Shown here: positions 1 through 64,000 of the stretch, piece after piece
Position numbering within the stretch: position 1 is the first letter of the stretch
How the letters are laid out: each line of letters begins with the position of its first letter
DNA from: Tatumella morbirosei
Lineage (GTDB): Bacteria; Pseudomonadota; Gammaproteobacteria; Enterobacterales; Enterobacteriaceae
Direction of reading: 5' to 3'
Length of the DNA: 64,000 nucleotides
NCBI RefSeq assembly: GCF_000757425.2
Contig: NZ_JPKR02000004.1
Span: 783,941-847,940 of the forward strand
Notes under the pieces: generated by a model
The model's input: only the letters and a program-made list of their open reading frames with translations
Database searches by the model: none
Told to the model about the DNA's origin: nothing
Program-made: the position numbers and the translations under genes

Positions 1-1
1 T

Positions 2-370
2 TATGCAGATTCGGGGCCGCGCAGGCTGATGGATCTTTTTTCGGTGAAATGGAGCAGTATGGTACTGCATGCTCTCTGGCACTGGCCTCAGGGCGCAGCC
101 AGAACAGGGGAGCTACAACGCAGTCTGCAGGGTATTTCCAAAAAAATGTTGTTTCAGACGTTGAAAGAACTGGAGATGCGTGGACTCATCCATCGGGAAG
201 TGTTTAGTGTTGTCCCGCCGAAAGTGGAGTATTCGTTGACTGCGCTGGGTAAAACAGTGGCAGAGCCTGTCGAACAGTTATATTTGTGGGGACTGGCTAA
301 TCAGCAGGCACTGGATGAAATGTCTGAAAACCTGCTGCGTAATACCCAACGTCATGCAGGGCAGGAGTAG
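2..370 (+). CDS. HxlR-family transcriptional regulator (5' truncated by window edge)
   Basis: Winged-helix DNA-binding regulator of the HxlR family. The frame is open to the window edge, and the residues before the first in-window ATG (base 29) read GPRRLMDLFSVKW, which matches the start of the HxlR domain, so the true start lies upstream. The rest is typical: helix-turn-helix with ISKKMLFQTLKELEMRGL as recognition region, then the wing VPPKVEYSLTALGK. HxlR proteins are small dimeric regulators, often sensing redox or electrophile stress. It converges on the DoxX gene to its right; whether it controls that gene is inference only. Confidence 0.85.
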   Translation, partial: YADSGPRRLMDLFSVKWSSMVLHALWHWPQGAARTGELQRSLQGISKKMLFQTLKELEMRGLIHREVFSVVPPKVEYSLTALGKTVAEPVEQLYLWGLANQQALDEMSENLLRNTQRHAGQE

Positions 371-380
371 GTGCCGGATA

Positions 381-409
381 AAAAAACTGCCGGCAGATTC
401 GCCGGCAGT
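381..409 (-). terminator. Rho-independent terminator of the DoxX gene
   Basis: A perfect 9-bp inverted repeat (ACTGCCGGC / GCCGGCAGT, 6-nt loop) is followed on the minus strand by a run of six T. It lies downstream of the minus-strand DoxX gene and just beyond the convergent HxlR gene. Confidence 0.75.
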
Positions 410-488
410 CAATGACAACAACTGATGACACTGTCAATATTTCCTGTTGGACACAGACTGGCAGGAAATTTTTGGGTAATAACAATAG

Positions 489-908
489 TTACTGGCGGGA
501 GATACTGTATTTACCCGCGCCGAGCAGCATAATGATCAGACCGCCAAAGAAATAAAGGGCTTCAGTTTCCAACGCCCAGGCTCCCACGTCGGTAGTTTTG
601 AAGAAGTTACCCCCCACCACCAGTACCACCGCAAATACCAGGTTAATGGCATATACCAGCCCGGCGACGCGGGTCCAGACGCCCAGGATAATTAATAACG
701 GTGCCGCGATTTCGCCAATGTAAGCACCATAGGCTACAAACCCTGGTAAGCCATGGGCCGCCAACATCGGTTTTATCCAGTCGACCCCATGTACCAGTTT
801 AAAACTGCCGTGAAACAGCATCAGCAAGCCAAACACCAGGCGCAACAGGAGTTTGGCAAAATCAGGATGATCTACAGCACGATCAAAACCAGTAATCAGC
901 TTATTCAT
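489..908 (-). CDS. DoxX family inner-membrane protein
   Basis: 139-residue DoxX-family protein with about four hydrophobic membrane segments (roughly residues 18-37, 58-77, 82-100 and 115-133). The family signature region LVFGLLMLFHGSFKLVHG is near the N-terminus. Members are quinone-related or redox-linked membrane proteins of poorly defined function, commonly under HxlR- or MarR-type regulators; here an HxlR gene converges on it from the left. The start is supported by GGGGAATTTTTA just before the ATG. No finer function can be assigned from sequence. Confidence 0.85.
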   Translation of the reverse strand: MNKLITGFDRAVDHPDFAKLLLRLVFGLLMLFHGSFKLVHGVDWIKPMLAAHGLPGFVAYGAYIGEIAAPLLIILGVWTRVAGLVYAINLVFAVVLVVGGNFFKTTDVGAWALETEALYFFGGLIIMLLGAGKYSISRQ

Positions 909-1218
909 TAAAAATTCCCCGTTTAAAAGGCGTAAGGTACGTTAAAAGCTCTTAAAACATCACCGGTATTTTTTGAAAGAAAACATCAAAAATTTAGAGT
1001 GGTAATTTTTATTTTTGCGCATCGCAGGCTATCCTGTCGGGCAGTCCGGAGAGATGATGCTCTGCGACGAAGCCCCTCTTTAAATAACGAGGGGATTTCA
1101 CCGCTGAGGAGCATTATTAGCAGTAAACGTAGTCTCTGGCAGGCAGTCAGAGGATCACGGATATAAAGAGATTTAAGGGGCCAGCATGGCCCCTCTGAAT
1201 GGCTTTGAGCTCAGCAGA
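909..1218. other. Intergenic region; AKR terminator, no gene seen
   Basis: About 310 bases between the DoxX start and the aldo/keto reductase stop. It is AT-rich near 950-1015, likely promoter territory for the minus-strand DoxX gene. A hairpin at 1176-1194 (AGGGGCCA, loop, TGGCCCCT) followed on the minus strand by TAAATCTCTTT is a probable terminator for the aldo/keto reductase. A second small hairpin, CCCCTC/GAGGGG, lies near 1075-1096. No credible coding frame was found. Confidence 0.6.
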
Positions 1219-2172
1219 CTATTGGCTGACGGTATCCAGTAGTGATAACTGTTGAGGTGTCAGCGAAAGCTGCAAAGCTTTGGCAAAGCTTTCGACCTGA
1301 CTGATGCTGGTGGCACTGGCAATCGGTGCCGTAACGCCTTCGCGTGCAATCAGCCAGGCCAGTGCAACCTCAGCCGGCTTGACATTATGTTCTTCTGCCA
1401 CGCTGGTCAGGGTATCCACAATTTTAAAGCCACGTGGATTCAGGTATTTACTGATTCCTGAACCGCGTTTGCTTTGTTGTAAATCGTCCTGTTGGCGATA
1501 TTTTCCGGTCAGAAAACCCGATGCCAGGCTGTAATAGGTCACAACACCAATATTTTTCTTAATACACAGATCGCGCAGTGGGCCATCAAAACTGCTGCGA
1601 TCATATAAGTTATACTCCGGCTGTAGCACCTGATAGGCCGGTAGTGAGTGTTGAGCGGCAACATTAAGGGCATCAGACAATTGGGTGGCATCCAGATTGG
1701 AGGCACCTACTGCACGAATTTTTCCTTCTGCCAACAGGGTTTTATAGGCTTCCAGCGTCTCTTCGTAGGGAGTTTCAGGGTCCGGCCAGTGGGAAAAGTA
1801 GAGATCGATATAATCGGTGTTCAGACGGCGTAAGGAATCTTCTACTGCCTGGATGATCCATTTTTTAGAAAGTCCTTTATGGCCTTCAATCCCTAAATCT
1901 GCACCGACTTTGGTGAATAATTTTATCTGCTCACGGCGGCCCGGGTGGGCTTTCAGCCAGCGACCGATGATGGTTTCGGATTCTCCCCCCTGGTTACCTT
2001 CAGCCCATCGGGAATAAACGTCGGCAGTATCGATAGTATCAAAACCGTGATCGATAAAAGCATCCAGTATTTTAAAACTGGTTGGCTCATCAATGGTCCA
2101 GCCGAACACATTGCCGCCAAACACTAGTGGGGTGATGGACAAATCAGTCTGCCCGAGAAGTCGTTTAGTCAT
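1219..2172 (-). CDS. Aldo/keto reductase family oxidoreductase
   Basis: NADPH-dependent aldo/keto reductase, a TIM-barrel fold of about 317 residues. Visible family features are FDTIDTADVY (catalytic Asp and Tyr), LFTKVG (catalytic Lys) and the His-containing strand DLYFSHWPDP, followed by GASN and a late YSLASGFLTGKY segment. It resembles the AKR group acting on sugars, aldehydes or dehydrated metabolites; the substrate is unknown. I prefer the ATG at 2172 over an ATG eight codons upstream because AGGAG sits about 10 nt before it and MTKRLLGQTDLSITPL is the usual N-terminus of the family. It has its own terminator and appears monocistronic. Confidence 0.9.
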   Translation of the reverse strand: MTKRLLGQTDLSITPLVFGGNVFGWTIDEPTSFKILDAFIDHGFDTIDTADVYSRWAEGNQGGESETIIGRWLKAHPGRREQIKLFTKVGADLGIEGHKGLSKKWIIQAVEDSLRRLNTDYIDLYFSHWPDPETPYEETLEAYKTLLAEGKIRAVGASNLDATQLSDALNVAAQHSLPAYQVLQPEYNLYDRSSFDGPLRDLCIKKNIGVVTYYSLASGFLTGKYRQQDDLQQSKRGSGISKYLNPRGFKIVDTLTSVAEEHNVKPAEVALAWLIAREGVTAPIASATSISQVESFAKALQLSLTPQQLSLLDTVSQ

Positions 2173-2468
2173 CTCTGAAATTCTCCTGATAGTCATACAT
2201 AGTCAGTCACTGACAGCGACTCAGCCTGATATTTACTGTATCCGCTCAGCGGCGGGATTTTCTGAAGACACTCCTTAGCATAACGTGACTTTTGCTACCT
2301 GGCAGAACCAATGTTGCGAAATAACCTGAAAATGCCTCAACTTCTGACGGTCAAAAATGTTCAAAACAGATACACTAAAAGAGAAGAAACACTGCCAGCC
2401 CCTGAAAAGACTGGCTTGTGACGAATAGTGCATAGCAAAAAATAATCTCCGGGAGTTTATCAGGACGC

Positions 2469-2795
2469 ATGTTGTTACTAAAAACTGGTTTGTTATTTGT
2501 ACTGACTGCCGTCGCTGAAATCGTCGGATGTTGGTTTCCGTATCTGGTATTACGTGAACATAAGAGCCCCTGGCTACTGCTGCCCGGGCTGTTCAGTCTG
2601 ATGATATTCGCCTGGCTACTTACGTTTCATCCGACCGGAGCAGGCAGGACCTATGCGGCTTACGGCGGGGTTTATATTTGCGTTGCTCTGGGATGGTTAA
2701 GAATTGTCGAAGGAATTGTGCTGACCCGCTGGGATATCGCTGGTGGCCTGGTGGCACTTGCAGGGATGCTGATCATTGTCTGTCAGCCATCCTAA
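2469..2795 (+). CDS. ynfA: UPF0060 membrane protein YnfA
   Basis: 108-residue inner-membrane protein with four hydrophobic helices, the same length as E. coli YnfA. Diagnostic stretches are [27 protein letters not shown] and [14 protein letters not shown]. It is an SMR-like small multidrug-transport-related family whose role is not firmly established. A ribosome-binding site (GGGAGTTTATCAGGACGC) precedes the ATG. It stands alone in the same orientation as the shikimate-dehydrogenase-like gene 90 bases downstream. Confidence 0.93.
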
Positions 2796-2885
2796 AGAGT
2801 CACCGTTTCCGGTGCAATGGCAAATCTGCGCGGTCTGTTATACTCAGGTGAGGCCCTGAATTCTATTATTCACGGAGAAAGGAAT

Positions 2886-3692
2886 ATGTCATCTGTTGAG
2901 TCTGTGAGTGGGTTAACACGATTATTGGCGATTATCGGTGACCCTATTGCCAGGGTCAGGGCTCCACAGTTAATCAACCGGGAGCTGATTTCTCAGCAGC
3001 GCGAAAATGTGCTGATGATTCCTTTGCATGTTGCCGCTGACGGACTCAGGGAGACACTCGAAGGGCTACGGCATTGTCAGAACTTTTCCGGGGCAGTGAT
3101 TACTATGCCGCATAAACGTGCGGTCATCGATCTGTTGGATGATATTTCGCCCGAGGCTCAACTGGCGGGGGCTTGTAATGTGATTAAACGGCTTCCTGAC
3201 GGAAAATTAAGCGGTACCCTGTATGACGGTGAAGGATTTGTTGCTGGGTTGCAGTTGCGGGGATACGAGGTTGCCGGTAAGCGGGTCTATCTGGCAGGTG
3301 CTGGAGGCGCAGCCAGTGCTATTGCTCATGCGCTGGCGAGTCATGGTGTCACCGAGCTTATTATATACAATCGTTCAGAACCTGCGGTGCTGGAACTGGC
3401 GGCGAACCTGGCCCGTCATCATCCGGGGTTAGTGGTTATCCATGGCACCCATAGCCCTGCCCATTGCGATATTGTGATAAATGCGACACCGGTCGGTATG
3501 GGTGAAGATACAGAGCAGGCATTCTCGTTGCAACATTTAGCCCCGGGTACTCTGGTGTGCGACATTATTATTTACCCGGAGAAAACGCCATTGTTGCTGG
3601 CTGCTGAACAGGCCGGACTGCCGGTTCATACCGGGGAGGCCATGCTGTCGGCCCAAATTTCTCTGATGCTTAAATTTATGCTGGAGTCCTGA
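2886..3692 (+). CDS. Shikimate dehydrogenase-like (AroE/YdiB family) oxidoreductase
   Basis: 268-residue member of the shikimate/quinate dehydrogenase family. The N-terminal substrate domain contains AIIGDPIARVRAPQLIN and ITMPHK (the catalytic Lys), followed by ACNVIK. The nucleotide domain has GAGGAASAIAHAL (Rossmann glycine motif) and INATPVGM. The usual NTDG motif reads LYDGEGF, so the Asn-Thr of true AroE is replaced; this suggests a paralog with altered substrate preference rather than the housekeeping shikimate dehydrogenase. I chose ATG 2886 because GGAGAAAGG precedes it and upstream residues look noncoding. Exact substrate is unknown. Confidence 0.88.
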   Translation: MSSVESVSGLTRLLAIIGDPIARVRAPQLINRELISQQRENVLMIPLHVAADGLRETLEGLRHCQNFSGAVITMPHKRAVIDLLDDISPEAQLAGACNVIKRLPDGKLSGTLYDGEGFVAGLQLRGYEVAGKRVYLAGAGGAASAIAHALASHGVTELIIYNRSEPAVLELAANLARHHPGLVVIHGTHSPAHCDIVINATPVGMGEDTEQAFSLQHLAPGTLVCDIIIYPEKTPLLLAAEQAGLPVHTGEAMLSAQISLMLKFMLES

Positions 3693-4181
3693 CTCTAATT
3701 TTTCACCCTGTTTATCTGAGAATACCTGAAGGCAGGATCCTGACTTTTAGGGGCCTGTCATTTTTGGTTCTGCTGCTTATAGCAGGTATAAGTATTTACT
3801 TATATATCGCTAAATGGACTCCGTATTTCCAAATGTCCGTTTATTGCAGTATCTCCTGTCTGTGGGTTTTTAATTAATTCCGACCTTTGTTTACTATGAC
3901 ATTTTTTTATTATTTTGTTCTCCCCCCTGGCGATATTTGGCAGTCGCATTTATTTGAGGGGCGATGGGGATAATAATTTTTTCCTCTGGATAACCGGGGC
4001 ATTTTTTTTCGTGGATCTGACAATAAATTTCGTACTTTCCCTGCAGGCAATATTTGGATGAAAGTAGTTACAGCCGCAAAGTTTCTGCGGATGTTACCGG
4101 GGAAGTAATGATCTGCCCCCTTGAGCTACCCCCCGACAGAAAAATGTTATTCCACGGCAATTGTCTCAGCAGGAGAGTCTT
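3693..4181. other. AT-rich intergenic region before the binding-protein gene
   Basis: 489 bases with no convincing gene. It has many T-rich runs and a hydrophobic open stretch near 3740-3870 that lacks a usable start codon and ribosome-binding site, so I do not call it. The 3' end carries the AGGAGA ribosome-binding site of the periplasmic binding protein (4171-4176). The promoter of that gene is expected here but no strong hexamer pair stands out. Confidence 0.5.
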
Positions 4182-5018
4182 ATGAACGTAAATCATTCGT
4201 TGTTCTCAGCACGGTATCTAAAAGCAGCGTTAGGTTTAGGATTGCTGACTTTAGTCAGCCAGGCGAATGCTGACTTTCTGAAACCAGGGGTAATCACCGC
4301 CGGTTCAGATATTACTTTTGCGCCCTACGAATATATGCTGAACGGAAAGCCTGCCGGATTCGATATCGAGATGCTGAAGGGTATCGCTGCGTCCTTAGGA
4401 AAAACCTCAGTCAATGTGGATACCCGTTTTCCCAATTTGATTCCGGGACTGCAAGGTAAACGTTTCGATATTACTAACTCTTCAATGTATATCACGGCAG
4501 AACGCCTGAAAGTCATTGATATGATTCCTTACCTGAAAACCGGTGAGAAGATTGTGACTTTGTCAGACAGTCAATATAAGCCTGAAGATCCTGCCGAAAT
4601 GTGTGGTCATAAAATTGGTACTATGGCGGGTACCTCTTTCCTGCAAGGCTTGATGAAATTCTCTCAGGACTCCTGTGTAGCTAAAGGCAAACCGGCCATC
4701 ACCATTAGCGAATACCCGACTGACCCTCAGGTGACCCAGGCATTGCTGTCCAAGGCGGTAGAAGCACAGATTACCGATGTTGCAGTGGCACAGGGTGTCG
4801 TTGAGCGGCTTAAAGGTCGGGTGGTTATCACCTCGGACAAATTGCTTTATCCGGTTCTGATTGGATTCGGGGTGCGTAAAGATGATCCGGTAGTGAAAAA
4901 AGCGATGGAAGAAGGGTTAAGTAAATTCAGTAAGACGGCAGAGTACAAGCAACTATTTGAAAAATATCATTTTACTCCGGTGACCGCTGAAGATATTAAA
5001 ACGATTGAAGCCAGCTAA
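4182..5018 (+). CDS. ABC transporter periplasmic substrate-binding protein (amino-acid type, family 3)
   Basis: 278-residue secreted binding protein. The signal peptide ends near VSQANA, and the mature protein begins with FLKPGVITAGSDITFAPYEY, the entry strand of family 3 solute-binding proteins. Further marks are GKPAGFDIEMLKGIAASLG, SSMYITAERLKVIDM, and a C-terminal GFGVRKDDPVVKKAMEEG. No permease or ATPase gene is adjacent, so it is an orphan in this window and must dock with a transporter encoded elsewhere. The start at 4182 is preferred over 4161 because of AGGAGA spaced five bases upstream. It lies 124 bases before a PhyH-family dioxygenase on the same strand; a shared substrate, for instance an amino-acid-like compound, is inference. 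Confidence 0.88.
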   Translation: MNVNHSLFSARYLKAALGLGLLTLVSQANADFLKPGVITAGSDITFAPYEYMLNGKPAGFDIEMLKGIAASLGKTSVNVDTRFPNLIPGLQGKRFDITNSSMYITAERLKVIDMIPYLKTGEKIVTLSDSQYKPEDPAEMCGHKIGTMAGTSFLQGLMKFSQDSCVAKGKPAITISEYPTDPQVTQALLSKAVEAQITDVAVAQGVVERLKGRVVITSDKLLYPVLIGFGVRKDDPVVKKAMEEGLSKFSKTAEYKQLFEKYHFTPVTAEDIKTIEAS

Positions 5019-5142
5019 TTTAATTTCCGCACCAGCAAAGGTTTAACGTCAGTCACTCCTGCCAGCGTTAAACCTGCTGAATGCATCAGTTTAATCGCCG
5101 TGGTGGTAAGGCAGGTAGCTCTGCGGCAGTGAAGAGGCAGTT

Positions 5143-6006
5143 ATGATTGAACAATGGCAGGTCGATCAGTTTCATGAGCAGGGCGTACTGGTAGTAAATC
5201 AGGTATTTTCAGCTGAAGAGATTGATGCACTACAGACGGTATTTGCCGCCTGGGCTGAAGAGAGTCGTCAGCATAGCAGTGCCTATGGCGAAACGATCGA
5301 CGGGCGTCCGCGCTTTGATGTTGACAGCGATCACTCAGCAGATCATCCTTCCTTACGCAGGATTGCCTCGCCCACAGAAATATCAGGACTCTATTATCAG
5401 GCGGCTTGCCAGTCGCGGATGAGCGAGATTGCAGCACAGTTGATTGGCCCCGGAGTACGTTTTCACCACAGTAAAATTAATTCTAAATTACCCGGCACCA
5501 AAACCGAGGTGAAATGGCACCAGGATTTTCTGTTTACCCCGCATACCAATGATGACCTGGTCACGGCCTTACTGATGGTCAGTGAAGTTACGGCAGATAA
5601 TGGCCCGTTGCAGGTCATCCCGGGCAGTCACAAGGGGCCCCTACATAACCACTGGCAGGCAGGTAAATTTACCGGTGCCGTGGATGAGCAGGTGGTGCAA
5701 GAACTGTGTGCAGAGCCGGTAGCCTGCCTGGGACCTGCGGGTAGCGTCTGCTTTATGCATACCCGTCTGTTACATGCTTCGGCACCCAATAACAGCCCAT
5801 TGCCGCGGACTTTGTTTATTACTGTCTATTCAGCCGAAGATGCATTACCGCTGGCTGAAAATCCGTTGCCTTCACAACATGAACGTCAGGTCGTTGCAGG
5901 TGAAGAGAGTGGGAACATTCGTTGTGTGGACAATCAGTTCCGTTTGCCACAAAAGCCTAAAGGTGCTTCATTTTTTGTGCAGCAGGCCGGAGAAGACCCG
6001 CGTTGA
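5143..6006 (+). CDS. Phytanoyl-CoA dioxygenase (PhyH) family Fe(II)/2-oxoglutarate oxygenase
   Basis: 287-residue cytosolic protein of the PhyH superfamily. The iron facial triad is visible as H126-x-D128 in KWHQDFLF and H211 in MHTRLLHAS, with R222 following as the likely 2-oxoglutarate ligand. PGSHKGPL is a typical PhyH loop. Such enzymes hydroxylate diverse small molecules such as ectoine, amino-acid derivatives and phosphonates; the substrate cannot be read from sequence. GAAGAGGCAG precedes the ATG. The gene follows an orphan periplasmic amino-acid-type binding protein, suggesting an uptake-and-hydroxylation pair (inference). A GC-rich hairpin near 6043-6063 may end the transcript. Confidence 0.85.
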   Translation: MIEQWQVDQFHEQGVLVVNQVFSAEEIDALQTVFAAWAEESRQHSSAYGETIDGRPRFDVDSDHSADHPSLRRIASPTEISGLYYQAACQSRMSEIAAQLIGPGVRFHHSKINSKLPGTKTEVKWHQDFLFTPHTNDDLVTALLMVSEVTADNGPLQVIPGSHKGPLHNHWQAGKFTGAVDEQVVQELCAEPVACLGPAGSVCFMHTRLLHASAPNNSPLPRTLFITVYSAEDALPLAENPLPSQHERQVVAGEESGNIRCVDNQFRLPQKPKGASFFVQQAGEDPR

Positions 6007-6165
6007 TCGCTGTTAACCAAATGTTTTTCTGAAATTTTACGTCGCCGGGGCGCAGGTCCCCGGCACAACCATTGTGTTTTTCGGTATTTTGGTTCAGGGT
6101 GGAGCGACAGATTTGTATTCAGCGCTTGCCGGTATGGCCGGCAGAACCTTTTACCGGAATGACTG

Positions 6166-6726
6166 ATGAATAAAACGTTGACCAGTGTGTTGTTTGCCAG
6201 CCTGAGCATAGCGGTAGCCTCTGCCGCCGTAGCGGCACCTTTCACTTTATCTTCCCCTGATTTTACTTCCGGTCATTTTATGCCGTCGGCAATGGGGGGA
6301 AATTTTCCCCATATCAAAAGCTGCCACGGACAAAATATTTCTCCGCCACTGAGCTGGGAAAATCCGCCAGCAGCCACACAAAGTTTTGCACTCATTATTC
6401 AGGATGCGGAAGGGCGAAACGGATTGGGGGCGACCCATTTAGTTGCTTATGGTATTCCGGCGACTCAGCATCAGTTTCTCAGAACAGCTCTGGCTAATGG
6501 CCAGGGTTTTACTGGCGGGAAAAATAGCTTTGGAAAACTGGCGTATAATGGCCCTTGTCCTCCGACGAATGGTGATACCCACACTTACACCTTTACTCTG
6601 ATAGCCACAAATTTACCGGCGGACAGTTTGCCGGAAGGCCTGACTCAGGCGGAACTGTTGCAAAAACTGGAAGGGCATGCACTGGGGGCAGCGGGGATGT
6701 CGGGATTATTTTCAGGTAAAAAATAG
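6166..6726 (+). CDS. Periplasmic YbhB/YbcL-type PEBP (Raf kinase inhibitor-like) protein
   Basis: 186 residues with a clear N-terminal signal peptide ending at AVASAAVAA, then a phosphatidylethanolamine-binding-protein fold: FTSGHFMPSAMGG, SPPLSWENPPAATQSFALI, QDAEG and GYNGPCPPTNGDTHTYTFTL-like ligand-pocket strands. This matches the YbcL/YbhB family; the exported form resembles YbcL. In uropathogenic E. coli a YbcL variant dampens neutrophil migration, but no role is established for most members. The gene is convergent with the Csu pilus locus. Confidence 0.9.
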   Translation: MNKTLTSVLFASLSIAVASAAVAAPFTLSSPDFTSGHFMPSAMGGNFPHIKSCHGQNISPPLSWENPPAATQSFALIIQDAEGRNGLGATHLVAYGIPATQHQFLRTALANGQGFTGGKNSFGKLAYNGPCPPTNGDTHTYTFTLIATNLPADSLPEGLTQAELLQKLEGHALGAAGMSGLFSGKK

Positions 6727-6749
6727 TCTGCCCGCATAAACGGGCAGAC
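6720..6749 (-). terminator. Terminator at the end of the Csu locus
   Basis: A 9-bp stem GTCTGCCCG / CGGGCAGAC is followed on the minus strand by ACTATTTTTT. A second hairpin ACGGAGG/CCTCCGT lies at 6768-6788, directly after the stop of the last pilus subunit. Together they form a probable tandem terminator for the minus-strand operon; the first may also serve the convergent PEBP gene. Confidence 0.65.
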
Positions 6750-6793
6750 CGGGGATGACTACCGGTTACGGAGGACTGATGCCTCCGTCACAC

Positions 6794-7315
6794 TTAGTAA
6801 GTAATCGTCATGGTGACGGTATCAGAGTAGGCACCTACTGAAGGCAGGGTGCTACCGGCAGGAATACGACCATAAATATCGTAAGACTGCAGGGTACCCG
6901 TCCCTGTACCGGACAGCGCAGTAGTGTTAACCCCAATCGCCGTGGTGTAGCCGCTGTCAGAGTATAGGTTATAAGGGATGTATTCGGTATCGCCCCCTTC
7001 CATCTGACGCTGTGTTGTTCCGCTGATATTAGAACCACCATCCATTGCCAGAGTCCATGCAGTACCGTTGTTACACAATACTCCGACCTGGCTTCCGCCG
7101 GTAGAAGAGGTGTTGGCATCAGTATTTGCGGCGAAAGAAGACACAGTACCAAAGTTCAGTACCGCGTTAGTGGTTGTCCCGGTAGAACTGGTATTGACTG
7201 TACAGCTTGCGGCAACGGTGGCCTCCACTGTTAAAGTACCACTATTTGTTGCTGCTTCGACTGCAGGGACTGCGAAAACAGTGGCAGCTGCAGCTGTTAT
7301 TAATAATTTACGCAT
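6794..7315 (-). CDS. Csu-type fimbrial major subunit, spore coat U domain (copy 1)
   Basis: 173-residue secreted pilin of the SCPU family (archaic chaperone-usher pili, CsuA/B-like). The signal peptide MRKLLITAAAATVFAVPAVEA is followed by a Thr/Ser/Gly-rich beta domain with the conserved Cys pair, VLNFGTV, YIPYNLYSD and a C-terminal donor-strand-like DTVTMTITY. I moved the start to ATG 7315 because CGAGG lies five bases upstream and the signal peptide begins there; the longer frame runs into the remnant of the preceding gene. It is roughly 70% identical by eye to the gene at 7709-8227, showing a tandem duplication. Its assembly genes upstream appear broken. Confidence 0.88.
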   Translation of the reverse strand: MRKLLITAAAATVFAVPAVEAATNSGTLTVEATVAASCTVNTSSTGTTTNAVLNFGTVSSFAANTDANTSSTGGSQVGVLCNNGTAWTLAMDGGSNISGTTQRQMEGGDTEYIPYNLYSDSGYTTAIGVNTTALSGTGTGTLQSYDIYGRIPAGSTLPSVGAYSDTVTMTITY

Positions 7316-7329
7316 AAAAACCTCGATTA

Positions 7330-7470
7330 TCAGTATGTTACGGTTACCACGACCGTATCGGTGTAACTGCCAGGCGTGGTCGGGATTTAACTCCCTTAGG
7401 TTTACGTCCATAAACGATAAACGTCTGGTTAGCCCCTGAGCCGGTGAATGTTACGCCTCAACTTCCCCCG
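7330..7470 (-). pseudogene. 3' remnant of a CsuE-like two-domain pilus subunit
   Basis: Reading the minus strand gives GS-stop-GVTFTGSGANQTFIVYG, then RKPKGV, a one-base deletion, then TTPGSYTDTVVVTVTY and a stop. This aligns with the C-terminus of the intact neighbour at 8241-9317 (GSGGVTSSGTGANQTFVVYG and PGSYTDTVVVTVTY). An in-frame TGA (7458-7460) and the frameshift near 7387 prove it is not functional. It ends 14 bases before copy 1 of the major subunit, the same spacing as between the intact subunit gene and copy 2, so the unit 'csuE tail plus major subunit' was duplicated. Confidence 0.8.
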
Positions 7471-7708
7471 GAAAATTTATCGTTACCCGGGTATTTCCCG
7501 CACAGTGGCAAGTGCGGAATCTGGTACTGAGTTTGCTTGCAAATATCGGCAGCATAACCCCCTGCCAGTCACGCTGTGAGTAGTGCTTAGCGACTACACA
7601 AAGCGGAATGGCGCTATCTTTTACAGACACAGCGGGCTGGATACTGCCTGCTGAACGACAGAAGTGGCTTTGAACGTTATTTGCGTTCGCCTCAACACCC
7701 GGCTCTGA
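7455..7708 (-). other. Open but startless stretch after pilus subunit copy 2
   Basis: Directly after the TAA of the subunit at 7709, the same minus-strand frame stays open for about 84 codons until a stop near 7455. The translation (containing SVKDSAIPLCVVAKHYSQRD and GNTRVTINFPGE) has no start codon with a ribosome-binding site and no family I recognise. It may be debris of a deleted gene between the duplicated subunits, or chance. Confidence 0.3.
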
Positions 7709-8227
7709 TTAATAAGTCAGTGTCATAGTTACTGTGTCGGTATAAGCCCCTGGTGTCGCCAGAGTACTGCCGGCAGGAATACGCCCGTAAATATCGTATG
7801 ACTGCAGAGCTCCGGTGCCGGTACCGCTCAGTGCGGTAGTATTAATCCCGATGGCAACGGTACGGGCACTGTCTGAATACAGGTTATATGGCACATACTC
7901 CGTGTTTCCGCCCAGCATCCGGCGCTGTGTGCCACTGACATTCGATCCGCCATTCATCGCTAATGTCCAGCCGGTACCGTTACTGCACAGCACAGTCACT
8001 TTGCTACCACCGGTAGACGAAGTACTGGCATCAATATTGGCCGCCATTGAAGTGACGGTACCGAAATTGAGGACAGCAGTGGTAGTGGTCCCGGTGGTAC
8101 TGGTGTTTACAGCGCAACTGGCCGCCAGCGTTGCCGAAACAGTCAGGCTGCCGGTCACAGTGGCGGCCTCAGTAGCAGGTATGGCTATCAGGCTTGTAAC
8201 AGTCGCTGCAATTAATAGCTTACGCAT
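7709..8227 (-). CDS. Csu-type fimbrial major subunit, spore coat U domain (copy 2)
   Basis: 172-residue SCPU-domain pilin with signal peptide (MRKLLIAATVTSLIAIPATEA), VLNFGTV, YVPYNLYSD, SYDIYGRIPAGST and the C-terminal strand DTVTMTLTY. It is a paralog of the gene at 6794-7315 with the same architecture. The start follows the stop of the two-domain subunit by 13 bases, so they are co-transcribed. In archaic chaperone-usher systems such as Acinetobacter Csu, subunits of this kind polymerise into thin pili that mediate attachment to abiotic surfaces. Function here depends on whether the chaperone and usher are expressed. Confidence 0.88.
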   Translation of the reverse strand: MRKLLIAATVTSLIAIPATEAATVTGSLTVSATLAASCAVNTSTTGTTTTAVLNFGTVTSMAANIDASTSSTGGSKVTVLCSNGTGWTLAMNGGSNVSGTQRRMLGGNTEYVPYNLYSDSARTVAIGINTTALSGTGTGALQSYDIYGRIPAGSTLATPGAYTDTVTMTLTY

Positions 8228-8240
8228 TTGTTTTCCCCGG

Positions 8241-9317
8241 TCAGTAAGTGACTGTGACGACTACCGTATCGGTATAAGATCCGGGCACCGTCGGGAGGGT
8301 GACTCCCTTTGGTATCTGCCCGTAAACCACAAAGGTTTGATTAGCTCCGGTGCCCGATGATGTCACACCACCGCTGCCACCGGTCGCGGTGGTTCCTCCG
8401 GTGGCATCCCAGACACTGGAGTATGTCGAATCCTTATAAAGCTGATAGGGCATCAGATAACTGCCATAAGCCATCCGACGGTAGCTGCCAGAGATACGGT
8501 TATTCCCGTCACCCAGATAGATGGTATAAGCCGTGCCGTAATTGCACTTGGTGACTACCGCACCGGTGGCATTATGGTTTGTCAGTGCGGTGCCAATGTC
8601 AGTAATGGTGCCAAACGCAACAGTACTGGTGGACACCAGCGAACAAACACTGGGAACCACTATGTTAAAGGTGAGTACCTGAGTACCAGAGTCCCAGCCA
8701 CCACCGGAGGCTCCCTCACAAACAGAGCTGCTGTTGGCCTGCATATCCACGTAAAGGCTGACGGTGGTGGTATAGGTTCCCGGCGGAAAAAAGGTGGTTG
8801 AGGCCGGTGCCGTTATGGTGACTGTACTGGCAAGGTTTTTGGTACCGCTCACCGTCGTGGTTGTTGCAGGGCCGTAATAAGTTCCGGAGACTGCGCTGGC
8901 GGCAGTTACCGCTCCACCTGCCGCAGCATACGTGGTGTAGGAGATCGCGCTTCCATTAATCGTGTTAGTCGTGCCGGTAAACGTTGCCCGGATACAAATA
9001 TACGGGCTGGTTGAAGCAGTGGTCGTACTGCCGTTATAACAGGCCCAGTTGCCGGTAATCGTCATCGACGATGCGGAAGATATTGTGGCTGATGTCAGCG
9101 TCTGCGTCTGTGAAGTTCCCCCGGTGGAGGTTGCCGTGAACGTGCATGTAGCCCAGGCTTTACCCGGAAGAAACAAGCCTGCCAGTAGCAATAAACCAAA
9201 AACTGCTAACCGGAACAGGGGGGAAGCAGTGGCTTTGCAGACAAATGACTTCAGAGCACCCGTTAACGGTGCAGAATCAAATCTGCTATAAGCCGGATAA
9301 TTAAGGGTTACTGACAT
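8241..9317 (-). CDS. Two-domain Csu-type subunit, probable tip adhesin (CsuE-like)
   Basis: 358 residues with a hydrophobic export segment at about 37-56 (FRLAVFGLLLLAGLFLPGKAWA ends in a signal-peptidase-like AWA) followed by two SCPU domains, roughly residues 57-215 and 220-358. The second domain holds PSVCSLVSTSTVAFGTI, LMPYQLYKDS and a C-terminal SYTDTVVVTVTY. A two-domain SCPU protein directly downstream of the usher is the CsuE-type tip adhesin arrangement. The ATG overlaps the usher stop by about 10 bases. The N-terminal extension before the hydrophobic segment is longer than a normal signal peptide, but no better start with a ribosome-binding site is visible. Confidence 0.8.
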   Translation of the reverse strand: MSVTLNYPAYSRFDSAPLTGALKSFVCKATASPLFRLAVFGLLLLAGLFLPGKAWATCTFTATSTGGTSQTQTLTSATISSASSMTITGNWACYNGSTTTASTSPYICIRATFTGTTNTINGSAISYTTYAAAGGAVTAASAVSGTYYGPATTTTVSGTKNLASTVTITAPASTTFFPPGTYTTTVSLYVDMQANSSSVCEGASGGGWDSGTQVLTFNIVVPSVCSLVSTSTVAFGTITDIGTALTNHNATGAVVTKCNYGTAYTIYLGDGNNRISGSYRRMAYGSYLMPYQLYKDSTYSSVWDATGGTTATGGSGGVTSSGTGANQTFVVYGQIPKGVTLPTVPGSYTDTVVVTVTY

Positions 9318-11742
9318 ACATAAGGCCCTATTTTAACTGTAGATGAATTTGCAGAATCGTAACTAAAACGGGTGGTACAGGTCCCTTTATCCAGCAGATT
9401 GACTGTCAGGGTGTTATTACGTTTAAGTTGTTGCAAATAAACTTCACCGCTGTAGCCCGTCATGCTTTCGCTGCTGTCGTTTAGCATCACTTTATAGCCA
9501 GGAGGCAGTGGCTGATGGTTGATGTCAACCAACAGCACTGTTGCTGAAACAACCTTTTCGCTTTTGAAATTCACTAAGCTTCCTTGCTGATACGCCGAGA
9601 TAGCGGTTTGCTCTGTATCCTGTGTCTGCCAGTCAATCGGCAGGTTGGTGGTATCCAGGAAAATATGGTTGGCGATATAAGGTGTCATATCGGTAATCAG
9701 GAAATGACCTGAACTGTCCGCCGTCCCTAAATCCACCCCGCCGTTAAGAATATGTGTACCGGGGCCCGCGTTTTTAACCAGTGCGAAACTCTGACCCACT
9801 TCGTTTGCAGGATAGACACCCATATCAGCAAATATCAGGGCACCGGTGGTCGATACCGTGGTTTGTGTCTGGCTGCCGTACTGCTGTACGCTGGCGTTAT
9901 AAGTGCCGTAACGGCCACGGAAATTACCGTACAGTTGGTAATCATTATCTCCACCCTCATACTGAGTGGCAGAGGCACCCCAGGATCCGGTATTAATCCC
10001 CGAATCAGCAATACTGTTAATTTGTTCGGTGTAGCCATTACGGCCATTATCACGACTGACAGAAGAAGAAATATTGTATTTATTATCAAAGTTATAGGTC
10101 AGTACGATATAACCACCGGTATCATTCCCTGAAAGATTTTTATACAGGTTGGCCGAAATATTCAGGTTTGGGATAATCCCGGTATTTACGTTAAACGAAA
10201 CAAGATTATAACGACTACCTGAATAAACTAACCGGTTGAAGTAAGTACCAAAGGTCCAGCCCAGAAAAGGAGAGTAGTTAATGCCCGCCCGGGTGATTTC
10301 ATTAGCCTGTGAAGTATAGGTGATAGCCGTATATTCGTCCTCATCGACATTTCTCTGGTATTTCTCCTGGTAAATTAAATTAGAAACTCGTGCGAGGTCA
10401 TAATAATTGCTGTTTGATTTCTGATAACTGGAGTTAAAGGTAATATTGTCAGAGATGCGACCATCAAGGCTGGCCTGACCCAGCATACCGCTCCTGTCTT
10501 TATAATGACTGCCTGCGGCGGCAAGGCTTAATACACCGTGGCCAAATAAACCCTGCGCAATACCAATACCACCATTGCTTAAGCCATTGGTGGTGCCCTG
10601 GCCATTAACTGTCAGTGTCGTGCTGTCAGATAAACCATATTTACTGGATGCTGAACCAAAGACCACTTTGTTGTCGTAGTCAGAGGATTCGGCATCGTAG
10701 TTAAACCGCGGAATACCAATATCCACAGAAAACTCATTAATCCCCTGACGTAACAGGTCCGGGGAGTAGTAATAGGCGTGGGTAGAGCTGACCTGCTGGC
10801 CGTTAGCGTCCTTCGTGACTATGGTGACATCATTACCGGAGACAAAAGGCAGGTTTTTAATGTCAAAAGGTCCTGAGGGGATATCCCCGGAATAGATCTT
10901 CTGCTGATCAACGAACAAATCGAGTGTCGAAGGAACAGCCGAAGACCCTGAAAACTGCGGCAGGGCAGTGGTGACGATATCCGAACGCTGTGAATAGGCA
11001 CTGGCCCACTGAAATCCAGCTACCCTGACGCTGGTGCCCCAGTTAACGGTATTAGTCGTGAAATCACCCAGCGTATAAGAACGTATTTTTTCAGGATCGA
11101 TATACTGCCAATACGAATCCAGCCGTACGGTACCTTCGGTGCCGTAATAAGATTTATTGTTATACACGCCGGAGGTGTAAAAGTTACCGACACCGGTATT
11201 CAACAATCCCTGCACACTGGCAGAGATAAAGTCGTCACTATTGTAGTGAGTGTTATACAGGCTGTAGTTAATGATAGCCGATGTCAGGGCATTTTTTTTC
11301 AGTAACTTGTAATTAGTCTCCGGGCCATTGTTCAGCGAGATTTGATAAGGTGTCAGCCTGGCGTCCGGGATATATAAATTCAGTATCTGATCGTCGGGGA
11401 CATAAACGGTTTTAACTCCGGGTAATTTGCTGACATCAACCCAGGGATTACCAGCCGGAATGTCCTTAAAGTTGAGGCGTAAACTCTTCAGGTCTTCGGC
11501 ACGAATTAAAAATGTTTTTTTTGCTGGTTGTACTTAACATTCACCAGGCTCTGAGTCGAAGCGTCATTTATTTTAATTAATAAATATAATGACATATCAC
11601 CGGATTGCTGCTGGCCGCCCGGTGGTATTGTGGGAATGTCATTTAAGCTATATACCTGAGACGCCATTACAACCCCTGAAGATAATGCTTCACAGGTGAA
11701 TAAAGTGCAGATAACGGCTTTTTTAGTGTTGCGCTTACTCAT
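9308..11742 (-). pseudogene. csuD: Csu-type outer-membrane usher, frameshifted
   Basis: Outer-membrane usher of about 811 residues split into two frames. The 5' part (11742 to about 11515) encodes a signal peptide and the beginning of the usher N-domain (SLYLLIKINDASTQSLVNVK); it then stops within QQKKHF. The 3' part continues FLIRAEDLKSLRLNF through the beta-barrel and plug (PFDIKNLPFVSGNDVTIVTKD, YYSPDLLRQGINEFSVDIG) and ends in two C-terminal domains with Cys. The break coincides with a run of eight A (11515-11522); nine would restore a continuous frame. It could be a real mutation, transcriptional slippage, or a homopolymer sequencing error. Confidence 0.82.
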
Positions 11743-11785
11743 GGTAGCTGCCGTTCCTTACTATCATCAAAATTTTATTTTTGCG

Positions 11786-12505
11786 CTAAAGGGTGCTCTT
11801 CTCAGGCTGTCGGTTAACTTTGTAAGTCACCTGATATTTATCCCCCGGAATATAAAATCCGCGAGCTATTGGATAGTTTTTATATGAATTTTGTAGGACA
11901 TATCCGTTAACGGTATTCACTGTCAGCCTGAGCTTTTTTTGGGTGTTTAGATTAGTTATCTCAACATCGGACAATAATGCATGGCGGGTACCATTATTGG
12001 TCATTATCAACCCTGAATCTGAAATCGAAGGCTGAACCTTTGGTATCGCGGAATCGTTTACGACAAACAGTGGCAATGAGTTCCTGATAAGAATACCGAC
12101 ACCAGTACCGATACTGCGTTTATCCTGAGGTTTTGGTAGTTCATCGATAATGACCCGATAACTCTGTTCAGCATTCACTTTCGCATCGTTGGTTCTGACG
12201 ACTCTGAAATTAAATGACCCGCCAGGCGGCAGAGTAATAAATGGCGGACTGGCGATAATGTCATCCGTATCCGTCAGATTATCGTTACCGTTAGACTGGG
12301 TCCACTTGAATACGCGCACCTGCAGATTACTCGTTTCATCAGACATATTAAACAATGTAATCAGGCTTGCCCGATCCTGAGACGCGATGTCCACAGTAAT
12401 AGGAGAAATACGAATCCCTCCCGCCTGACTGAAGAGAGGCTAGGTCAGTAATGAGAATGATGCTGGAATAATTATTTTTTTAATCAATGAGTTATATAAC
12501 TTCAT
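11786..12505 (-). pseudogene. csuC: Csu-type periplasmic pilus chaperone with in-frame amber codon
   Basis: PapD-like chaperone of 239 codons from ATG 12505. The signal peptide reads MKLYNSLIKKIIIPASFSLL-T, then TAG at codon 22 (bases 12440-12442), then PLFSQAGGIRISPITVDIAS in the same frame, so a single nonsense base change interrupts an otherwise intact gene. The mature domain shows RASLITLFNMSDE, RVFKWTQSNG, FITLPPGGSFNFRVVR, the YRVIIDELP strand and a C-terminal domain, all typical of archaic-pilus chaperones. Its order before the usher matches csuC-csuD. Without suppression or internal reinitiation no exported chaperone is made, so pili should not assemble. Confidence 0.85.
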
Positions 12506-13127
12506 TGCTGTGCTCAGTGTGTTGTTATTGAGTTAAATATAGAACACTATTTATGGTTTTCCATCAACTATTTATTATTTAGTTGTTAAGGTTTTGAAAA
12601 TAAATGATACATATTATGATAACCTGCTCTCATTTGTTTATTATTCCTTATATGTTGATTTGTGTGATATTTAGGTGTTTTATACTGAATTTATTGGTAT
12701 TTGTGGTTTTATAAACTAATTTGGTTTTTTTACTGATTCCTGAAATTAATTGATCTGATTAAAAATCAATCACTTTAGTAAGGGAGAGTAATAGTTTAAT
12801 TAACCTGATATTTAAAAGATGAAATTCCAGGCGGTGCAGGTTTTTTATGCTGGCTTTTGCATAGAGTTTCGTGTTGTTAATCTTGTTTGTTTGATAATTT
12901 TAAATTAATTATCTGTTGATAATTTTATCAACGGGGCACGAACTTTTGCATAACACGATTAAATGTAAGGTTATGGTGAAGATTAGTGTCTGCAGGAATA
13001 CTGGTTCGACCTTTACATAACTGTTGGCCGGAAAATTGCCGGCATCAGCTGCCATACTGATAATCTGTACTATTATCAGCTGTAATTGCTCAAAAGTCGT
13101 ATAACTGGCATCGCGGAAGGAGTGGTT
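12506..13127. other. Long AT-rich upstream region of the Csu locus and YafD-like gene
   Basis: About 620 bases without a gene, strongly AT-rich between 12520 and 12930, dominated by T/A runs. It separates the divergent Csu operon (minus) and EEP gene (plus) and must hold both promoters. Such composition is typical of H-NS-silenced fimbrial control regions (inference). Near its right end are a short GC hairpin (GCCGG/CCGGC, 13027-13042) and a perfect 8-bp inverted repeat (see next entry). Confidence 0.55.
13057..13079. repeat. Perfect 8-bp inverted repeat upstream of the YafD-like gene
   Basis: CTGATAAT, 7-nt spacer, ATTATCAG. It lies about 50 bases before the GTG start of the EEP-family gene. 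It could be an operator or an mRNA hairpin; no known regulator consensus is recognised. Confidence 0.45.
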
Positions 13128-14216
13128 GTGATCTATCTGGATTGTTTTTTAACTTTACTACTGATGCTGGTAAGTCTGGCATCTCTGTCACGTCATTCTG
13201 CCTGGTGGGTAAGGATCTGGGATTTTCCCAGGGTACAGCTGCTGGTAATTTCCGGGGGGCTGATTTTGATGCAATTCTACGTATGGCAAGATGCACCATT
13301 GCTTTGCGGAATCTTATTGATAATTACCTTACTATGTTTTGTTTATCATGGCTGGTGGGTATTGCCTTACACCGGTTGGGGTAAGAAGCAGGTCAGAGAT
13401 GCCAGCGGCTATATCAGACAACCTGGAATACGTCTGCTGGTGTCGAATGTTCTTACGCCAAACCGTGGCGCGGACAAACTCCTGAAACTGGTAAGTACTG
13501 AACGTCCGGATATTCTGGTGGCTGTGGAAACTGATTTGTGGTGGGAGCAGCAACTGAATGTGCTGGACGGAGATTATCCATACAGTCTTAAGTGCCCGAA
13601 AGATAACCTTTATGGCATGCATGTCTGGTCAAAACTCCCTCTGAGTGATGTACAAATTCAGTATCTGGTCGATGATGAAATTCCGTCAATGCATATGCTG
13701 GTAAAACTTAATGATGAGGTTTCAGTCCGCCTGCATTGTCTTCATCCTATGCCGCCAAGTCCTACTGAAAATGATGAGTCGACTGACAGAGATGCAGAAC
13801 TGGTGATGGTAGGGAAAAGTGTCGCAAATACCCGTCTGCCAACCATTGTCACAGGTGATTTGAATGATGTGGCATGGTCGGCCACCACTCGTTTGTTTCT
13901 TAAGCTCAGTGGCCTGTTAGATCCGCGCAGAGGCAGAGGGATGTTTTGCACTTTTCATGCCGGTTACCCGATTTTCCGCTGGCCCCTTGACCATGTGTTT
14001 CATAGTCAGGATTTTGTACTGGGTGCTCTTCGACGTCTGGAGAGTATCGGTTCCGATCATTACCCTTTTCTTGCCCATCTCATCTATTCACCAGAGAAAG
14101 GGGAGGAACAGCAAAGTCTCGAAAAGGCCCCTGAGGATGAGCAAATGGCCCGGGAGATTCTGGCACAGACTGATTCAGAAGTCTCTGCAGTTCATACGCC
14201 TGGTGAACGGTTTTAA
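13128..14216 (+). CDS. Endonuclease/exonuclease/phosphatase (EEP) family membrane protein, YafD-like
   Basis: About 362 residues. Three hydrophobic helices occupy residues 1-75, then a cytosolic or periplasmic EEP domain begins at GIRLLVSNVLTPNRGADKLL. Active-site landmarks are AVETDLWWEQ (metal-binding Glu), VTGDLNDVAWS (Asp/Asn), and the C-terminal WPLDHVFHS and GSDHYPFLAHL (Asp-His pair). Family members cleave phosphodiester bonds in nucleic acids or lipids; the substrate is unknown. I place the start at GTG 13128 because AAGGAG lies six bases upstream, instead of an upstream TTG. A hairpin shared with the convergent dehydrogenase ends it. Confidence 0.82.
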   Translation: MIYLDCFLTLLLMLVSLASLSRHSAWWVRIWDFPRVQLLVISGGLILMQFYVWQDAPLLCGILLIITLLCFVYHGWWVLPYTGWGKKQVRDASGYIRQPGIRLLVSNVLTPNRGADKLLKLVSTERPDILVAVETDLWWEQQLNVLDGDYPYSLKCPKDNLYGMHVWSKLPLSDVQIQYLVDDEIPSMHMLVKLNDEVSVRLHCLHPMPPSPTENDESTDRDAELVMVGKSVANTRLPTIVTGDLNDVAWSATTRLFLKLSGLLDPRRGRGMFCTFHAGYPIFRWPLDHVFHSQDFVLGALRRLESIGSDHYPFLAHLIYSPEKGEEQQSLEKAPEDEQMAREILAQTDSEVSAVHTPGERF

Positions 14217-14231
14217 TTTAGTTTCAAACAG

Positions 14232-14261
14232 GGTTTCAGCCAGTGTCAGCTGGCTGAAACC
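14232..14261. terminator. Bidirectional hairpin between convergent genes
   Basis: Perfect 12-bp stem GGTTTCAGCCAG / CTGGCTGAAACC with a 6-nt loop, placed between the convergent EEP and dehydrogenase stops. No strong T run follows, so it is a probable rather than certain terminator. Confidence 0.65.
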
Positions 14262-14286
14262 AGGATGAAATGTCCTATCCACCACC

Positions 14287-15366
14287 TCAGCGGCAAACAG
14301 GAATTTCATTCTCAGGCATACCGGCAATCCTGGCAGCAGCCACGATATCGTTCCAGCTTTGAATATCCAGAGGTATGCCCTCCCGCTGTCTGATTTCACG
14401 ATTCATAGCTTCCCATTCGCCCGGCACTTTAATTTGCTGATGACCGGCTTCAGGGGATTTTTTCACCCACTCGATAAAAGCTTCTGCTTCCTGTTCCATA
14501 TGTGGAGCCCCGAAAGCTTCAGGATTAATAATGACTGAGGTCATACAGTTGAATATTGCGTCATGGCTGGGTTGTAGTGTTTCAGTGTAGGTTGTCTGAC
14601 CACCGGAAAGTGCACCTCCCAGTATTTCGCACATGACTGCCAGGGCATAACCTTTATGGTGGCCGAAAGGCAACAGGGCACCATAAGGAGACTGATGCAT
14701 GACAGCAGGTTCGCGGGTGGGTTGTCCGGTGCTGTCAATCAGAGAACCTTCGCCCACCAGGACACCCTTGTTCCATGCCACTCTGGTTTTACCGAAGGCG
14801 ATAGCGCTGGTAGCAAAATCAAGCAACAGGGGTGGTTTGCCGGGTCTGGGGAAAATGGCACAGAAAGGATTGGTGCCGAAACGACGATCACTGCCACCAA
14901 ACGGAGCTACCATCGGGTCACCGGTGACATTAACAAAGTGAAATGATACCAGTCCATGTTCAGCACAGGCCTCCGCCCAATAACCGATGCGTCCGATATG
15001 GTGAGCGTTATGCAAACCGACGGCTGACATTCCAAATTTTCGGGCCCGGTCGATACCCGCGTCAATAGCCTGGCGGGCGGCAACCTGTCCGAATGCTGAC
15101 TGACCATCAAAGGTCAGAATAACACCGCTGTCTTTCACCAGGCGTGCTTTCTTATTGAGTTGCAGATGCCCCTGCTGTAAGGATCTCATATAAGAAGGGA
15201 CCATGCCTGCTCCGTGAGAGTCATGTCCGACAAGATTAGCGGAAATCAGATGGTCTGCAATGAGTTGTGCTTCTGTAGCTTCACTTCCCGCATATTGCCA
15301 AAGAGAAAAAATAAACTGGTGTAGTTCACTGGCTGAGATAACCACTTCATTTTCTGAGACTGACAT
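14287..15366 (-). CDS. hcxB: Malate/L-lactate dehydrogenase-family hydroxycarboxylate dehydrogenase B
   Basis: 359-residue NAD(P)-dependent oxidoreductase of the Ldh_2 (MDH/LDH) family. It aligns along its length with E. coli YbiC/HcxB (about 361 residues): ADHLISANLVGHDSHG, LHNAHHIGRIGYWAEAC, FGTNPFCAIFPRPG, LLLDFATSAIAFGKTRVAW and HHKGYALAVMCEILGGALSGG. HcxB interconverts 2-hydroxy and 2-oxo carboxylates such as hydroxyphenylpyruvate. The gene is monocistronic, with pagP diverging after a 419-base gap. The family assignment is firm, the exact ortholog slightly less so. Confidence 0.88.
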   Translation of the reverse strand: MSVSENEVVISASELHQFIFSLWQYAGSEATEAQLIADHLISANLVGHDSHGAGMVPSYMRSLQQGHLQLNKKARLVKDSGVILTFDGQSAFGQVAARQAIDAGIDRARKFGMSAVGLHNAHHIGRIGYWAEACAEHGLVSFHFVNVTGDPMVAPFGGSDRRFGTNPFCAIFPRPGKPPLLLDFATSAIAFGKTRVAWNKGVLVGEGSLIDSTGQPTREPAVMHQSPYGALLPFGHHKGYALAVMCEILGGALSGGQTTYTETLQPSHDAIFNCMTSVIINPEAFGAPHMEQEAEAFIEWVKKSPEAGHQQIKVPGEWEAMNREIRQREGIPLDIQSWNDIVAAARIAGMPENEIPVCR

Positions 15367-15785
15367 CTGTTAACACTCCTGTCTGAAGGTACAGTAAATA
15401 AACACCGCCGGCTGACGGCTAACCGTTTGTCGGGAACCCTGTATTACCCATTTTCTGGCATCTGGTGACATTCCAAAACTCTGCACCTCCTGTCGGTTAG
15501 CATTTTTTTACAACCGATAACTGGCATTTTTGGGAAATCTGTCTGATACCCATAGAGATAGTGAAATTTTATCTATCATATACAGCACGTTATTTAAGAA
15601 ATGTCGTCTTTTTTCTGACCAATGCCTGGTGTTTAATTTCCGGCTAAGGTGGAAGGAATATGATGACATGCTCCCTCAGGGCGTTTCTGGCGGGGAGATA
15701 ATATCGTTAATCGTCGGGATCTGAACGAGCCACTGGGCCTTCAGGGAACCACAATTTAGAAATCATTATCTGGCAGGTCAATCTG
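15367..15785. other. Intergenic region between hcxB and pagP
   Basis: 419 bases holding the divergent promoters. A hairpin-capable GATAG...CTATC lies at about 15555-15577. A TGTTTA half-site (about 15630) followed after five bases by CGGCTA faintly resembles a PhoP box, as known upstream of pagP in other enterics, but the second half matches poorly. No gene is supported. Confidence 0.4.
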
Positions 15786-16358
15786 GTGTATACAAAGAGA
15801 ACGATCAAAATGGCTGTGGTGCTGGCAGGAATGCTGGGAGTTTCAGGGGTACAGGCCGCGGGAGTCGGGCAGACAATATCTCAGAACTGGGATACTTTTA
15901 CCGGCAATGTTGCTGAAACGTGGAAATCACCGCAATCTGTCGATTTATATCTGCCTGCCATCACATGGCATAACCGTCTGACTTACGATCGTGAGCATAT
16001 TGACCGGTATAACGAAAGACCCTGGGGCGCCGGGGGGGGTATTTCGCGTTATGATGATAAGGGAAACTGGCAAGGTCTTTACCTGATGGCGTTTAAAGAC
16101 TCCTTTAATAAATGGGAGCCGATAGGTGGATATGGATGGGAGGCCACATGGCGGCCATTCAGTAACCAGAAGTTTCATCTGGGGGCCGGCTATACTGCCG
16201 GAGTAACGGCGCGGAATAACTGGAACTATATACCAATTCCGCTGGTATTACCGCTGGCATCAATTGGTTACGGCCCGGCAAATTTTCAGATGACCTATAT
16301 TCCAGGTACGCATAACAACGGAAACGTTTACTTCGCGTGGTTAAGATTGCAGTTTTAG
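15786..16358 (+). CDS. pagP: Lipid A palmitoyltransferase PagP
   Basis: 190-residue precursor of the outer-membrane beta-barrel enzyme that moves palmitate from phospholipid to lipid A. The signal peptide ends near GVQAA. Active-site residues known in E. coli PagP are visible: the His in [10 protein letters not shown] and the Asp-Ser in [11 protein letters not shown]. The barrel strands [24 protein letters not shown] and the C-terminal aromatic end LRLQF follow the family. The start is GTG (15786). PagP is normally PhoPQ-controlled; a box is not clear here. cspE follows in the same orientation, as in E. coli and relatives. Confidence 0.95.
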
Positions 16359-16507
16359 CTATCGTTGTTGTGCAAAAAGTGCCCTGTTGTGAAAAAATTG
16401 GGACATTTATCACTTTTTCTTTAAATGGCGCTGGACAAATTGCACCGGAATTGATGTACTGGATGCCGACACAGTTTAGTGTCCATTTTTCATGTAAAGG
16501 TAATAAG

Positions 16508-16717
16508 ATGTCCAAGATTAAAGGTAACGTTAAGTGGTTTAATGAATCTAAAGGATTCGGTTTCATTACTCCTGAAGATGGCAGCAAAGATGTATTCGTA
16601 CACTTCTCTGCAATCGTGAGCAATGGCTTCAAAACTCTGGCTGAAGGTCAGCGTGTAGAGTTTGAAATTACTGACGGTGCTAAAGGCCCATCTGCTGCTA
16701 ACGTTATCAGCCTGTAA
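16508..16717 (+). CDS. cspE: Cold-shock-family RNA chaperone CspE
   Basis: 69-residue single-domain cold-shock protein. RNP1 (KGFGFITP) and RNP2 (VFVHFSAI) motifs are intact and the sequence [20 protein letters not shown] is that of CspE. It binds single-stranded nucleic acid and melts RNA structures, acting as a transcription antiterminator. ATG 16508 follows GGTAATAAG; a longer frame starting at 16337 is only its 5' leader read through. The roughly 150-base untranslated leader after pagP is usual for csp genes. A strong terminator follows. Confidence 0.97.
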
Positions 16718-16735
16718 TTTTCAGTCAGAATCTCT

Positions 16736-16763
16736 AAAACCCGCCACTGGCGGGTTTTTTATT
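16736..16763 (+). terminator. cspE Rho-independent terminator
   Basis: Stem AAAACCCGCC / GGCGGGTTTT with a 3-nt loop and trailing T run, about 20 bases after the cspE stop. Confidence 0.9.
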
Positions 16764-16965
16764 GCCTGAATTTCACCAGAATAGCCTGCAGCGGTAGAGA
16801 AAATCAGAGAGTGGCTACCGGGTTTGGGTCTGTTCTGTAAGGATTGGGAAGGCTTTCGGTATGATTAGTGCTATTCGTAGTCTGTTACAGAATTGTTTTG
16901 TGTTATACTCAGAATTGCGTATTAATGTAGATGTAACGATCTTCGCAGAGGTTTAAAGGTATATT

Positions 16966-17169
16966 ATGGAAGGTATCAGTATTGCAAAACTGCTGATCAT
17001 TGGTGCTCTTATCGTATTGCTTTTCGGCACTAATAAATTACGCTCATTAGGCGGTGACCTGGGTAGCGCAATTAAAGGCTTTAAAAAAGCCATGAAAGAT
17101 GATGATTCAGCCGTTGTCAAAAGTGAAGCAGAGGAAATCCCTGCGGAACGTGTGACTCATAAAGAATAA
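16966..17169 (+). CDS. tatE: Sec-independent protein translocase subunit TatE
   Basis: 67-residue TatA-family protein with one N-terminal membrane helix ([18 protein letters not shown]), the [20 protein letters not shown] amphipathic helix and an acidic tail. The position between cspE and lipA matches E. coli tatE, a paralog of TatA that takes part in twin-arginine export of folded proteins. An independent transcript is likely: terminators flank it on both sides. Confidence 0.95.
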
Positions 17170-17181
17170 TGGTAAGTCCCG

Positions 17182-17243
17182 CAATAAATACCCGTATTTA
17201 TTGTCAGTAAAAACCAGATAGCCAGACTGTCTGGTTTTTTTGT
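17182..17243 (+). terminator. tatE terminator region with two inverted repeats
   Basis: First a perfect 10-bp palindrome with a 2-nt centre (CAATAAATAC / GTATTTATTG, 17182-17203), then AAACCAG ... CTGGTTTTTTT (17211-17240). The second is a standard terminator for tatE. It may also work for the convergent lipA transcript because A runs flank the left side. Confidence 0.75.
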
Positions 17244-17361
17244 TTTCTCAGGCATCGCAACAGTATGCCGTATCACCAAATCTTTATTAACGCAGTTATT
17301 CGGTAACCTTCCCCGGGAAGAACAGCAGAGGCCGCTTTCGTTTGCCCCTGCGCCAGCGAAA

Positions 17362-18327
17362 TTACTTAATCTCGATGCCCTGTGCCTGCATATCGGCGTG
17401 GTAAGAAGACCGCACAAAGGGTCCGCAGGCAGCATGAGTAAAGCCCATTGCCATAGCTTCAGCTTTCATTTCATCAAACTCATCCGGACTTACATAGCGC
17501 TGTACCGGCAGGTGATGTCGGCTGGGTTGCAGGTACTGGCCGAGAGTCAGCATGGTAACGCCGTGACGGCGTAAGTCGCGCATAACCTCAATAATTTCCG
17601 AATTGGTTTCACCCAGACCGACCATCAACCCTGATTTTGTCGGGATATCAGGATGGGCCTGCTTAAATCTTTCCAGTAATGTCAGCGACCATTGATAATC
17701 GGCTCCTGGCCTTACCTGACGATAAATCCGTGGCACGTTTTCCAGATTATGGTTAAACACATCGGGCGGGGTTGCTGTCAGAATATCGAGTGCACGGTCC
17801 ATCCGGCCCCGGAAGTCCGGGACCAGAGTTTCAATTTTAATATCAGGGCTCTTTTCGCGAATTGCCGAGATGCAGTTAGCGAAATGTTGTGCACCGCCAT
17901 CCCGTAAGTCATCTCTGTCAACGGAGGTGATGACCACATAGCGCAGTTTCATATCGGCGATAGCCTGGGCCAGTTTACCCGCTTCGGCAGCATCCGGAGG
18001 CAATGGTCGCCCATGAGCAACATCGCAAAACGGGCAGCGACGGGTACAAATAGCCCCCAGTATCATAAAAGTCGCTGTACCATGATTAAAACATTCTGAC
18101 AGATTCGGGCAGGAAGCTTCTTCACAGACGGAATGCAGACCATTTTTGCGCATGGCCGCTTTGATACCCTGAATCCGGCTGGAGTCAGCAGGAAGCTTGA
18201 TTTTCATCCATTCCGGTTTTCGCAGTAATTCCTGGCGCTCACTGACAACTGTTTTAACAGGGATCAGGGCCATCTTATCTGCATCACGATATTTGACGCC
18301 GCGTTCTATCTGAACAGGTTTACTCAT
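17362..18327 (-). CDS. lipA: Lipoyl synthase (radical SAM)
   Basis: 321 residues, equal to E. coli LipA. It inserts two sulfurs into protein-bound octanoyl groups to make lipoyl cofactors of PDH, OGDH and GcvH. Both iron-sulfur clusters are evident: auxiliary [12 protein letters not shown] and radical [11 protein letters not shown]. The start [15 protein letters not shown] at 18327 corresponds to the E. coli N-terminus; an in-frame TTG 48 bases upstream is not needed. It follows lipB (octanoyl transferase) in the same orientation, though with a gap of 140 bases in which E. coli-type ybeF is missing. Confidence 0.97.
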
Positions 18328-18467
18328 TTCTGCGGGTTCCGTTTGCTGATTGTCTACAGGACTGTCTGTATTCAACTAATTTCGTAACATTGAAAAAAGT
18401 ATATCATTTTGCCTGCAACGGAGCAGCCCCGTGAGGCTGCAAAAGTTACATATTTGTAAAGCTATGG

Positions 18468-19121
18468 TCAAAGTAACAGTGGGGCTTGCTGTGTAAACCC
18501 GATATGCTGATAGCTTACCTGTTGGGTAAAATGATCCACCAGCCGGTGGGGGACTTCACTTAACCGTTGGTCATCGGCCAAATCCGCCAGCCGCGTCATT
18601 TCCATTCCGGCATAACCACAGGGGTTAATTCTCAGGAATGGTCCCAGATCCATATCAATATTCAGCGCCAGTCCATGAAATGAACAGCCTTTGCGGATTC
18701 GCAGGCCCAGAGAGCATATTTTTTTTCCGTCAACATAGACACCCGGGGCATCTTCACGCGAACGGGCTGTCACAGAATAATCGGCCAGTGTATTAATCAC
18801 CGTTTGTTCAAGTATCGTGACCAGTTGCCTGACTCCAAGCTTACGACGGCGAATATCGATCATCACGTAGAGAATTTGCTGACCCGGCCCATGATAGGTA
18901 ACCTGGCCTCCTCTGTCGCTTTGCATTACAGGGATATTACCGGGAGATAACAGATGTTCCGCTTTACCCGCCTGGCCCTGGGTAAATACGGCAGGGTGCT
19001 GAACCAGCCATAGCTCATCACTGGTCTCAGCCGTTCGCTGATCGGTAAACTGATGCATTGCCTGAGAAACAGCATGCCAGTCACGTAATCCTAGCTGTCG
19101 GACAATAAGATGTTCAGACAA
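18468..19121 (-). CDS. lipB: Octanoyl-[ACP]:protein N-octanoyltransferase
   Basis: 217 residues; transfers octanoate from acyl carrier protein to lipoyl domains before LipA acts. Conserved blocks are [50 protein letters not shown] (catalytic Lys) and [11 protein letters not shown] (catalytic Cys). The start is TTG at 19121, where alignment with E. coli LipB begins; no ATG or GTG nearby fits. A rare start and a weak ribosome-binding site suggest low translation. Confidence 0.95.
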
Positions 19122-19205
19122 GGGGTTAATCCGGTAGAGAACAGGTAAGGGGAGTATAGCGCCGGGAGTCGAGGCTGAACATCAGCCATTACCCGGCGCA
19201 GGGGG

Positions 19206-19469
19206 TTACAGCACCATACGAACAATTTCGATGTTGCCGAGTTCTTCGTAAAGCGTTTCGACCTGTTCGATATGAGTCGCATTAATCGTAATAGAAACTG
19301 AGTGATAATTGCCTTTGCTGCTTGGTTTCACATCCGGTGAGTAATCACCGGGGGCATGGCGTTGTACCACTTCAATCACCTGATCAACCAGCTCTGGCTG
19401 TGCCAACCCCATAACTTTATAGGTGAACGGGGTAGGGAATTCGAGCAATTCATTAAGTTTGGTTTTCAT
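19206..19469 (-). CDS. ybeD: UPF0250 protein YbeD
   Basis: 87 residues, the same length as E. coli YbeD, with [20 protein letters not shown] and a ferredoxin-like ACT-type fold ([20 protein letters not shown]). Function unknown; structure in E. coli resembles allosteric ACT domains. It sits between dacA and lipB, upstream of lipB by 84 bases, probably co-transcribed with it. Confidence 0.95.
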
Positions 19470-19490
19470 AGTGACTCCGTGAACAAAAGA

Positions 19491-19512
19491 TGCCCCCGAA
19501 AATTCGGGGGCA
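19491..19512 (-). terminator. dacA terminator
   Basis: Perfect 10-bp stem TGCCCCCGAA / TTCGGGGGCA followed on the minus strand by TCTTTTGTT. It lies 50 bases after the dacA stop and just before ybeD. Confidence 0.75.
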
Positions 19513-19563
19513 TGGTAATACTTTACTATATTGGGGTGGTTACGGGGAATTCAACCCGCCAGG

Positions 19564-20775
19564 TTACCCCAGCCAGTGGTGGAACATCAGTTTAATATAA
19601 TCGATTATCCGGCTAAAGAAACCACCCTGTTTCACCTCATTCAGCACCACCAGAGGTTCTTTGGCAATTGTTTTACCATCAAGCTGGAAGTCAATGGTGC
19701 CGATGACCTGATTTTTAGCCAACGGAGCATGCAGCTCAGTATTATTCAGCACATAACTGGCTTTAAGATCTTTAGCCCGACCCCGCGGTACAGTCAGCCA
19801 GACATCTTTTTCTACACCGAGCTGAGCATGATCACTGTTACCAAACCACACCGGCTCTGATGCGAAATCTTTTCCTGCTTTCAGCGGCGACACTGTTTCA
19901 AAGAAGCGGAATCCCCAGGTCAGCAATTTCTTGCTTTCGGTTTCACGGCCTTTATAGGTACGCCCGCCCAGGACAGCTGAAATCAGCCGCATCTGTCCTT
20001 CTTTCGCTGATGCCACCAGATTATAGCCGGCTGAGTTAGTATGGCCGGTCTTTATGCCGTCGACATTCAGACTGGTATCCCATAACAGCCCGTTACGGTT
20101 AGTCTGACGTATATTATTGAAGGTAAATTCTTTCTCTTTATAGATAGCATACTCTTCAGGAACATCGTGGATCAGTGCACGGCCGATAAGTGCCATATCA
20201 CGGGCTGAGCTGTACTGACCCTCGGCATCCAGTCCGTGGACCGTTTTAAAATAAGTGTTCTTTAACCCCAGAGCCTTAACATAGTTATTCATCAGTCCGA
20301 CAAAAGCGTCCTGTGAACCGGCAACATAGTCAGCCATAGCGACACAGGCATCATTACCGGATTGCAGCACAATGCCCCGGGTAAGTTGTGAAACAGGGAC
20401 CCGGTCACCCGGTTTCAGAAACATCAGAGATGAACCTTTAAACACAGGATTACCGGTAGCCCAGGCATCCTGACCAACCGTAACCATATCATCCTGATGA
20501 ATTTTACCCGCTTTTATTGCCTGGCCAATAACATAACTGGTCATCATTTTTGTCAGGCTTGCGGGATCGCGGCGGGAATCGGCATTCTTTTCGGCCAGCA
20601 CAGTGCCGGAATTATAATCGATCAGAATATAGGCTTCTGCATCGATGTCCGGTACACCCGGGATCATAGTTTTTAAATTAACTTCATCAGCCAGAGCTGA
20701 GTGGCTCAACAGTAACGCGGCCAGAGATACTGCACTGAATTTAGAAAATAAGTTAAAAGAGGTCTTTCTGTTCAT
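19564..20775 (-). CDS. dacA: D-alanyl-D-alanine carboxypeptidase PBP5
   Basis: 403 residues, identical in length to E. coli DacA. A signal peptide ending near HSALA is followed by the penicillin-binding core: SLTK (active-site SxxK), SGND (SxN) and KTGHTN (KTG). The C-terminal PBP5 domain ends in the amphipathic membrane anchor [18 protein letters not shown]. It trims the terminal D-Ala of peptidoglycan pentapeptides and keeps cell shape uniform. Part of the mrdA-mrdB-rlpA-dacA morphology cluster; terminators separate it from rlpA and ybeD. Confidence 0.97.
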
Positions 20776-20824
20776 TTTTAGAATAACTTTATCTGCGGAC
20801 AGGAATGTTTGTCACAAACTATAA

Positions 20825-20851
20825 CAGGATGCCTGACAGACAGGCATCCTG
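20825..20851 (-). terminator. rlpA terminator
   Basis: Perfect 11-bp stem CAGGATGCCTG / CAGGCATCCTG with a 5-nt loop, followed on the minus strand by TTATAGTTTG; 40 bases past the rlpA stop. Confidence 0.7.
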
Positions 20852-20892
20852 CTTTACTTAAGTTTATGCTTTTACACGCAGTAAAGGGAAAA

Positions 20893-22098
20893 TTAATGTG
20901 CGGTGGTCACAAATGAAGCGATTTGCTCACTTGCTAACCGTTGCTGTAACGCGACGGCTTGCTTGCGATCGGTATAACCGCCCAACTGAACACGGTAGAC
21001 ATTTCCGTTGACGACTTCAGTACGGCCGGTAACGCCAAAACGCTGCCCCAGTTTTTGGGCCAGTTGTGTTGCACGTTGCTGATCATTGATAGCTGCCACC
21101 TGAACCACAAATCCATGACCTTTGCCGGCAGCAACCGCAGGGGCTTTAGCTGCCGGGGTTTTGGCTGCAGGTACAGGTGAAAAGACGGGACCGGGGTCTG
21201 GTGCTGTTACCGCTGCTGCTTCTGCAGCCGCTTCTGATTGTGGTGCCGTATGGGCTGGTGCTGCGGCAGTAGCCGGAGCCGCCGGGGTGTCGGATTCCAG
21301 AACACCACTGGCCAAGGGTTGTGGTGCACCAAGGAAGCCATTGCTGTGTACCGGCGCACCCATACTATTATTCGTTTGCAGGGTACTGTTAGACACTGGC
21401 ATTACGTTATTCTGAGCATCACTATTTTCTGCCGCAGGTGCTGTTTCAGGCAATGCAGTACTGCTGCCACTTATGGCAGGGGCGGATGGCATCGGGCTGT
21501 CAAGATTTGGTCGTGCCGGCAGATCATAACTCTGGATAGCGACTTTAGTTCCCACGGTGCCCGGGCCGGATAACGTTCCGTCCGGCGACACGATAATGGG
21601 ATCGACACGCACGCGGGTGTTGTCAGAGATATTCAGACGGTTAGCAGAAGATGAAGACAGGTCAATGATTCTCCCCTGGACAAAAGGACCCCGGTCATTA
21701 ATTCGAACCACCAGTTGGCGACCGTTAGCCAGGTTAGTTACCCGGGCATAGCTGGGAATTGGCAGGACAGGGGAGGCCGCAGTGTAAGCATTAGGATCAA
21801 AGGGTTCTCCGGAGGCTGTGGTATTTCCGGCAGACTCCTGACCATAAGAGCTGGCAAGGCCGACCTGGCTAAAATTAGAGGTATCTTTTACTACGGTATA
21901 ACTGGAACCATTGACCTTATAATCCTGATTAGCCGATGGGATTAATGCTTCATACTTTGGCTGTACCCCCGGAATTTCGACCACAGGGCCAGTCCAGGCG
22001 GGTTGAGGAGGAGCCGCATACTGTTGCTCCTGGTTGCCGGAACACCCCGCCAACACTAACGATGCCAGTCCAATACTGATCAGCAATTCCTTACGCAT
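20893..22098 (-). CDS. rlpA: Septal-ring lytic transglycosylase-type lipoprotein RlpA
   Basis: 401-residue outer-membrane lipoprotein: lipobox LVLAGCSG, a double-psi beta-barrel RlpA domain (VGLASSYGQESAGNTTASGE, NGRQLVVRINDRGPFVQGR, RIIDLSSSSANRL), a long Pro/Ala-rich linker, and a C-terminal SPOR domain (GFVVQVAAINDQQRATQLAQ, VQLGGYTDRKQA) that binds denuded glycan at the septum. In Pseudomonas it is a lytic transglycosylase; in E. coli activity is uncertain. It is longer than the E. coli protein (362) owing to the low-complexity Ala/Pro linker. The gene follows mrdB by 10 bases. Confidence 0.95.
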   Translation of the reverse strand: MRKELLISIGLASLVLAGCSGNQEQQYAAPPQPAWTGPVVEIPGVQPKYEALIPSANQDYKVNGSSYTVVKDTSNFSQVGLASSYGQESAGNTTASGEPFDPNAYTAASPVLPIPSYARVTNLANGRQLVVRINDRGPFVQGRIIDLSSSSANRLNISDNTRVRVDPIIVSPDGTLSGPGTVGTKVAIQSYDLPARPNLDSPMPSAPAISGSSTALPETAPAAENSDAQNNVMPVSNSTLQTNNSMGAPVHSNGFLGAPQPLASGVLESDTPAAPATAAAPAHTAPQSEAAAEAAAVTAPDPGPVFSPVPAAKTPAAKAPAVAAGKGHGFVVQVAAINDQQRATQLAQKLGQRFGVTGRTEVVNGNVYRVQLGGYTDRKQAVALQQRLASEQIASFVTTAH

Positions 22099-22108
22099 GT
22101 ATCGCCTC

Positions 22109-23227
22109 TTAAACGCTTTTTGATAACATTTTTCGATGAGTATGGATCGACATTACGATGCCAAATCCTGCCATTAATACAATCAGTGCTGAACCGCCGT
22201 AGCTGATTAACGGTAGCGGAACACCTACAACCGGCAAAATACCACTTACCATACCAATATTAACAAAGACATAGACAAATAATATCAGCATGATGCCACC
22301 CGACAGCACACGACCAAAGGTTGTTTGTGCTTTGGCTGCAATCACCAGCCCGCGCATAATTAATAACAGATACAGTGCCAGTAATGCCAGTACACCGACC
22401 AGCCCCAGTTCTTCTGCCAGTACCGCAAAAATGAAGTCAGTGTGTCGTTCAGGCAAAAACTCAAGTTGTGACTGTGTGCCGTGCAACCAGCCTTTACCGT
22501 GAAGGCCGCCTGATCCAATAGCAATTTTTGACTGAATAATATGGTATCCAGCCCCCAGCGGATCACTTTCAGGATTGAGCAACATCATCACCCGGTCACG
22601 CTGATAGTCGTGCATCAGAAAGAACCAGAGAATAGGGATAAAGGCAGCAACCAGTATTAGCGCAATGGCAATCAGTTTCCAGCTCATTCCAGACAGGAAC
22701 AGTACAAACAGCCCTGAAGCTGCGATCAGAATAGCCGTACCGAGGTCGGGCTGAGCGGCCACCAGCAAAGTCGGTAAAAAAATCAGTATCAATGCTAATG
22801 CGGTATTTTTGAGTGTCGGCGGACAGACATCCCGGTTGATAAACCGGGCTACCATCAGAGGAACCGCGATTTTGGCTATCTCAGAAGGTTGGAAACGAAT
22901 AAAACCAAGGTCAAGCCAGCGCTGCGCCCCTTTACTGATATGTCCAAAAGCATCGACAGCCACCAGCAGGATAATACTCAGGATATACAGGTAGGGCGCC
23001 CAGCTTTCATAAACACGTGGCGGAACCTGGGCCAGTACCAGCATCAGGGTCACTCCCATAGCTATCTGGCCCAGCTTACGTTCCATCATCCCGGGATCCT
23101 GACCACTGGCGCTCCAGATCACAAATCCGCTATAGGTGAGCAGGGCAAAAATTATCAGTACGAACAGAGGATCGATATGGATACGGGTCCAGATCGAATT
23201 CTTCTGCGGACTATCACTCAAAGACAT
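22109..23227 (-). CDS. mrdB: Peptidoglycan glycosyltransferase RodA
   Basis: 372-residue SEDS-family polymerase with about ten membrane helices. Typical blocks are [34 protein letters not shown] (catalytic Asp region), [19 protein letters not shown] and [16 protein letters not shown]-like [13 protein letters not shown]. With PBP2 (mrdA, two bases upstream) it forms the elongasome core that polymerises glycan along the lateral wall. Translational coupling with mrdA is likely. Confidence 0.97.
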
Positions 23228-23229
23228 AT

Positions 23230-25134
23230 TTACTCACCTTCGTAACCTGGAGGAAGCGGTGCAGCCTGCGGGAGATCTGTGTTGTTGTCTCCCAGCATAA
23301 TGTGATCCAAAATCTGTCGCATAATGGTGCCGACTGCGGCACCCGCACCGCCGTTTTCTAAAATCATAGTGACAGCAACCCGTGGATTATCGTAAGGAGC
23401 AAAGGCTGTCATAAGCTTATGGTCCCTGAGTCGTTCTGCAATCCGGTGGGCATTGTAGGTTTCATTCTCTTTAAGACCAAAAACCTGGGCGGTGCCCGAT
23501 TTGGCCGCGATTTTGTACGGAGCATTGTCAAAACTTTTACGCGCCGTGCCATTTGGCCGGTTCGCGACGCCATACATGCCATCTTTGGCAATTTCCCAGT
23601 AACCCGAATCGATTTCACCGACGCGACCCGCCTCAGCCGGTCGGAATGGAATAATTTCGGAGCCGCGGCTTTCAGCGACCAGAAAATGAGGAACTTTGAC
23701 CACGCCATCATTAATCAGTGTCATTAATGCCTTATTCATCTGCAACGGTGTGGCTGTCCAGTAGCCTTGTCCTATCCCCACCGGAATGGTATCTCCCTGG
23801 TACCAGGGTTTTTTATAGCGGCGTAACTTCCATTCACGGGTCGGCATATTGCCGGCACTTTCCTGGGGTAAATCAACCCCGGTACGGGAACCGTAACCGA
23901 ATTTCTGCATCCATTCTGACAACCGGTCGATCCCCATATCATAGGCGACCTGATAGAAAAAAGTATCTGCAGATTCTTCAAGAGATTTCGTGACATTTAG
24001 CCGGCCATGACCCCATTTTTTCCAGTCACGATAGCGTTTATCGGAGCCCGGCAGTTGCCACCAGCCAGGATCGAATAATGAGGTGTTACGATTAATTACA
24101 CCTGCGGATAATGCTGAAACAGCGACATAAGGTTTTACCGTAGAGGCTGGCGGATAGGCGGCCTGGATGGCCCTGTTGTACAAGGGACGGTTCTGATCGG
24201 TCAGGAGTCCTTTGTAGTCGGTAGCCGAAATACCGTTAACAAACAGGTTGGCATCGTAACTCGGGTTTGAAACCATCGCGAGTATTTCGCCGTTGCGGGG
24301 ATCGGTCACGACCACCGCGGCACGACTGCCCTGTAACAACGTTTCAATATATTGTTGTAGTTTCAGGTCCAGGCTCAGGTAGATATCGTGACCAGCAACG
24401 GGTGGTTCCTGATTTAGCTGACGAATTACCCTGCCACGATTATTGACCTCGACTTCTTCATAACCTGTTTTCCCGTGCAGCGTGTCTTCGTAGTAACTCT
24501 CAATACCCAGTTTTCCGATATCATGAGTCGCCGCATAGTTACCGGTTTTCCCTTCCTGATCGAGCCGCTGGACGTCACGATCATTGATTTTTGAAACGTA
24601 TCCCACGACATGGGTTAGGGTGGCACCATAAGGATAATAGCGCCGCTGATACCCTTTAATTTCAACCCCGGGATAACGATACTGATTGACGGAAAAACGG
24701 GCTATCTGCAAATCGTTAAGATTACTTTTCAGCGGGATAGAGGTAAAACGCCGGGAACGTTTACGCTCTTTTTCAAATGCATCAAGATCTTCCTGGCTTA
24801 AATTCAGGACCGCCTGTAACTCACGTAAAGTTTGTGACAGATTAGCCACTTTTTCAGGAACCAGTTCAGCCTGGTAGATGGTCCGGTTGACTGCCAGCGG
24901 AATTTTGTTCCGGTCGTAAATGATTCCCCTGCTGGGGGCAACCGGTACCAGTTTAATACGGTTCTGATTCGACCGGGTACTGTAATCATCAAAATGCAGA
25001 ATTTGCAGATGCCAGAGATTAAACGCCAGAATCGCACTCAGCATAAAAATACCGAGAAAAGCAATTAACGCCCGTCTGGCGAACAATTGTTGTTCGGCAC
25101 TGTAATCCCTGAAAGCACTTCTGGTTAAATTCAT
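23230..25134 (-). CDS. mrdA: Penicillin-binding protein 2 (transpeptidase)
   Basis: 634 residues. One N-terminal membrane anchor ([20 protein letters not shown]), a pedestal domain ([17 protein letters not shown]) and the transpeptidase domain with PPASTVKPY (active-site SxxK), SADTFFYQ (SxD) and AAKSGTAQ (KSGT). It cross-links peptidoglycan during elongation as RodA's partner. It is preceded by rlmH (35 bases) in the conserved rsfS-rlmH-mrdA-mrdB order. Confidence 0.97.
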
Positions 25135-25169
25135 CCGCGGCCTGTCAGTCCGGAAGTTACCTTATCGGG

Positions 25170-25640
25170 CTATTCGCGGTGATAAGGGTGGTTGGTAGTA
25201 ATACTCCACGCCCGGTAGAGGCTTTCTGCGACCAGAACACGCACCAGCGGGTGAGGGAGTGTAAGTGCTGATAAAGACCAGCTTTGTTCGGCGGCAGCTT
25301 TACAGGCCGGAGCCAGTCCTTCCGGCCCGCCGATGAGCAGGCTGACATCCCGACCGTCCTGTTTCCAGCGCTCCAGTTGCTGTGCCAGCTGTGGGGTTTC
25401 CCAGGGGTGCCCCGGGATATCAAGAGTGACAATCCGGTTACCTTTTCCGACAGCAGCCAGCATTGCATCGCCTTCTTTTTCCAGAATGCGTTTAATATCT
25501 GCATTTTTACCCCGTTTACCGGCAGGAACTTCAGTCAGTTCAAACGGCATATCTTTGGGGAAACGGCGCAGATAATCCATAAATCCGGTCTGGACCCAGT
25601 CAGGCATTTTAGTGCCGACGGCGACAAGTTGCAGTTTCAC
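25170..25640 (-). CDS. rlmH: 23S rRNA (pseudouridine1915-N3)-methyltransferase RlmH
   Basis: 156-residue SPOUT methyltransferase that modifies helix 69 of 23S rRNA on assembled 70S ribosomes. [46 protein letters not shown] (SAM knot) and [20 protein letters not shown] mark the family. The gene starts three bases after rsfS ends, so the two are coupled. Confidence 0.97.
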
Positions 25641-25643
25641 CCA

Positions 25644-25961
25644 TCAGCCCCAGAGTTTTTCCAGTTCGTATAACTGGCGGCTTTCTTCCTGCATCACATG
25701 GACAATAACTTCACCGAGATCGACAACCACCCAGTCACCGCTCTCTTTACCATCGGTGCCCAGCGGGCTGACTCCGGCTGCACGTGATTCCTGGACCAGG
25801 TGATCAGCAATGGACACTACGTGACGGTTGGAGGTACCGGTACAGATAACCATACAATCGGTGATGCTGGATTTACCCCGGACATCAATAGCTATGATAT
25901 CCTGAGCTTTAAGGTCATCGACTTTATCGATAACAAAGGATTGGAGTGTCTGGCCTTGCAA
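25644..25961 (-). CDS. rsfS: Ribosomal silencing factor RsfS
   Basis: 105 residues, the same length as E. coli RsfS, when the start is TTG at 25961 (protein begins [19 protein letters not shown]). GAGGGG lies about seven bases before that TTG. The longer frame to 26057 adds 32 residues with no homology. RsfS binds uL14 and blocks subunit joining in stationary phase. Conserved [20 protein letters not shown] and [20 protein letters not shown] are present. It lies between nadD and rlmH. Confidence 0.95.
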
Positions 25962-26053
25962 AAGGTTCCCCTCGTGATGAACTGACAAAACAGAATGCCC
26001 GTCGTTTCTGCCGACCGGCTGAATTTGAAGCGGCGCAGTATAGCATGCCACAA

Positions 26054-26698
26054 TCAATCGCGATATAAGCCAGCCTGTTCGATGTAGTTTATCACCGGTT
26101 GCGGTAATAAATCCGCACAGGAAAGACCTGCATGACGACGTTGACGAATTTCGGTCGCTGATATTGAGTATAGCGGAGTATCCGCCAGCAGGATCAGTCC
26201 GGAAGGTTGCTGATGTAATTGTTGTACATCATGGGTCAGATGCTGGTTGATCCAGTGCTGTAGTTCAGCAGATTCAGGGGGGTGCTGATAGCCAGGACGA
26301 CGGCAAACCAGCAAGTGGCATAATGATGTCAGTTCCTGCCAGCGGTGCCAGGTATTCAGAGTCAGCAAAGAGTCCTGACCAATAATAAAAGCCAGGGGCT
26401 GTGTGGCTCCGCGTTCGGCACGTAACATTTCCAGAGTGGTGACTGTCCGGGATGGTTCATCGCGCCGCAATTCCCGGTCATCAATCTCAAATAAGGGTAA
26501 GTCAGCTATGGCACAACGCAGCATCGCAAGACGTTGTTCAGCACTGGCATCCGGCTGCGGCCGGTGAGGCGGCAGATTGTTCGGCAGCAATGTGACTTTA
26601 TGCAACCCGGTATCAGCGGCCAGAGCTTCCACCGCATGCAGATGACCATAATGAACAGGATCGAAGGTGCCACCAAACAGCGCATGAAGTTCAGACAT
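26054..26698 (-). CDS. nadD: Nicotinate-nucleotide adenylyltransferase
   Basis: 214 residues; makes deamido-NAD from nicotinate mononucleotide and [20 protein letters not shown] carries the HxGH nucleotidyltransferase motif and [10 protein letters not shown] the second one. I use ATG 26698 ([10 protein letters not shown]), matching the E. coli N-terminus; a start nine codons upstream is less likely. The start lies inside the end of holA (8-base overlap), indicating translational coupling. Confidence 0.96.
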
Positions 26699-27722
26699 GA
26701 TCAAGTGCCGGTGAACTTTGGTCAAGGGAGAGTTGCAGCGTCAGAGTGCTGAGTGCCGGCCAGACATCACTACCGAAATCCTGTTTGATCATCAGTTCGA
26801 TAGCTGCCAGCAGACGAATTGACTGATGAAGCCGTGCTTTATTCAGCCGTTGGAGGGCTGCACTAAACAGCGGCCTACGGTTTTGCCAGATACGGTGCTG
26901 GTCCATCAGTTGACGAACCGGCTGAGAGCCCTGGTCCTGCTGTAAACGAAGCAGTGTCATGACTTCGCGCTGTAATGTCCTTAGCAGAATGACGGGTTCG
27001 ACAGCTTCTTTTTGCAGTTGCTGTAAAATATGCAACGCCCGTTTACTTTTTCCACCAAGGATCGCATCCACCCAATGATACGGGGAAAAGTGAGCGGCAT
27101 CATTGACTGCCTGCTCGACTCTGGGCAAGGTGAGCTGACCTTCCGGCCACAATAAAGATAGACGCTCCAGTGCCTGTGAAAGCGCCAGTAGATTTCCCTC
27201 ATAGCAGTAACACAATAAATTGATGGCCTGTGGGTCCACTGACAGCCCGAGTGCAGTACAACGCTGGCTCACCCAACGTGGCAGTTGCGCCTGTTCCGGG
27301 GTTGTGCAGGGAACCATGACTCCGTTGCCGGACAGGGCCTTAAACCACTGGCTGTTTTCCTGAGCCTTCGAGAGCTTATTCAGATGAACAATCAGTATCA
27401 GATCGCTGTGCAGCATTTCGGCCAGTTGTACCAGCCGGGTGGCCAGCGCCGTGGCCGGGCCATTTTCCGGCATTTCAAGTGTCAGTGTCTGACGCTGGGT
27501 GAACAGGCTAAGGGACTGGCAGGCAGTAAAAAGGGCATCCCAGTCAGTGTGGTTGTCCACACTGAATCTGAGATTTTCGAGAAACTGATGCTGTCGGGCA
27601 GCCGCGATAATGGCATCGTGGCTCTCCTGACGGAGTAAGGGATCATTGCCACACAGAAAATAACTGCCGCGCAATCCCTCAGAGAGTTGCGCGGCGAGTT
27701 GTTCAGGGTAAATCCTGATCAT
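26691..27722 (-). CDS. holA: DNA polymerase III delta subunit
   Basis: 343 residues, equal to E. coli HolA; the clamp-loader 'wrench' that opens the beta clamp. N-terminal [29 protein letters not shown] and an AAA+-like region lacking a P-loop are typical. Two adjacent ATGs (27725, 27722) exist; the second gives the family length. It overlaps lptE at its start and nadD at its end, within a tight leuS-lptE-holA-nadD operon. Confidence 0.96.
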
Positions 27723-28318
27723 CATTGTGAGGTCGCGGAACCTGCAGTATCACTCTGCTGCCCGGAGTGCGATGTGATCGTTTCCGGGGCTGGCAAAGTT
27801 TCTGCTGTGTTGAGCTGTGCCGCGTGTACCGCGATTAACTGCCGAACCAGCTGCTCAGCAGCCCGCACCCGCATTTCCTGATAAATCATGTCCTGCTCAG
27901 AATCCTTCGCCAGCGGAACCCCGGAGTTATCAAAGAAAGTCCGGTAAACCGTAGTACTCAATGGATAGATTCCTTTACCCGGTAACAGGACCTGTGCTGT
28001 CACGGTCAGGTGCAGCTGATACTCTGCAGCGGTACCATCAATGAAGACAGAGGCAGTAGAGCGACCGGTATTTTCTGCCTCAAGACGTAATGACGGAATG
28101 CTATTACGTCGGTCAGCACTATCATCAACCAGAGTAATCGCATTTAACCGTAATTCCTGACGCACGGTTCTGGCCAGAGGGCCATAGGGATCATTACTGG
28201 TTAAAATCATGGTCTGCATTTCCTTCGGGATCTGTGTTGTCCCGCGGGTATGAAAACCACAGCCTGCGGTGGCCAACACAGCCACCGCAAGTATCAGGGT
28301 TGAAAAAAATTGTCGCAC
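27722..28318 (-). CDS. lptE: LPS-assembly lipoprotein LptE
   Basis: 198-residue outer-membrane lipoprotein (lipobox LATAGCGFH) that plugs the LptD barrel and delivers lipopolysaccharide to the cell surface. FHTRGTTQIPKEMQTMIL and YQEMRVRAAEQLVRQL match the family. A Thr/Ala/Ser-rich C-terminal tail is somewhat divergent. It starts 14 bases after leuS ends. Confidence 0.95.
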   Translation of the reverse strand: MRQFFSTLILAVAVLATAGCGFHTRGTTQIPKEMQTMILTSNDPYGPLARTVRQELRLNAITLVDDSADRRNSIPSLRLEAENTGRSTASVFIDGTAAEYQLHLTVTAQVLLPGKGIYPLSTTVYRTFFDNSGVPLAKDSEQDMIYQEMRVRAAEQLVRQLIAVHAAQLNTAETLPAPETITSHSGQQSDTAGSATSQ

Positions 28319-28332
28319 ATTGCCTCCTGCGC

Positions 28333-30915
28333 TTAACCTACAACCAGGTTAAGCAGTTTACCCGGAACGTAAATAACTTTACGTACAGTCACGCCTTCCA
28401 GATATTTTGCCACAAGATGTTCTTTAGCAGCCAGTGCCTGAACCTGTTCCTGGGTTGCGGTGACCGGGACTGTAATTTTGCCACGAACTTTACCATTCAC
28501 CTGAACCACCACCAGTAAGGAGTCTTCAACCATGGCACTCTCGTCAGCGACCGGCCATTCGGCATTATCGATAGTGTCTGTGTGACCCAGTGTCTGCCAT
28601 AATTCAAAGCAGGCATGTGGAGTGAATGGATACAGTAACCGGACCACAGAATCCAACGCCTCCTGCATCAGTGCCCGATCCTGATCGGTATCCTGAGGCG
28701 CCTTCAGCAATTTATTCATCAGTTCCATGATAGCAGCAATGGCGGTGTTAAATGTCTGACGACGGCCAATATCATCCGATACTTTCGCAATAGTTTTATG
28801 AACATCGCGACGCAGTGCCTTCTGGTCTTCGTTGAGTACATCAGCCTGCAGAGCAGGAGCGCTGCCTTTACTGCTGTGATCGTAAACCAGTTTCCAGACA
28901 CGTTTCAGGAAGCGGTTAGCGCCTTCAACTCCGGACTCCTGCCATTCCAAAGTCATATCTGCCGGAGAAGCAAACATCATAAACAGACGTACGGTATCAG
29001 CACCGTAGCGCTCAACCATCAGTTGTGGGTCAATACCGTTATTTTTAGATTTTGACATCTTACTCATACCGGCGTAAGTCACTTCACGCCCGTCTTTGTC
29101 TGTTGCACTGGTAATCCGGCCTTTGTCATCGCGTACCACTGAGACATCGACCGGGGAAACCCAGTTACGCTCTCCGCTGGCACCGGTGTAGTAGAAGGCA
29201 TCAGCCAGAACCATTCCCTGACATAACAGGCGTTTGGCTGGTTCACTGGAATTCACCAGACCTGCATCACGTAATAACTTGTGGAAGAAGCGGAAATACA
29301 TCAGGTGCATGATGGCATGCTCGATACCGCCTACATACTGATCCACCGGCAGCCAGTAGTTAGCCGCCGCCGGGTCCAGCATTCCTTTATCATAATCAGC
29401 ACAGGTGTAGCGTGCGTAGTACCATGAGGATTCCATAAAGGTATCGAAGGTATCTGTTTCGCGCAGCGCCGGCTGACCGTTGACGGTGGTTTTCGCCCAC
29501 TCAGGATCGGCTTTGATCGGACTGGTGATACCATTCATTTCGACATCTTCCGGCAGAATGACCGGCAGCTGGTCTTCAGGTGTCGGGATAACGGTACCGT
29601 CTTCCAGGGTCACCATCGGGATCGGCGCACCCCAGTAGCGCTGGCGGGAAACACCCCAGTCACGCAGACGGTAGTTGACTTTACGTTCGCCTACACCTTT
29701 GGCTGCCAGAGCATCGGCAATGGCATTAAAACCGTCTTGATAAGAGAGACCATCGAACTGTGCAGAATTAAACAGAGTTCCTTTGCTGGTCATTGCTGCT
29801 TCAGAAATGTCCGGTTCACTGCCATCTTCGTTGAGGATCACCGCTTTGATTGGCAGGTCATATTTATGGGCAAATTCCCAGTCACGCTGGTCATGGCCAG
29901 GTACTGCCATCACCGCACCGGTGCCATATTCCATCAGGACAAAGTTAGCGACCCATAGCGGTAATTTTTCACCGGTCAGCGGGTGAACCACAAACGTCCC
30001 GGTCGGGTGACCTTTCTTCTCCATGGTTGCCATGTCAGCTTCGGCAACTTTGGTATTCCGGCATTCATCAATAAATGCTGTCAGGTCCGGGTTATTCACC
30101 GCTGCCTGCTGCGCCAGTGGGTGTCCGGCGGCGACTGCCACATAAGTCGCCCCCATAAAAGTGTCCGGACGGGTAGTATAAACGGTCAGTGTTTCGCGGC
30201 TGTCCGCGACATCAAAGGTGATTTCAACCCCTTCGGAACGACCGATCCAGTTGCGCTGCATGGTTTTAACCTGTTCAGGCCAGCCTTCCAGCGTATCCAG
30301 GTCATTTAACAGCTCTTCTGCGTAGGCAGTAATTTTAATGAACCATTGCGGGATTTCTTTACGTTCAACTTTGGTATCACAACGCCAGCAACAGCCTTCG
30401 ATAACCTGTTCGTTCGCCAGTACGGTCTGGTCATTCGGGCACCAGTTCACCGCAGAGGTTTTTTTGTAGACCAGGCCTTTCTCGAATAATTTGGTGAAGA
30501 ACCACTGTTCCCAGCGGTAATATTCCGGCTGACAGGTGGCCAGTTCACGGCTCCAGTCATAACCAAAACCCAGCAGTTTCAGCTGGTTTTTCATGTAGGC
30601 AATATTTTCGTAGGTCCATGGGGCAGGGGCGGTATTGTTTTTCACCGCAGCACCTTCCGCAGGCAGACCGAAAGCATCCCAGCCTATCGGCTGCAGAACA
30701 TTTTTTCCGAGCAGTCGCTGATAACGGGCAATAACATCACCGATAGTGTAGTTACGCACGTGTCCCATGTGTAGACGACCAGAAGGATAGGGTAACATTG
30801 ACAGGCAGTAGTACTTCTCTTTCCCTTCCTGTTCAGTGACTTTAAAGGTTTCCTGATCGTGCCAGTGTTTCTGGACTTTAGATTCTATCTCTTCCGGGCG
30901 GTATTGCTCTTGCAT
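28333..30915 (-). CDS. leuS: Leucyl-tRNA synthetase
   Basis: 860 residues, the same length as E. coli LeuRS, class [21 protein letters not shown] contains the HMGH nucleotide-binding motif and [14 protein letters not shown] the KMSKS loop. The CP1 editing domain ([36 protein letters not shown]) is intact. It is first in the leuS-lptE-holA-nadD-rsfS group. Confidence 0.98.
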
Positions 30916-31133
30916 GGCAGCCTGTGGTCCTTGTTGAATTGCGCGAAGCTAACTGCAGTGATTTTTCTACGATCCGCATAGCATACCCATAAGCCCGGTG
31001 CGCAACAACACCCGCATGACTTCGGGAGGAGATTTATCCGGTAAACCGGAGAAGGACCGCGTTGGAAAACGGAGTATTTCAGGGCGGAAGAACAACATCA
31101 GTAAGCAAAAAGCGATTGCTGTGCCAGTAATAA

Positions 31134-31165
31134 CGGCATTTCACCGCCGCTGCAGTGAAATGCCG
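31134..31165 (-). terminator. gltL terminator
   Basis: Stem CGGCATTTCAC / GTGAAATGCCG around a 10-nt loop, followed on the minus strand by TTATTACTGG; 10 bases past the gltL stop. Confidence 0.7.
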
Positions 31166-31175
31166 GAACTGAAGA

Positions 31176-31901
31176 TTAGTGAATTATTTTCGCCAGGAAA
31201 TCTTTGGCCCGGTCTGAGGCGGGATGATTAAAAAATGCATCCTTATCAGAATCCTCGACAATTTTTCCCTCATCCATAAAAATGACCCGGTTTGCTACCT
31301 TACGGGCAAAACCCATTTCATGGGTGACTACCATCATTGTCATGCCTTCATTGGCCAGTTCTACCATGACGTCCAGCACTTCATTAATCATCTCCGGGTC
31401 CAGTGCCGATGTGGGTTCATCAAACAACATGGCGATGGGATCCATACAAAGTGCTCTGGCTATTGCCACCCTTTGTTGTTGTCCACCAGATAACTGTCCG
31501 GGAAATTTCTCTGCATGAGCTGCCAGCCCAACCCTGGCCAGGAGTTTCAGTCCTTTCTCCCGGGCTTCTGTTTTATTTCTGCCCAGGACTTTCACCTGAG
31601 CCAGCGTCAGGTTATCGACAATACTCAGATGCGGAAACAGTTCAAAGTGTTGGAATACCATGCCGACTTTACTGCGCAGTTTCGCCAGATTAGTTTTCCG
31701 ATCATTGACTTCAGTACCGTTGACCAGAATACTTCCCTGCTGAACCGGCTCCAGACCATTCACTGTTTTGATCAGTGTTGATTTTCCCGACCCTGACGGG
31801 CCGCACACCACCACAACCTCACCTTTTTTAACTTCCGTGGTGCAGTCTGTCAGCACCTGAAAGTGACCATACCATTTAGAAACATTTTTCAGGTTAATCA
31901 T
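31176..31901 (-). CDS. gltL: Glutamate/aspartate ABC transporter ATPase
   Basis: 241 residues, as in E. coli. Walker A GPSGSGKST, signature LSGGQQQRVAIARAL, Walker B AMLFDEPTSALDPE and the H-loop VVTHEMGFAR are all intact. It powers import through GltJK with the binding protein GltI. The ATG overlaps the gltK stop (ATGA), so the genes are coupled. Confidence 0.97.
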   Translation of the reverse strand: MINLKNVSKWYGHFQVLTDCTTEVKKGEVVVVCGPSGSGKSTLIKTVNGLEPVQQGSILVNGTEVNDRKTNLAKLRSKVGMVFQHFELFPHLSIVDNLTLAQVKVLGRNKTEAREKGLKLLARVGLAAHAEKFPGQLSGGQQQRVAIARALCMDPIAMLFDEPTSALDPEMINEVLDVMVELANEGMTMMVVTHEMGFARKVANRVIFMDEGKIVEDSDKDAFFNHPASDRAKDFLAKIIH

Positions 31902-32578
31902 CAGACGGCCCTTCTCTTTTTCATATAACTGACCAGCAGCGAAATGCTCAGACTGATAACAAAGTAGACCAGACCGGCAAACAGTATCATTTCTACCTGG
32001 GTACCATCCCGATCGCCGATGGTGGAGGCGGTACGGAAGAAGTCAGCCAGGCTGAGGACATAAACCAGGGAAGTATCCTGAAACAGTACTATCCCCTGGG
32101 TGAGCAGTAATGGCACCATGGCACGGAAAGCCTGGGGCAGAATAACCAACCGCATGGCCTGCCAGTGGGTCATTCCCAAAGCCAGTGCTGCACCGGACTG
32201 CCCCTTGCCAATACTCTGAATTCCGGCGCGGATGATCTCGGAATAGTAGGCGGCTTCAAACAGCGAAAATGCCACCATCGCGGAAATCAGCCGGATATCG
32301 GTTTTCGGTGACAAACCGAGTACCGATTGCAGAAACCCGGGAACTATCAGGTAAAACCATAACAGCACCATGACCAGCGGTACCGCCCTGAAAAGATTGA
32401 CATATAGTCGCGCCAGCCAGCTAATGACCCTGACTCCGGACAAGCGCATAACGGCAAGTAATGTGCCCCACAGAATGCCGAAGACGATGGCACAGACGGT
32501 AATTTTAAGCGTCACTATCATTCCGTCAGCGAGGAAGGGAAGGCTTGGCGGTATGGAGCTCCAGTCAAATGAATACAT
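31901..32578 (-). CDS. gltK: Glutamate/aspartate ABC transporter permease GltK
   Basis: 225-residue inner-membrane permease with about five helices; the EAA-type loop reads [22 protein letters not shown]. It pairs with GltJ to form the translocation channel. The ATG overlaps the gltJ stop by one base (TAATG). Confidence 0.96.
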
Positions 32579-33318
32579 TATTTACTCCCTATATGGCCAG
32601 GTAAGCGTAGTTTGCGTTCCAGCAGACTCATGACCAGCATGATGGCAGCATTGATAATGATATAAGCCACAGTAATGGCGGTGAACGACTCATAGGCGTG
32701 CGCAGAGTAGTCCAGCAATTTACCAGCCTGTGCAGCCATATCCACCAGCCCGATAGTCGAGGCAATGGCAGAGTTCTTCACCAGGTTGAGCATTTCTGAA
32801 GTCATTGGCGGGACGATGATGCGGTAAGCATTTGGCAATAACACGTAGCGGTAGCACTGTGGGAGTGTCATACCCAGAGCCATACTGGCATTTTTCTGAC
32901 CACGCGGCAGTGACTGGATAGCGGTCCTGACCTGCTCACACACACGGGCCGCAGTAAACAGCCCCAGGCAAATCACGGAACTGATGAAAAACTGAATATT
33001 TGGGTCGAGTTCAGATTTAAACCACATCCCGAGGTTTTCCCCCACCAGTTCCGGAGCGACCAGATACCAGAAGAAAAACTGAACGATCAGTGGAATGTTA
33101 CGAAACAGTTCGACATAGCAGGCTCCGATGGCTGAAAAAAAGCGATTCGGCAGGGTACGCAAAATTCCAAACAGCGAACCGACCAGAAATGCTACCACCC
33201 ATGCACATAACGAGACAGCAATCGTGACCTGGAAACCGGACCATAACCAACCCAGATAAGTGGTATTGCCGAACGGGGCCTGTTCAAAAAATATGCCCCA
33301 GTTCCAGTTTGTGCCCAT
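32578..33318 (-). CDS. gltJ: Glutamate/aspartate ABC transporter permease GltJ
   Basis: 246 residues from ATG 33318 ([20 protein letters not shown]), equal to the E. coli length, with CGGGAG six bases upstream; a TTG two codons earlier is unlikely. Helices and the EAA loop ([22 protein letters not shown]) are typical. The 150-base gap from gltI contains a terminator-like hairpin (next entry). Confidence 0.96.
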
Positions 33319-33332
33319 AATCAACTCCCGGT

Positions 33333-33354
33333 AAAAAGGATAGCATGGCTACCC
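33333..33354 (-). terminator. Terminator-like hairpin in the gltI-gltJ gap (possible SroC 3' end)
   Basis: On the minus strand GGGTAGC, CAT loop, GCTATCC, then TTTTT, just before the gltJ ribosome-binding site. E. coli and Salmonella produce the sRNA SroC from this very intergenic region by processing and partial termination. The location and the terminator fit; sequence identity to SroC was not checked. Confidence 0.55.
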
Positions 33355-33468
33355 CGAAGACTGATGAACCCAGCCATATTGACGCCACCGCTGGCACTAA
33401 GCTGTGCGAACGGTAGCGCCAGAAGCCTCAGTTATTTCTGAAGCACTTCATTGCTTTCAGGGTTGTGG

Positions 33469-34377
33469 TTAGTTGAGTGCTTTATCATTAGGCGATTTAA
33501 ACAACGCTTTCATGTCTTCAGACATGTCGAAGTTCATAATCATATTTTTTGGCGGAATAGGCTGTTTGAACCAGCGATCATACCATTTGGCGGCTTCACC
33601 AGAGGTCTGTGCCTGAGCAATGGTGCTGTCCATCAGTTGTTTAAAGTCAGGATCATTTTTGCGCAGCATACAACCATAGGCTTCATGGGATTGTGGGGTA
33701 CCGACGATCACCCAGTCTGCAGGTTTTTTAGCCTTGGCTCGTTCACCTGCCAGTAACGCATCATCCATCATAAACGCGACGGCGCGGCCTGTCTCCAGAG
33801 TACGGAACGAATCGCCATGATCTTTGGCACTGATGATCCGCATCCCCATTTTTTTCTCATCATTAAGTTTATTCAGCAGAATTTCTGAAGTAGTTCCTGA
33901 AGTCACCACCACCGTTTTACCTTTCAGATCGGGGAAATCTTTAATCGGGCTGCCTTTTTTAACCAGCAGTCGAGTACCCACGACGAAAATAGTATCCGAG
34001 AAATCAGCCTGCTTTTGCCGTTCCAGGTTGTTAGTCGTTGAACCACATTCAAAATCATAGGTTCCGTTTTGCAGCAACGGGATACGGTTCTGTGAGGTTA
34101 TTGGTAACATTTTTACCGTCAGATCGGGTTTATTCAGTTTCTTTTTAATCGCGTCGACAATGGCGTTGGAATAATCCTGTGAATACCCCACGACTTTCTG
34201 TTGATTATCGTAGTAAGAAAAGGGCACAGATGACTCGCGGTGGCCTACTACGACGACGCCATTTTTAGCAATTTTATCGAGCGTCGGGGATTGGGCTGAG
34301 GGGGCATCCGCGGCATATACCACACCAGACAGAATACCAGTGATCGCAAGGCCAAGGGCCAGTTTCCGTAATTTCAT
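33469..34377 (-). CDS. gltI: Glutamate/aspartate periplasmic binding protein
   Basis: 302 residues, same as E. coli GltI. Signal peptide MKLRKLALGLAITGILSGVV ends near VYA-AD; the mature family 3 binding protein has GVVVVGHRESSVPFSYYDNQ, DFECGSTTNNLERQKQADFS and a C-terminal FKQPIPPKNMIMNFDMSEDM. First gene of gltIJKL; GGAGCC precedes the ATG. Candidate NtrC site upstream. Confidence 0.97.
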   Translation of the reverse strand: MKLRKLALGLAITGILSGVVYAADAPSAQSPTLDKIAKNGVVVVGHRESSVPFSYYDNQQKVVGYSQDYSNAIVDAIKKKLNKPDLTVKMLPITSQNRIPLLQNGTYDFECGSTTNNLERQKQADFSDTIFVVGTRLLVKKGSPIKDFPDLKGKTVVVTSGTTSEILLNKLNDEKKMGMRIISAKDHGDSFRTLETGRAVAFMMDDALLAGERAKAKKPADWVIVGTPQSHEAYGCMLRKNDPDFKQLMDSTIAQAQTSGEAAKWYDRWFKQPIPPKNMIMNFDMSEDMKALFKSPNDKALN

Positions 34378-34568
34378 ATCCGGGCTCCTTTTGTCTCCCG
34401 CTTTCAGCCAGCGGGAGGCAGAAATAGATGATTGAGTGAGTTTGCTGTAACTGGTTACAGTTTTACCTTAGTTGATTGTTAATTAAATGAAACACTATTG
34501 TTTCTTAACTGAGACGCCGAACGCAATCTGAACAATAATCTGCATAATTAACCATCAGGTGTCAGTGT

Positions 34569-34588
34569 TTGCACAATATTGGTGCGAA
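34569..34588. promoter_or_regulatory. Candidate NtrC-binding site upstream of gltI
   Basis: TTGCACAATATTGGTGCGAA is nearly identical to the high-affinity NtrC site at E. coli glnA (TGCACTATATTGGTGCA, from memory) and is centred about 200 bases upstream of the gltI start, a normal enhancer distance. No clear sigma-54 promoter (TGGCAC-N5-TTGC) was found, so its use is uncertain. Confidence 0.5.
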
Positions 34589-34766
34589 TTGCGCCTTGCC
34601 GGGCTATTTCAGTATGTTTCTAAGCATCGCTAATCATTAAGCAATATGTATGCCATCAGTGAGGCAGTAAAAACAATCAATTCAGGTACAACGAAGAGAG
34701 CAGATGAGGTGGGTAATAAGAGAGAAGATTTCCGGGAACCAGAACGGACAGGAGCAAACCGAGGAT

Positions 34767-34793
34767 AACTGCCGGAGTCAGGCTCCGGCAGTT
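34767..34793 (-). terminator. lnt terminator
   Basis: 11-bp stem AACTGCCGGAG / CTCCGGCAGTT directly after the lnt stop on the minus strand; the following bases are only weakly T-rich. Confidence 0.65.
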
Positions 34794-34796
34794 AGT

Positions 34797-36329
34797 TTAA
34801 CGTCGGCGGCGCAAGACTAGTGCAGCAACGACAGCGAATGCCGAAATCAGCCAGACGGTCAGATTACCGGTACGGGCGTAAGGGGTAATCCCCCGTGTCG
34901 GGGTCACTTCAGCCTGCAGGACACCTTCACTAAATTGTGGGATTTCCCGGGTAATATTACCCTGTGCGTCAACTATAGCGGTGACACCGTTATTAGTATC
35001 TCTTAGTAAAGGCCTGCCAAGTTCCAGTGCGCGCATTCTTGCCATTTGCAGATGTTGCCATGGACCGATGGAGTGACCAAACCATGCATCATTAGACACC
35101 GTCAGCAGAAAATCTGTATCGGGACGGAAGTTATCTCTGACATGTTCACCGAGGACGATTTCGTAACAGATGGCAGTGGTTAGCTGATAACCATCAAGAT
35201 TTAAGGGGGGTTGAACATACTTTCCACGACTGAAACCGGACATCGGTAAATCGAAAAATGGAGCCAATGGCCTGAGCAGGCTGGCCATGGGAACAAATTC
35301 GCCAAAGGGTACCAGATGATTTTTCTGATAACGATCCTGGCTCTGATAACTGTAAGGCTGTGGATTACCCAACACGACAACACTGTTGTAATCATGGTAA
35401 CGGTTATCCGACTGCAATCTTGAATCAACAATACCGGTTGCCAGTGTACTTCCGTGATTGCGCAGTACCTGATCCAACTGAGTCAGGAAGGGCTGTTGAT
35501 TGGTCTCAAGGTCTGTGATGGCAGATTCCGGCCAGATGATAATTTTAGCACTACCCAGCAGCGGACGGGTCAGGCGCAGATATGTGTTGAGTGTGGACTG
35601 TAGTTGTTGAGGGTCCCATTTCATCGACTGGGGAATATTGCCCTGAACTAACGCGACCGAAACCTTGCGGTCGTATTGTGGCTGATACCACTGCAGATAG
35701 CGCAACGGCCAGCCAATAATCAGGATAGCTACGGCAACCAGCAACGTCCGCAGCTTTCTCTGTACCAGGCTATAGGTAATCAGCCCGGCGATGACCATTA
35801 ATACCAGAGTGATACTCTCAACCCCGGCGATAGGTGCCAGACCTTTCAGAGGACCCTCTATCTGGCTGTAACCGAACTGCAGCCACGGGAATCCGGTCAG
35901 GACCCAGCCACGTAAAAATTCAGTCACCTGCCATAATGCGGGTGCAGCCAGAACCAGGCGAGTCAGACTTGCTGCAGGCCAAAACCGGTTCAGCACGGCG
36001 CTGAATAGCATCGGAAACAGAGACAGCCAGGCCGCCAGCAACACGACAAGGAAGACGTTCACAGGGCCTGGCATGCCGCCAAAGGTCGCTATGCTGACAT
36101 ATACCCAGTTAACTCCTGAACCAAACAGACCCATACCCCAGACAAAGCCAATGGCCAGCGCCTGTGGAGTGGAGCGTTTCAGCGTTAATGCCTGCAGTCC
36201 CGTAAGGGATAACAGAGCCGCAGGCCAGAAATCATAAGGAGAGAACGCCAGGGTGCCAACGGCACCCGTAAGTAAAGCCAGCAACAAGCGCATTTTCTGT
36301 TGCCGGAGTAACTGATTCAATGCCGTCAT
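34797..36329 (-). CDS. lnt: Apolipoprotein N-acyltransferase
   Basis: 510-residue inner-membrane enzyme adding the third acyl chain to lipoproteins. Eight or so membrane helices flank a periplasmic nitrilase-like domain with the catalytic triad: Glu in [12 protein letters not shown], Lys in [14 protein letters not shown], Cys in [11 protein letters not shown]. It follows corC by six bases in the ybeZ-ybeY-corC-lnt operon. Confidence 0.97.
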
Positions 36330-36335
36330 AGGCTG

Positions 36336-37217
36336 TTATTCATCTTCCGGTTGAGGTGTAGTCGCATCGTCTGGAATTTTTACATGAACCTGCAGGATCC
36401 GACGTCGGTCAGCCATCGCTACTTTAAACTGATAACCTTCCAGGGTAATACTTTCGCCTCTGGCCGGCAGGTGGCCAAAGCTTTGCATGACCAGACCGCC
36501 AATGGTATCAACTTCTTCATCGCTGAAGCTGGTACCAAATAGTTCGTTAAAGTCTTCTATCGGGGTCAGGGCCCGTAACGAATAAGTATGGCGGCTGAGC
36601 TGGCGAATATCGCTGTCATTTTCTTCGTCGTACTCATCTTCAATTTCGCCGACGATCAGTTCAAGAATATCTTCGATGGTCACCAGTCCCGAAACACCCC
36701 CAAATTCATCGATGACGATCGCCATATGATAGCGCTGTGAGCGGAATTCTTTCAGCATACGGTCGACACGTTTACTCTCCGGCACGACCACCACAGGGCG
36801 CAGAACATCAGCAATACTGAACGGAGCAGAATTACTACGCATAAAGGGCAGTAAATCTTTGGCCATCAGAATACCTTCCACATGATCTTTATCTTCACTG
36901 ATCACAGGGAACCGGGAGTGTGCAGACTCAATAATCACGTCCAGGCACTCTTCGAGTGACTGCTCTTTTTTCAGGGTGATCATCTGGGAGCGGGGGATCA
37001 TAATATCTCGTACCCGTTGCTCGGCGATTTCCATCACGCCTTCCAGCATGTCGCGGGTATCCTGGTCAATCAACTCATTCTGTTCAGAATCCCGGATTAG
37101 CTCCAGTAATTCATCACGGTTTTGCGGCTCACCGTGAAACAGTTGATTAATCAGTAATGAGAAGAATCCCTTTTTACTACCGGGGGTGTCGCTGTTTTGA
37201 GAATGGTCATCGCTCAT
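36336..37217 (-). CDS. corC: CorC/YbeX CBS-domain protein (magnesium/cobalt efflux family)
   Basis: 293 residues with two CBS domains ([20 protein letters not shown] and [20 protein letters not shown]) and a C-terminal CorC_HlyC transporter-associated domain ending in [12 protein letters not shown]. The E. coli ortholog YbeX/CorC was linked to Co/Mg efflux and, more recently, to ribosome metabolism together with YbeY. It is a soluble form without the DUF21 membrane domain. Confidence 0.95.
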
Positions 37218-37303
37218 GGCGTATTTATTTAGTACTCACTGTATTTGAATTTTACGCTGTCAGGTAACGACACTGACAGCAGGGGGCCGGGGTTAACCGG
37301 ACA

Positions 37304-37783
37304 TCAATCGATGTCTTTCTCGGAAATGTACGGGTCAGGATAGCCCATAGCAAGCATTATCTCAGTTTCTATCCCTTCCATCTCTTCAGCTTCTTCATCT
37401 TCTATGTGGTCATAGCCTAACAGATGCAGAGTTCCATGCACGACCATATGTGCCCAGTGGGCTTCAGGCAACTTCTGCTGCTCTGCGGCTTCCCGCTCTA
37501 CCACCTGTCTGCAGATTATCAGATCGCCAAGTAGCGGCAGGTTATCGATGCCTGGCGGTGCCTCAAACGGGAACGACAACACATTGGTGGGTTTATCCAT
37601 TCCCCGATAAGTCAGGTTCAGTTCATGGCTTTCGGCTTCATCCACCAGCCGGATAGTCACCTCACTCTCCGGCTGAAACGGGGAAACCGCTGCCGTCAGC
37701 CAGCGCAAAAATAATGCTTCATCGGGCAACCCCTGAGTGTCTTCACAGACATTCTGCAAATCCAGTGTTACGGTACTGCTCAT
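37304..37783 (-). CDS. ybeY: Endoribonuclease YbeY
   Basis: 159-residue metal-dependent RNase for 16S rRNA 3' maturation and ribosome quality control. The UPF0054 motif [11 protein letters not shown] with three metal-binding histidines is intact, as is [18 protein letters not shown]. Its start overlaps the ybeZ stop by four bases. Confidence 0.97.
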
Positions 37784-38832
37784 ACATTCTCCTGAGGGGG
37801 GGACAGCGCATCACGTTTACGCTCTTCAGCCAGGCGCTCACGGCGTTTCTGGTCTGCTTCTTCCCAGGCTTCATAGGCCACCACAATCCTTGCAACAACA
37901 GGATGGCGTACCACATCTTCGCTGTGGAAGAAATTAAAACTAAGTTCTTCTACTCCGGACAACACTTCAATCGCATGTTTCAGTCCGGAACGGGCATTTC
38001 GCGGTAAGTCGATTTGTGTCACGTCGCCGGTGATCACCGCTTTAGAGTTAAAGCCGATACGGGTCAGAAACATTTTCATCTGCTCGATGGTGGTGTTCTG
38101 GCTCTCATCCAGGATGATAAAGGCATCGTTGAGAGTACGTCCACGCATATAAGCCAGTGGAGCGACCTCGATAACATTACGCTCAATCAGTTTTTCAACC
38201 CGTTCAAAGCCGAGCATTTCGAACAAGGCATCGTAAAGGGGGCGCAGATAAGGGTCTACCTTCTGGCTAAGGTCCCCCGGTAAAAAGCCCAGTTTCTCAC
38301 CGGCCTCTACCGCAGGGCGGGTCAGCAAAATACGACGAATTTCCTGGCGTTCCAGTGCATCGACAGCGGCGGCTACCGCCAGATAAGTTTTACCGGTACC
38401 GGCAGGACCAATGCCAAAGGTAATATCATGATCCAGAATATTGGCAATATAGCTGGCCTGATTAGGTGTGCGCGGTTTTATCACACCACGTCGGGTCTGT
38501 ATGTTGACCGCTTTACCATAGTCCGGCACGCTCTCCGCGGTTTGTTCCAGAACGCGACTCTCTTTGATGGCCAGGTGAATATCTTCAGGATCGATATCCT
38601 TATTCTGACCACGGACCGGGGCAGTATCGACATACAATGTCTTCAGAATATGTTCTGCGGCATCGACGCACAGAGGTTTCCCTGACAACGTAAAACGGTT
38701 ATCACGCCGGTTAATTTCTATCCCCAGTCGACGCTCCAGATGTTTCAGATTATCGTCAAAAGGGCCGGTCAGACTGAGCAGACGTTGATTGTCTGCGGGT
38801 TCGAGGGCAATTTCGCGGGTTTCGATATTCAA
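37780..38832 (-). CDS. ybeZ: PhoH-like ATPase YbeZ
   Basis: 350-residue PhoH-family protein. Walker [14 protein letters not shown] and Walker [10 protein letters not shown] are clear, preceded by a KH-like N-terminal region. In E. coli YbeZ partners YbeY in rRNA processing and is a possible RNA helicase. It is the first gene of ybeZ-ybeY-corC-lnt. Confidence 0.96.
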
Positions 38833-38950
38833 AGTAATCCTATGGGTCGCTTAGGGCCGGTTAGTCAGCAACGAATGTTCCTTCTGATTCAAGGAGACAT
38901 AGCAAAGTATTTATGCTGTTTACGAGAGATGCAATGGTAAAACAAGATAT

Positions 38951-38979
38951 CGGGGCTGGATCGGGAAATTCCAGCCCCG
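38951..38979 (-). terminator. miaB terminator
   Basis: Perfect 10-bp stem CGGGGCTGGA / TCCAGCCCCG, 9-nt loop, followed by ATATCTTGTTTT on the minus strand; 50 bases past the miaB stop. Confidence 0.7.
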
Positions 38980-39027
38980 GACAGGTAAATTTGCGGCAAC
39001 AGAGTGCAGCCGCAACAGACAGGCAAA

Positions 39028-40452
39028 TCAGGGTTGCCAGACACCAACGCCGGATTCATTCTCTTTACGGGTACGGGCGATGACAGAGGCCGGTGATTCA
39101 GTGACTCGCAGTCCCATATCTTTTTCGGTCAGTACTACCACACCACGTAGTGAGTTCGGATAAACATCGACAATTTCGACATCAACAAACTTACCGATCA
39201 TCTCCGGAGTCCCTTCGAAGTTAACCACACGGTTATTTTCGGTACGTCCTGACAATTCCATCAGATTCTTACGGGAGGTACCTTCTACCAGCACACGCTG
39301 AACGGTTCCCAGCATCCGACGACTCCATGCCATGGCCTGTTGATTGATTCGTTCCTGCAATACCCACAGACGCTGTTTTTTCTCTTCTTCACTGACATCA
39401 TCAGGCAAATCCGCTGCCGGTGTTCCCGGACGGGCAGAATAAATAAAGCTGAAGCTCATATCGAAATTAACATCAGCGATCAGTTTCATTGTCTTTTCAA
39501 AATCTTCGCTGGTTTCACCCGGGAAACCGACAATAAAATCTGAGCTGATCTGAATATCCGGACGGGCCACCCGCAGTTTACGGATGATAGCCTTAAATTC
39601 CAGTGCGGTATGGGCGCGTTTCATCAGTGTCAGGATACGGTCGGCACCACTTTGTACCGGCAAATGCAGGAAACTGACAAGTTCCGGAGTATCACGATAG
39701 ACATCGATGATGTCATCGGTAAATTCAATCGGGTGGCTGGTGGTAAAGCGAATGCGGTCGATCCCATCAATAGCGGCCACCAGACGTAATAAGTCAGCAA
39801 AACTGCACTCTGAGCCGTCAAAGTTTTCACCACGATAGGCGTTAACGTTCTGGCCAAGCAGATTGACCTCACGTACGCCCTGTGCGGCCAGTTGGGCAAT
39901 TTCAAACAGAATATCATCGCTTGGACGGCTGACTTCTTCACCACGGGTGTAAGGCACCACGCAGAAAGTACAGTATTTATTACAGCCTTCCATAATCGAG
40001 ACGAAAGCCGTCGGGCCATCGGCCCGTGGTTCCGGTAAACGATCGAATTTTTCAATTTCAGGGAAACTGATATCGACTACCGGGCTGCGGTCACCCCGGA
40101 CGCTGTTAATCATTTCCGGCAGGCGGTGCAGAGTTTGCGGACCAAAAACAATGTCCACATAATGGGCGCGCTGACGAATATGGTCACCTTCCTGGGAAGC
40201 AACACAACCTCCGACCCCGATAATCAGGTCCGGATTCTTCTCTTTCAGTGTTCTCCAGCGTCCCAACTGGTGGAACACTTTCTCCTGGGCCTTTTCCCTG
40301 ATGGAACAGGTATTGAGCAACAATACATCGGCTTCTTCCGCATTTTCGGTCAGCGTAAAGCCATGGGTAGTGTTCAACAGGTCTGACATTTTAGATGAAT
40401 CATACTCATTCATCTGACAGCCCCAGGTCTTAATATGCAATTTTTTTGTCAT
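39028..40452 (-). CDS. miaB: tRNA-2-methylthio-N6-dimethylallyladenosine synthase MiaB
   Basis: 474 residues from ATG 40452 ([20 protein letters not shown]), equal to E. coli MiaB; an in-frame start 14 codons upstream is discounted. A radical-SAM methylthiotransferase of A37 in tRNAs reading UNN. The N-terminal cluster cysteines (C in [31 protein letters not shown]), the SAM cluster CNKYCTFC and a C-terminal TRAM domain are present. Divergent from ubiF. Confidence 0.97.
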
Positions 40453-40623
40453 CAAACTGGCCATTAATTCAGTGCAAGGATGTGCAGGCGACACATTGTA
40501 ATGCTTTGCTGCTGTTGTGACCAGTGTAGCGGCTTTTCTGATTGTCAGAGAATTTTCCGGTACACTGTCCTGAGTAACGTTACCCGGTCATCAGCGGGTA
40601 TCTGTCTTGGGAAGGATAATAAC

Positions 40624-41796
40624 ATGCAGCAACAGCAGTTTGACGTGGTCATCACCGGTGCAGGCATGGTGGGTGCCGCACTGGCCTGCGGTCTGGCCAG
40701 ACATCACTTCAGAGTGGCGGTCATTGAGCATCAGCAGCCACGTCCTTTTGACTCCCGGCGCCCACCAGATGTGCGGATTTCAGCGATAGGTGCTGCGTCT
40801 GTCGCTCTGTTGAAAGAACTTGAAGTCTGGGAGTCTATTGCAGCGATGCGCTGTGCGCCTTATCGCCGTCTGGAAACCTGGGAGTGGCAAAACGCCCACG
40901 CAGTATTCGATGCAGATTCGCTCGGGTTACCCGAATTAGGCTATATGGTGGAGAACAGTGTCCTGCAATGGGCGCTGTGGGAAAAAATGAAGGAACAGGG
41001 CATCACAGTGATTTGTCCGGCAGCCATATCTTCTGCGCAATATCAGGGAGACTCCTGGCAACTGACCCTGGATAATCATCAGCAGTTAACCACCCGACTG
41101 TGGACCGGGGCTGACGGAGCCAATTCGCAGGTTCGGCGTCAGGGCGGGATTGGCGTCAGTGGCTGGGACTATTCACAATCCTGCATGCTGATTTCGGTGG
41201 AATGCGAAGACGCGCCGGGTGACAGCACCTGGCAGCAGTTCACCCCTCAGGGGCCACGGGCTTTCCTGCCACTGTATGGAAATTTTGCTTCTCTGGTATG
41301 GTACGACAGTGTGTCGCGCATTCGCCAGTTAGTGAAAATGACGCCGGAACAACTCACGGAAGAAGTTTCCCGTCATTTTCCATCACGACTGGGTAAAGTC
41401 AGGGTGCTGTCTGCAGGCGCATTTCCCTTGACCCGACGTCATGCCAGCCAGTATGTTCGCCCGGGACTGGCTCTGGTGGGTGATGCGGCTCATACCATAA
41501 ACCCTCTGGCGGGGCAGGGCGTTAACCTGGGTTACCGGGATGTTGATGCACTGATTGAGGTACTGGCCGACGCCAAACGTACTGGCAGTGAATGGTGGCA
41601 AATGTCGGTACTGAAACGCTACCAGCGCAAACGCTATAAAGATAATCTTCTGATGCAGAACGGGATGGATTTATTCTATCTGGCATTTAGTAACCAGAGC
41701 CATCCGTTGATGCTGGCAAGAAATCTGGGACTGATGGTTGCTCAGCGCGGAGGGTGGCTAAAGAAAAAGGCCCTCAGTTATGCTCTGGGATTATAA
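40624..41796 (+). CDS. ubiF: Ubiquinone biosynthesis flavin monooxygenase UbiF
   Basis: 390-residue FAD hydroxylase for the 2-octaprenyl-3-methyl-6-methoxy-1,4-benzoquinol step. FAD motifs: VVITGAGMVGAALACGLARH, WTGADGANSQVR and LVGDAAHTINPLAGQGVNLG. The start is ATG 40624, following GGAAGGATAATAAC; the upstream 48 codons of the open frame are leader. It neighbours the tRNA operon as in E. coli. Confidence 0.96.
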   Translation: MQQQQFDVVITGAGMVGAALACGLARHHFRVAVIEHQQPRPFDSRRPPDVRISAIGAASVALLKELEVWESIAAMRCAPYRRLETWEWQNAHAVFDADSLGLPELGYMVENSVLQWALWEKMKEQGITVICPAAISSAQYQGDSWQLTLDNHQQLTTRLWTGADGANSQVRRQGGIGVSGWDYSQSCMLISVECEDAPGDSTWQQFTPQGPRAFLPLYGNFASLVWYDSVSRIRQLVKMTPEQLTEEVSRHFPSRLGKVRVLSAGAFPLTRRHASQYVRPGLALVGDAAHTINPLAGQGVNLGYRDVDALIEVLADAKRTGSEWWQMSVLKRYQRKRYKDNLLMQNGMDLFYLAFSNQSHPLMLARNLGLMVAQRGGWLKKKALSYALGL

Positions 41797-41838
41797 TCAC
41801 GCGATGATACGGCAATATCAGCCCGCTCTGCGGAAACT

Positions 41839-41863
41839 AAAACGACCCTTGGGTCGTTTTTTT
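41839..41863 (+). terminator. ubiF terminator
   Basis: Stem AAAACGACCC / GGGTCGTTTT with a trailing T run, 43 bases after the ubiF stop. Confidence 0.9.
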
Positions 41864-41973
41864 ACGTCTTATGCAGGATGCATCAGGGGCTGACAGAGGC
41901 GCTTTGCTGGCAGTAATCAAGGTTTTTAGCCGGAAAGTTCAGGGAGCAGCGCGGAACGATGAAAGAAGAGGTT

Positions 41974-42003
41974 AAAAAGAAAAAAGCCCACCGAAGTGAG
42001 CTT
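41974..42003 (-). terminator. tRNA operon terminator
   Basis: On the minus strand AAGCTCAC, UUCG tetraloop, GTGGGCTT then TTTTTCTTTTT, seven bases after the last tRNA. Confidence 0.88.
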
Positions 42004-42009
42004 TCAAAA

Positions 42010-42084
42010 TGGCTGGGGTGCAGGGATTCGAACCCCGGAATGCTGGTATCAGAAACCAGTGCCTTACCGCTTGGCGACACCCCA
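42010..42084 (-). tRNA. glnX: tRNA-Gln (CUG anticodon)
   Basis: 75 nt including encoded CCA. Anticodon stem-loop CTGGT-TTCTGAT-ACCAG gives CUG, reading CAG. T-loop GTTCGAATC and the acceptor pair TGGGGTG/CACCCCA are intact. Last of seven tRNAs; the E. coli operon metT-leuW-glnU-glnW-metU-glnV-glnX has the same order. Confidence 0.97.
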
Positions 42085-42109
42085 TTTGGTGCTTTTTTAA
42101 TTATAAAAT

Positions 42110-42184
42110 TGGCTGGGGTGCAGGGATTCGAACCCCGGAATGCTGGTATCAGAAACCAGTGCCTTACCGCTTGGCGACACCCCA
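42110..42184 (-). tRNA. glnV: tRNA-Gln (CUG anticodon)
   Basis: 75 nt, apparently identical to the copy at 42010, separated by 25 AT-rich bases. Anticodon CUG; encoded CCA. Confidence 0.97.
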
Positions 42185-42192
42185 ATAGTGTC

Positions 42193-42269
42193 TGGTGGCT
42201 ACGACGGGATTTGAACCTGTGACCCCATCATTATGAGTGATGTGCTCTAACCAGCTGAGCTACGTAGCC
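42193..42269 (-). tRNA. metU: tRNA-Met (elongator, CAU anticodon)
   Basis: 77 nt with CCA. GGCTACGTAGCTCAGCTGG start, anticodon loop CTCATAA (CAU), elongator-type A-stem with G1-C72 pair. It differs from the copy at 42592 by few bases (D-stem and T-loop). Confidence 0.97.
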
Positions 42270-42288
42270 ATAATACAACTATTCAATG

Positions 42289-42363
42289 TGGCTGGGATAC
42301 CTGGATTCGAACCAGGGAATGCCGGTATCAAAAACCGGTGCCTTACCGCTTGGCGATATCCCA
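42289..42363 (-). tRNA. glnW: tRNA-Gln (UUG anticodon)
   Basis: 75 nt with CCA. Anticodon stem-loop CCGGT-TTTTGAT-ACCGG gives UUG, reading CAA. Confidence 0.97.
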
Positions 42364-42397
42364 TCTTCGATTTAGGGAACTCAAAGCACATCAAAAT

Positions 42398-42472
42398 TGG
42401 CTGGGATACCTGGATTCGAACCAGGGAATGCCGGTATCAAAAACCGGTGCCTTACCGCTTGGCGATATCCCA
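42398..42472 (-). tRNA. glnU: tRNA-Gln (UUG anticodon)
   Basis: 75 nt with CCA, apparently identical to the copy at 42289. Anticodon UUG. Confidence 0.97.
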
Positions 42473-42500
42473 CCTGCTAAACTCTGAAGATAACGTAAAA

Positions 42501-42585
42501 TGGTGCGGGAGGCGAGACTTGAACTCGCACACCTTGCGGCGCCAGAACCTAAATCTGGTGCGTCTACCAATTTCGCCACTCCCGC
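42501..42585 (-). tRNA. leuW: tRNA-Leu (UAG anticodon)
   Basis: 85 nt with CCA, class II with a long variable arm. Anticodon loop ATTTAGG gives UAG, reading CUA and CUG. Same length and position as E. coli leuW. Confidence 0.97.
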
Positions 42586-42591
42586 AAAAAC

Positions 42592-42668
42592 TGGTGGCTA
42601 CGACGGGATTCGAACCTGTGACCCCATCATTATGAGTGATGTGCTCTAACCAACTGAGCTACGTAGCC
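42592..42668 (-). tRNA. metT: tRNA-Met (elongator, CAU anticodon)
   Basis: 77 nt with CCA. Anticodon loop CTCATAA. First tRNA of the operon, 40 bases downstream of the -10 box. Confidence 0.97.
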
Positions 42669-42707
42669 ATGTTTTTATGCGTTACCTTCATCGGCGTTGC
42701 GGGGCGC

Positions 42708-42736
42708 ATTATGCGGAGTTGACCCATGATCGTCAA
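42708..42736 (-). promoter_or_regulatory. Promoter of the tRNA operon
   Basis: Minus strand TTGACG (-35), 17-base spacer, CATAAT (-10), then a GC-rich discriminator GCGCCCCGC. This is the classic stringent stable-RNA promoter layout and lies just upstream of metT. The rest of the 333-base gap up to asnB (42669-43001) holds only the asnB terminator. Confidence 0.8.
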
Positions 42737-42951
42737 CAAATTTTTTGACGTTTTTTGCCAGAATGGGTTTGTTTGACTGGTGAATAACCATTATGGCGAA
42801 TTGTTAATCGCTTTATGCGACAACTTTGCTCCGGGGCGGTTTATTGATGTCGACAATGCGTGACAGGAGTAAAAGGGATTCAATACGTTGCGGATGAAAG
42901 CCAGAGGGAAAACTGAACTAAAAGAGGCCAGTAAAAAGGATATAACACCTG

Positions 42952-42979
42952 AAAAAAAGGCCGCGATGAGCGCGGCCTT
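42952..42979 (-). terminator. asnB terminator
   Basis: Stem AAGGCCGCG / CGCGGCCTT with 5-nt loop followed by a run of T on the minus strand, 22 bases past the asnB stop. Confidence 0.9.
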
Positions 42980-43001
42980 AGAGTGAAATTGTTTACAGAG
43001 C

Positions 43002-44666
43002 TCAGTAAGCGGACTGGTGGACGCCTACCGCACGTCCTGAAGGATCGTCCATGGTTTTGAACGCTTCGTCCCATTCAATCGCTTTAGCGGAAGAACAAGC
43101 CACCGACGGGCCGCCCGGTACACATTCTGCGGCGCTGGCGACAGGGAACAATTCTTCAAAGATTTCACGGTACAGGAACGCTTCCTTTGAGGTTGGCGTA
43201 TTGTACGGGAAACGGAAGTGTGCCATCTCCAGTTGCTGGTCAGTGACCTGTTTTGCAGCGACTTCTTTCAGGGTATCAATCCAGCTGTAACCCACGCCGT
43301 CAGAGAATTGCTCTTTCTGGCGCCAGGCAACATTGTGGGGCAGATAAGAGGAAAAGCATTCGCGCAGGATGTGTTTTTCCATCTTGCCATTGCTGCCACA
43401 CATCTTATCTTCAGGGTTGATACGCATTGCCACATCCAGGAAGTTCTTATCCAGGAACGGGACTCGTGCTTCTACGCCCCAGGCAGACATCGCTTTGTTT
43501 GCTCTGGCACAATCGTACATGTGCAGTGCCGCCAGTTTGCGCACGTTTTCTTCATGAAACTCTTTAGCGTTTGGCGCTTTATGGAAATACAGATAACCGC
43601 CAAACACCTCATCAGCCCCTTCGCCCGACAGGACCATTTTGATACCCATCGCTTTGATCTTACGTGACATCAGATACATCGGGGTCGATGCCCGGATAGT
43701 CGTGACGTCATAAGTCTCAATGTGATAGATAACATCACGGATCGCATCCAGACCTTCCTGTTCGGTAAAGTGAATTTCATGGTGTACGGTACCCAGTGAA
43801 TCCGCGACTTCTTTAGCTGCTTTCAGGTCTGGTGCACCTTTCAGACCAACCGCAAATGAGTGCAACTGAGGCCACCAGGCATCACTTTTATCCTGATCTT
43901 CAATACGTTTAGCCGCAAAACGTTTGGTCACTGCGGAAATGATCGATGAATCCAGACCGCCTGACAGTAAAACACCATAAGGAACATCAGACATCAGGTG
44001 ACTTTTCACCGATTCTTCCAGGGCTTCTTTCAGTGCTGCTGCATCGGTTTTGTTATTCGCGACATTTTCATATTCCATCCAGTCACGCTGATAGTACTGG
44101 CGAATTTCCCCGTCGGTGCTGGACATATAGCTTCCCGGAGGGAATTCACTGATAGTACGACACACTGGGACCAGCGCTTTCATTTCAGAAGCAGCAAACA
44201 GGTTACCGTGCTCATCATAGCCAATGTACAGAGGAATAATGCCGATATGGTCACGGCCGATAAGCCAGCTGTTTTTCTCTTTGTCGTAGAGGATAAAAGC
44301 AAACATCCCCTGCAGATCATCAAGGAAATCAATGCCTTTTTCCTGGTACAGCGCCAGAATCACTTCACAGTCAGAATCGGTCTGGAACTGATAACGGTCG
44401 CCCAACTCTGCGCGTAATGCACGGTGGTTATAGATTTCACCGTTAACGGCCAGAACATGAGTTCCGGCAGCATTGTACAGTGGCTGCGCTCCGTTATTGA
44501 CGTCTACAATTGATAAGCGTTCATGTGCCAGAATCGCCTTATCATCGGCATAAATACCTGACCAGTCAGGGCCACGATGGCGCATCAGACGGGAAAGTTC
44601 CAGCGCTTTTTTACGCAATTCAACGGGATCAGTTTTCAGATCCAGAACCCCAAAAATCGAACACAT
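43002..44666 (-). CDS. asnB: Asparagine synthetase B (glutamine-hydrolysing)
   Basis: 554 residues, equal to E. coli AsnB. The N-terminal class II glutaminase begins MCSIFGVLD, so the nucleophile Cys2 is exposed after Met removal; RHRGPDWSG and VNGEIYNHRAL follow. The synthetase domain has the PP-loop LLSGGLDSSIISA. It makes asparagine from aspartate, ATP and glutamine. Monocistronic with its own terminator. Confidence 0.97.
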   Translation of the reverse strand: MCSIFGVLDLKTDPVELRKKALELSRLMRHRGPDWSGIYADDKAILAHERLSIVDVNNGAQPLYNAAGTHVLAVNGEIYNHRALRAELGDRYQFQTDSDCEVILALYQEKGIDFLDDLQGMFAFILYDKEKNSWLIGRDHIGIIPLYIGYDEHGNLFAASEMKALVPVCRTISEFPPGSYMSSTDGEIRQYYQRDWMEYENVANNKTDAAALKEALEESVKSHLMSDVPYGVLLSGGLDSSIISAVTKRFAAKRIEDQDKSDAWWPQLHSFAVGLKGAPDLKAAKEVADSLGTVHHEIHFTEQEGLDAIRDVIYHIETYDVTTIRASTPMYLMSRKIKAMGIKMVLSGEGADEVFGGYLYFHKAPNAKEFHEENVRKLAALHMYDCARANKAMSAWGVEARVPFLDKNFLDVAMRINPEDKMCGSNGKMEKHILRECFSSYLPHNVAWRQKEQFSDGVGYSWIDTLKEVAAKQVTDQQLEMAHFRFPYNTPTSKEAFLYREIFEELFPVASAAECVPGGPSVACSSAKAIEWDEAFKTMDDPSGRAVGVHQSAY

Positions 44667-45025
44667 AATCTACTCCTGAGTTCACATACGGTAATATTGT
44701 TGATACAAAAATCGTGATTTATAGCCGCCTGTCCGGGCGCGATGTATAAGAAAATGCGCTATTTCACCTAACCATTGCAAGATATTTAGCCCGGGAATTG
44801 AAAATAATCGCAGCCCAGCAATAAATTTTGATTTTCATTCATTTTTTTGGCTGATTTTTTGGATGAAATTTAATAAAAACCCCTGTGTGATTGTTTTTTA
44901 ATCTACAGGGTATCAGGCAGCAGAAGAGCAAACCGGTGAATACAAGACTGGTTTAGGTCTGACAAACCGGTGCCACAATCGCTGACTGCGATTGGCGGGC
45001 CACCGGTTATCAGTAAAAGTTATGA
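44667..45025. other. Intergenic region: asnB promoter side and nagD terminator
   Basis: 359 bases. AT-rich around 44820-44910. At 44965-45008 a nested inverted repeat (AACCGGTG / CACCGGTT outside, CAATCGC / GCGATTG inside) lies 18 bases after nagD and probably terminates nagBACD, although the T tract is weak. CCCTGT/ACAGGG (44880-44911) could form another stem. No gene is visible. Confidence 0.5.
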
Positions 45026-45778
45026 TCAGAAAAGATCAATATCGGCAACTGACGGGAAAATCCAGTCCGGGCGGAACGGCATATCGTTGACATCTGCCGC
45101 CTGAGAAACACCCGATAACACCAGAATAGTTTTGAGTCCGGCCTGGAATCCGGCCAGAATATCGGTACGCAGATTATCGCCAATAATGACAGTGTCTTCT
45201 GAGTGAGCATGCATTTTATTCAGTGCAGCCCGCATAATATATGGGCTCGGTTTGCCCACCACAAAGGGACTACGTCCGGAAATTCGTTCAATACCTGCAC
45301 ACAATGCACCGCAGGCTGGCACATATCCCCGGCCATGAGAATCGGGATTAGTGGCAATAAACCGGGCACCACCGGCAATAAAAAATGCTGCTTTGTGCAT
45401 CATTTCCCAGTTGAAAGAGCGCGTTTCACCGACGATCACAAAATCGGGATTGATATCGGTAATGGTAAAACCGGCTTTATACAGTTCATGGATCAGCGCG
45501 CCTTCGCCAATCACATAGGCTTTTTTCCCTTGTTGCCGTTGCATAAAATCGGCAGTCGCCATGGCAGAAGTATAAAATACTGACTCTGGCAGGTTTATTC
45601 CGGCTGAGGCGAAACGATTCGCCAGGTCCTGTTCTGTCTGGGAAGGGTAGTTGGTAAGTACCACCAACGGAATCTCTTTCTCCAGTAATCCATGTAAAAA
45701 CTCTTTTGCGCCTTTGACGGCGGTGTTGTCATGCATTAACACACCATCAATATCGCAAATCACATTTTTAAGCGTCAT
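45026..45778 (-). CDS. nagD: HAD-family nucleotide phosphatase NagD
   Basis: 250 residues, equal to E. coli NagD. HAD motifs: CDIDGVLMHDN (nucleophile Asp), VVLTNYPSQT, and VIIGDNLRTDILAGFQAGL. It dephosphorylates UMP, GMP and similar substrates; its place in the nag operon is conserved but its link to amino-sugar use is unclear. Confidence 0.96.
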   Translation of the reverse strand: MTLKNVICDIDGVLMHDNTAVKGAKEFLHGLLEKEIPLVVLTNYPSQTEQDLANRFASAGINLPESVFYTSAMATADFMQRQQGKKAYVIGEGALIHELYKAGFTITDINPDFVIVGETRSFNWEMMHKAAFFIAGGARFIATNPDSHGRGYVPACGALCAGIERISGRSPFVVGKPSPYIMRAALNKMHAHSEDTVIIGDNLRTDILAGFQAGLKTILVLSGVSQAADVNDMPFRPDWIFPSVADIDLF

Positions 45779-45816
45779 CAGTTGTCGTCCGGAAGTAGCA
45801 GTACAAAGTTGAGAGA

Positions 45817-47037
45817 TTATTCTTCGAGTAAATGCTGGAGCAGTACACCATTAAGCATTGCTCGCTTAGCCAGGGCAAAAGCACCGATGGCGGAGCGGTT
45901 ATCCAGTTGCGAACGGACGACCGGCAGATTCTGACGAAAATCGCACAGTGCCTGGGTATCAATACAACGCTGGATTACCGGGAACAGGATGGCTTCAGCC
46001 TCGGTTAATTCACCGGCCAGTACAACTTTTTGAGGATTAAACATGTTAATGGCAATGGCTAACGCCTTGCCAAGATGAGTGCCGACTTCTTTAATTAATC
46101 CCTGAGCCAGGGGATCCCCCTGGTTTGCTGCCTGACAGATATCTGAGATGGTCATCGTCGACTCGTTCAGTTTGCCGGGATATCCCTGTGCGACCAGCGT
46201 TTTCGCTTTCTGCAGGATAGCATTATTCGATGCGATAGTTTCCAGACAGCCAAAATTGCCGCAGTAGCAGCGTTCCCCCAGTGGATCGACCTGAATATGC
46301 CCGATTTCACCAACATTTCCGTTAGTGCCCAGGAAAATATTACCATTGACGATGATTCCGGCACCGGTTCCACGATGAATCCGAACCAACAGTGAGTCAG
46401 CACAATCCCGGGTAGCACCAAAATAGTGTTCGGCAAGTGCCAGGCTTCGGATATCGTGGCCGACAAAACTGGCGGTATTAAAGCGGGCGGTAAGATTGTC
46501 GACCAGAGGCCAGTGGGTTTTACCAATATGCGGCATGAAACGTACAATGCCCTGAACCGGGTCGACCAGGCCTGGCAGAATAACCGAAATAGCGATCAGT
46601 TCATCCAGCAGAGGCCGTTGCTGAGCAATAAATGCCTCAATAGCGCTAAACAATGCCTGTTCAACCGCCTGTTGATCGGTCTGATCAATGGGGTAGTGCT
46701 GTTCAGTCAGCAACTGACCGCCAAGATCAAACAGGGCCAGTGTGGCATCCTGGCGCCCCAGTCGTACCGCAATGGTATGAAAACCGCGACTTTCAGTGAT
46801 AATGGAAATGGCCCTGCGTCCACCGGTGGAAGCTTGCTGATCAACTTCTTTAATCAGACCACGCTCAATCAGCTGACGGGTTATTTTAGTGACACTGGCG
46901 GGAGCAAGCTGGCTTATCTCTGCAATCTGGATACGGGATATGGGTCCCTCCTGATCAATCAGCCGATACACTGCTGCGCTGTTTAACTGCTTTACAAGAT
47001 CAATATTGCCAATTTGCGTCTGTCTGCCAGTGCCCAT
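45817..47037 (-). CDS. nagC: N-acetylglucosamine repressor NagC (ROK family)
   Basis: 406 residues, equal to E. coli NagC. An N-terminal winged helix (ISRIQIAEISQLAPASVTKI) binds operators; the ROK domain holds the inducer GlcNAc-6-P, with the zinc motif CYCGNFGCLE. It represses nagBACD and nagE. It follows nagA by seven bases, so it is autoregulated as part of the operon. A candidate operator is seen at 49264-49284. Confidence 0.97.
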   Translation of the reverse strand: MGTGRQTQIGNIDLVKQLNSAAVYRLIDQEGPISRIQIAEISQLAPASVTKITRQLIERGLIKEVDQQASTGGRRAISIITESRGFHTIAVRLGRQDATLALFDLGGQLLTEQHYPIDQTDQQAVEQALFSAIEAFIAQQRPLLDELIAISVILPGLVDPVQGIVRFMPHIGKTHWPLVDNLTARFNTASFVGHDIRSLALAEHYFGATRDCADSLLVRIHRGTGAGIIVNGNIFLGTNGNVGEIGHIQVDPLGERCYCGNFGCLETIASNNAILQKAKTLVAQGYPGKLNESTMTISDICQAANQGDPLAQGLIKEVGTHLGKALAIAINMFNPQKVVLAGELTEAEAILFPVIQRCIDTQALCDFRQNLPVVRSQLDNRSAIGAFALAKRAMLNGVLLQHLLEE

Positions 47038-47044
47038 TAAATAC

Positions 47045-48193
47045 TTACCCGCTGAAAACCTCGTTACCGTTAACGATGGTTTTTAATATTTTAAACTCAC
47101 GTGAAAATACAGTCAGGTTAGCCACTTTATCTTGCTGAATGGTTCCCAGCTGTTTTTCTACACCCATGGCGCGGGCAGGATACAGGGTTGCCATTCTCAG
47201 TGTCTCTTCCAGAGAGATACCGAGATGTTCAACGCTGTTACGTACTGCCTCAATCATGGTCAGAGAAGAACCACTCAGCGTACCGTTTTCATCCACACAC
47301 AAGCCGTCACGATAGTATATTGTTTTACCGGCAAAAATGAACTGTTCTATGTCAGCACCTGCCGGAGCGGTCGCATCTGTGACGAGGATCAACTTATCGC
47401 GTTTCAAATGTTTAGCATTTCGAATATTTGCATAGTGGACATGCAGGCCGTCAGCAATCACTCCACAATAGACCTGTGGGGCATCAAATATAGCCCCTGC
47501 CAGTCCGGGTTCACGCCCGGAGGCTGCGCTCATCGCGTTATACAGATGGGTAGCGCTGGTAATTCCGGCATCGAATCCGGCCATCGCTTCGGCGTAGGTT
47601 GCATTAGAATGTCCGGCTGAGACCACGATACCCGAATCGCATAGTGCACCAATATCCTGAGCGCTGACATTTTCGGGGGCCAGCGTAATCTGGCAAACGG
47701 CATCGGCGTTATCACAGAGAAATTGCAATAGCTCAGGTGAACAGGGACGAATCAGATCCGGATTATGAGTCCCTTTTTTGGCTTTGTTCAACCAAGGGCC
47801 TTCTATGTGCAACCCCAGAGCCTGATGCTTATGCTTTGCCAGCCATTGCTGCATAGTAGCGACTGCTTTATGGATCATTTCGTCCGTGCTGGTGATAAGC
47901 GTTGGCAGAAAACTGGTACAGCCGGACTTCTCGTTAGCACGCTGCATGATCTCCAGTGTTTCGATGCTCAGCGCTGACAGATCATCATTGAACTGTACGC
48001 CTCCACAACCGTTCAGTTGCAGATCAATAAAGCCGGGAGAAATAATGGCCCCGGCGACATCACAGCGACGGGTATTTTCCGGTAACTTGCTGACGGGGCA
48101 AAGCCGTTCAATCAGTCCGTTATTGATCACTACCGCATGATCATCAAGCACCTGGTATCCGGTATAAATACGGCCATTAACTAAAGCGTACAT
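47045..48193 (-). CDS. nagA: N-acetylglucosamine-6-phosphate deacetylase
   Basis: 382 residues from ATG 48193 ([20 protein letters not shown]), equal to E. coli NagA, with GGAGAAATCG upstream; a start eight codons earlier is discounted. Amidohydrolase fold with [44 protein letters not shown] and [10 protein letters not shown] (catalytic Asp). It yields GlcN-6-P for NagB. Confidence 0.97.
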
Positions 48194-48207
48194 TCGATTT
48201 CTCCACG

Positions 48208-48249
48208 AGATAACCAATACCTGTTTTCACCGGCAGGTATTAGTTATCT
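48208..48249. repeat. Intercistronic hairpin between nagB and nagA
   Basis: AGATAAC-C-AATACCTG pairs with CAGGTATT-A-GTTATCT (one internal mismatch). A large stem in the 71-base nagB-nagA gap can stabilise the nagB message or attenuate downstream genes; such differential expression is known for the E. coli nag operon. Confidence 0.55.
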
Positions 48250-48264
48250 GCATTACTTACTGAG

Positions 48265-49065
48265 TTAAATATCTTTAATATTATCGGCTTCCATCTCACG
48301 GAAGTACTTCACTGTTTTGACTTTGAGTTCCTGGGTGGCAGGTTCATCGCAGACGATAATCGATTTCGCATGAAGTTGCAGACAACTTATGGTCCACATG
48401 TGGTTAACATTGCCTTCGACGGCAGCCTGCAGAGCCTGAGCTTTTACCTGACCATTGACCAGAATCATCACTTCTTCGGCTTCGAGCAGGGTACCGACGC
48501 CGACAGTCAGAGCATGTTTAGGCACCAGGCTGACATCTCCCCCAAAGAAGCGGGAATTTGCCACCCGGGTTTCATGGGTCAGTGTTTTAATTCGTGTTCT
48601 CGACGCCAGAGAGGAAGCCGGTTCATTAAAAGCAATGTGCCCGTCGTTACCCACGCCCCCCATAAACAGATGAATTTTGCCGTACTGGCGAATTTTATCT
48701 TCATAACGACGGCACTCTGCATCGACGTCTGCCGCGGTGCCATCCAGTAAATTAATGTTTTCAGCGGGAATATCAATATGATTAAAAAAATTCTGGTACA
48801 TAAAGGTATGATAGCTTTCCGGATGGTCGACCGGTAACCCGACATATTCGTCCATATTAAAGGTGACAACATGTTTGAAACTGACCTCACCATTTTGGTG
48901 CATTTCGATCAGGAATTTGTACGTTTGCTGAGGTGTGCTGCCGGTCGGAAGACCGAGAACGAAAGGACGGTCAGCCGTTGGGCGAAAAGCGTTAATACGT
49001 TGCGTGATATGTCTGGCTGCCCAGCGTGCAACACTGGCAGAGCTTTCCAGCGGAATAAGTCTCAT
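48265..49065 (-). CDS. nagB: Glucosamine-6-phosphate deaminase
   Basis: 266 residues, equal to E. coli Nag[41 protein letters not shown] (phosphate loop), [11 protein letters not shown] (catalytic Asp72 region) and [17 protein letters not shown] (His143, Glu148 region) are intact. It converts GlcN-6-P to Fru-6-P and ammonia. First gene of nagBACD, divergent from nagE. Confidence 0.97.
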
Positions 49066-49395
49066 ACATTACCTCAATTTAGTGTGTAAATCGGTAAACG
49101 GTGAGGTTGTGCCGGTGGCCGGTGGCTTAACATCAGACACAATAGCACCGTGATCCGGATGCTGTATCGATAATTAAAATCATAAAATAAGTGGTGATTT
49201 ATTGCTAGTGGCATCCATATTGCAAAGTGGTTTTTGTTGATCCTGGTCATGATAAAATGGGAATTAATTTGCGAAGCGAATTAAAAACTACATACACTCA
49301 ATCACAGAGTTTACATGCTGGCACTGTCTGAACGTCTGATGAGATGAAGTTCAGCAGGCATATGCGTTTAAAGGCCTGTGTTAAGGGGGAATTTG
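49066..49395. promoter_or_regulatory. Divergent nagB/nagE control region with NagC-type operator
   Basis: 330 bases between the divergent starts. At 49264-49284 a near-perfect 21-base palindrome, TTAATTTGCGAAGCGAATTAA, matches the style of NagC operators. A weaker AT-rich dyad (AAATAA-N7-TTTATT, 49185-49203) lies about 80 bases away, so looping between two operators as in E. coli is plausible. A weak CRP-like TGTTGA-N6-TCATGA at about 49236 is uncertain. Confidence 0.65.
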
Positions 49396-51438
49396 GTGAA
49401 AATACTTGGTTATTTACAGAAGGTTGGTCGTGCGCTGATGGTGCCGGTAGCCACATTGCCCGCCGCTGCTATCCTGATGGGGGTAGGCTACTGGCTGGAC
49501 CCTGAGGCCTGGGGTGCCGGCAATGCATTAGCGGCTTTGCTGATTAAATCCGGTTCGGCCATCATTGATAATATGTCGGTGCTGTTTGCTATTGGTGTCG
49601 CTTACGGTTTATCAAAAGATAAAGATGGTTCGGCGGCACTGACCGGATTTGTCGGATTTCTGGTGGTGACCACACTTTGTTCACCCGCCGCAGTCGCCAT
49701 GATTCAGAAAATCCCGGTTGATCAGGTGCCTGCTGCATTTGGCAAAATTAATAATCAGTTCGTCGGTATTCTGGTGGGTATCCTATCGGCGGAGGTCTAT
49801 AACCGCTTTAGTCATGTCGAACTACCGAAGGCACTGTCGTTTTTTAGTGGACGTCGGTTGGTCCCGATCCTGGTATCTTTTCTGATGATCCTGGTCGCGT
49901 TTATTCTGATGTACGTCTGGCCGGTGATCTTTGGTGGTCTGGTGTCATTCGGTGAGCATATTCAGAAAATGGGCGCGGCCGGGGCGGGTATTTATGCTTT
50001 CTTTAATCGCCTGTTGATTCCTGTCGGATTACATCATGCTCTGAACTCTGTGTTCTGGTTTGATGTTGCGGGGATTAATGATATTCCCAAATTCCTGGGA
50101 GGTGCGGAATCTATTGCTAATGGTACAGGTATTGTCGGCATCACTGGTCGTTATCAGGCAGGTTTCTTCCCGATAATGATGTTTGGCCTGCCGGGGGCTG
50201 CGCTGGCCATCTGGCAATGTGCCCGCCCTGAGAACCGGGCAAAAGTGGGCAGTATCATGCTGGCGGCCGCCTTTGCAGCATTTTTCACCGGTATCACGGA
50301 GCCGCTGGAATTTTCCTTTATGTTCGTGGCGCCGGTGTTGTATGTGATCCATGCGGTACTGACCGGAATTTCGGTGTTTATTGCCGCGTCGATGCACTGG
50401 ATTGCCGGATTTGGTTTTAGCGCTGGATTAGTCGATCTGGCACTTTCAACCCGTAACCCATTGGCGACCCACTGGTATATGCTGATACCCCAAGGGCTGG
50501 TGTTCTTTGTTATCTACTATGTGGTATTCCGTTACACCATCATCAAATTTGATTTGAAAACACCCGGCCGGGAACTGGCGGTGAGTGGCGATGAGGCTGA
50601 CGGTTATGATGAAGATGTTGACCATTCTGTCAGCAATGATTCAGACACTGAAGCTTTGGCGCGCCGCTATATTGGTGCGGTTGGCGGTTCAGGCAATCTG
50701 ACCAATATCGATGCCTGTATTACAAGGTTACGCCTGAATGTAGCGGATGCTGATCAGGTGAATGATGCCCAGGCTAAAAAACTGGGGGCAGCGGGTGTCA
50801 TTCGGTTGAATAAGCAAAGCGTTCAGATTGTGGTGGGTACCCAGGCTGAAAGCATTGCCAGAGCAATGAAAACGGTGTTGAGTAAAGGTCCGGTGGCAGC
50901 AGCCGGTGGGGCAGTCATTCAGGAAAGCCGTCAGAAAGCGATCCCACCGGTCCAGGCGGTACGTAATGCTACATTGCCGGTAGTGGCCACGCTGGTGGCT
51001 CCGGTCAGTGGAGAGGTCATTGCCCTGGAAGAAGTACCGGACGAAGCTTTTGCCTCTAAAGCTGTCGGTGACGGACTGGCCATCAAACCTAGCAGCGGGA
51101 CAGTAGTGGCACCACTGAATGGTACCGTCGTTAAAATTTTTGAAACCCATCATGCGTTTTGTCTGATATCGGAAGAAGGAGTTGAAGTGATTGTGCATAT
51201 GGGGCTGGATACGGTATCGCTCCAGGGACAAGGTTTCACCTGCTTGATTAATGAAGGTGATAATGTCGTCACCGGCCAGCCGGTACTGGAAATGGATCTG
51301 GATTATCTGAACACACATGCGAAATCGATGGTGAGTCCGGTGGTGGTCAGTAATATCGAAGATTACAGCGGGCTTAAAATGCTGGCAGGGAGTCAGGTAG
51401 TTGCGGGTGAAACAGCCATTTATGAAATAAAAGGCTGA
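49396..51438 (+). CDS. nagE: N-acetylglucosamine-specific PTS permease EIICBA
   Basis: 680 residues from GTG 49396, with AAGGGGGA five bases upstream (a GTG six codons earlier lacks this). Order: EIIC membrane domain (about 1-370; GLHHALNSVFWF, TGITEPLEFSFMF), EIIB (about 410-490; IDACITRLRLNVAD with phospho-Cys) and EIIA (about 530-680; VIVHMGLDTVSLQGQGF with phospho-His). It imports GlcNAc and delivers GlcNAc-6-P to NagA. All three domains are fused as in E. coli. Confidence 0.96.
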   Translation: MKILGYLQKVGRALMVPVATLPAAAILMGVGYWLDPEAWGAGNALAALLIKSGSAIIDNMSVLFAIGVAYGLSKDKDGSAALTGFVGFLVVTTLCSPAAVAMIQKIPVDQVPAAFGKINNQFVGILVGILSAEVYNRFSHVELPKALSFFSGRRLVPILVSFLMILVAFILMYVWPVIFGGLVSFGEHIQKMGAAGAGIYAFFNRLLIPVGLHHALNSVFWFDVAGINDIPKFLGGAESIANGTGIVGITGRYQAGFFPIMMFGLPGAALAIWQCARPENRAKVGSIMLAAAFAAFFTGITEPLEFSFMFVAPVLYVIHAVLTGISVFIAASMHWIAGFGFSAGLVDLALSTRNPLATHWYMLIPQGLVFFVIYYVVFRYTIIKFDLKTPGRELAVSGDEADGYDEDVDHSVSNDSDTEALARRYIGAVGGSGNLTNIDACITRLRLNVADADQVNDAQAKKLGAAGVIRLNKQSVQIVVGTQAESIARAMKTVLSKGPVAAAGGAVIQESRQKAIPPVQAVRNATLPVVATLVAPVSGEVIALEEVPDEAFASKAVGDGLAIKPSSGTVVAPLNGTVVKIFETHHAFCLISEEGVEVIVHMGLDTVSLQGQGFTCLINEGDNVVTGQPVLEMDLDYLNTHAKSMVSPVVVSNIEDYSGLKMLAGSQVVAGETAIYEIKG

Positions 51439-51457
51439 TTCAGCCTCAAGGGTTATC

Positions 51458-51485
51458 AGGCAGGAAGCAATTCCTGCCTTTTTTT
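51458..51485 (+). terminator. nagE terminator
   Basis: Stem AGGCAGGAA / TTCCTGCCT with loop GCAA-type and a trailing T run, 20 bases after the stop. Confidence 0.92.
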
Positions 51486-51590
51486 ATCTTTGTTTATCAA
51501 CAAACGGTTGTTTCCCGGTGTCGCTTTGTGGATCATATCCGTTAACTGTTATGGGTAAAGTACCCTGATCTACGTACTGAGGAAATTGAG

Positions 51591-53258
51591 ATGAGTGAGG
51601 CTGAAGCCCGCCCAACTAACTTTATTCGTCAGATAATTGACGAAGATTTGGCGAGCGGTAAGCACAACACTGTGCATACACGTTTTCCACCCGAGCCGAA
51701 TGGCTATCTGCATATTGGTCACGCAAAATCCATTTGTCTGAATTTTGGAATTGCAGAGGACTACCAGGGACAATGTAATTTGCGTTTCGATGACACAAAC
51801 CCCGTTAAAGAAGACGTTGAGTTTGTGGAGTCGATTAAACGTGATGTGCAGTGGCTGGGCTATCAGTGGAACGGTCAGATTCATTATTCTTCAGACTATT
51901 TTGATCAGTTATATCACTATGCGACAGAACTGATTCAGAAGGGACTGGCTTATGTTGATGAACTTTCTCCTGATCAGATTCGTGAATATCGCGGTTCACT
52001 GACCTCTCCGGGTAAAAACAGCCCTTACCGTGATCGTTCGCCGGAAGAGAATCTGGCGTTGTTCGAAAAAATGCGTAACGGTGGCTTTGCTGAAGGTACC
52101 GCCTGTCTGCGTGCCAAAATCGATATGGCCTCAAGCTTTATGGTGATGCGCGACCCGGTACTGTACCGGATTAAGTTTGCAGAGCATCATCAGACCGGAA
52201 ATGCATGGTGCATCTACCCGATGTATGATTTTACCCACTGTATTTCGGATGCGCTGGAAGGCATTACTCATTCACTCTGTACGCTGGAATTCCAGGATAA
52301 CCGTCGCCTGTACGACTGGGTACTGGATAATATCTCTATTGAAGTTCACCCACGTCAGTACGAGTTTTCCAGGCTTAATCTGGAATATGCGGTCATGTCA
52401 AAACGAAAACTGACTCAGCTGGTGTCTGATAAAGTCGTGGAAGGGTGGGATGATCCGCGCATGCTGACCGTATCAGGTCTTCGTCGCCGGGGTTATACTG
52501 CTTCTGCTATTCGCGAGTTCTGTCGCCGTATTGGCGTGACTAAGCAGGACAATATCGTTGAGATGGCATCACTGGAATCCTGCATTCGTGATGATTTGAA
52601 CGAAAATGCTCCCCGTGCGATGGCGGTGTTGGATCCTGTTCGTGTGATTATCGAAAACCTGCCGGAAGGGCATACTGAAGTCCTGACTATGCCAAATCAT
52701 CCTAATCGTCCGGAAATGGGGAGCCGTGAGGTTATCTTCAGCCGTGAGGTGTGGATTGATCGCGCGGACTTCCGTGAAGAAGCGAATAAGCAATATAAAC
52801 GTCTGGTCACGGGTAAAGAAGTCAGGTTGCGTAATGCTTATGTGATTAAAGCTCTGCGGGCGGAAAAAGACGCTGAGGGCAATATCACTGCCATCTACTG
52901 CCAGTGTGACCCTGATACATTAAGCAAGGATCCTGCTGATGGTCGTAAAGTAAAAGGTGTCATCCATTGGGTATCAGTGGCTGCGGGCGTCCCTGCTGAA
53001 TTCCGTCTGTATGACCGGTTGTTCAGTGTGCCGAATCCAGGCGCTGAAGATGACTTCCTGTCAGCGATTAACCCTGACTCCTTACAGATCCGTCAGGGAT
53101 ATGCAGAACAGAGCCTGAAAAATGCGGAAGCATCTTTCTCTTATCAGTTTGAGCGTGAAGGCTATTTTTGCGCAGATAGTGTCTATTCAGGCCCTGAAAA
53201 ATTAGTCTTTAACCGCACCGTAGGCTTGCGGGATACCTGGACGAAAGTCGGTGTCTGA
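51591..53258 (+). CDS. glnS: Glutaminyl-tRNA synthetase
   Basis: 555-residue class I synthetase. HIGH-type motif in [23 protein letters not shown]-type motif [10 protein letters not shown], and two C-terminal anticodon-binding beta barrels. It serves the four tRNA-Gln genes seen in this window. The ATG follows GAGGAAATTGAG. Confidence 0.97.
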
Positions 53259-53274
53259 TAGTGATGACTGACCA

Positions 53275-53304
53275 AAAAGCGCCACAGTTGTGGCGTTTTT
53301 TTTA
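53275..53304 (+). terminator. glnS terminator
   Basis: Stem AGCGCCACA / TGTGGCGTT with a 2-nt centre and a run of T, directly after glnS. Confidence 0.88.
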
Positions 53305-53646
53305 ATAAAATTTATGGCATAAATTTTTATGAAATTCTGTGATCTTCCCGTTTATTATGAGCTAATACTATGAATTTATTGGGATTATCCCATAACCTAT
53401 GTTAAGGCATGCTTCGGTAAGTCGTTATTTCACAAAGCGATAATATGACTCTTTGATATCATGAAAAACTGCAACAGCAACCAGATCTATGTGAATGTTT
53501 TTGTTGATTTGAATAATACCCGGGCAGGGCAGAGTAATAAGAAAAGCGGGCAATAAAAACCCGCAAAGTATGCGGGTTTATCAGGTGATTGTGCTACCGG
53601 CGGCAGACTATCTGAGCAACTGCTGAATAATCAGTAGGAATACTGA
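53305..53646. other. Gap between glnS and fur; fur terminator, chiPQ absent
   Basis: About 340 bases with no gene. E. coli has chiP-chiQ here; nothing of them is recognisable. The right part holds the fur terminator (53555-53579) and a perfect 10-bp hairpin at the fur stop. Confidence 0.6.
53550..53579 (-). terminator. fur terminator
   Basis: AAACCCGCA / TGCGGGTTT stem with 5-nt loop followed on the minus strand by TTATTG. Confidence 0.75.
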
Positions 53647-53650
53647 TTAT
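53627..53650. repeat. Perfect hairpin overlapping the fur stop codon
   Basis: ATAATCAGTA, GGAA loop, TACTGATTAT. The 10-bp stem includes the fur stop (53647-53649); a likely mRNA 3' structure. Confidence 0.6.
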
Positions 53651-54093
53651 TTATCGTTATGCAGTGACTCATCTTCGCGGCAATCGCCTTCGGTACAGTG
53701 GCCATACAGATACAGGCTATGGTTCGTCAGCTTAATGCCAAACCGTGTCGCGATTTCACGCTGGCGTTGTTCAATTGACTCATCACTGAATTCAATGACT
53801 TTACCGCAGTCGAGGCAAATCAAATGGTCATGATGCTGTTGTTGAGTCAATTCAAAAACTGACTTCCCGCCTTCGAAGTTGTGGCGCGTTACAATACCCG
53901 CGTCATCGAACTGGTTAAGCACACGGTACACCGTGGCCAGACCAATTTCTTCACCCATATCGATCAGGCGTTTGTACAAGTCTTCCGCACTGACGTGGTG
54001 GCATTCTGGTTCCTGAAGTACTTCCAGAATTTTCAGTCTTGGAAGTGTCACTTTCAGACCAGCCTTCTTCAATGCGGAGTTGTTGTCAGTCAT
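53647..54093 (-). CDS. fur: Ferric uptake regulator Fur
   Basis: 148 residues, equal to E. coli Fur. N-terminal winged helix (LKVTLPRLKILEVLQEPECH), zinc/iron ligands HHDHLICLDCGKVIEF and the C-terminal CTEGDCREDE pair. It is the iron-responsive master repressor. ATG is preceded by AACAGGACACAAACTGC, nearly the same context as in E. coli. The 340-base gap to fldA holds its promoter; no clear Fur box seen. Confidence 0.97.
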   Translation of the reverse strand: MTDNNSALKKAGLKVTLPRLKILEVLQEPECHHVSAEDLYKRLIDMGEEIGLATVYRVLNQFDDAGIVTRHNFEGGKSVFELTQQQHHDHLICLDCGKVIEFSDESIEQRQREIATRFGIKLTNHSLYLYGHCTEGDCREDESLHNDK

Positions 54094-54433
54094 GCAGTTT
54101 GTGTCCTGTTACTTTTGAAAAATGACTTTGGCAAGAAGCCCTGAAGTTTGGTTAATGACCTTATAATTTTTAATCCATTATAGAACTGATGCACCGAAAT
54201 TGAAACTACAGCCCTTAAACACTCGCGGAGAAATGCCCAGCGGACAAGGAACTGTCAGAGAAAAAACAGACAGTTTATCGCTCTCAGGTAATTTCAGTCT
54301 TTGTTCCCTGAACCCCTGAAAACTCCGTGTCTGTATTATGTGTTGAAGAAATTAATGCGGGTGCTACTGGCCATCTTAGTCATTCCCGCAGGTGCTGAAG
54401 CTAACAGTACCACAACTCTGATGAAAAACCCTA
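54094..54433. promoter_or_regulatory. fur upstream region (fldA-fur gap)
   Basis: 340 bases. In the frame overlapping the fur start, the minus strand reads SKVTGHKLHD then stop, the position of the E. coli uof leader peptide end, but no start codon lies upstream in that frame, so uof is not called. An AT-rich TTATAAGG stretch near 54165 could be the fur -10 region. No other feature found. Confidence 0.4.
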
Positions 54434-54964
54434 TTAAGCGTCGAGGATTTCTTTCAGTTGCAACTCGTCTGCCACCTGGTTCACCCACTGGCTAACTCGC
54501 TGACTGGTAAGTTCCGGCTGACGGTCTTCATCAATAGCCAACCCCAGGAAGTGGCTGTCATCTGCCAGGCCCTTGGAGGCTTCAAAATGGTAACCGGCAG
54601 TTGGCCAGTGACCAACAATCACGGCACCGTTTGGTTCGATAATGTCACGTATCGTGCCCAGGGCATCACAGAAATATTCCGCATAATCTTCCTGGTCACC
54701 ACAACCGAACAGAGCGACCAGTTTGCCGTTAAAATCAATCTCTTCCAGGGTAGGGAAGAAATCATCCCAGTCACACTGTGCTTCGCCGTAATACCAGGTC
54801 GGGATACCCAGCAACAGAATATCGAAAGCTTCCAAATCTTCTTTGGTACTTTTCGCGATGTCGTGCACTTCAGCAACGTCTTTACCCAATTGTTTTTGGA
54901 TCATTTTTGCGATGTTTTCAGTGTTGCCGGTATCGCTGCCAAAAAAGATGCCTACGATTGCCAT
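54434..54964 (-). CDS. fldA: Flavodoxin 1
   Basis: 176 residues, equal to E. coli FldA. FMN phosphate loop GSDTGNTENIAKMI, the isoalloxazine loops GIPTWYYGEAQCDWDDF and FGCGDQEDYAEYFCD. An essential low-potential electron carrier for IspG/H, BioB, MetH and PFL activation. Lies upstream of fur as in E. coli. Confidence 0.97.
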   Translation of the reverse strand: MAIVGIFFGSDTGNTENIAKMIQKQLGKDVAEVHDIAKSTKEDLEAFDILLLGIPTWYYGEAQCDWDDFFPTLEEIDFNGKLVALFGCGDQEDYAEYFCDALGTIRDIIEPNGAVIVGHWPTAGYHFEASKGLADDSHFLGLAIDEDRQPELTSQRVSQWVNQVADELQLKEILDA

Positions 54965-55097
54965 GTGGGTATAACCTCTTGAATCTTCAGATCAGATAAT
55001 TGTAATTTCAGTACAGATATGCAGATGATAGCAGACCTGTGTGGTGTGAGAAACTTGTAAACCGGCCAGATTTGCTCCTGAGTGCGGTTGCCCGAAC

Positions 55098-55373
55098 CTA
55101 ATCTTGTTTTAATTGAGCCAGGATAATTTGTTCTATGAGTTCACTTCGACTCAGGTTTTGTTCCGCCGCCAGAGAGTTCAGAGCATCGACAATGTCACTG
55201 CTCATCTTGAGTTCAACCCGCTGTAGTCCACGGACTTTATCGCGCTTTAGCTGATTGCGTTTATTTATCCGCAGTTGCTCATCCCGTGAGAGCAGACTGG
55301 TTTTGGGACGACCCGGCCGGCGTTCGTTGGCGAACAAATCGAGCGTAGTACGATCCGTATTTTCTTTTGCCAT
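55098..55373 (-). CDS. ybfE: YbfE-family (LexA-regulated-type) small DNA-binding protein
   Basis: 91 residues from ATG 55373 (MAKENTDRTTLDLFANERRP), matching the E. coli YbfE N-terminus; a start 13 codons upstream is discounted. RPGRPKTSLLSRDEQLRINK and a C-terminal ribbon-helix-helix-like VELKMSSDIVDALNSLA are conserved. E. coli ybfE is SOS-induced; a canonical LexA box is not visible here, although a dyad sits directly upstream. Confidence 0.92.
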   Translation of the reverse strand: MAKENTDRTTLDLFANERRPGRPKTSLLSRDEQLRINKRNQLKRDKVRGLQRVELKMSSDIVDALNSLAAEQNLSRSELIEQIILAQLKQD

Positions 55374-55392
55374 GATTTTTGAAACTGAACAC

Positions 55393-55416
55393 CTGCGTTG
55401 TATCAGATACACGCAG
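55393..55416. promoter_or_regulatory. Dyad upstream of ybfE
   Basis: CTGCGTTGTATC - A - GATACACGCAG, inverted arms differing by one missing base. It lies 20-43 bases upstream of the ybfE start. The spacing of CTG/CAG is not that of a LexA box (CTG-N10-CAG), so the regulator is unknown. Confidence 0.4.
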
Positions 55417-55519
55417 CAAAATGATGAATGAACACAGTTATCATGTTAAAAGCACACGATAAAAATTTAGCGCGCAATCATACTCCAGTGCGATGAATGA
55501 CGCCAATACTTATACAGTT

Positions 55520-56303
55520 TCACTCCGCAGTTTTCGCCGCCAGTGACAGAAAACGTTGTACTGCACTGATGACCGCCCGGGGGTTTTTCTGCATGCACCC
55601 AGTGCCCGGCCCCGGCGACAATATGCGCTTTGGCCTGCGGGAACTGGGCCAGTAATTCAGTCCGGTAGCTATTATCCAGGTAGGGTGAGTTGCCACCTGC
55701 AATAAACAAGGCTGGACCAGGCCAGGCAGGACAAGTTTTCCAGCCGGTAATGGCTTCATAATTGTCCCAGAGTACCGGAATATTAAATAGCCATTCGCCC
55801 TGATGGAATGATTTCAGCAGAAAGTTAATGACCATTTCATCATTAAGAACAGGGCGCATTAATTCTGCCGCAGATTCTCTGCGTGTAACACCGGTATCAC
55901 TCACGATACGTAGTGCCGTAAAAATATCATCATGTCGTCTGAGGGGATAATTAACCGGAGCGATATCGATCATTATCAGGCGGCGTACTCTGTGCGGGGC
56001 CAGCGCAGCCAGTGCCATTGCGATTTTTCCACCCATAGAGTGACCAATCACATCCACCTGATCCAGTTGGTAGTGATCGAGGGTGTCTGCCATATCCTGA
56101 GCCATCGCTGAGTAATTCATTTCCGTGGAGCGGGGCGAGTGGCCGTGATTTCTGACATCCACCTGTAATACCCGGGTGAGAGGTTTCAGGCTGCGGGCCA
56201 ACCCACCCAGATTATCCAGACTGCCGAACAGGCCATGTATTAGCAGGGCCGGGGTCGAATTTTCATCAATTTGCTCAGTTTGCAGACGGCTGTTTAAAAT
56301 CAT
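55520..56303 (-). pseudogene. ybfF: Alpha/beta-hydrolase esterase YbfF with 3' frameshift
   Basis: Esterase of the alpha/beta-hydrolase fold; LLIHGLFGSLDNLG (oxyanion region), VIGHSMGGKIAMALA (nucleophile Ser) and AGAGHWVHAEKP (catalytic His) are intact. After EKP a run of five C (55579-55583) shifts the frame and the literal reading continues into 32 unrelated residues, ending at 55467. With four C the protein continues RAVISAVQRFLSLAAKTAE and stops at 55520, giving about 260 residues, the usual family ending. Catalytic residues precede the break, so the shifted product might retain activity; a homopolymer sequencing error is equally possible. Confidence 0.8.
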
Positions 56304-56543
56304 GGCAAAGTTCTTACAGTGGAAAGACTTGCTTAGGGTATCATGGTTTAATCTTTCAGGAACTCAGCGGCTAATCTTTAGGGCATTTTCTGACTTTTAG
56401 CGGAATTGCTATTCAGCTCTATCGGCGGGTTTGAGTTTAATTTTATAATCAACAGGTAAAATACCGCGCACAGAATCCCCGGAAATTTCCGGTATACTGA
56501 TGTTTACAGGATTTTTACCTCAGTCATAACAGTACGGAAAAAG

Positions 56544-57095
56544 ATGAAAACGATTGAAGTAGACGATGACCTTTATCGCTATATTGCCAGCCACACCCGT
56601 CATATTGGCGAAAGTGCCTCAGATATTCTGCGCAGAATGTTGAAAGTTTCTGAGCAGGCAGTTTCTGGTACAGACCAGGACAAGGCAGAAGCGGAAAAGG
56701 ATGATGCACCTGCACTGGCTGCTGTGCGCAGTAATGTTCGTCCGCAGGATCGGGTTCGCACTGTACGTGAACTGCTATTATCCGATGAATATGCAGACCA
56801 GAAGCGTGCCGTTAACCGGTTTATGATGGTGCTGTCAACACTGTACCGGCTGGAACCCCAGGAATTTCAGTTGGCAACCACGACCATGCAGGGGCGTACC
56901 CGGGTCTATTTTGCGGGTGATGAACAGACACTTTTACAGAATGGTACACATACCAAACCAAAACATATCCCGGGGACTCCGTATTGGGTTATCACCAATA
57001 CTAATACCGGGCGCAAGTGCAGCATGATCGAACATATTATGCAGTCAATGAAGTTCCCTCAGGAACTCGCTGATAAAGTTTGCGGTACAATCTAA
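56544..57095 (+). CDS. seqA: Replication initiation regulator SeqA
   Basis: 183 residues. The N-terminal multimerisation domain MKTIEVDDDLYRYIASHTRH and the C-terminal hemimethylated-GATC binding domain (TTMQGRTRVYFAGDEQ, TKPKHIPGTPYWVITNTNTG) are intact. It sequesters newly replicated oriC and the dnaA promoter. It begins 240 bases after the divergent ybfF start and is followed by pgm at 29 bases (operon). Confidence 0.97.
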   Translation: MKTIEVDDDLYRYIASHTRHIGESASDILRRMLKVSEQAVSGTDQDKAEAEKDDAPALAAVRSNVRPQDRVRTVRELLLSDEYADQKRAVNRFMMVLSTLYRLEPQEFQLATTTMQGRTRVYFAGDEQTLLQNGTHTKPKHIPGTPYWVITNTNTGRKCSMIEHIMQSMKFPQELADKVCGTI

Positions 57096-57124
57096 TCCGA
57101 ACATAAGCGTTAGGGAGAAATGCC

Positions 57125-58764
57125 ATGGCCAATCACCCAAGAGCAGGGCAACCCGCTCAGCAGAGTGACCTGATTAATGTTGCACAACTGACATCACAAT
57201 ATTATGTGCTAAAACCGGATATTGATAACAGTGAGCATGCTGTTAAGTTTGGAACTTCCGGTCACCGTGGCAGCTCAGCCCGTCAGAGTTTCAACGAAAC
57301 TCATATCCTTGCTATCGCTCAGGCCATTGCCGAAGAACGTAAAAAAATGGTATTACCGGGCCTTGCTATGTCGGTAAGGACACGCATGCGCTTTCAGAAC
57401 CGGCGATCCTTTCGGTGCTGGAAGTACTGACAGCTAACGGGGTGAGGGTGATTATCCAACAGGATAATGGCTATACACCAACGCCCTCGATCTCTAACGC
57501 GATCCTTGAACATAATAAACACCACAGCTCACAGGCTGATGGTATTGTGATCACGCCGTCACATAACCCGCCGGATGATGGTGGCATTAAATACAATCCA
57601 CCTAATGGCGGGCCTGCTGATACTAACGTCACTAAAGTGGTAGAAGCGCGAGCCAACCAACTGATTAAAGACGGCCTGCGTGATGTCAAACGCTTCACTC
57701 TGAGTCAGGCTTACGAAAGTGGTCTGATTAGCGAGCAGGATCTGGTACAGCCTTATATCGAAGGTTTGGCAGAGATCATTGACTTTGATGCCATTAAAAA
57801 AGCGAATCTGACGATTGGCGTTGATCCCCTTGGTGGTTCCGGCATTGGCTACTGGCCACGGATCGCTGAGCACTATCAGCTAAATATTACCCTGGTTAAC
57901 GATGCCATTGATCAGACCTTCCGCTTTATGCACCTCGATAAGGATGGCGCAATCCGGATGGATTGCTCTTCTGAATGTGCGATGGCAGGACTGCTGGCAC
58001 TGCGTGACAAATTCGATTTGGCTTTTGCCAACGATCCTGACTATGACAGGCACGGTATCGTTACCCCGTCGGGCCTGATGAACCCCAACCATTACCTTGC
58101 CGTCGCGATTGATTATCTGTTCCGCCATCGTCAACAGTGGTCAGCCGATGTGGCTGTCGGGAAAACCCTGGTTTCCAGTGCCATGATTGACCGTGTCGTG
58201 AATGATCTGGGCCGTAAGCTGGTGGAAGTTCCTGTGGGCTTTAAATGGTTTGTTGATGGGTTATTTGATGGCACCCTTGGTTTCGGTGGTGAAGAGAGTG
58301 CCGGAGCTTCTTTCCTGCGTTTTGACGGTACGCCATGGTCAACCGATAAAGATGGCATCATTATGTGCCTGCTGGCTGCTGAAATTACCGCAGTGACAGG
58401 TCTGAACCCGCAGCAGCATTACGACAATCTGGCGGCTAAATTTGGTTCTCCAAGCTATAACCGAATTCAGGCGACGGCCAGTTCCGCTCAAAAAGCCGTG
58501 CTGTCTAAGCTGTCTCCGGAGATGGTCAGCGCAGACACGTTGGCAGGTGATCCGATTATTGCCCGCCTGACCGAAGCTCCGGGTAACGGTGCATCCATTG
58601 GGGGATTGAAAGTGATGACCAAAAACGGCTGGTTTGCCGCCCGTCCTTCAGGTACCGAAGATGCTTACAAAATTTATTGTGAAAGCTTCCTTGGCGCTGA
58701 GCATCGCGAAAAAATTGAACAGGAAGCGGTTAAGATCGTCAGTGAAGTTCTGAAAAATGCCTGA
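57125..58764 (+). pseudogene. pgm: Phosphoglucomutase, frameshifted in a poly-A run
   Basis: Alpha-D-phosphohexomutase interconverting Glc-1-P and Glc-6-P. The frame breaks after IAEERKK at a run of seven A (57341-57347). Adding one A restores [20 protein letters not shown] and a continuous 546-residue protein, exactly the E. coli Pgm length. The rest is fully conserved: [16 protein letters not shown] (catalytic phosphoserine loop), [10 protein letters not shown] (metal loop), [10 protein letters not shown] and [13 protein letters not shown]. Since everything else looks under selection, either a very recent mutation, slippage rescue, or a sequencing error explains the break. Confidence 0.85.
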
Positions 58765-58784
58765 CAGCTGATACTTTTGTGAAG

Positions 58785-58809
58785 AAAGCGCCCGATGGGC
58801 GCTTTTTTT
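58785..58809 (+). terminator. pgm terminator
   Basis: Stem AAAGCGCCC / GGGCGCTTT, loop GAT, followed by T run, 20 bases after the stop. Confidence 0.92.
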
Positions 58810-58897
58810 GTGCCTGAGTTATATATGAACAGAGGCTGTTGGCGGACAGACAGATCTTTTGGGACGGGAACCTGCCGCCGGATTCAGTATAAAAACA

Positions 58898-58968
58898 GTA
58901 CAACAGAGGAATTTCTTCACTGGCAGGATTATACTATAAACCTGTACAAGAATATTAAACGGTACAAG
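58898..58968. promoter_or_regulatory. GTACAA repeats in the ybgA-phrB promoter region
   Basis: GTACAA occurs three times (58898, 58944, 58962); the last two are exact GTACAAG copies 18 bases apart and end just before the ybgA start. A TATACT -10-like box (about 58930) precedes them without a good -35, as expected for an activator- or MerR-type promoter. They may be an operator for light/B12-dependent MerR regulators that control photolyase genes in other bacteria (inference). Confidence 0.4.
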
Positions 58969-58971
58969 TTT

Positions 58972-59754
58972 ATGAACATTCCGCTAATCATTGGTGTCCT
59001 GTCCGGTGAGGAGAGTCACCGGATTGCAGAACGAAGCAAACAACGGCTGCCCGGCGCATTTTCCGTGCAGCCTGTCATGTTGCAACAACAGGACGACAGA
59101 GTCGAAATTCGTGGGAAAATTGATGGTATTACCCCGGGATTCTCCGACGGCCAGGTTCTGACAGTCTATGGCATCATCACTGAACATCCTTTACCCTCTG
59201 GGTTTCCGGCAGATATACCTCTCTGTACTGAGAATTCATTGCTGGATTCCGATCAGCGGCATTCATTTATCGCAGCTGTTTGTGCCGGTGCAGAATTTGA
59301 TGCCCTGTGTGCTGAACCTCTGACCGCCCACAAACTTATCCAGTTTCACAGCCGCTATAAGATGTTGTTACTGGCGCATTCACAGCCATTATACCGTGAG
59401 CTGGGGCCACTGGTCGCCGGAGTCACAGCCTGTAGCAGCCTGAAGGAATTTTCACTACTTTACCGTCGTAAACTCATGCAGATACTGATGTTACCGGCAA
59501 ATCGTCGTGATAATACCAATGCCCTGATGCATATGCAGGGCTACTTCAGACCCTTTATCGCAGGAGAACGACGTCGGCATCTGGCTGAGACGATTGATCA
59601 ATACCGGCGTGGGGTCGTGTCTTTATCGGTAGCAATTGATGAACTGCGTGATTTACAGGCTGAATATCCTCATCCCTGGCTGGCTTCTCAACGATTTTTA
59701 TTCCCCTGGTTGCCTGACTCCCAGGCAAGGGAAACACCACAGGAGATAGCGTGA
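58972..59754 (+). CDS. ybgA: YbgA-type DUF1722 protein with unusual N-terminal extension
   Basis: 260 residues from ATG 58972. Residues about 110-250 are the DUF1722 domain of E. coli YbgA (LTAHKLIQFHSRYKMLLLAH, LGPLVAG, TNALMHMQGYFRPFI, YPHPWLASQRFLFPW). The first about 105 residues (MNIPLIIGVLSGEESHRIAE onward) occupy the place of DUF523 in longer relatives but do not show its cysteine motifs, and I cannot identify them. Function is unknown; strong linkage to photolyase genes suggests a role in DNA photorepair. Its stop overlaps the phrB GTG start. Confidence 0.85.
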   Translation: MNIPLIIGVLSGEESHRIAERSKQRLPGAFSVQPVMLQQQDDRVEIRGKIDGITPGFSDGQVLTVYGIITEHPLPSGFPADIPLCTENSLLDSDQRHSFIAAVCAGAEFDALCAEPLTAHKLIQFHSRYKMLLLAHSQPLYRELGPLVAGVTACSSLKEFSLLYRRKLMQILMLPANRRDNTNALMHMQGYFRPFIAGERRRHLAETIDQYRRGVVSLSVAIDELRDLQAEYPHPWLASQRFLFPWLPDSQARETPQEIA

Positions 59755-61205
59755 AAACCCATTTTGTCTGGCTTAGAAATGATTTACGACTTCATGACCA
59801 CCCGGCTCTTTATGCCGCCTGCCAGGACCCGCAGGCCCGGGTTATTGCGTTATTTATTGCCACACCGGGCCAGTGGCAGCAGCATAATGTTTCCGGAAGA
59901 CAACTCACTTTTGTCACAGATGCACTGCAATTACTCAGTGAGGAACTGCTTTCCCTCGGGATACCCTTGTTATATGCCACGGCTGACAATTTTACCGACA
60001 GCGTCAGGTGTCTTAACGAAATCTGCGTCAGCTATCAGGCGACACAGCTGTTTTATAATTATCAGTATGAACTTAATGAACAGCGAAGGGACCAACTGGC
60101 TGAGAAAGTGTTAGCTGAGAGTCACATTATCTGCCAGGGATTTCATGACGGGACGCTCCTGCCGCCAGGCAGTGTTCTGACCGGCAAGGGGACAATGTAT
60201 AATGTTTACACCCCGTTCAGTAAAGCACTGAGTAAGGCTTTGGTGGCAGAGTTGCCGGAATGTTATCCGGCGCCGGCAGCCAGGACGTTACCGAAGGATA
60301 TTACCGCAGATACCATTCCGTCACTCAGCCCGCACAGTGGTGACTATGACCGTCAGCTATTCCCGCCAGGCCATCGTGCAGCATTGCAACGGTTGCGTGC
60401 TTTCAGCCAGCACAATATCGGGAATTATGCCAGGGACCGTGATTTTCCGGCCTCCGATGCGACCAGTTGCTTGTCTCCCTATCTGGCGACCGGGCAAATT
60501 TCCGCCCGCCAGTGTCTGTACCGTATTCTTCACGACCACCCGCAGGCGCTTAGCGGGGGACCAGAATCGGTCTGGTTGAATGAACTTTTCTGGCGTGAGT
60601 TTTACCGTCATTTGCTGGTGGCTTATCCGCGGTTGTGCCAACATCAGCCATTTACTGACTGGACGCGTCATATTCAATGGCGACAGAATGAAAAACAATT
60701 GCTGGCCTGGCAGCACGGTAACACCGGATTTCCGATTGTTGATGCCGGAATGCGACAACTGCGGGAGACCGGTTGGATGCACAACCGCCTGAGAATGATT
60801 GTTGCCAGTTTTCTGGTCAAAGATCTGCTGGCAGACTGGCGCGAAGGTGAACGCTATTTTATGACCCAATTACTGGACGGTGATCTCGCGGCAAACAACG
60901 GAGGCTGGCAGTGGGCAGCTTCAACAGGGACCGATGCGGCCCCTTACTTTCGGATTTTTAATCCGCAGCTTCAGGGAGAACGGTTTGACCCGCAAGGCGA
61001 TTTTATTCGACGCTGGGTCCCTGAGTTGGCCATGATTCCGGGAAAAGAAATTCATGAACCACACCGCTGGGCAAAAAAACAGCAGGTGGCTCTGGATTAT
61101 CCGTTACCCATTGTCGATCACCGACAGGTACGGCAGACTACTCTGCAGGCATTTGAGGCCGCACGACGTGGTGGCACATCAGTACAGGAAAAAAAACATG
61201 AATAA
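59751..61205 (+). CDS. phrB: Deoxyribodipyrimidine photolyase (CPD class I)
   Basis: 484 residues. The N-terminal antenna domain begins MKTHFVWLRNDLRLHDHPAL and the C-terminal FAD domain has LNELFWREFYRHLL, DAGMRQLRETGWMHNRLRMI and NNGGWQWAASTGTDAAPYFR. It repairs cyclobutane dimers using light with FAD and MTHF cofactors. The start GTG 59751 has AGGAG upstream and a 4-base overlap with ybgA (GTGA). Longer than E. coli (472) by a short tail. Confidence 0.96.
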   Translation: MKTHFVWLRNDLRLHDHPALYAACQDPQARVIALFIATPGQWQQHNVSGRQLTFVTDALQLLSEELLSLGIPLLYATADNFTDSVRCLNEICVSYQATQLFYNYQYELNEQRRDQLAEKVLAESHIICQGFHDGTLLPPGSVLTGKGTMYNVYTPFSKALSKALVAELPECYPAPAARTLPKDITADTIPSLSPHSGDYDRQLFPPGHRAALQRLRAFSQHNIGNYARDRDFPASDATSCLSPYLATGQISARQCLYRILHDHPQALSGGPESVWLNELFWREFYRHLLVAYPRLCQHQPFTDWTRHIQWRQNEKQLLAWQHGNTGFPIVDAGMRQLRETGWMHNRLRMIVASFLVKDLLADWREGERYFMTQLLDGDLAANNGGWQWAASTGTDAAPYFRIFNPQLQGERFDPQGDFIRRWVPELAMIPGKEIHEPHRWAKKQQVALDYPLPIVDHRQVRQTTLQAFEAARRGGTSVQEKKHE

Positions 61206-61941
61206 TACCCTGCTTGAACAATTGATTAATCAGCGACTGAATAGCCAGAGTTTCAGTGATTATGCCCCGAATGGTATGCAGGTTGAAGGTCGAAGTGAGA
61301 TCAAACGAGTGGTGACCGGCGTGACTGCCTGCCAGGCTTTACTGGATGAAGCTGTCCGTTTACAGGCTGATGCACTGATTGTCCATCATGGGTATTTTTG
61401 GAAAAATGAATCTCCTTTAATTAAGGGAATGAAACGCCAGCGATTACGAACATTACTGTTGAATGACATCAACCTGTTCGGCTGGCATTTGCCACTGGAT
61501 GCCCATCCTGAATTAGGAAATAATGCTCAACTGGCGAAACTTCTGGGGATTGTTCCGGAAGGGGAAATTATACCTCTGGTGCCTTATGGCCGGCTGGAAA
61601 CTCCGCTTAACGGAGAGGAATTTGCCTTACTGATTCAGGAGAAACTCGGGCGTACCCCGTTACACTGCGGGGATAATGCACCACAGCTTATCCGGTCAGT
61701 CGCCTGGTGTACCGGTGGAGGCCAGGGTTTTATAGATGATGCTGCGGACTACGGTGTGGATGCATTCATCAGCGGAGAAGTCTCCGAAAAAACAATTCAT
61801 ACTGCACGTGAGCGTGGATTGCATTTTTTTGCTGCAGGACACCATGCAACCGAGCGTGGCGGTGTGAAAGCGCTTGGTGAATGGTTAGCAGAGTCGCAGG
61901 GACTGGAAGTGATTTTTGTGGATATTGATAATCCTGCCTGA
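61198..61941 (+). CDS. ybgI: NIF3-family metal-binding protein YbgI (GTP cyclohydrolase I type 2 homolog)
   Basis: 247 residues from ATG 61198, equal to E. coli YbgI. NIF3 motifs: SDYAPNGMQVEGRSEIKRVV, ALIVHHGYFWKNE (metal His), LDAHPELGNNAQLAKLLG and FFAAGHHATERGGVKALGEW. It has a dinuclear metal centre in a toroidal hexamer; the true activity is unsettled. It overlaps the phrB end by eight bases. Confidence 0.95.
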   Translation: MNNTLLEQLINQRLNSQSFSDYAPNGMQVEGRSEIKRVVTGVTACQALLDEAVRLQADALIVHHGYFWKNESPLIKGMKRQRLRTLLLNDINLFGWHLPLDAHPELGNNAQLAKLLGIVPEGEIIPLVPYGRLETPLNGEEFALLIQEKLGRTPLHCGDNAPQLIRSVAWCTGGGQGFIDDAADYGVDAFISGEVSEKTIHTARERGLHFFAAGHHATERGGVKALGEWLAESQGLEVIFVDIDNPA

Positions 61942-61976
61942 TTTTTCCTCTTGTCAGGGGAGAGAGACACTCTTAC

Positions 61977-62003
61977 AGGCGAAGCTGACCCGGCTTCGCC
62001 TTT
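61977..62003 (+). terminator. ybgI terminator
   Basis: Stem GGCGAAGC / GCTTCGCC, 7-nt loop, then TTTT; 35 bases after ybgI. Confidence 0.8.
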
Positions 62004-62111
62004 TGCCACACTGGCCCGCAGTTTTAACACTTTTCCCCGCATGTTCACCGCAAGGGCGGCCTGTTTACGGAGGTTAAAATTTGCCGTGAATCAGACCACT
62101 AATTAAAATTA

Positions 62112-62140
62112 TTGACACTTCTCGTCGGGTTGCGGATAAC
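62112..62140 (+). promoter_or_regulatory. Promoter of pxpBCA
   Basis: Perfect TTGACA (-35), 17-base spacer, GATAAC (-10, four of six matches), about 90 bases upstream of the pxpB start. Confidence 0.6.
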
Positions 62141-62232
62141 GTAAGCAACAGATCTGTTCATTGCGGTCATTCCGGCGCAGGCTGGCTGGTGCCTCAGAGT
62201 CAGGTCGTAAGGATCTTAGTGGAGGCAGGGTA

Positions 62233-62889
62233 GTGCAGCAAATCAGATTTTATATGTTGGGTGAGCAGGCCGCGGTTCTGGAATTGTCCCCGCCGGTGTC
62301 GCTCGAAGCCCAGCAACGGATATGGGGCTTAGCACGTCATCTTTCCTCGCTCGAAAAGGTACGTGAAGTCGTGCCTGGCATGAATAACCTGACGGTCATC
62401 TTCCAGAATATTCCTGATGATGTCAGTGCGCTGTTACTGCAATTAAATAGCTGGTGGGAGGACAGTGAGGTGGAGGTCCCACCTTCGCGCACTGTGGATA
62501 TTCCGGTCGTTTACGGCAAAGAAGCCGGACCGGACCTGCAGGAGGTCGCCCGTCACTGTCAGCTTTCAGCTTCTCAGGTGGTTGAACTACACAGTTCAGC
62601 CCTTTACACCGTGTATTGCATTGGTTTTCAGCCGGGTTTTCCTTATCTTGCCGGGCTTGATCCCAAAATTCACTGTCCGCGTCGGGCTGAACCCCGTGTT
62701 GCTGTCGCCGCAGGAAGTGTCGGAATCGGTGGCAGCCAGACGGGAATTTATCCGCTGGTGGCACCAGGAGGGTGGCAACTGATAGGCAGAACCACCGTGT
62801 CACTGTTTATGCCGCAACGTACGCCTCCGGTTCTGCTGGCTCCGGGAGACCGTGTACGTTTTGTTCCGAAAAAGGAGGGGCAATGTTAA
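62233..62889 (+). CDS. pxpB: 5-oxoprolinase subunit PxpB
   Basis: 218 residues from GTG 62233, equal to E. coli PxpB; GGAGGCAGG lies just before. Conserved PGMNNLTVIF, FQPGFPYLAGL, RAEPRVAVAAGSVGIGG and PLVAPGGWQLIGRT. With PxpC and PxpA it hydrolyses 5-oxoproline to glutamate with ATP, clearing a spontaneous by-product of glutamine. The open frame starts further left (62161) but the extra residues lack homology. Confidence 0.95.
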   Translation: MQQIRFYMLGEQAAVLELSPPVSLEAQQRIWGLARHLSSLEKVREVVPGMNNLTVIFQNIPDDVSALLLQLNSWWEDSEVEVPPSRTVDIPVVYGKEAGPDLQEVARHCQLSASQVVELHSSALYTVYCIGFQPGFPYLAGLDPKIHCPRRAEPRVAVAAGSVGIGGSQTGIYPLVAPGGWQLIGRTTVSLFMPQRTPPVLLAPGDRVRFVPKKEGQC

Positions 62890-63812
62890 CTGTCATTCGT
62901 GCCGGGATGGCGACGTCAGTACAGGATGCCGGACGCCCGGGCTATGGTCAGTCAGGAATCAGTCTTACCGGTGTGATGGACAGACCTGCGATGGAGACTG
63001 CGAATCTGCTGGCGGGCAATGCTGCGGACAGTGCGGTGTTAGAAATTACGCTGGGACAGTGTCAGTTCCGTTTTGAACGCGACAGCTGGTTTGCTCTCAC
63101 CGGGGCTGGTTGTCACGCGGAACTGGATGGCAAAGCAGTCTGGACCGGCTGGAGAATCCCCGCCAGGCAAGGGCAGGTTCTGACATTAACCCGCGCTATC
63201 CGCGGGGTTCGTAGTTATCTGGCCGTCAATGGCGGATTCGATATTCCGCCGGTGATGGGGTCATGCAGTACAGATGTGAAAGGTGGTTTTGGGGGCTGGC
63301 AGGGCAGATATCTTCGCGACGGAGATATGCTACCGCTTAATTTACCTACGCGTAATTTTTCGCAGAGTGTCGGTGTCAGGCAATTACTGTGGGGGAACCG
63401 CATCCGTGTGTTGCCGGGACCGGAATACCGGGAATTCAGCCCGGAAGCGCAACAGGCATTCTGGAGAACCGGTTGGGTACTGTCACCGCAGAGCAACCGT
63501 ATGGGATACCGGTTACAGGGGCGAACCCTGCAACGCACTAAACCAAGAGAGTTACTATCGCATGCGGTCATTCCCGGCACCATTCAGGTGACCAATGGCG
63601 GGCAGCCTGTGGTTCTGATGGCAGATGCACAGACCACCGGCGGATATCCACGTATCGGGGTGGTTATCTCTGCCGACTTATATCATCTGGCGCAAATCCG
63701 TCCGGGTGAACCGGTTCACTTTATTTACTGTACGTTAGACGAAGCCAGGCAGGCGAAACAGCACCAGCAGCATGCTCTGGATATGATGAAATGGGGACTT
63801 ATCGGTTCATGA
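62883..63812 (+). CDS. pxpC: 5-oxoprolinase subunit PxpC
   Basis: 309 residues. The start ATG 62883 overlaps the pxpB end by seven bases. [49 protein letters not shown] and [16 protein letters not shown] are the biotin-dependent carboxylase-like KipA/PxpC domain. It forms the ATP-using PxpBC part of the complex. Confidence 0.95.
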
Positions 63813-64000
63813 AAATAGATTTAAATGCCGACCTTGGTGAAGGCGGTAAATTCGATCAGCAGTTATTGCAACTGGTGAGTTCGGCCAATATAGCCTGCGG
63901 TTTTCATGCCGGAGATGCACAGACGATGTTGCAGTCAGTGCGCTGGGCGAAAGAGTATCAGGTAAAAATCGGTGCTCATCCCTCATTTCCTGACAGGGAA
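63809..64000 (+). CDS. pxpA: 5-oxoprolinase subunit PxpA (cut by window end)
   Basis: First 64 codons only: [20 protein letters not shown], then [17 protein letters not shown] and [12 protein letters not shown], the LamB/YcsF family start. The ATG overlaps the pxpC stop (ATGA). The remainder lies beyond the window. Confidence 0.93.

Follow-up and report, generated by a model that had tools for sequence, protein, structure and literature searches.

LAO, OccJ and ArgBP are solute-binding proteins (SBPs) that have the family 3 fold in common with the binding protein studied here, at 20–30% identity. Among Fe(II)/2-oxoglutarate enzymes of the PhyH fold, the trans-3/4-proline hydroxylase H11 and the leucine 5-hydroxylase GriE act on free amino acids, and the ectoine hydroxylase EctD belongs to the same superfamily. 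At the level of gene sets, genes for a RidA-type protein, DUF1028, an M20 enzyme and a flavoprotein are found elsewhere beside a Rieske oxygenase, an HpaB-type oxygenase or an LLM flavin enzyme. Our literature search found no paper using the term DUF1028 and none naming the RidA-DUF1028-M20-flavoprotein set, and the available excerpts of PMC4433059, PMC6449761, PMC5320631 and PMC13390433 hold no description of the cluster. The sole solved sequence relative of DUF1028 is a 'hypothetical protein'.

Here, we have analysed a stretch of 64,000 nucleotides from Tatumella morbirosei (the window; its genome is denoted G000), in which the genes for an SBP and a PhyH-family oxygenase lie on the same strand, 124 bp apart (Table 1). 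The SBP gene begins with the ATG at 4182, with CAGGAGAG immediately 5' of it, and its stop codon ends at 5018. Both proteins score above their Pfam cut-offs, which confirms the original prediction of a family 3 SBP directly upstream of PhyH. The complete triad predicted for the oxygenase is confirmed as well, since H126, D128 and H211, like R222, do not vary among the 53 aligned sequences (the window protein and 52 chosen out of the best 80 of 164 GTDB loci). We take H126, D128 and H211 to be the iron triad and R222 presumably to be the 2-oxoglutarate arginine; PhyH would presumably have 2-oxoglutarate-dependent oxygenase activity. Similarly, R108 and D199 of the SBP are invariant in all 35 aligned sequences (the window protein and 34 chosen out of the best 80 of 164 GTDB loci), and we take them to correspond to the residues that bind the carboxylate and amino groups in such proteins. 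A promoter scan of 3600–6300 gave no sigma-70-like site (3.5 expected), and for this reason we claim no promoter. Rfam returned no family at the gathering threshold in 2400–6800 of the window. The plasmid collection held no DNA match to the pair, and six of its records carry protein relatives of PhyH at 33–38% identity.

Table 1. Features in and around the SBP-PhyH pair (window coordinates)
Feature	Position	Strand	Basis
Shikimate-dehydrogenase-like (AroE-like) gene	2817-3692		under its NCBIfam cut-offs
Candidate regulatory element common to the C4 ABC operon, putative LysR-type operator	4001-4040	+	weight matrix, Tatumella block
Family 3 extracellular SBP	4182-5018	+	PF00497, 99.1 bits (cut-off 26.4)
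Hairpin in the SBP-PhyH gap, 10-bp perfect arms, no T tract	5039-5075	+	arms 5039-5048 and 5066-5075; fold z -4.19
PhyH-family Fe(II)/2-oxoglutarate oxygenase	5143-6006	+	PF05721, 104 bits (cut-off 22)
Chaperone-usher-type fimbrial genes	6794-12394	-	usher PF00577, PapD-type chaperone PF00345, SCPU-domain PF05229 (one scanned)

The AroE-like gene was considered as a pathway member and rejected: it adjoins the pair in all three Tatumella loci and in no other locus searched, L026 and L032 being one genome in this count. Relatives of this gene begin at the position equivalent to 2886. In G149, the closest relative of the window's genome, a further SBP gene (44% to that of the pair) followed by a carboxylesterase gene (PF00135) lies about 4.5 kb upstream of the pair (L122, 4159–6508).

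The AlphaFold2 models have mean pLDDT values of 94.2 for PhyH and 85.8 for the SBP. They were compared with solved structures through Foldseek/VIA rows, which cover the listed families only and in which rows within 1 Z count as tied. Among the matches listed, the top PDB row of the PhyH model is GriE (Z 26.8, rmsd 2.4 over 236); H11 (Z 26.5, rmsd 2.3 over 234), MysH (Z 25.4, rmsd 2.2 over 221) and EctD (Z 24.8, rmsd 2.5 over 231) also match, and all four are enzymes on amino acids or amino-acid-derived small molecules. The top PDB row of the SBP model, again among the matches listed, is LAO (Z 23.6, rmsd 2.4 over 225), with OccJ at Z 22.4 (rmsd 3.1 over 232) and ArgBP at Z 21.3 (rmsd 4.3 over 225). 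That the ligand would be amino-acid-like, as had been predicted, is supported by these nearest solved folds among the matches listed, GriE and H11 for PhyH and LAO and OccJ for the SBP. At 20–29% identity, the likeness of PhyH to H11 and GriE is a fold match only. EctD is the best NCBIfam row for PhyH and was rejected as its identity on score, with 68.4 bits against the equivalog cut-off of 336.5 (TIGR02408); the stretch of EctD following the HxD motif also differs. Unlike LAO, OccJ and ArgBP, the window SBP is encoded with an oxygenase and apart from its likely transporter.

The association of the two genes is conserved across genomes. In a sample of 149 genomes of the family, PhyH is present in eight (E ≤ 1e-40), each with an SBP gene within about 170 bp. 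The gene order is SBP-PhyH in G000 and in Tatumella G098, and ABC-PhyH-SBP-aldolase in the other six; a cluster-type ABC gene adjoins PhyH in six of the eight. In the GTDB set, the best 80 of 164 relatives of PhyH, the SBP gene lies within 400 bp on the same strand in 62 loci (50 downstream, 12 upstream). The pairing of SBP and PhyH is beyond chance, and the adjacency, kept in two gene orders, supports the earlier proposal that the two proteins are functionally linked. A fused ABC permease-ATPase (at least 55% identity) is found in 59 of these best 80 of 164 loci, all 59 with an adjacent SBP. At least two of the genes for flavin oxidoreductase (FMO), RidA, DUF1028 and M20 occur in the fetched stretch at 60 of the 80 loci (best 80 of 164), all four at 48, and the full set of ABC, class II aldolase, LysR, FMO, RidA, DUF1028 and M20 at 43. 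PhyH sits between RidA and DUF1028 in L103, and the missing ABC beside the pair in L096 is uninformative because that contig begins just before its SBP. Loci L032, L043, L058 and L086 come from the same genomes as L026, L024, L021 and L022; they were left out of the trees and included in the count of 80, as were SBP matches that fell short of 600 bases or 200 residues.

PhyH stands without an adjacent relative of this SBP in 18 of the best 80 of 164 loci, which comprise five Halomonadaceae, Halotalea (L046) and twelve others, nine of these twelve alphaproteobacterial or Granulosicoccaceae. FMO, RidA and DUF1028 (in one locus M20 too) stand before PhyH in the five Halomonadaceae loci; in Halotalea none of FMO, RidA, DUF1028 and M20 is beside it. 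Three of the five Halomonadaceae loci were scanned further, and in each the ORF following PhyH encodes a family 3 SBP that has diverged beyond the tblastn threshold; there, SBP and PhyH are thus again linked, though the SBP is a different one.

The identities of the cluster genes come from scans of the Pantoea ananatis cluster (L021), which encodes a fused ABC permease-ATPase, a class II aldolase (PRK07490, 437 bits against a cut-off of 260), a LysR-type regulator, a flavin-dependent oxidoreductase (the FMO) related to TIGR04046 (364 bits, under the cut-off of 498), a RidA-type protein, DUF1028 and an M20 enzyme. The M20 enzyme scores above the thresholds of both PRK07522 and TIGR01892, the model for acetylornithine deacetylase (398, cut-off 297.7), and by the cut-off rule of the latter model it may be a true acetylornithine deacetylase. 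Beside the Pantoea cluster lies a gene for a HalD-type (lysine-halogenase-like) Fe/2OG protein (L021, 17028–17801), seen in three loci, two of which are one genome. Type II dehydroquinase (AroQ) genes are found in or near 25 clusters, nearly all of them from Pseudomonas.

DUF1028 is present in 24 of the 149 family genomes, including all eight with PhyH (hypergeometric 1.5e-7, uncorrected for relatedness). In 16 of the 24 it occurs without PhyH (E ≤ 1e-40), and therefore the core enzymes do not need this PhyH; clusters without PhyH include those of L027, L029 and G152. The sets that carry Rieske, HpaB-type or LLM oxygenases are alike in their core enzymes and differ in their transporters, and here PhyH is found instead of those oxygenases. 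In Pseudosulfitobacter, Caballeronia and Paraburkholderia, Rieske proteins are encoded with RidA, DUF1028, M20 and the flavoprotein; in NCBIfam, the Rieske protein of Pseudosulfitobacter matches GbcA best, at 155.8 bits where the cut-off is 670. The gene hpbA (N-methyl-L-proline N-demethylase) adjoins the module in Paracoccus, and aspartate ammonia-lyase is near the core in three of eight stretches scanned from other taxa. Acinetobacter cluster loci carry a hydroxymethylglutathione dehydrogenase (seven loci, one scanned) and a TauD-family oxygenase (five loci, one scanned). Taken together, the neighbouring enzymes of the core give a hint of an N-compound that undergoes oxidative demethylation or ring opening.

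The window SBP had been described as an orphan lacking permease and ATPase. At the pair itself this stands: the permease and ATPase that would make up an amino-acid ABC importer in one operon are not beside the SBP, and tblastn with the cluster's ABC protein (E 1e-15) found no cluster-type ABC gene in window 1–20000. The orphan status is not borne out, since contig C4 of the same genome (L028) encodes a fused ABC, together with an SBP, aldolase, 2-hydroxyacid dehydrogenase, LysR, M20, DUF1028 and RidA, and no PhyH. The C4 SBP is a paralogue of the window SBP (66% identity). FMO was not found in L028, and a relative of it (67%) is on contig C5 (L123, 3357–4628). Both the adjacency of the SBP and the presence of the other genes in the genome place the pair in the PhyH-SBP-ABC-aldolase/FMO-RidA-DUF1028-M20 cluster. 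It is likely that the permease-ATPase of the window SBP is encoded elsewhere in the genome and that the pair is a piece of this larger cluster.

The same arrangement in trans is seen in related genomes. The pair is present in three of six Tatumella genomes and a fused ABC at 87% identity or more in four; all three pair genomes carry the fused ABC elsewhere (88–100% identity), and the fourth ABC-bearing genome, G152, has the cluster with its SBP and without PhyH. The cluster of G098 has 63 bp between its ABC and aldolase genes, at the place where G000, G149 and G152 hold the SBP; of the 16 PF00497 matches in this genome none is on the cluster contig C30, and the single SBP match at E ≤ 1e-40 is the pair's own. 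The ABC gene of Snodgrassella (G153) is on its own on C9, among housekeeping-type genes and with no SBP beside it, SBP and PhyH are on C1, FMO-RidA-DUF1028-LysR-M20 are on C3, and none of nine PF00497 matches is on C9. Among seven genomes chosen for a PhyH locus short of core genes or ABC, DUF1028 is found elsewhere in six and is absent in one, and three have a fused ABC at 59–64% identity, of which the match in G155 holds two stop codons.

Other genes near the Tatumella cluster and other PhyH genes of G000 were noted. A dimethylargininase-like gene (under cut-off) and genes for a GABA permease and GABA transaminase-like proteins lie beside the cluster (L119, 14144–17875, in G098, and at the same place in L028, L120 and L121). 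G000 has a second PhyH (C4:1340186–1340815; L030, 9139–9966), relatives of which occur in stretches around the cluster in Klebsiella, Pluralibacter and Acinetobacter (nine loci, eight genomes); it may be a second pathway oxygenase, scattered likewise. The third PhyH of G000 (L031) was rejected as a pathway member: the loci that were searched hold no relative of it.

A tree of 86 SBP rows groups the SBPs of the pair first with that of the G113 cluster (98/82) and next with those of the Tatumella clusters (100/97); alongside these lies a clade of 53 SBPs linked to PhyH. In the PhyH tree, a single clade (100/99) holds the three Tatumella proteins, and finer placing is unsure because of long branches.

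The region 5' of the pair has diverged in G098, relative to G000 and G149, save for a block that includes window 4001–4040 and is found in all three Tatumella pair loci. Its likeness to the upstream region of the ABC operon was spotted by eye in the Tatumella upstream alignment, and the weight-matrix test came after that. The matrix was built from eight 40-bp sites 5' of the ABC gene in non-Tatumella genera of the order (L021, L022, L023, L025, L034, L035, L050 and L063), anchored on the string AGTTTTTTT, so that the T-run was fixed by choice. The window site ranks first of 127,922 positions in the 64-kb window, and in their own loci the pair sites of G098 and G149 rank first of 35,924 and second of 37,924. 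Scores are 17.7–25 for the Tatumella ABC sites and 2.7 (window), 9.1 (G098) and -0.2 (G149) for the pair sites. When the T-run was removed, the window site was matched or beaten at 282 of 127,940 positions. Over 483,160 positions in 11 Tatumella stretches, the window's 2.7 is outscored by three unrelated positions (6.4, 4.1 and 3.8), by four positions upstream of RidA (3.4–5.7) and by known ABC and pair sites. A pattern derived from both G000 sites, with zero mismatches at these two by construction, finds no further site genome-wide when as many as 3 mismatches are allowed, and the reversed control finds none. When upstream regions were aligned pairwise, nine of 12 comparisons were no better than shuffles and three were equalled by 2 of 500 shuffles; one of these three better alignments, as shown, falls outside the 40-bp element.

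From these comparisons we have moderate confidence in a 40-bp element common to the pair and the ABC operon, to which a LysR protein would bind. The weaker matches upstream of RidA (L028, 15264–15303, and the same place in L121, L119 and L120) are a possible third site of the regulon. No shared element was found at the SBP promoter of Snodgrassella. Repeats of 16–17 bp are common to the ABC and FMO/RidA upstream regions there, which we take to be a Neisseria-type repeat. The gap between SBP and PhyH in the window contains a hairpin, and hairpins are found at the corresponding place in G149 (z -3.29) and, with unrelated sequence, in G098 (z -5.34). A consensus scan found no terminator in the 124-bp gap, and the hairpin may set the ratio of SBP to PhyH.

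We consider it likely that the pair is half of a split regulon for import in trans and oxidative catabolism of an amino-acid-like compound. We argue that the SBP would capture an amino-acid-like zwitterion in the periplasm and pass it to the fused permease-ATPase encoded in trans by the C4 cluster. Inside the cell, the compound would be degraded by RidA, DUF1028, the M20 deacylase, the class II aldolase and, in most relatives, the flavin oxidoreductase, and PhyH would supply an Fe(II)/2-oxoglutarate oxygenation step that is missing from the C4 cluster, at a pathway position that we can only infer. The LysR-type regulator of the cluster probably governs both loci through the common 40-bp element, and the hairpin may allow more SBP than oxygenase to be made. 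We favour the split regulon because the SBP adjoins PhyH in eight of eight family genomes and in 62 of the best 80 of 164 loci, because the three Tatumella pair genomes all have the fused ABC elsewhere, because cluster-type ABC genes stand without a neighbouring SBP in G098 and Snodgrassella, because DUF1028 is present in all eight PhyH-bearing family genomes, because the SBP tree groups the window SBP with those of ABC clusters, and because of the promoter element and the amino-acid-type folds. Several observations speak against it, however. As the C4 cluster has its own SBP, that of the pair might bind a different ligand or work with a different partner. The core can do without PhyH, as in 16 of the 24 DUF1028-bearing family genomes and in G152. 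The pairwise upstream alignments, the competing matrix scores, the lack of an element found in Snodgrassella and the 18 of 80 loci (best 80 of 164) without the SBP also count against it, as do the one genome without DUF1028 and the only three with a fused ABC at 59–64% among the seven chosen.

That the pair stands by itself in Tatumella and Snodgrassella would also fit a system of just two genes, in which the SBP delivers to a different amino-acid ABC transporter or acts as a sensor and PhyH hydroxylates that ligand alone. This would be compatible with the 30 PF00497 matches and 10 ABC-protein matches (E ≤ 1e-60) of G000 and with the SBP retained in the C4 cluster. Such a system is nevertheless unlikely, given that the pair genomes carry the cluster, that no SBP lies beside the cluster-type ABC in G098 and Snodgrassella, and that the pair has the 40-bp promoter element. 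It is quite possible, though short of probable, that the genes make up an undescribed pathway for degrading an amino-acid-like compound that is N-methylated or cyclic, with PhyH by RidA-DUF1028-M20 in the place of Rieske or flavin oxygenases; this pathway would be split in at least two lineages, Tatumella and Snodgrassella, and would occur in Pseudomonas, Acinetobacter, Klebsiella, Pantoea and marine Gammaproteobacteria. The ligand class itself, an N-methylated or cyclic amino-acid-like compound, we propose only tentatively, and PhyH may act on a later intermediate and not on the SBP's own ligand.

Two more specific substrates can be weighed on the same gene content. Homarine (N-methylpicolinate) is a serious candidate; a 2026 paper on a conserved homarine pathway (doi 10.1038/s41564-026-02313-7) is cited in PMC13390433. 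That the module is, or derives from, homarine catabolism, with PhyH replacing the Rieske oxygenase of other taxa, would agree with the Rieske-linked sets of Pseudosulfitobacter, Caballeronia and Paraburkholderia and with hpbA in Paracoccus. We consider this derivation fairly unlikely, since the amino-acid-binding fold and conserved residues of the SBP point to no pyridinium acid in particular and the module is found with other oxygenases as well. An N-methylated basic amino acid of the methyl-lysine or methyl-arginine type is more doubtful still. It is suggested by the LAO/ArgBP-like fold of the SBP, by the dimethylargininase-like gene that neighbours RidA in the cluster of Tatumella (204 bits, cut-off 450), and by the hydroxymethylglutathione dehydrogenase and TauD-family oxygenase of the Acinetobacter clusters, but none of the best 80 of 164 GTDB loci yielded this DDAH-like gene.

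The pair provides a genetic handle on a common, unnamed catabolic cluster that includes DUF1028, a family of unknown function. It would also be an example of a 'lone' binding protein whose transporter is encoded elsewhere. As the cluster occurs in the type strain of Acinetobacter baylyi (L097), its substrate could be identified in a tractable species.
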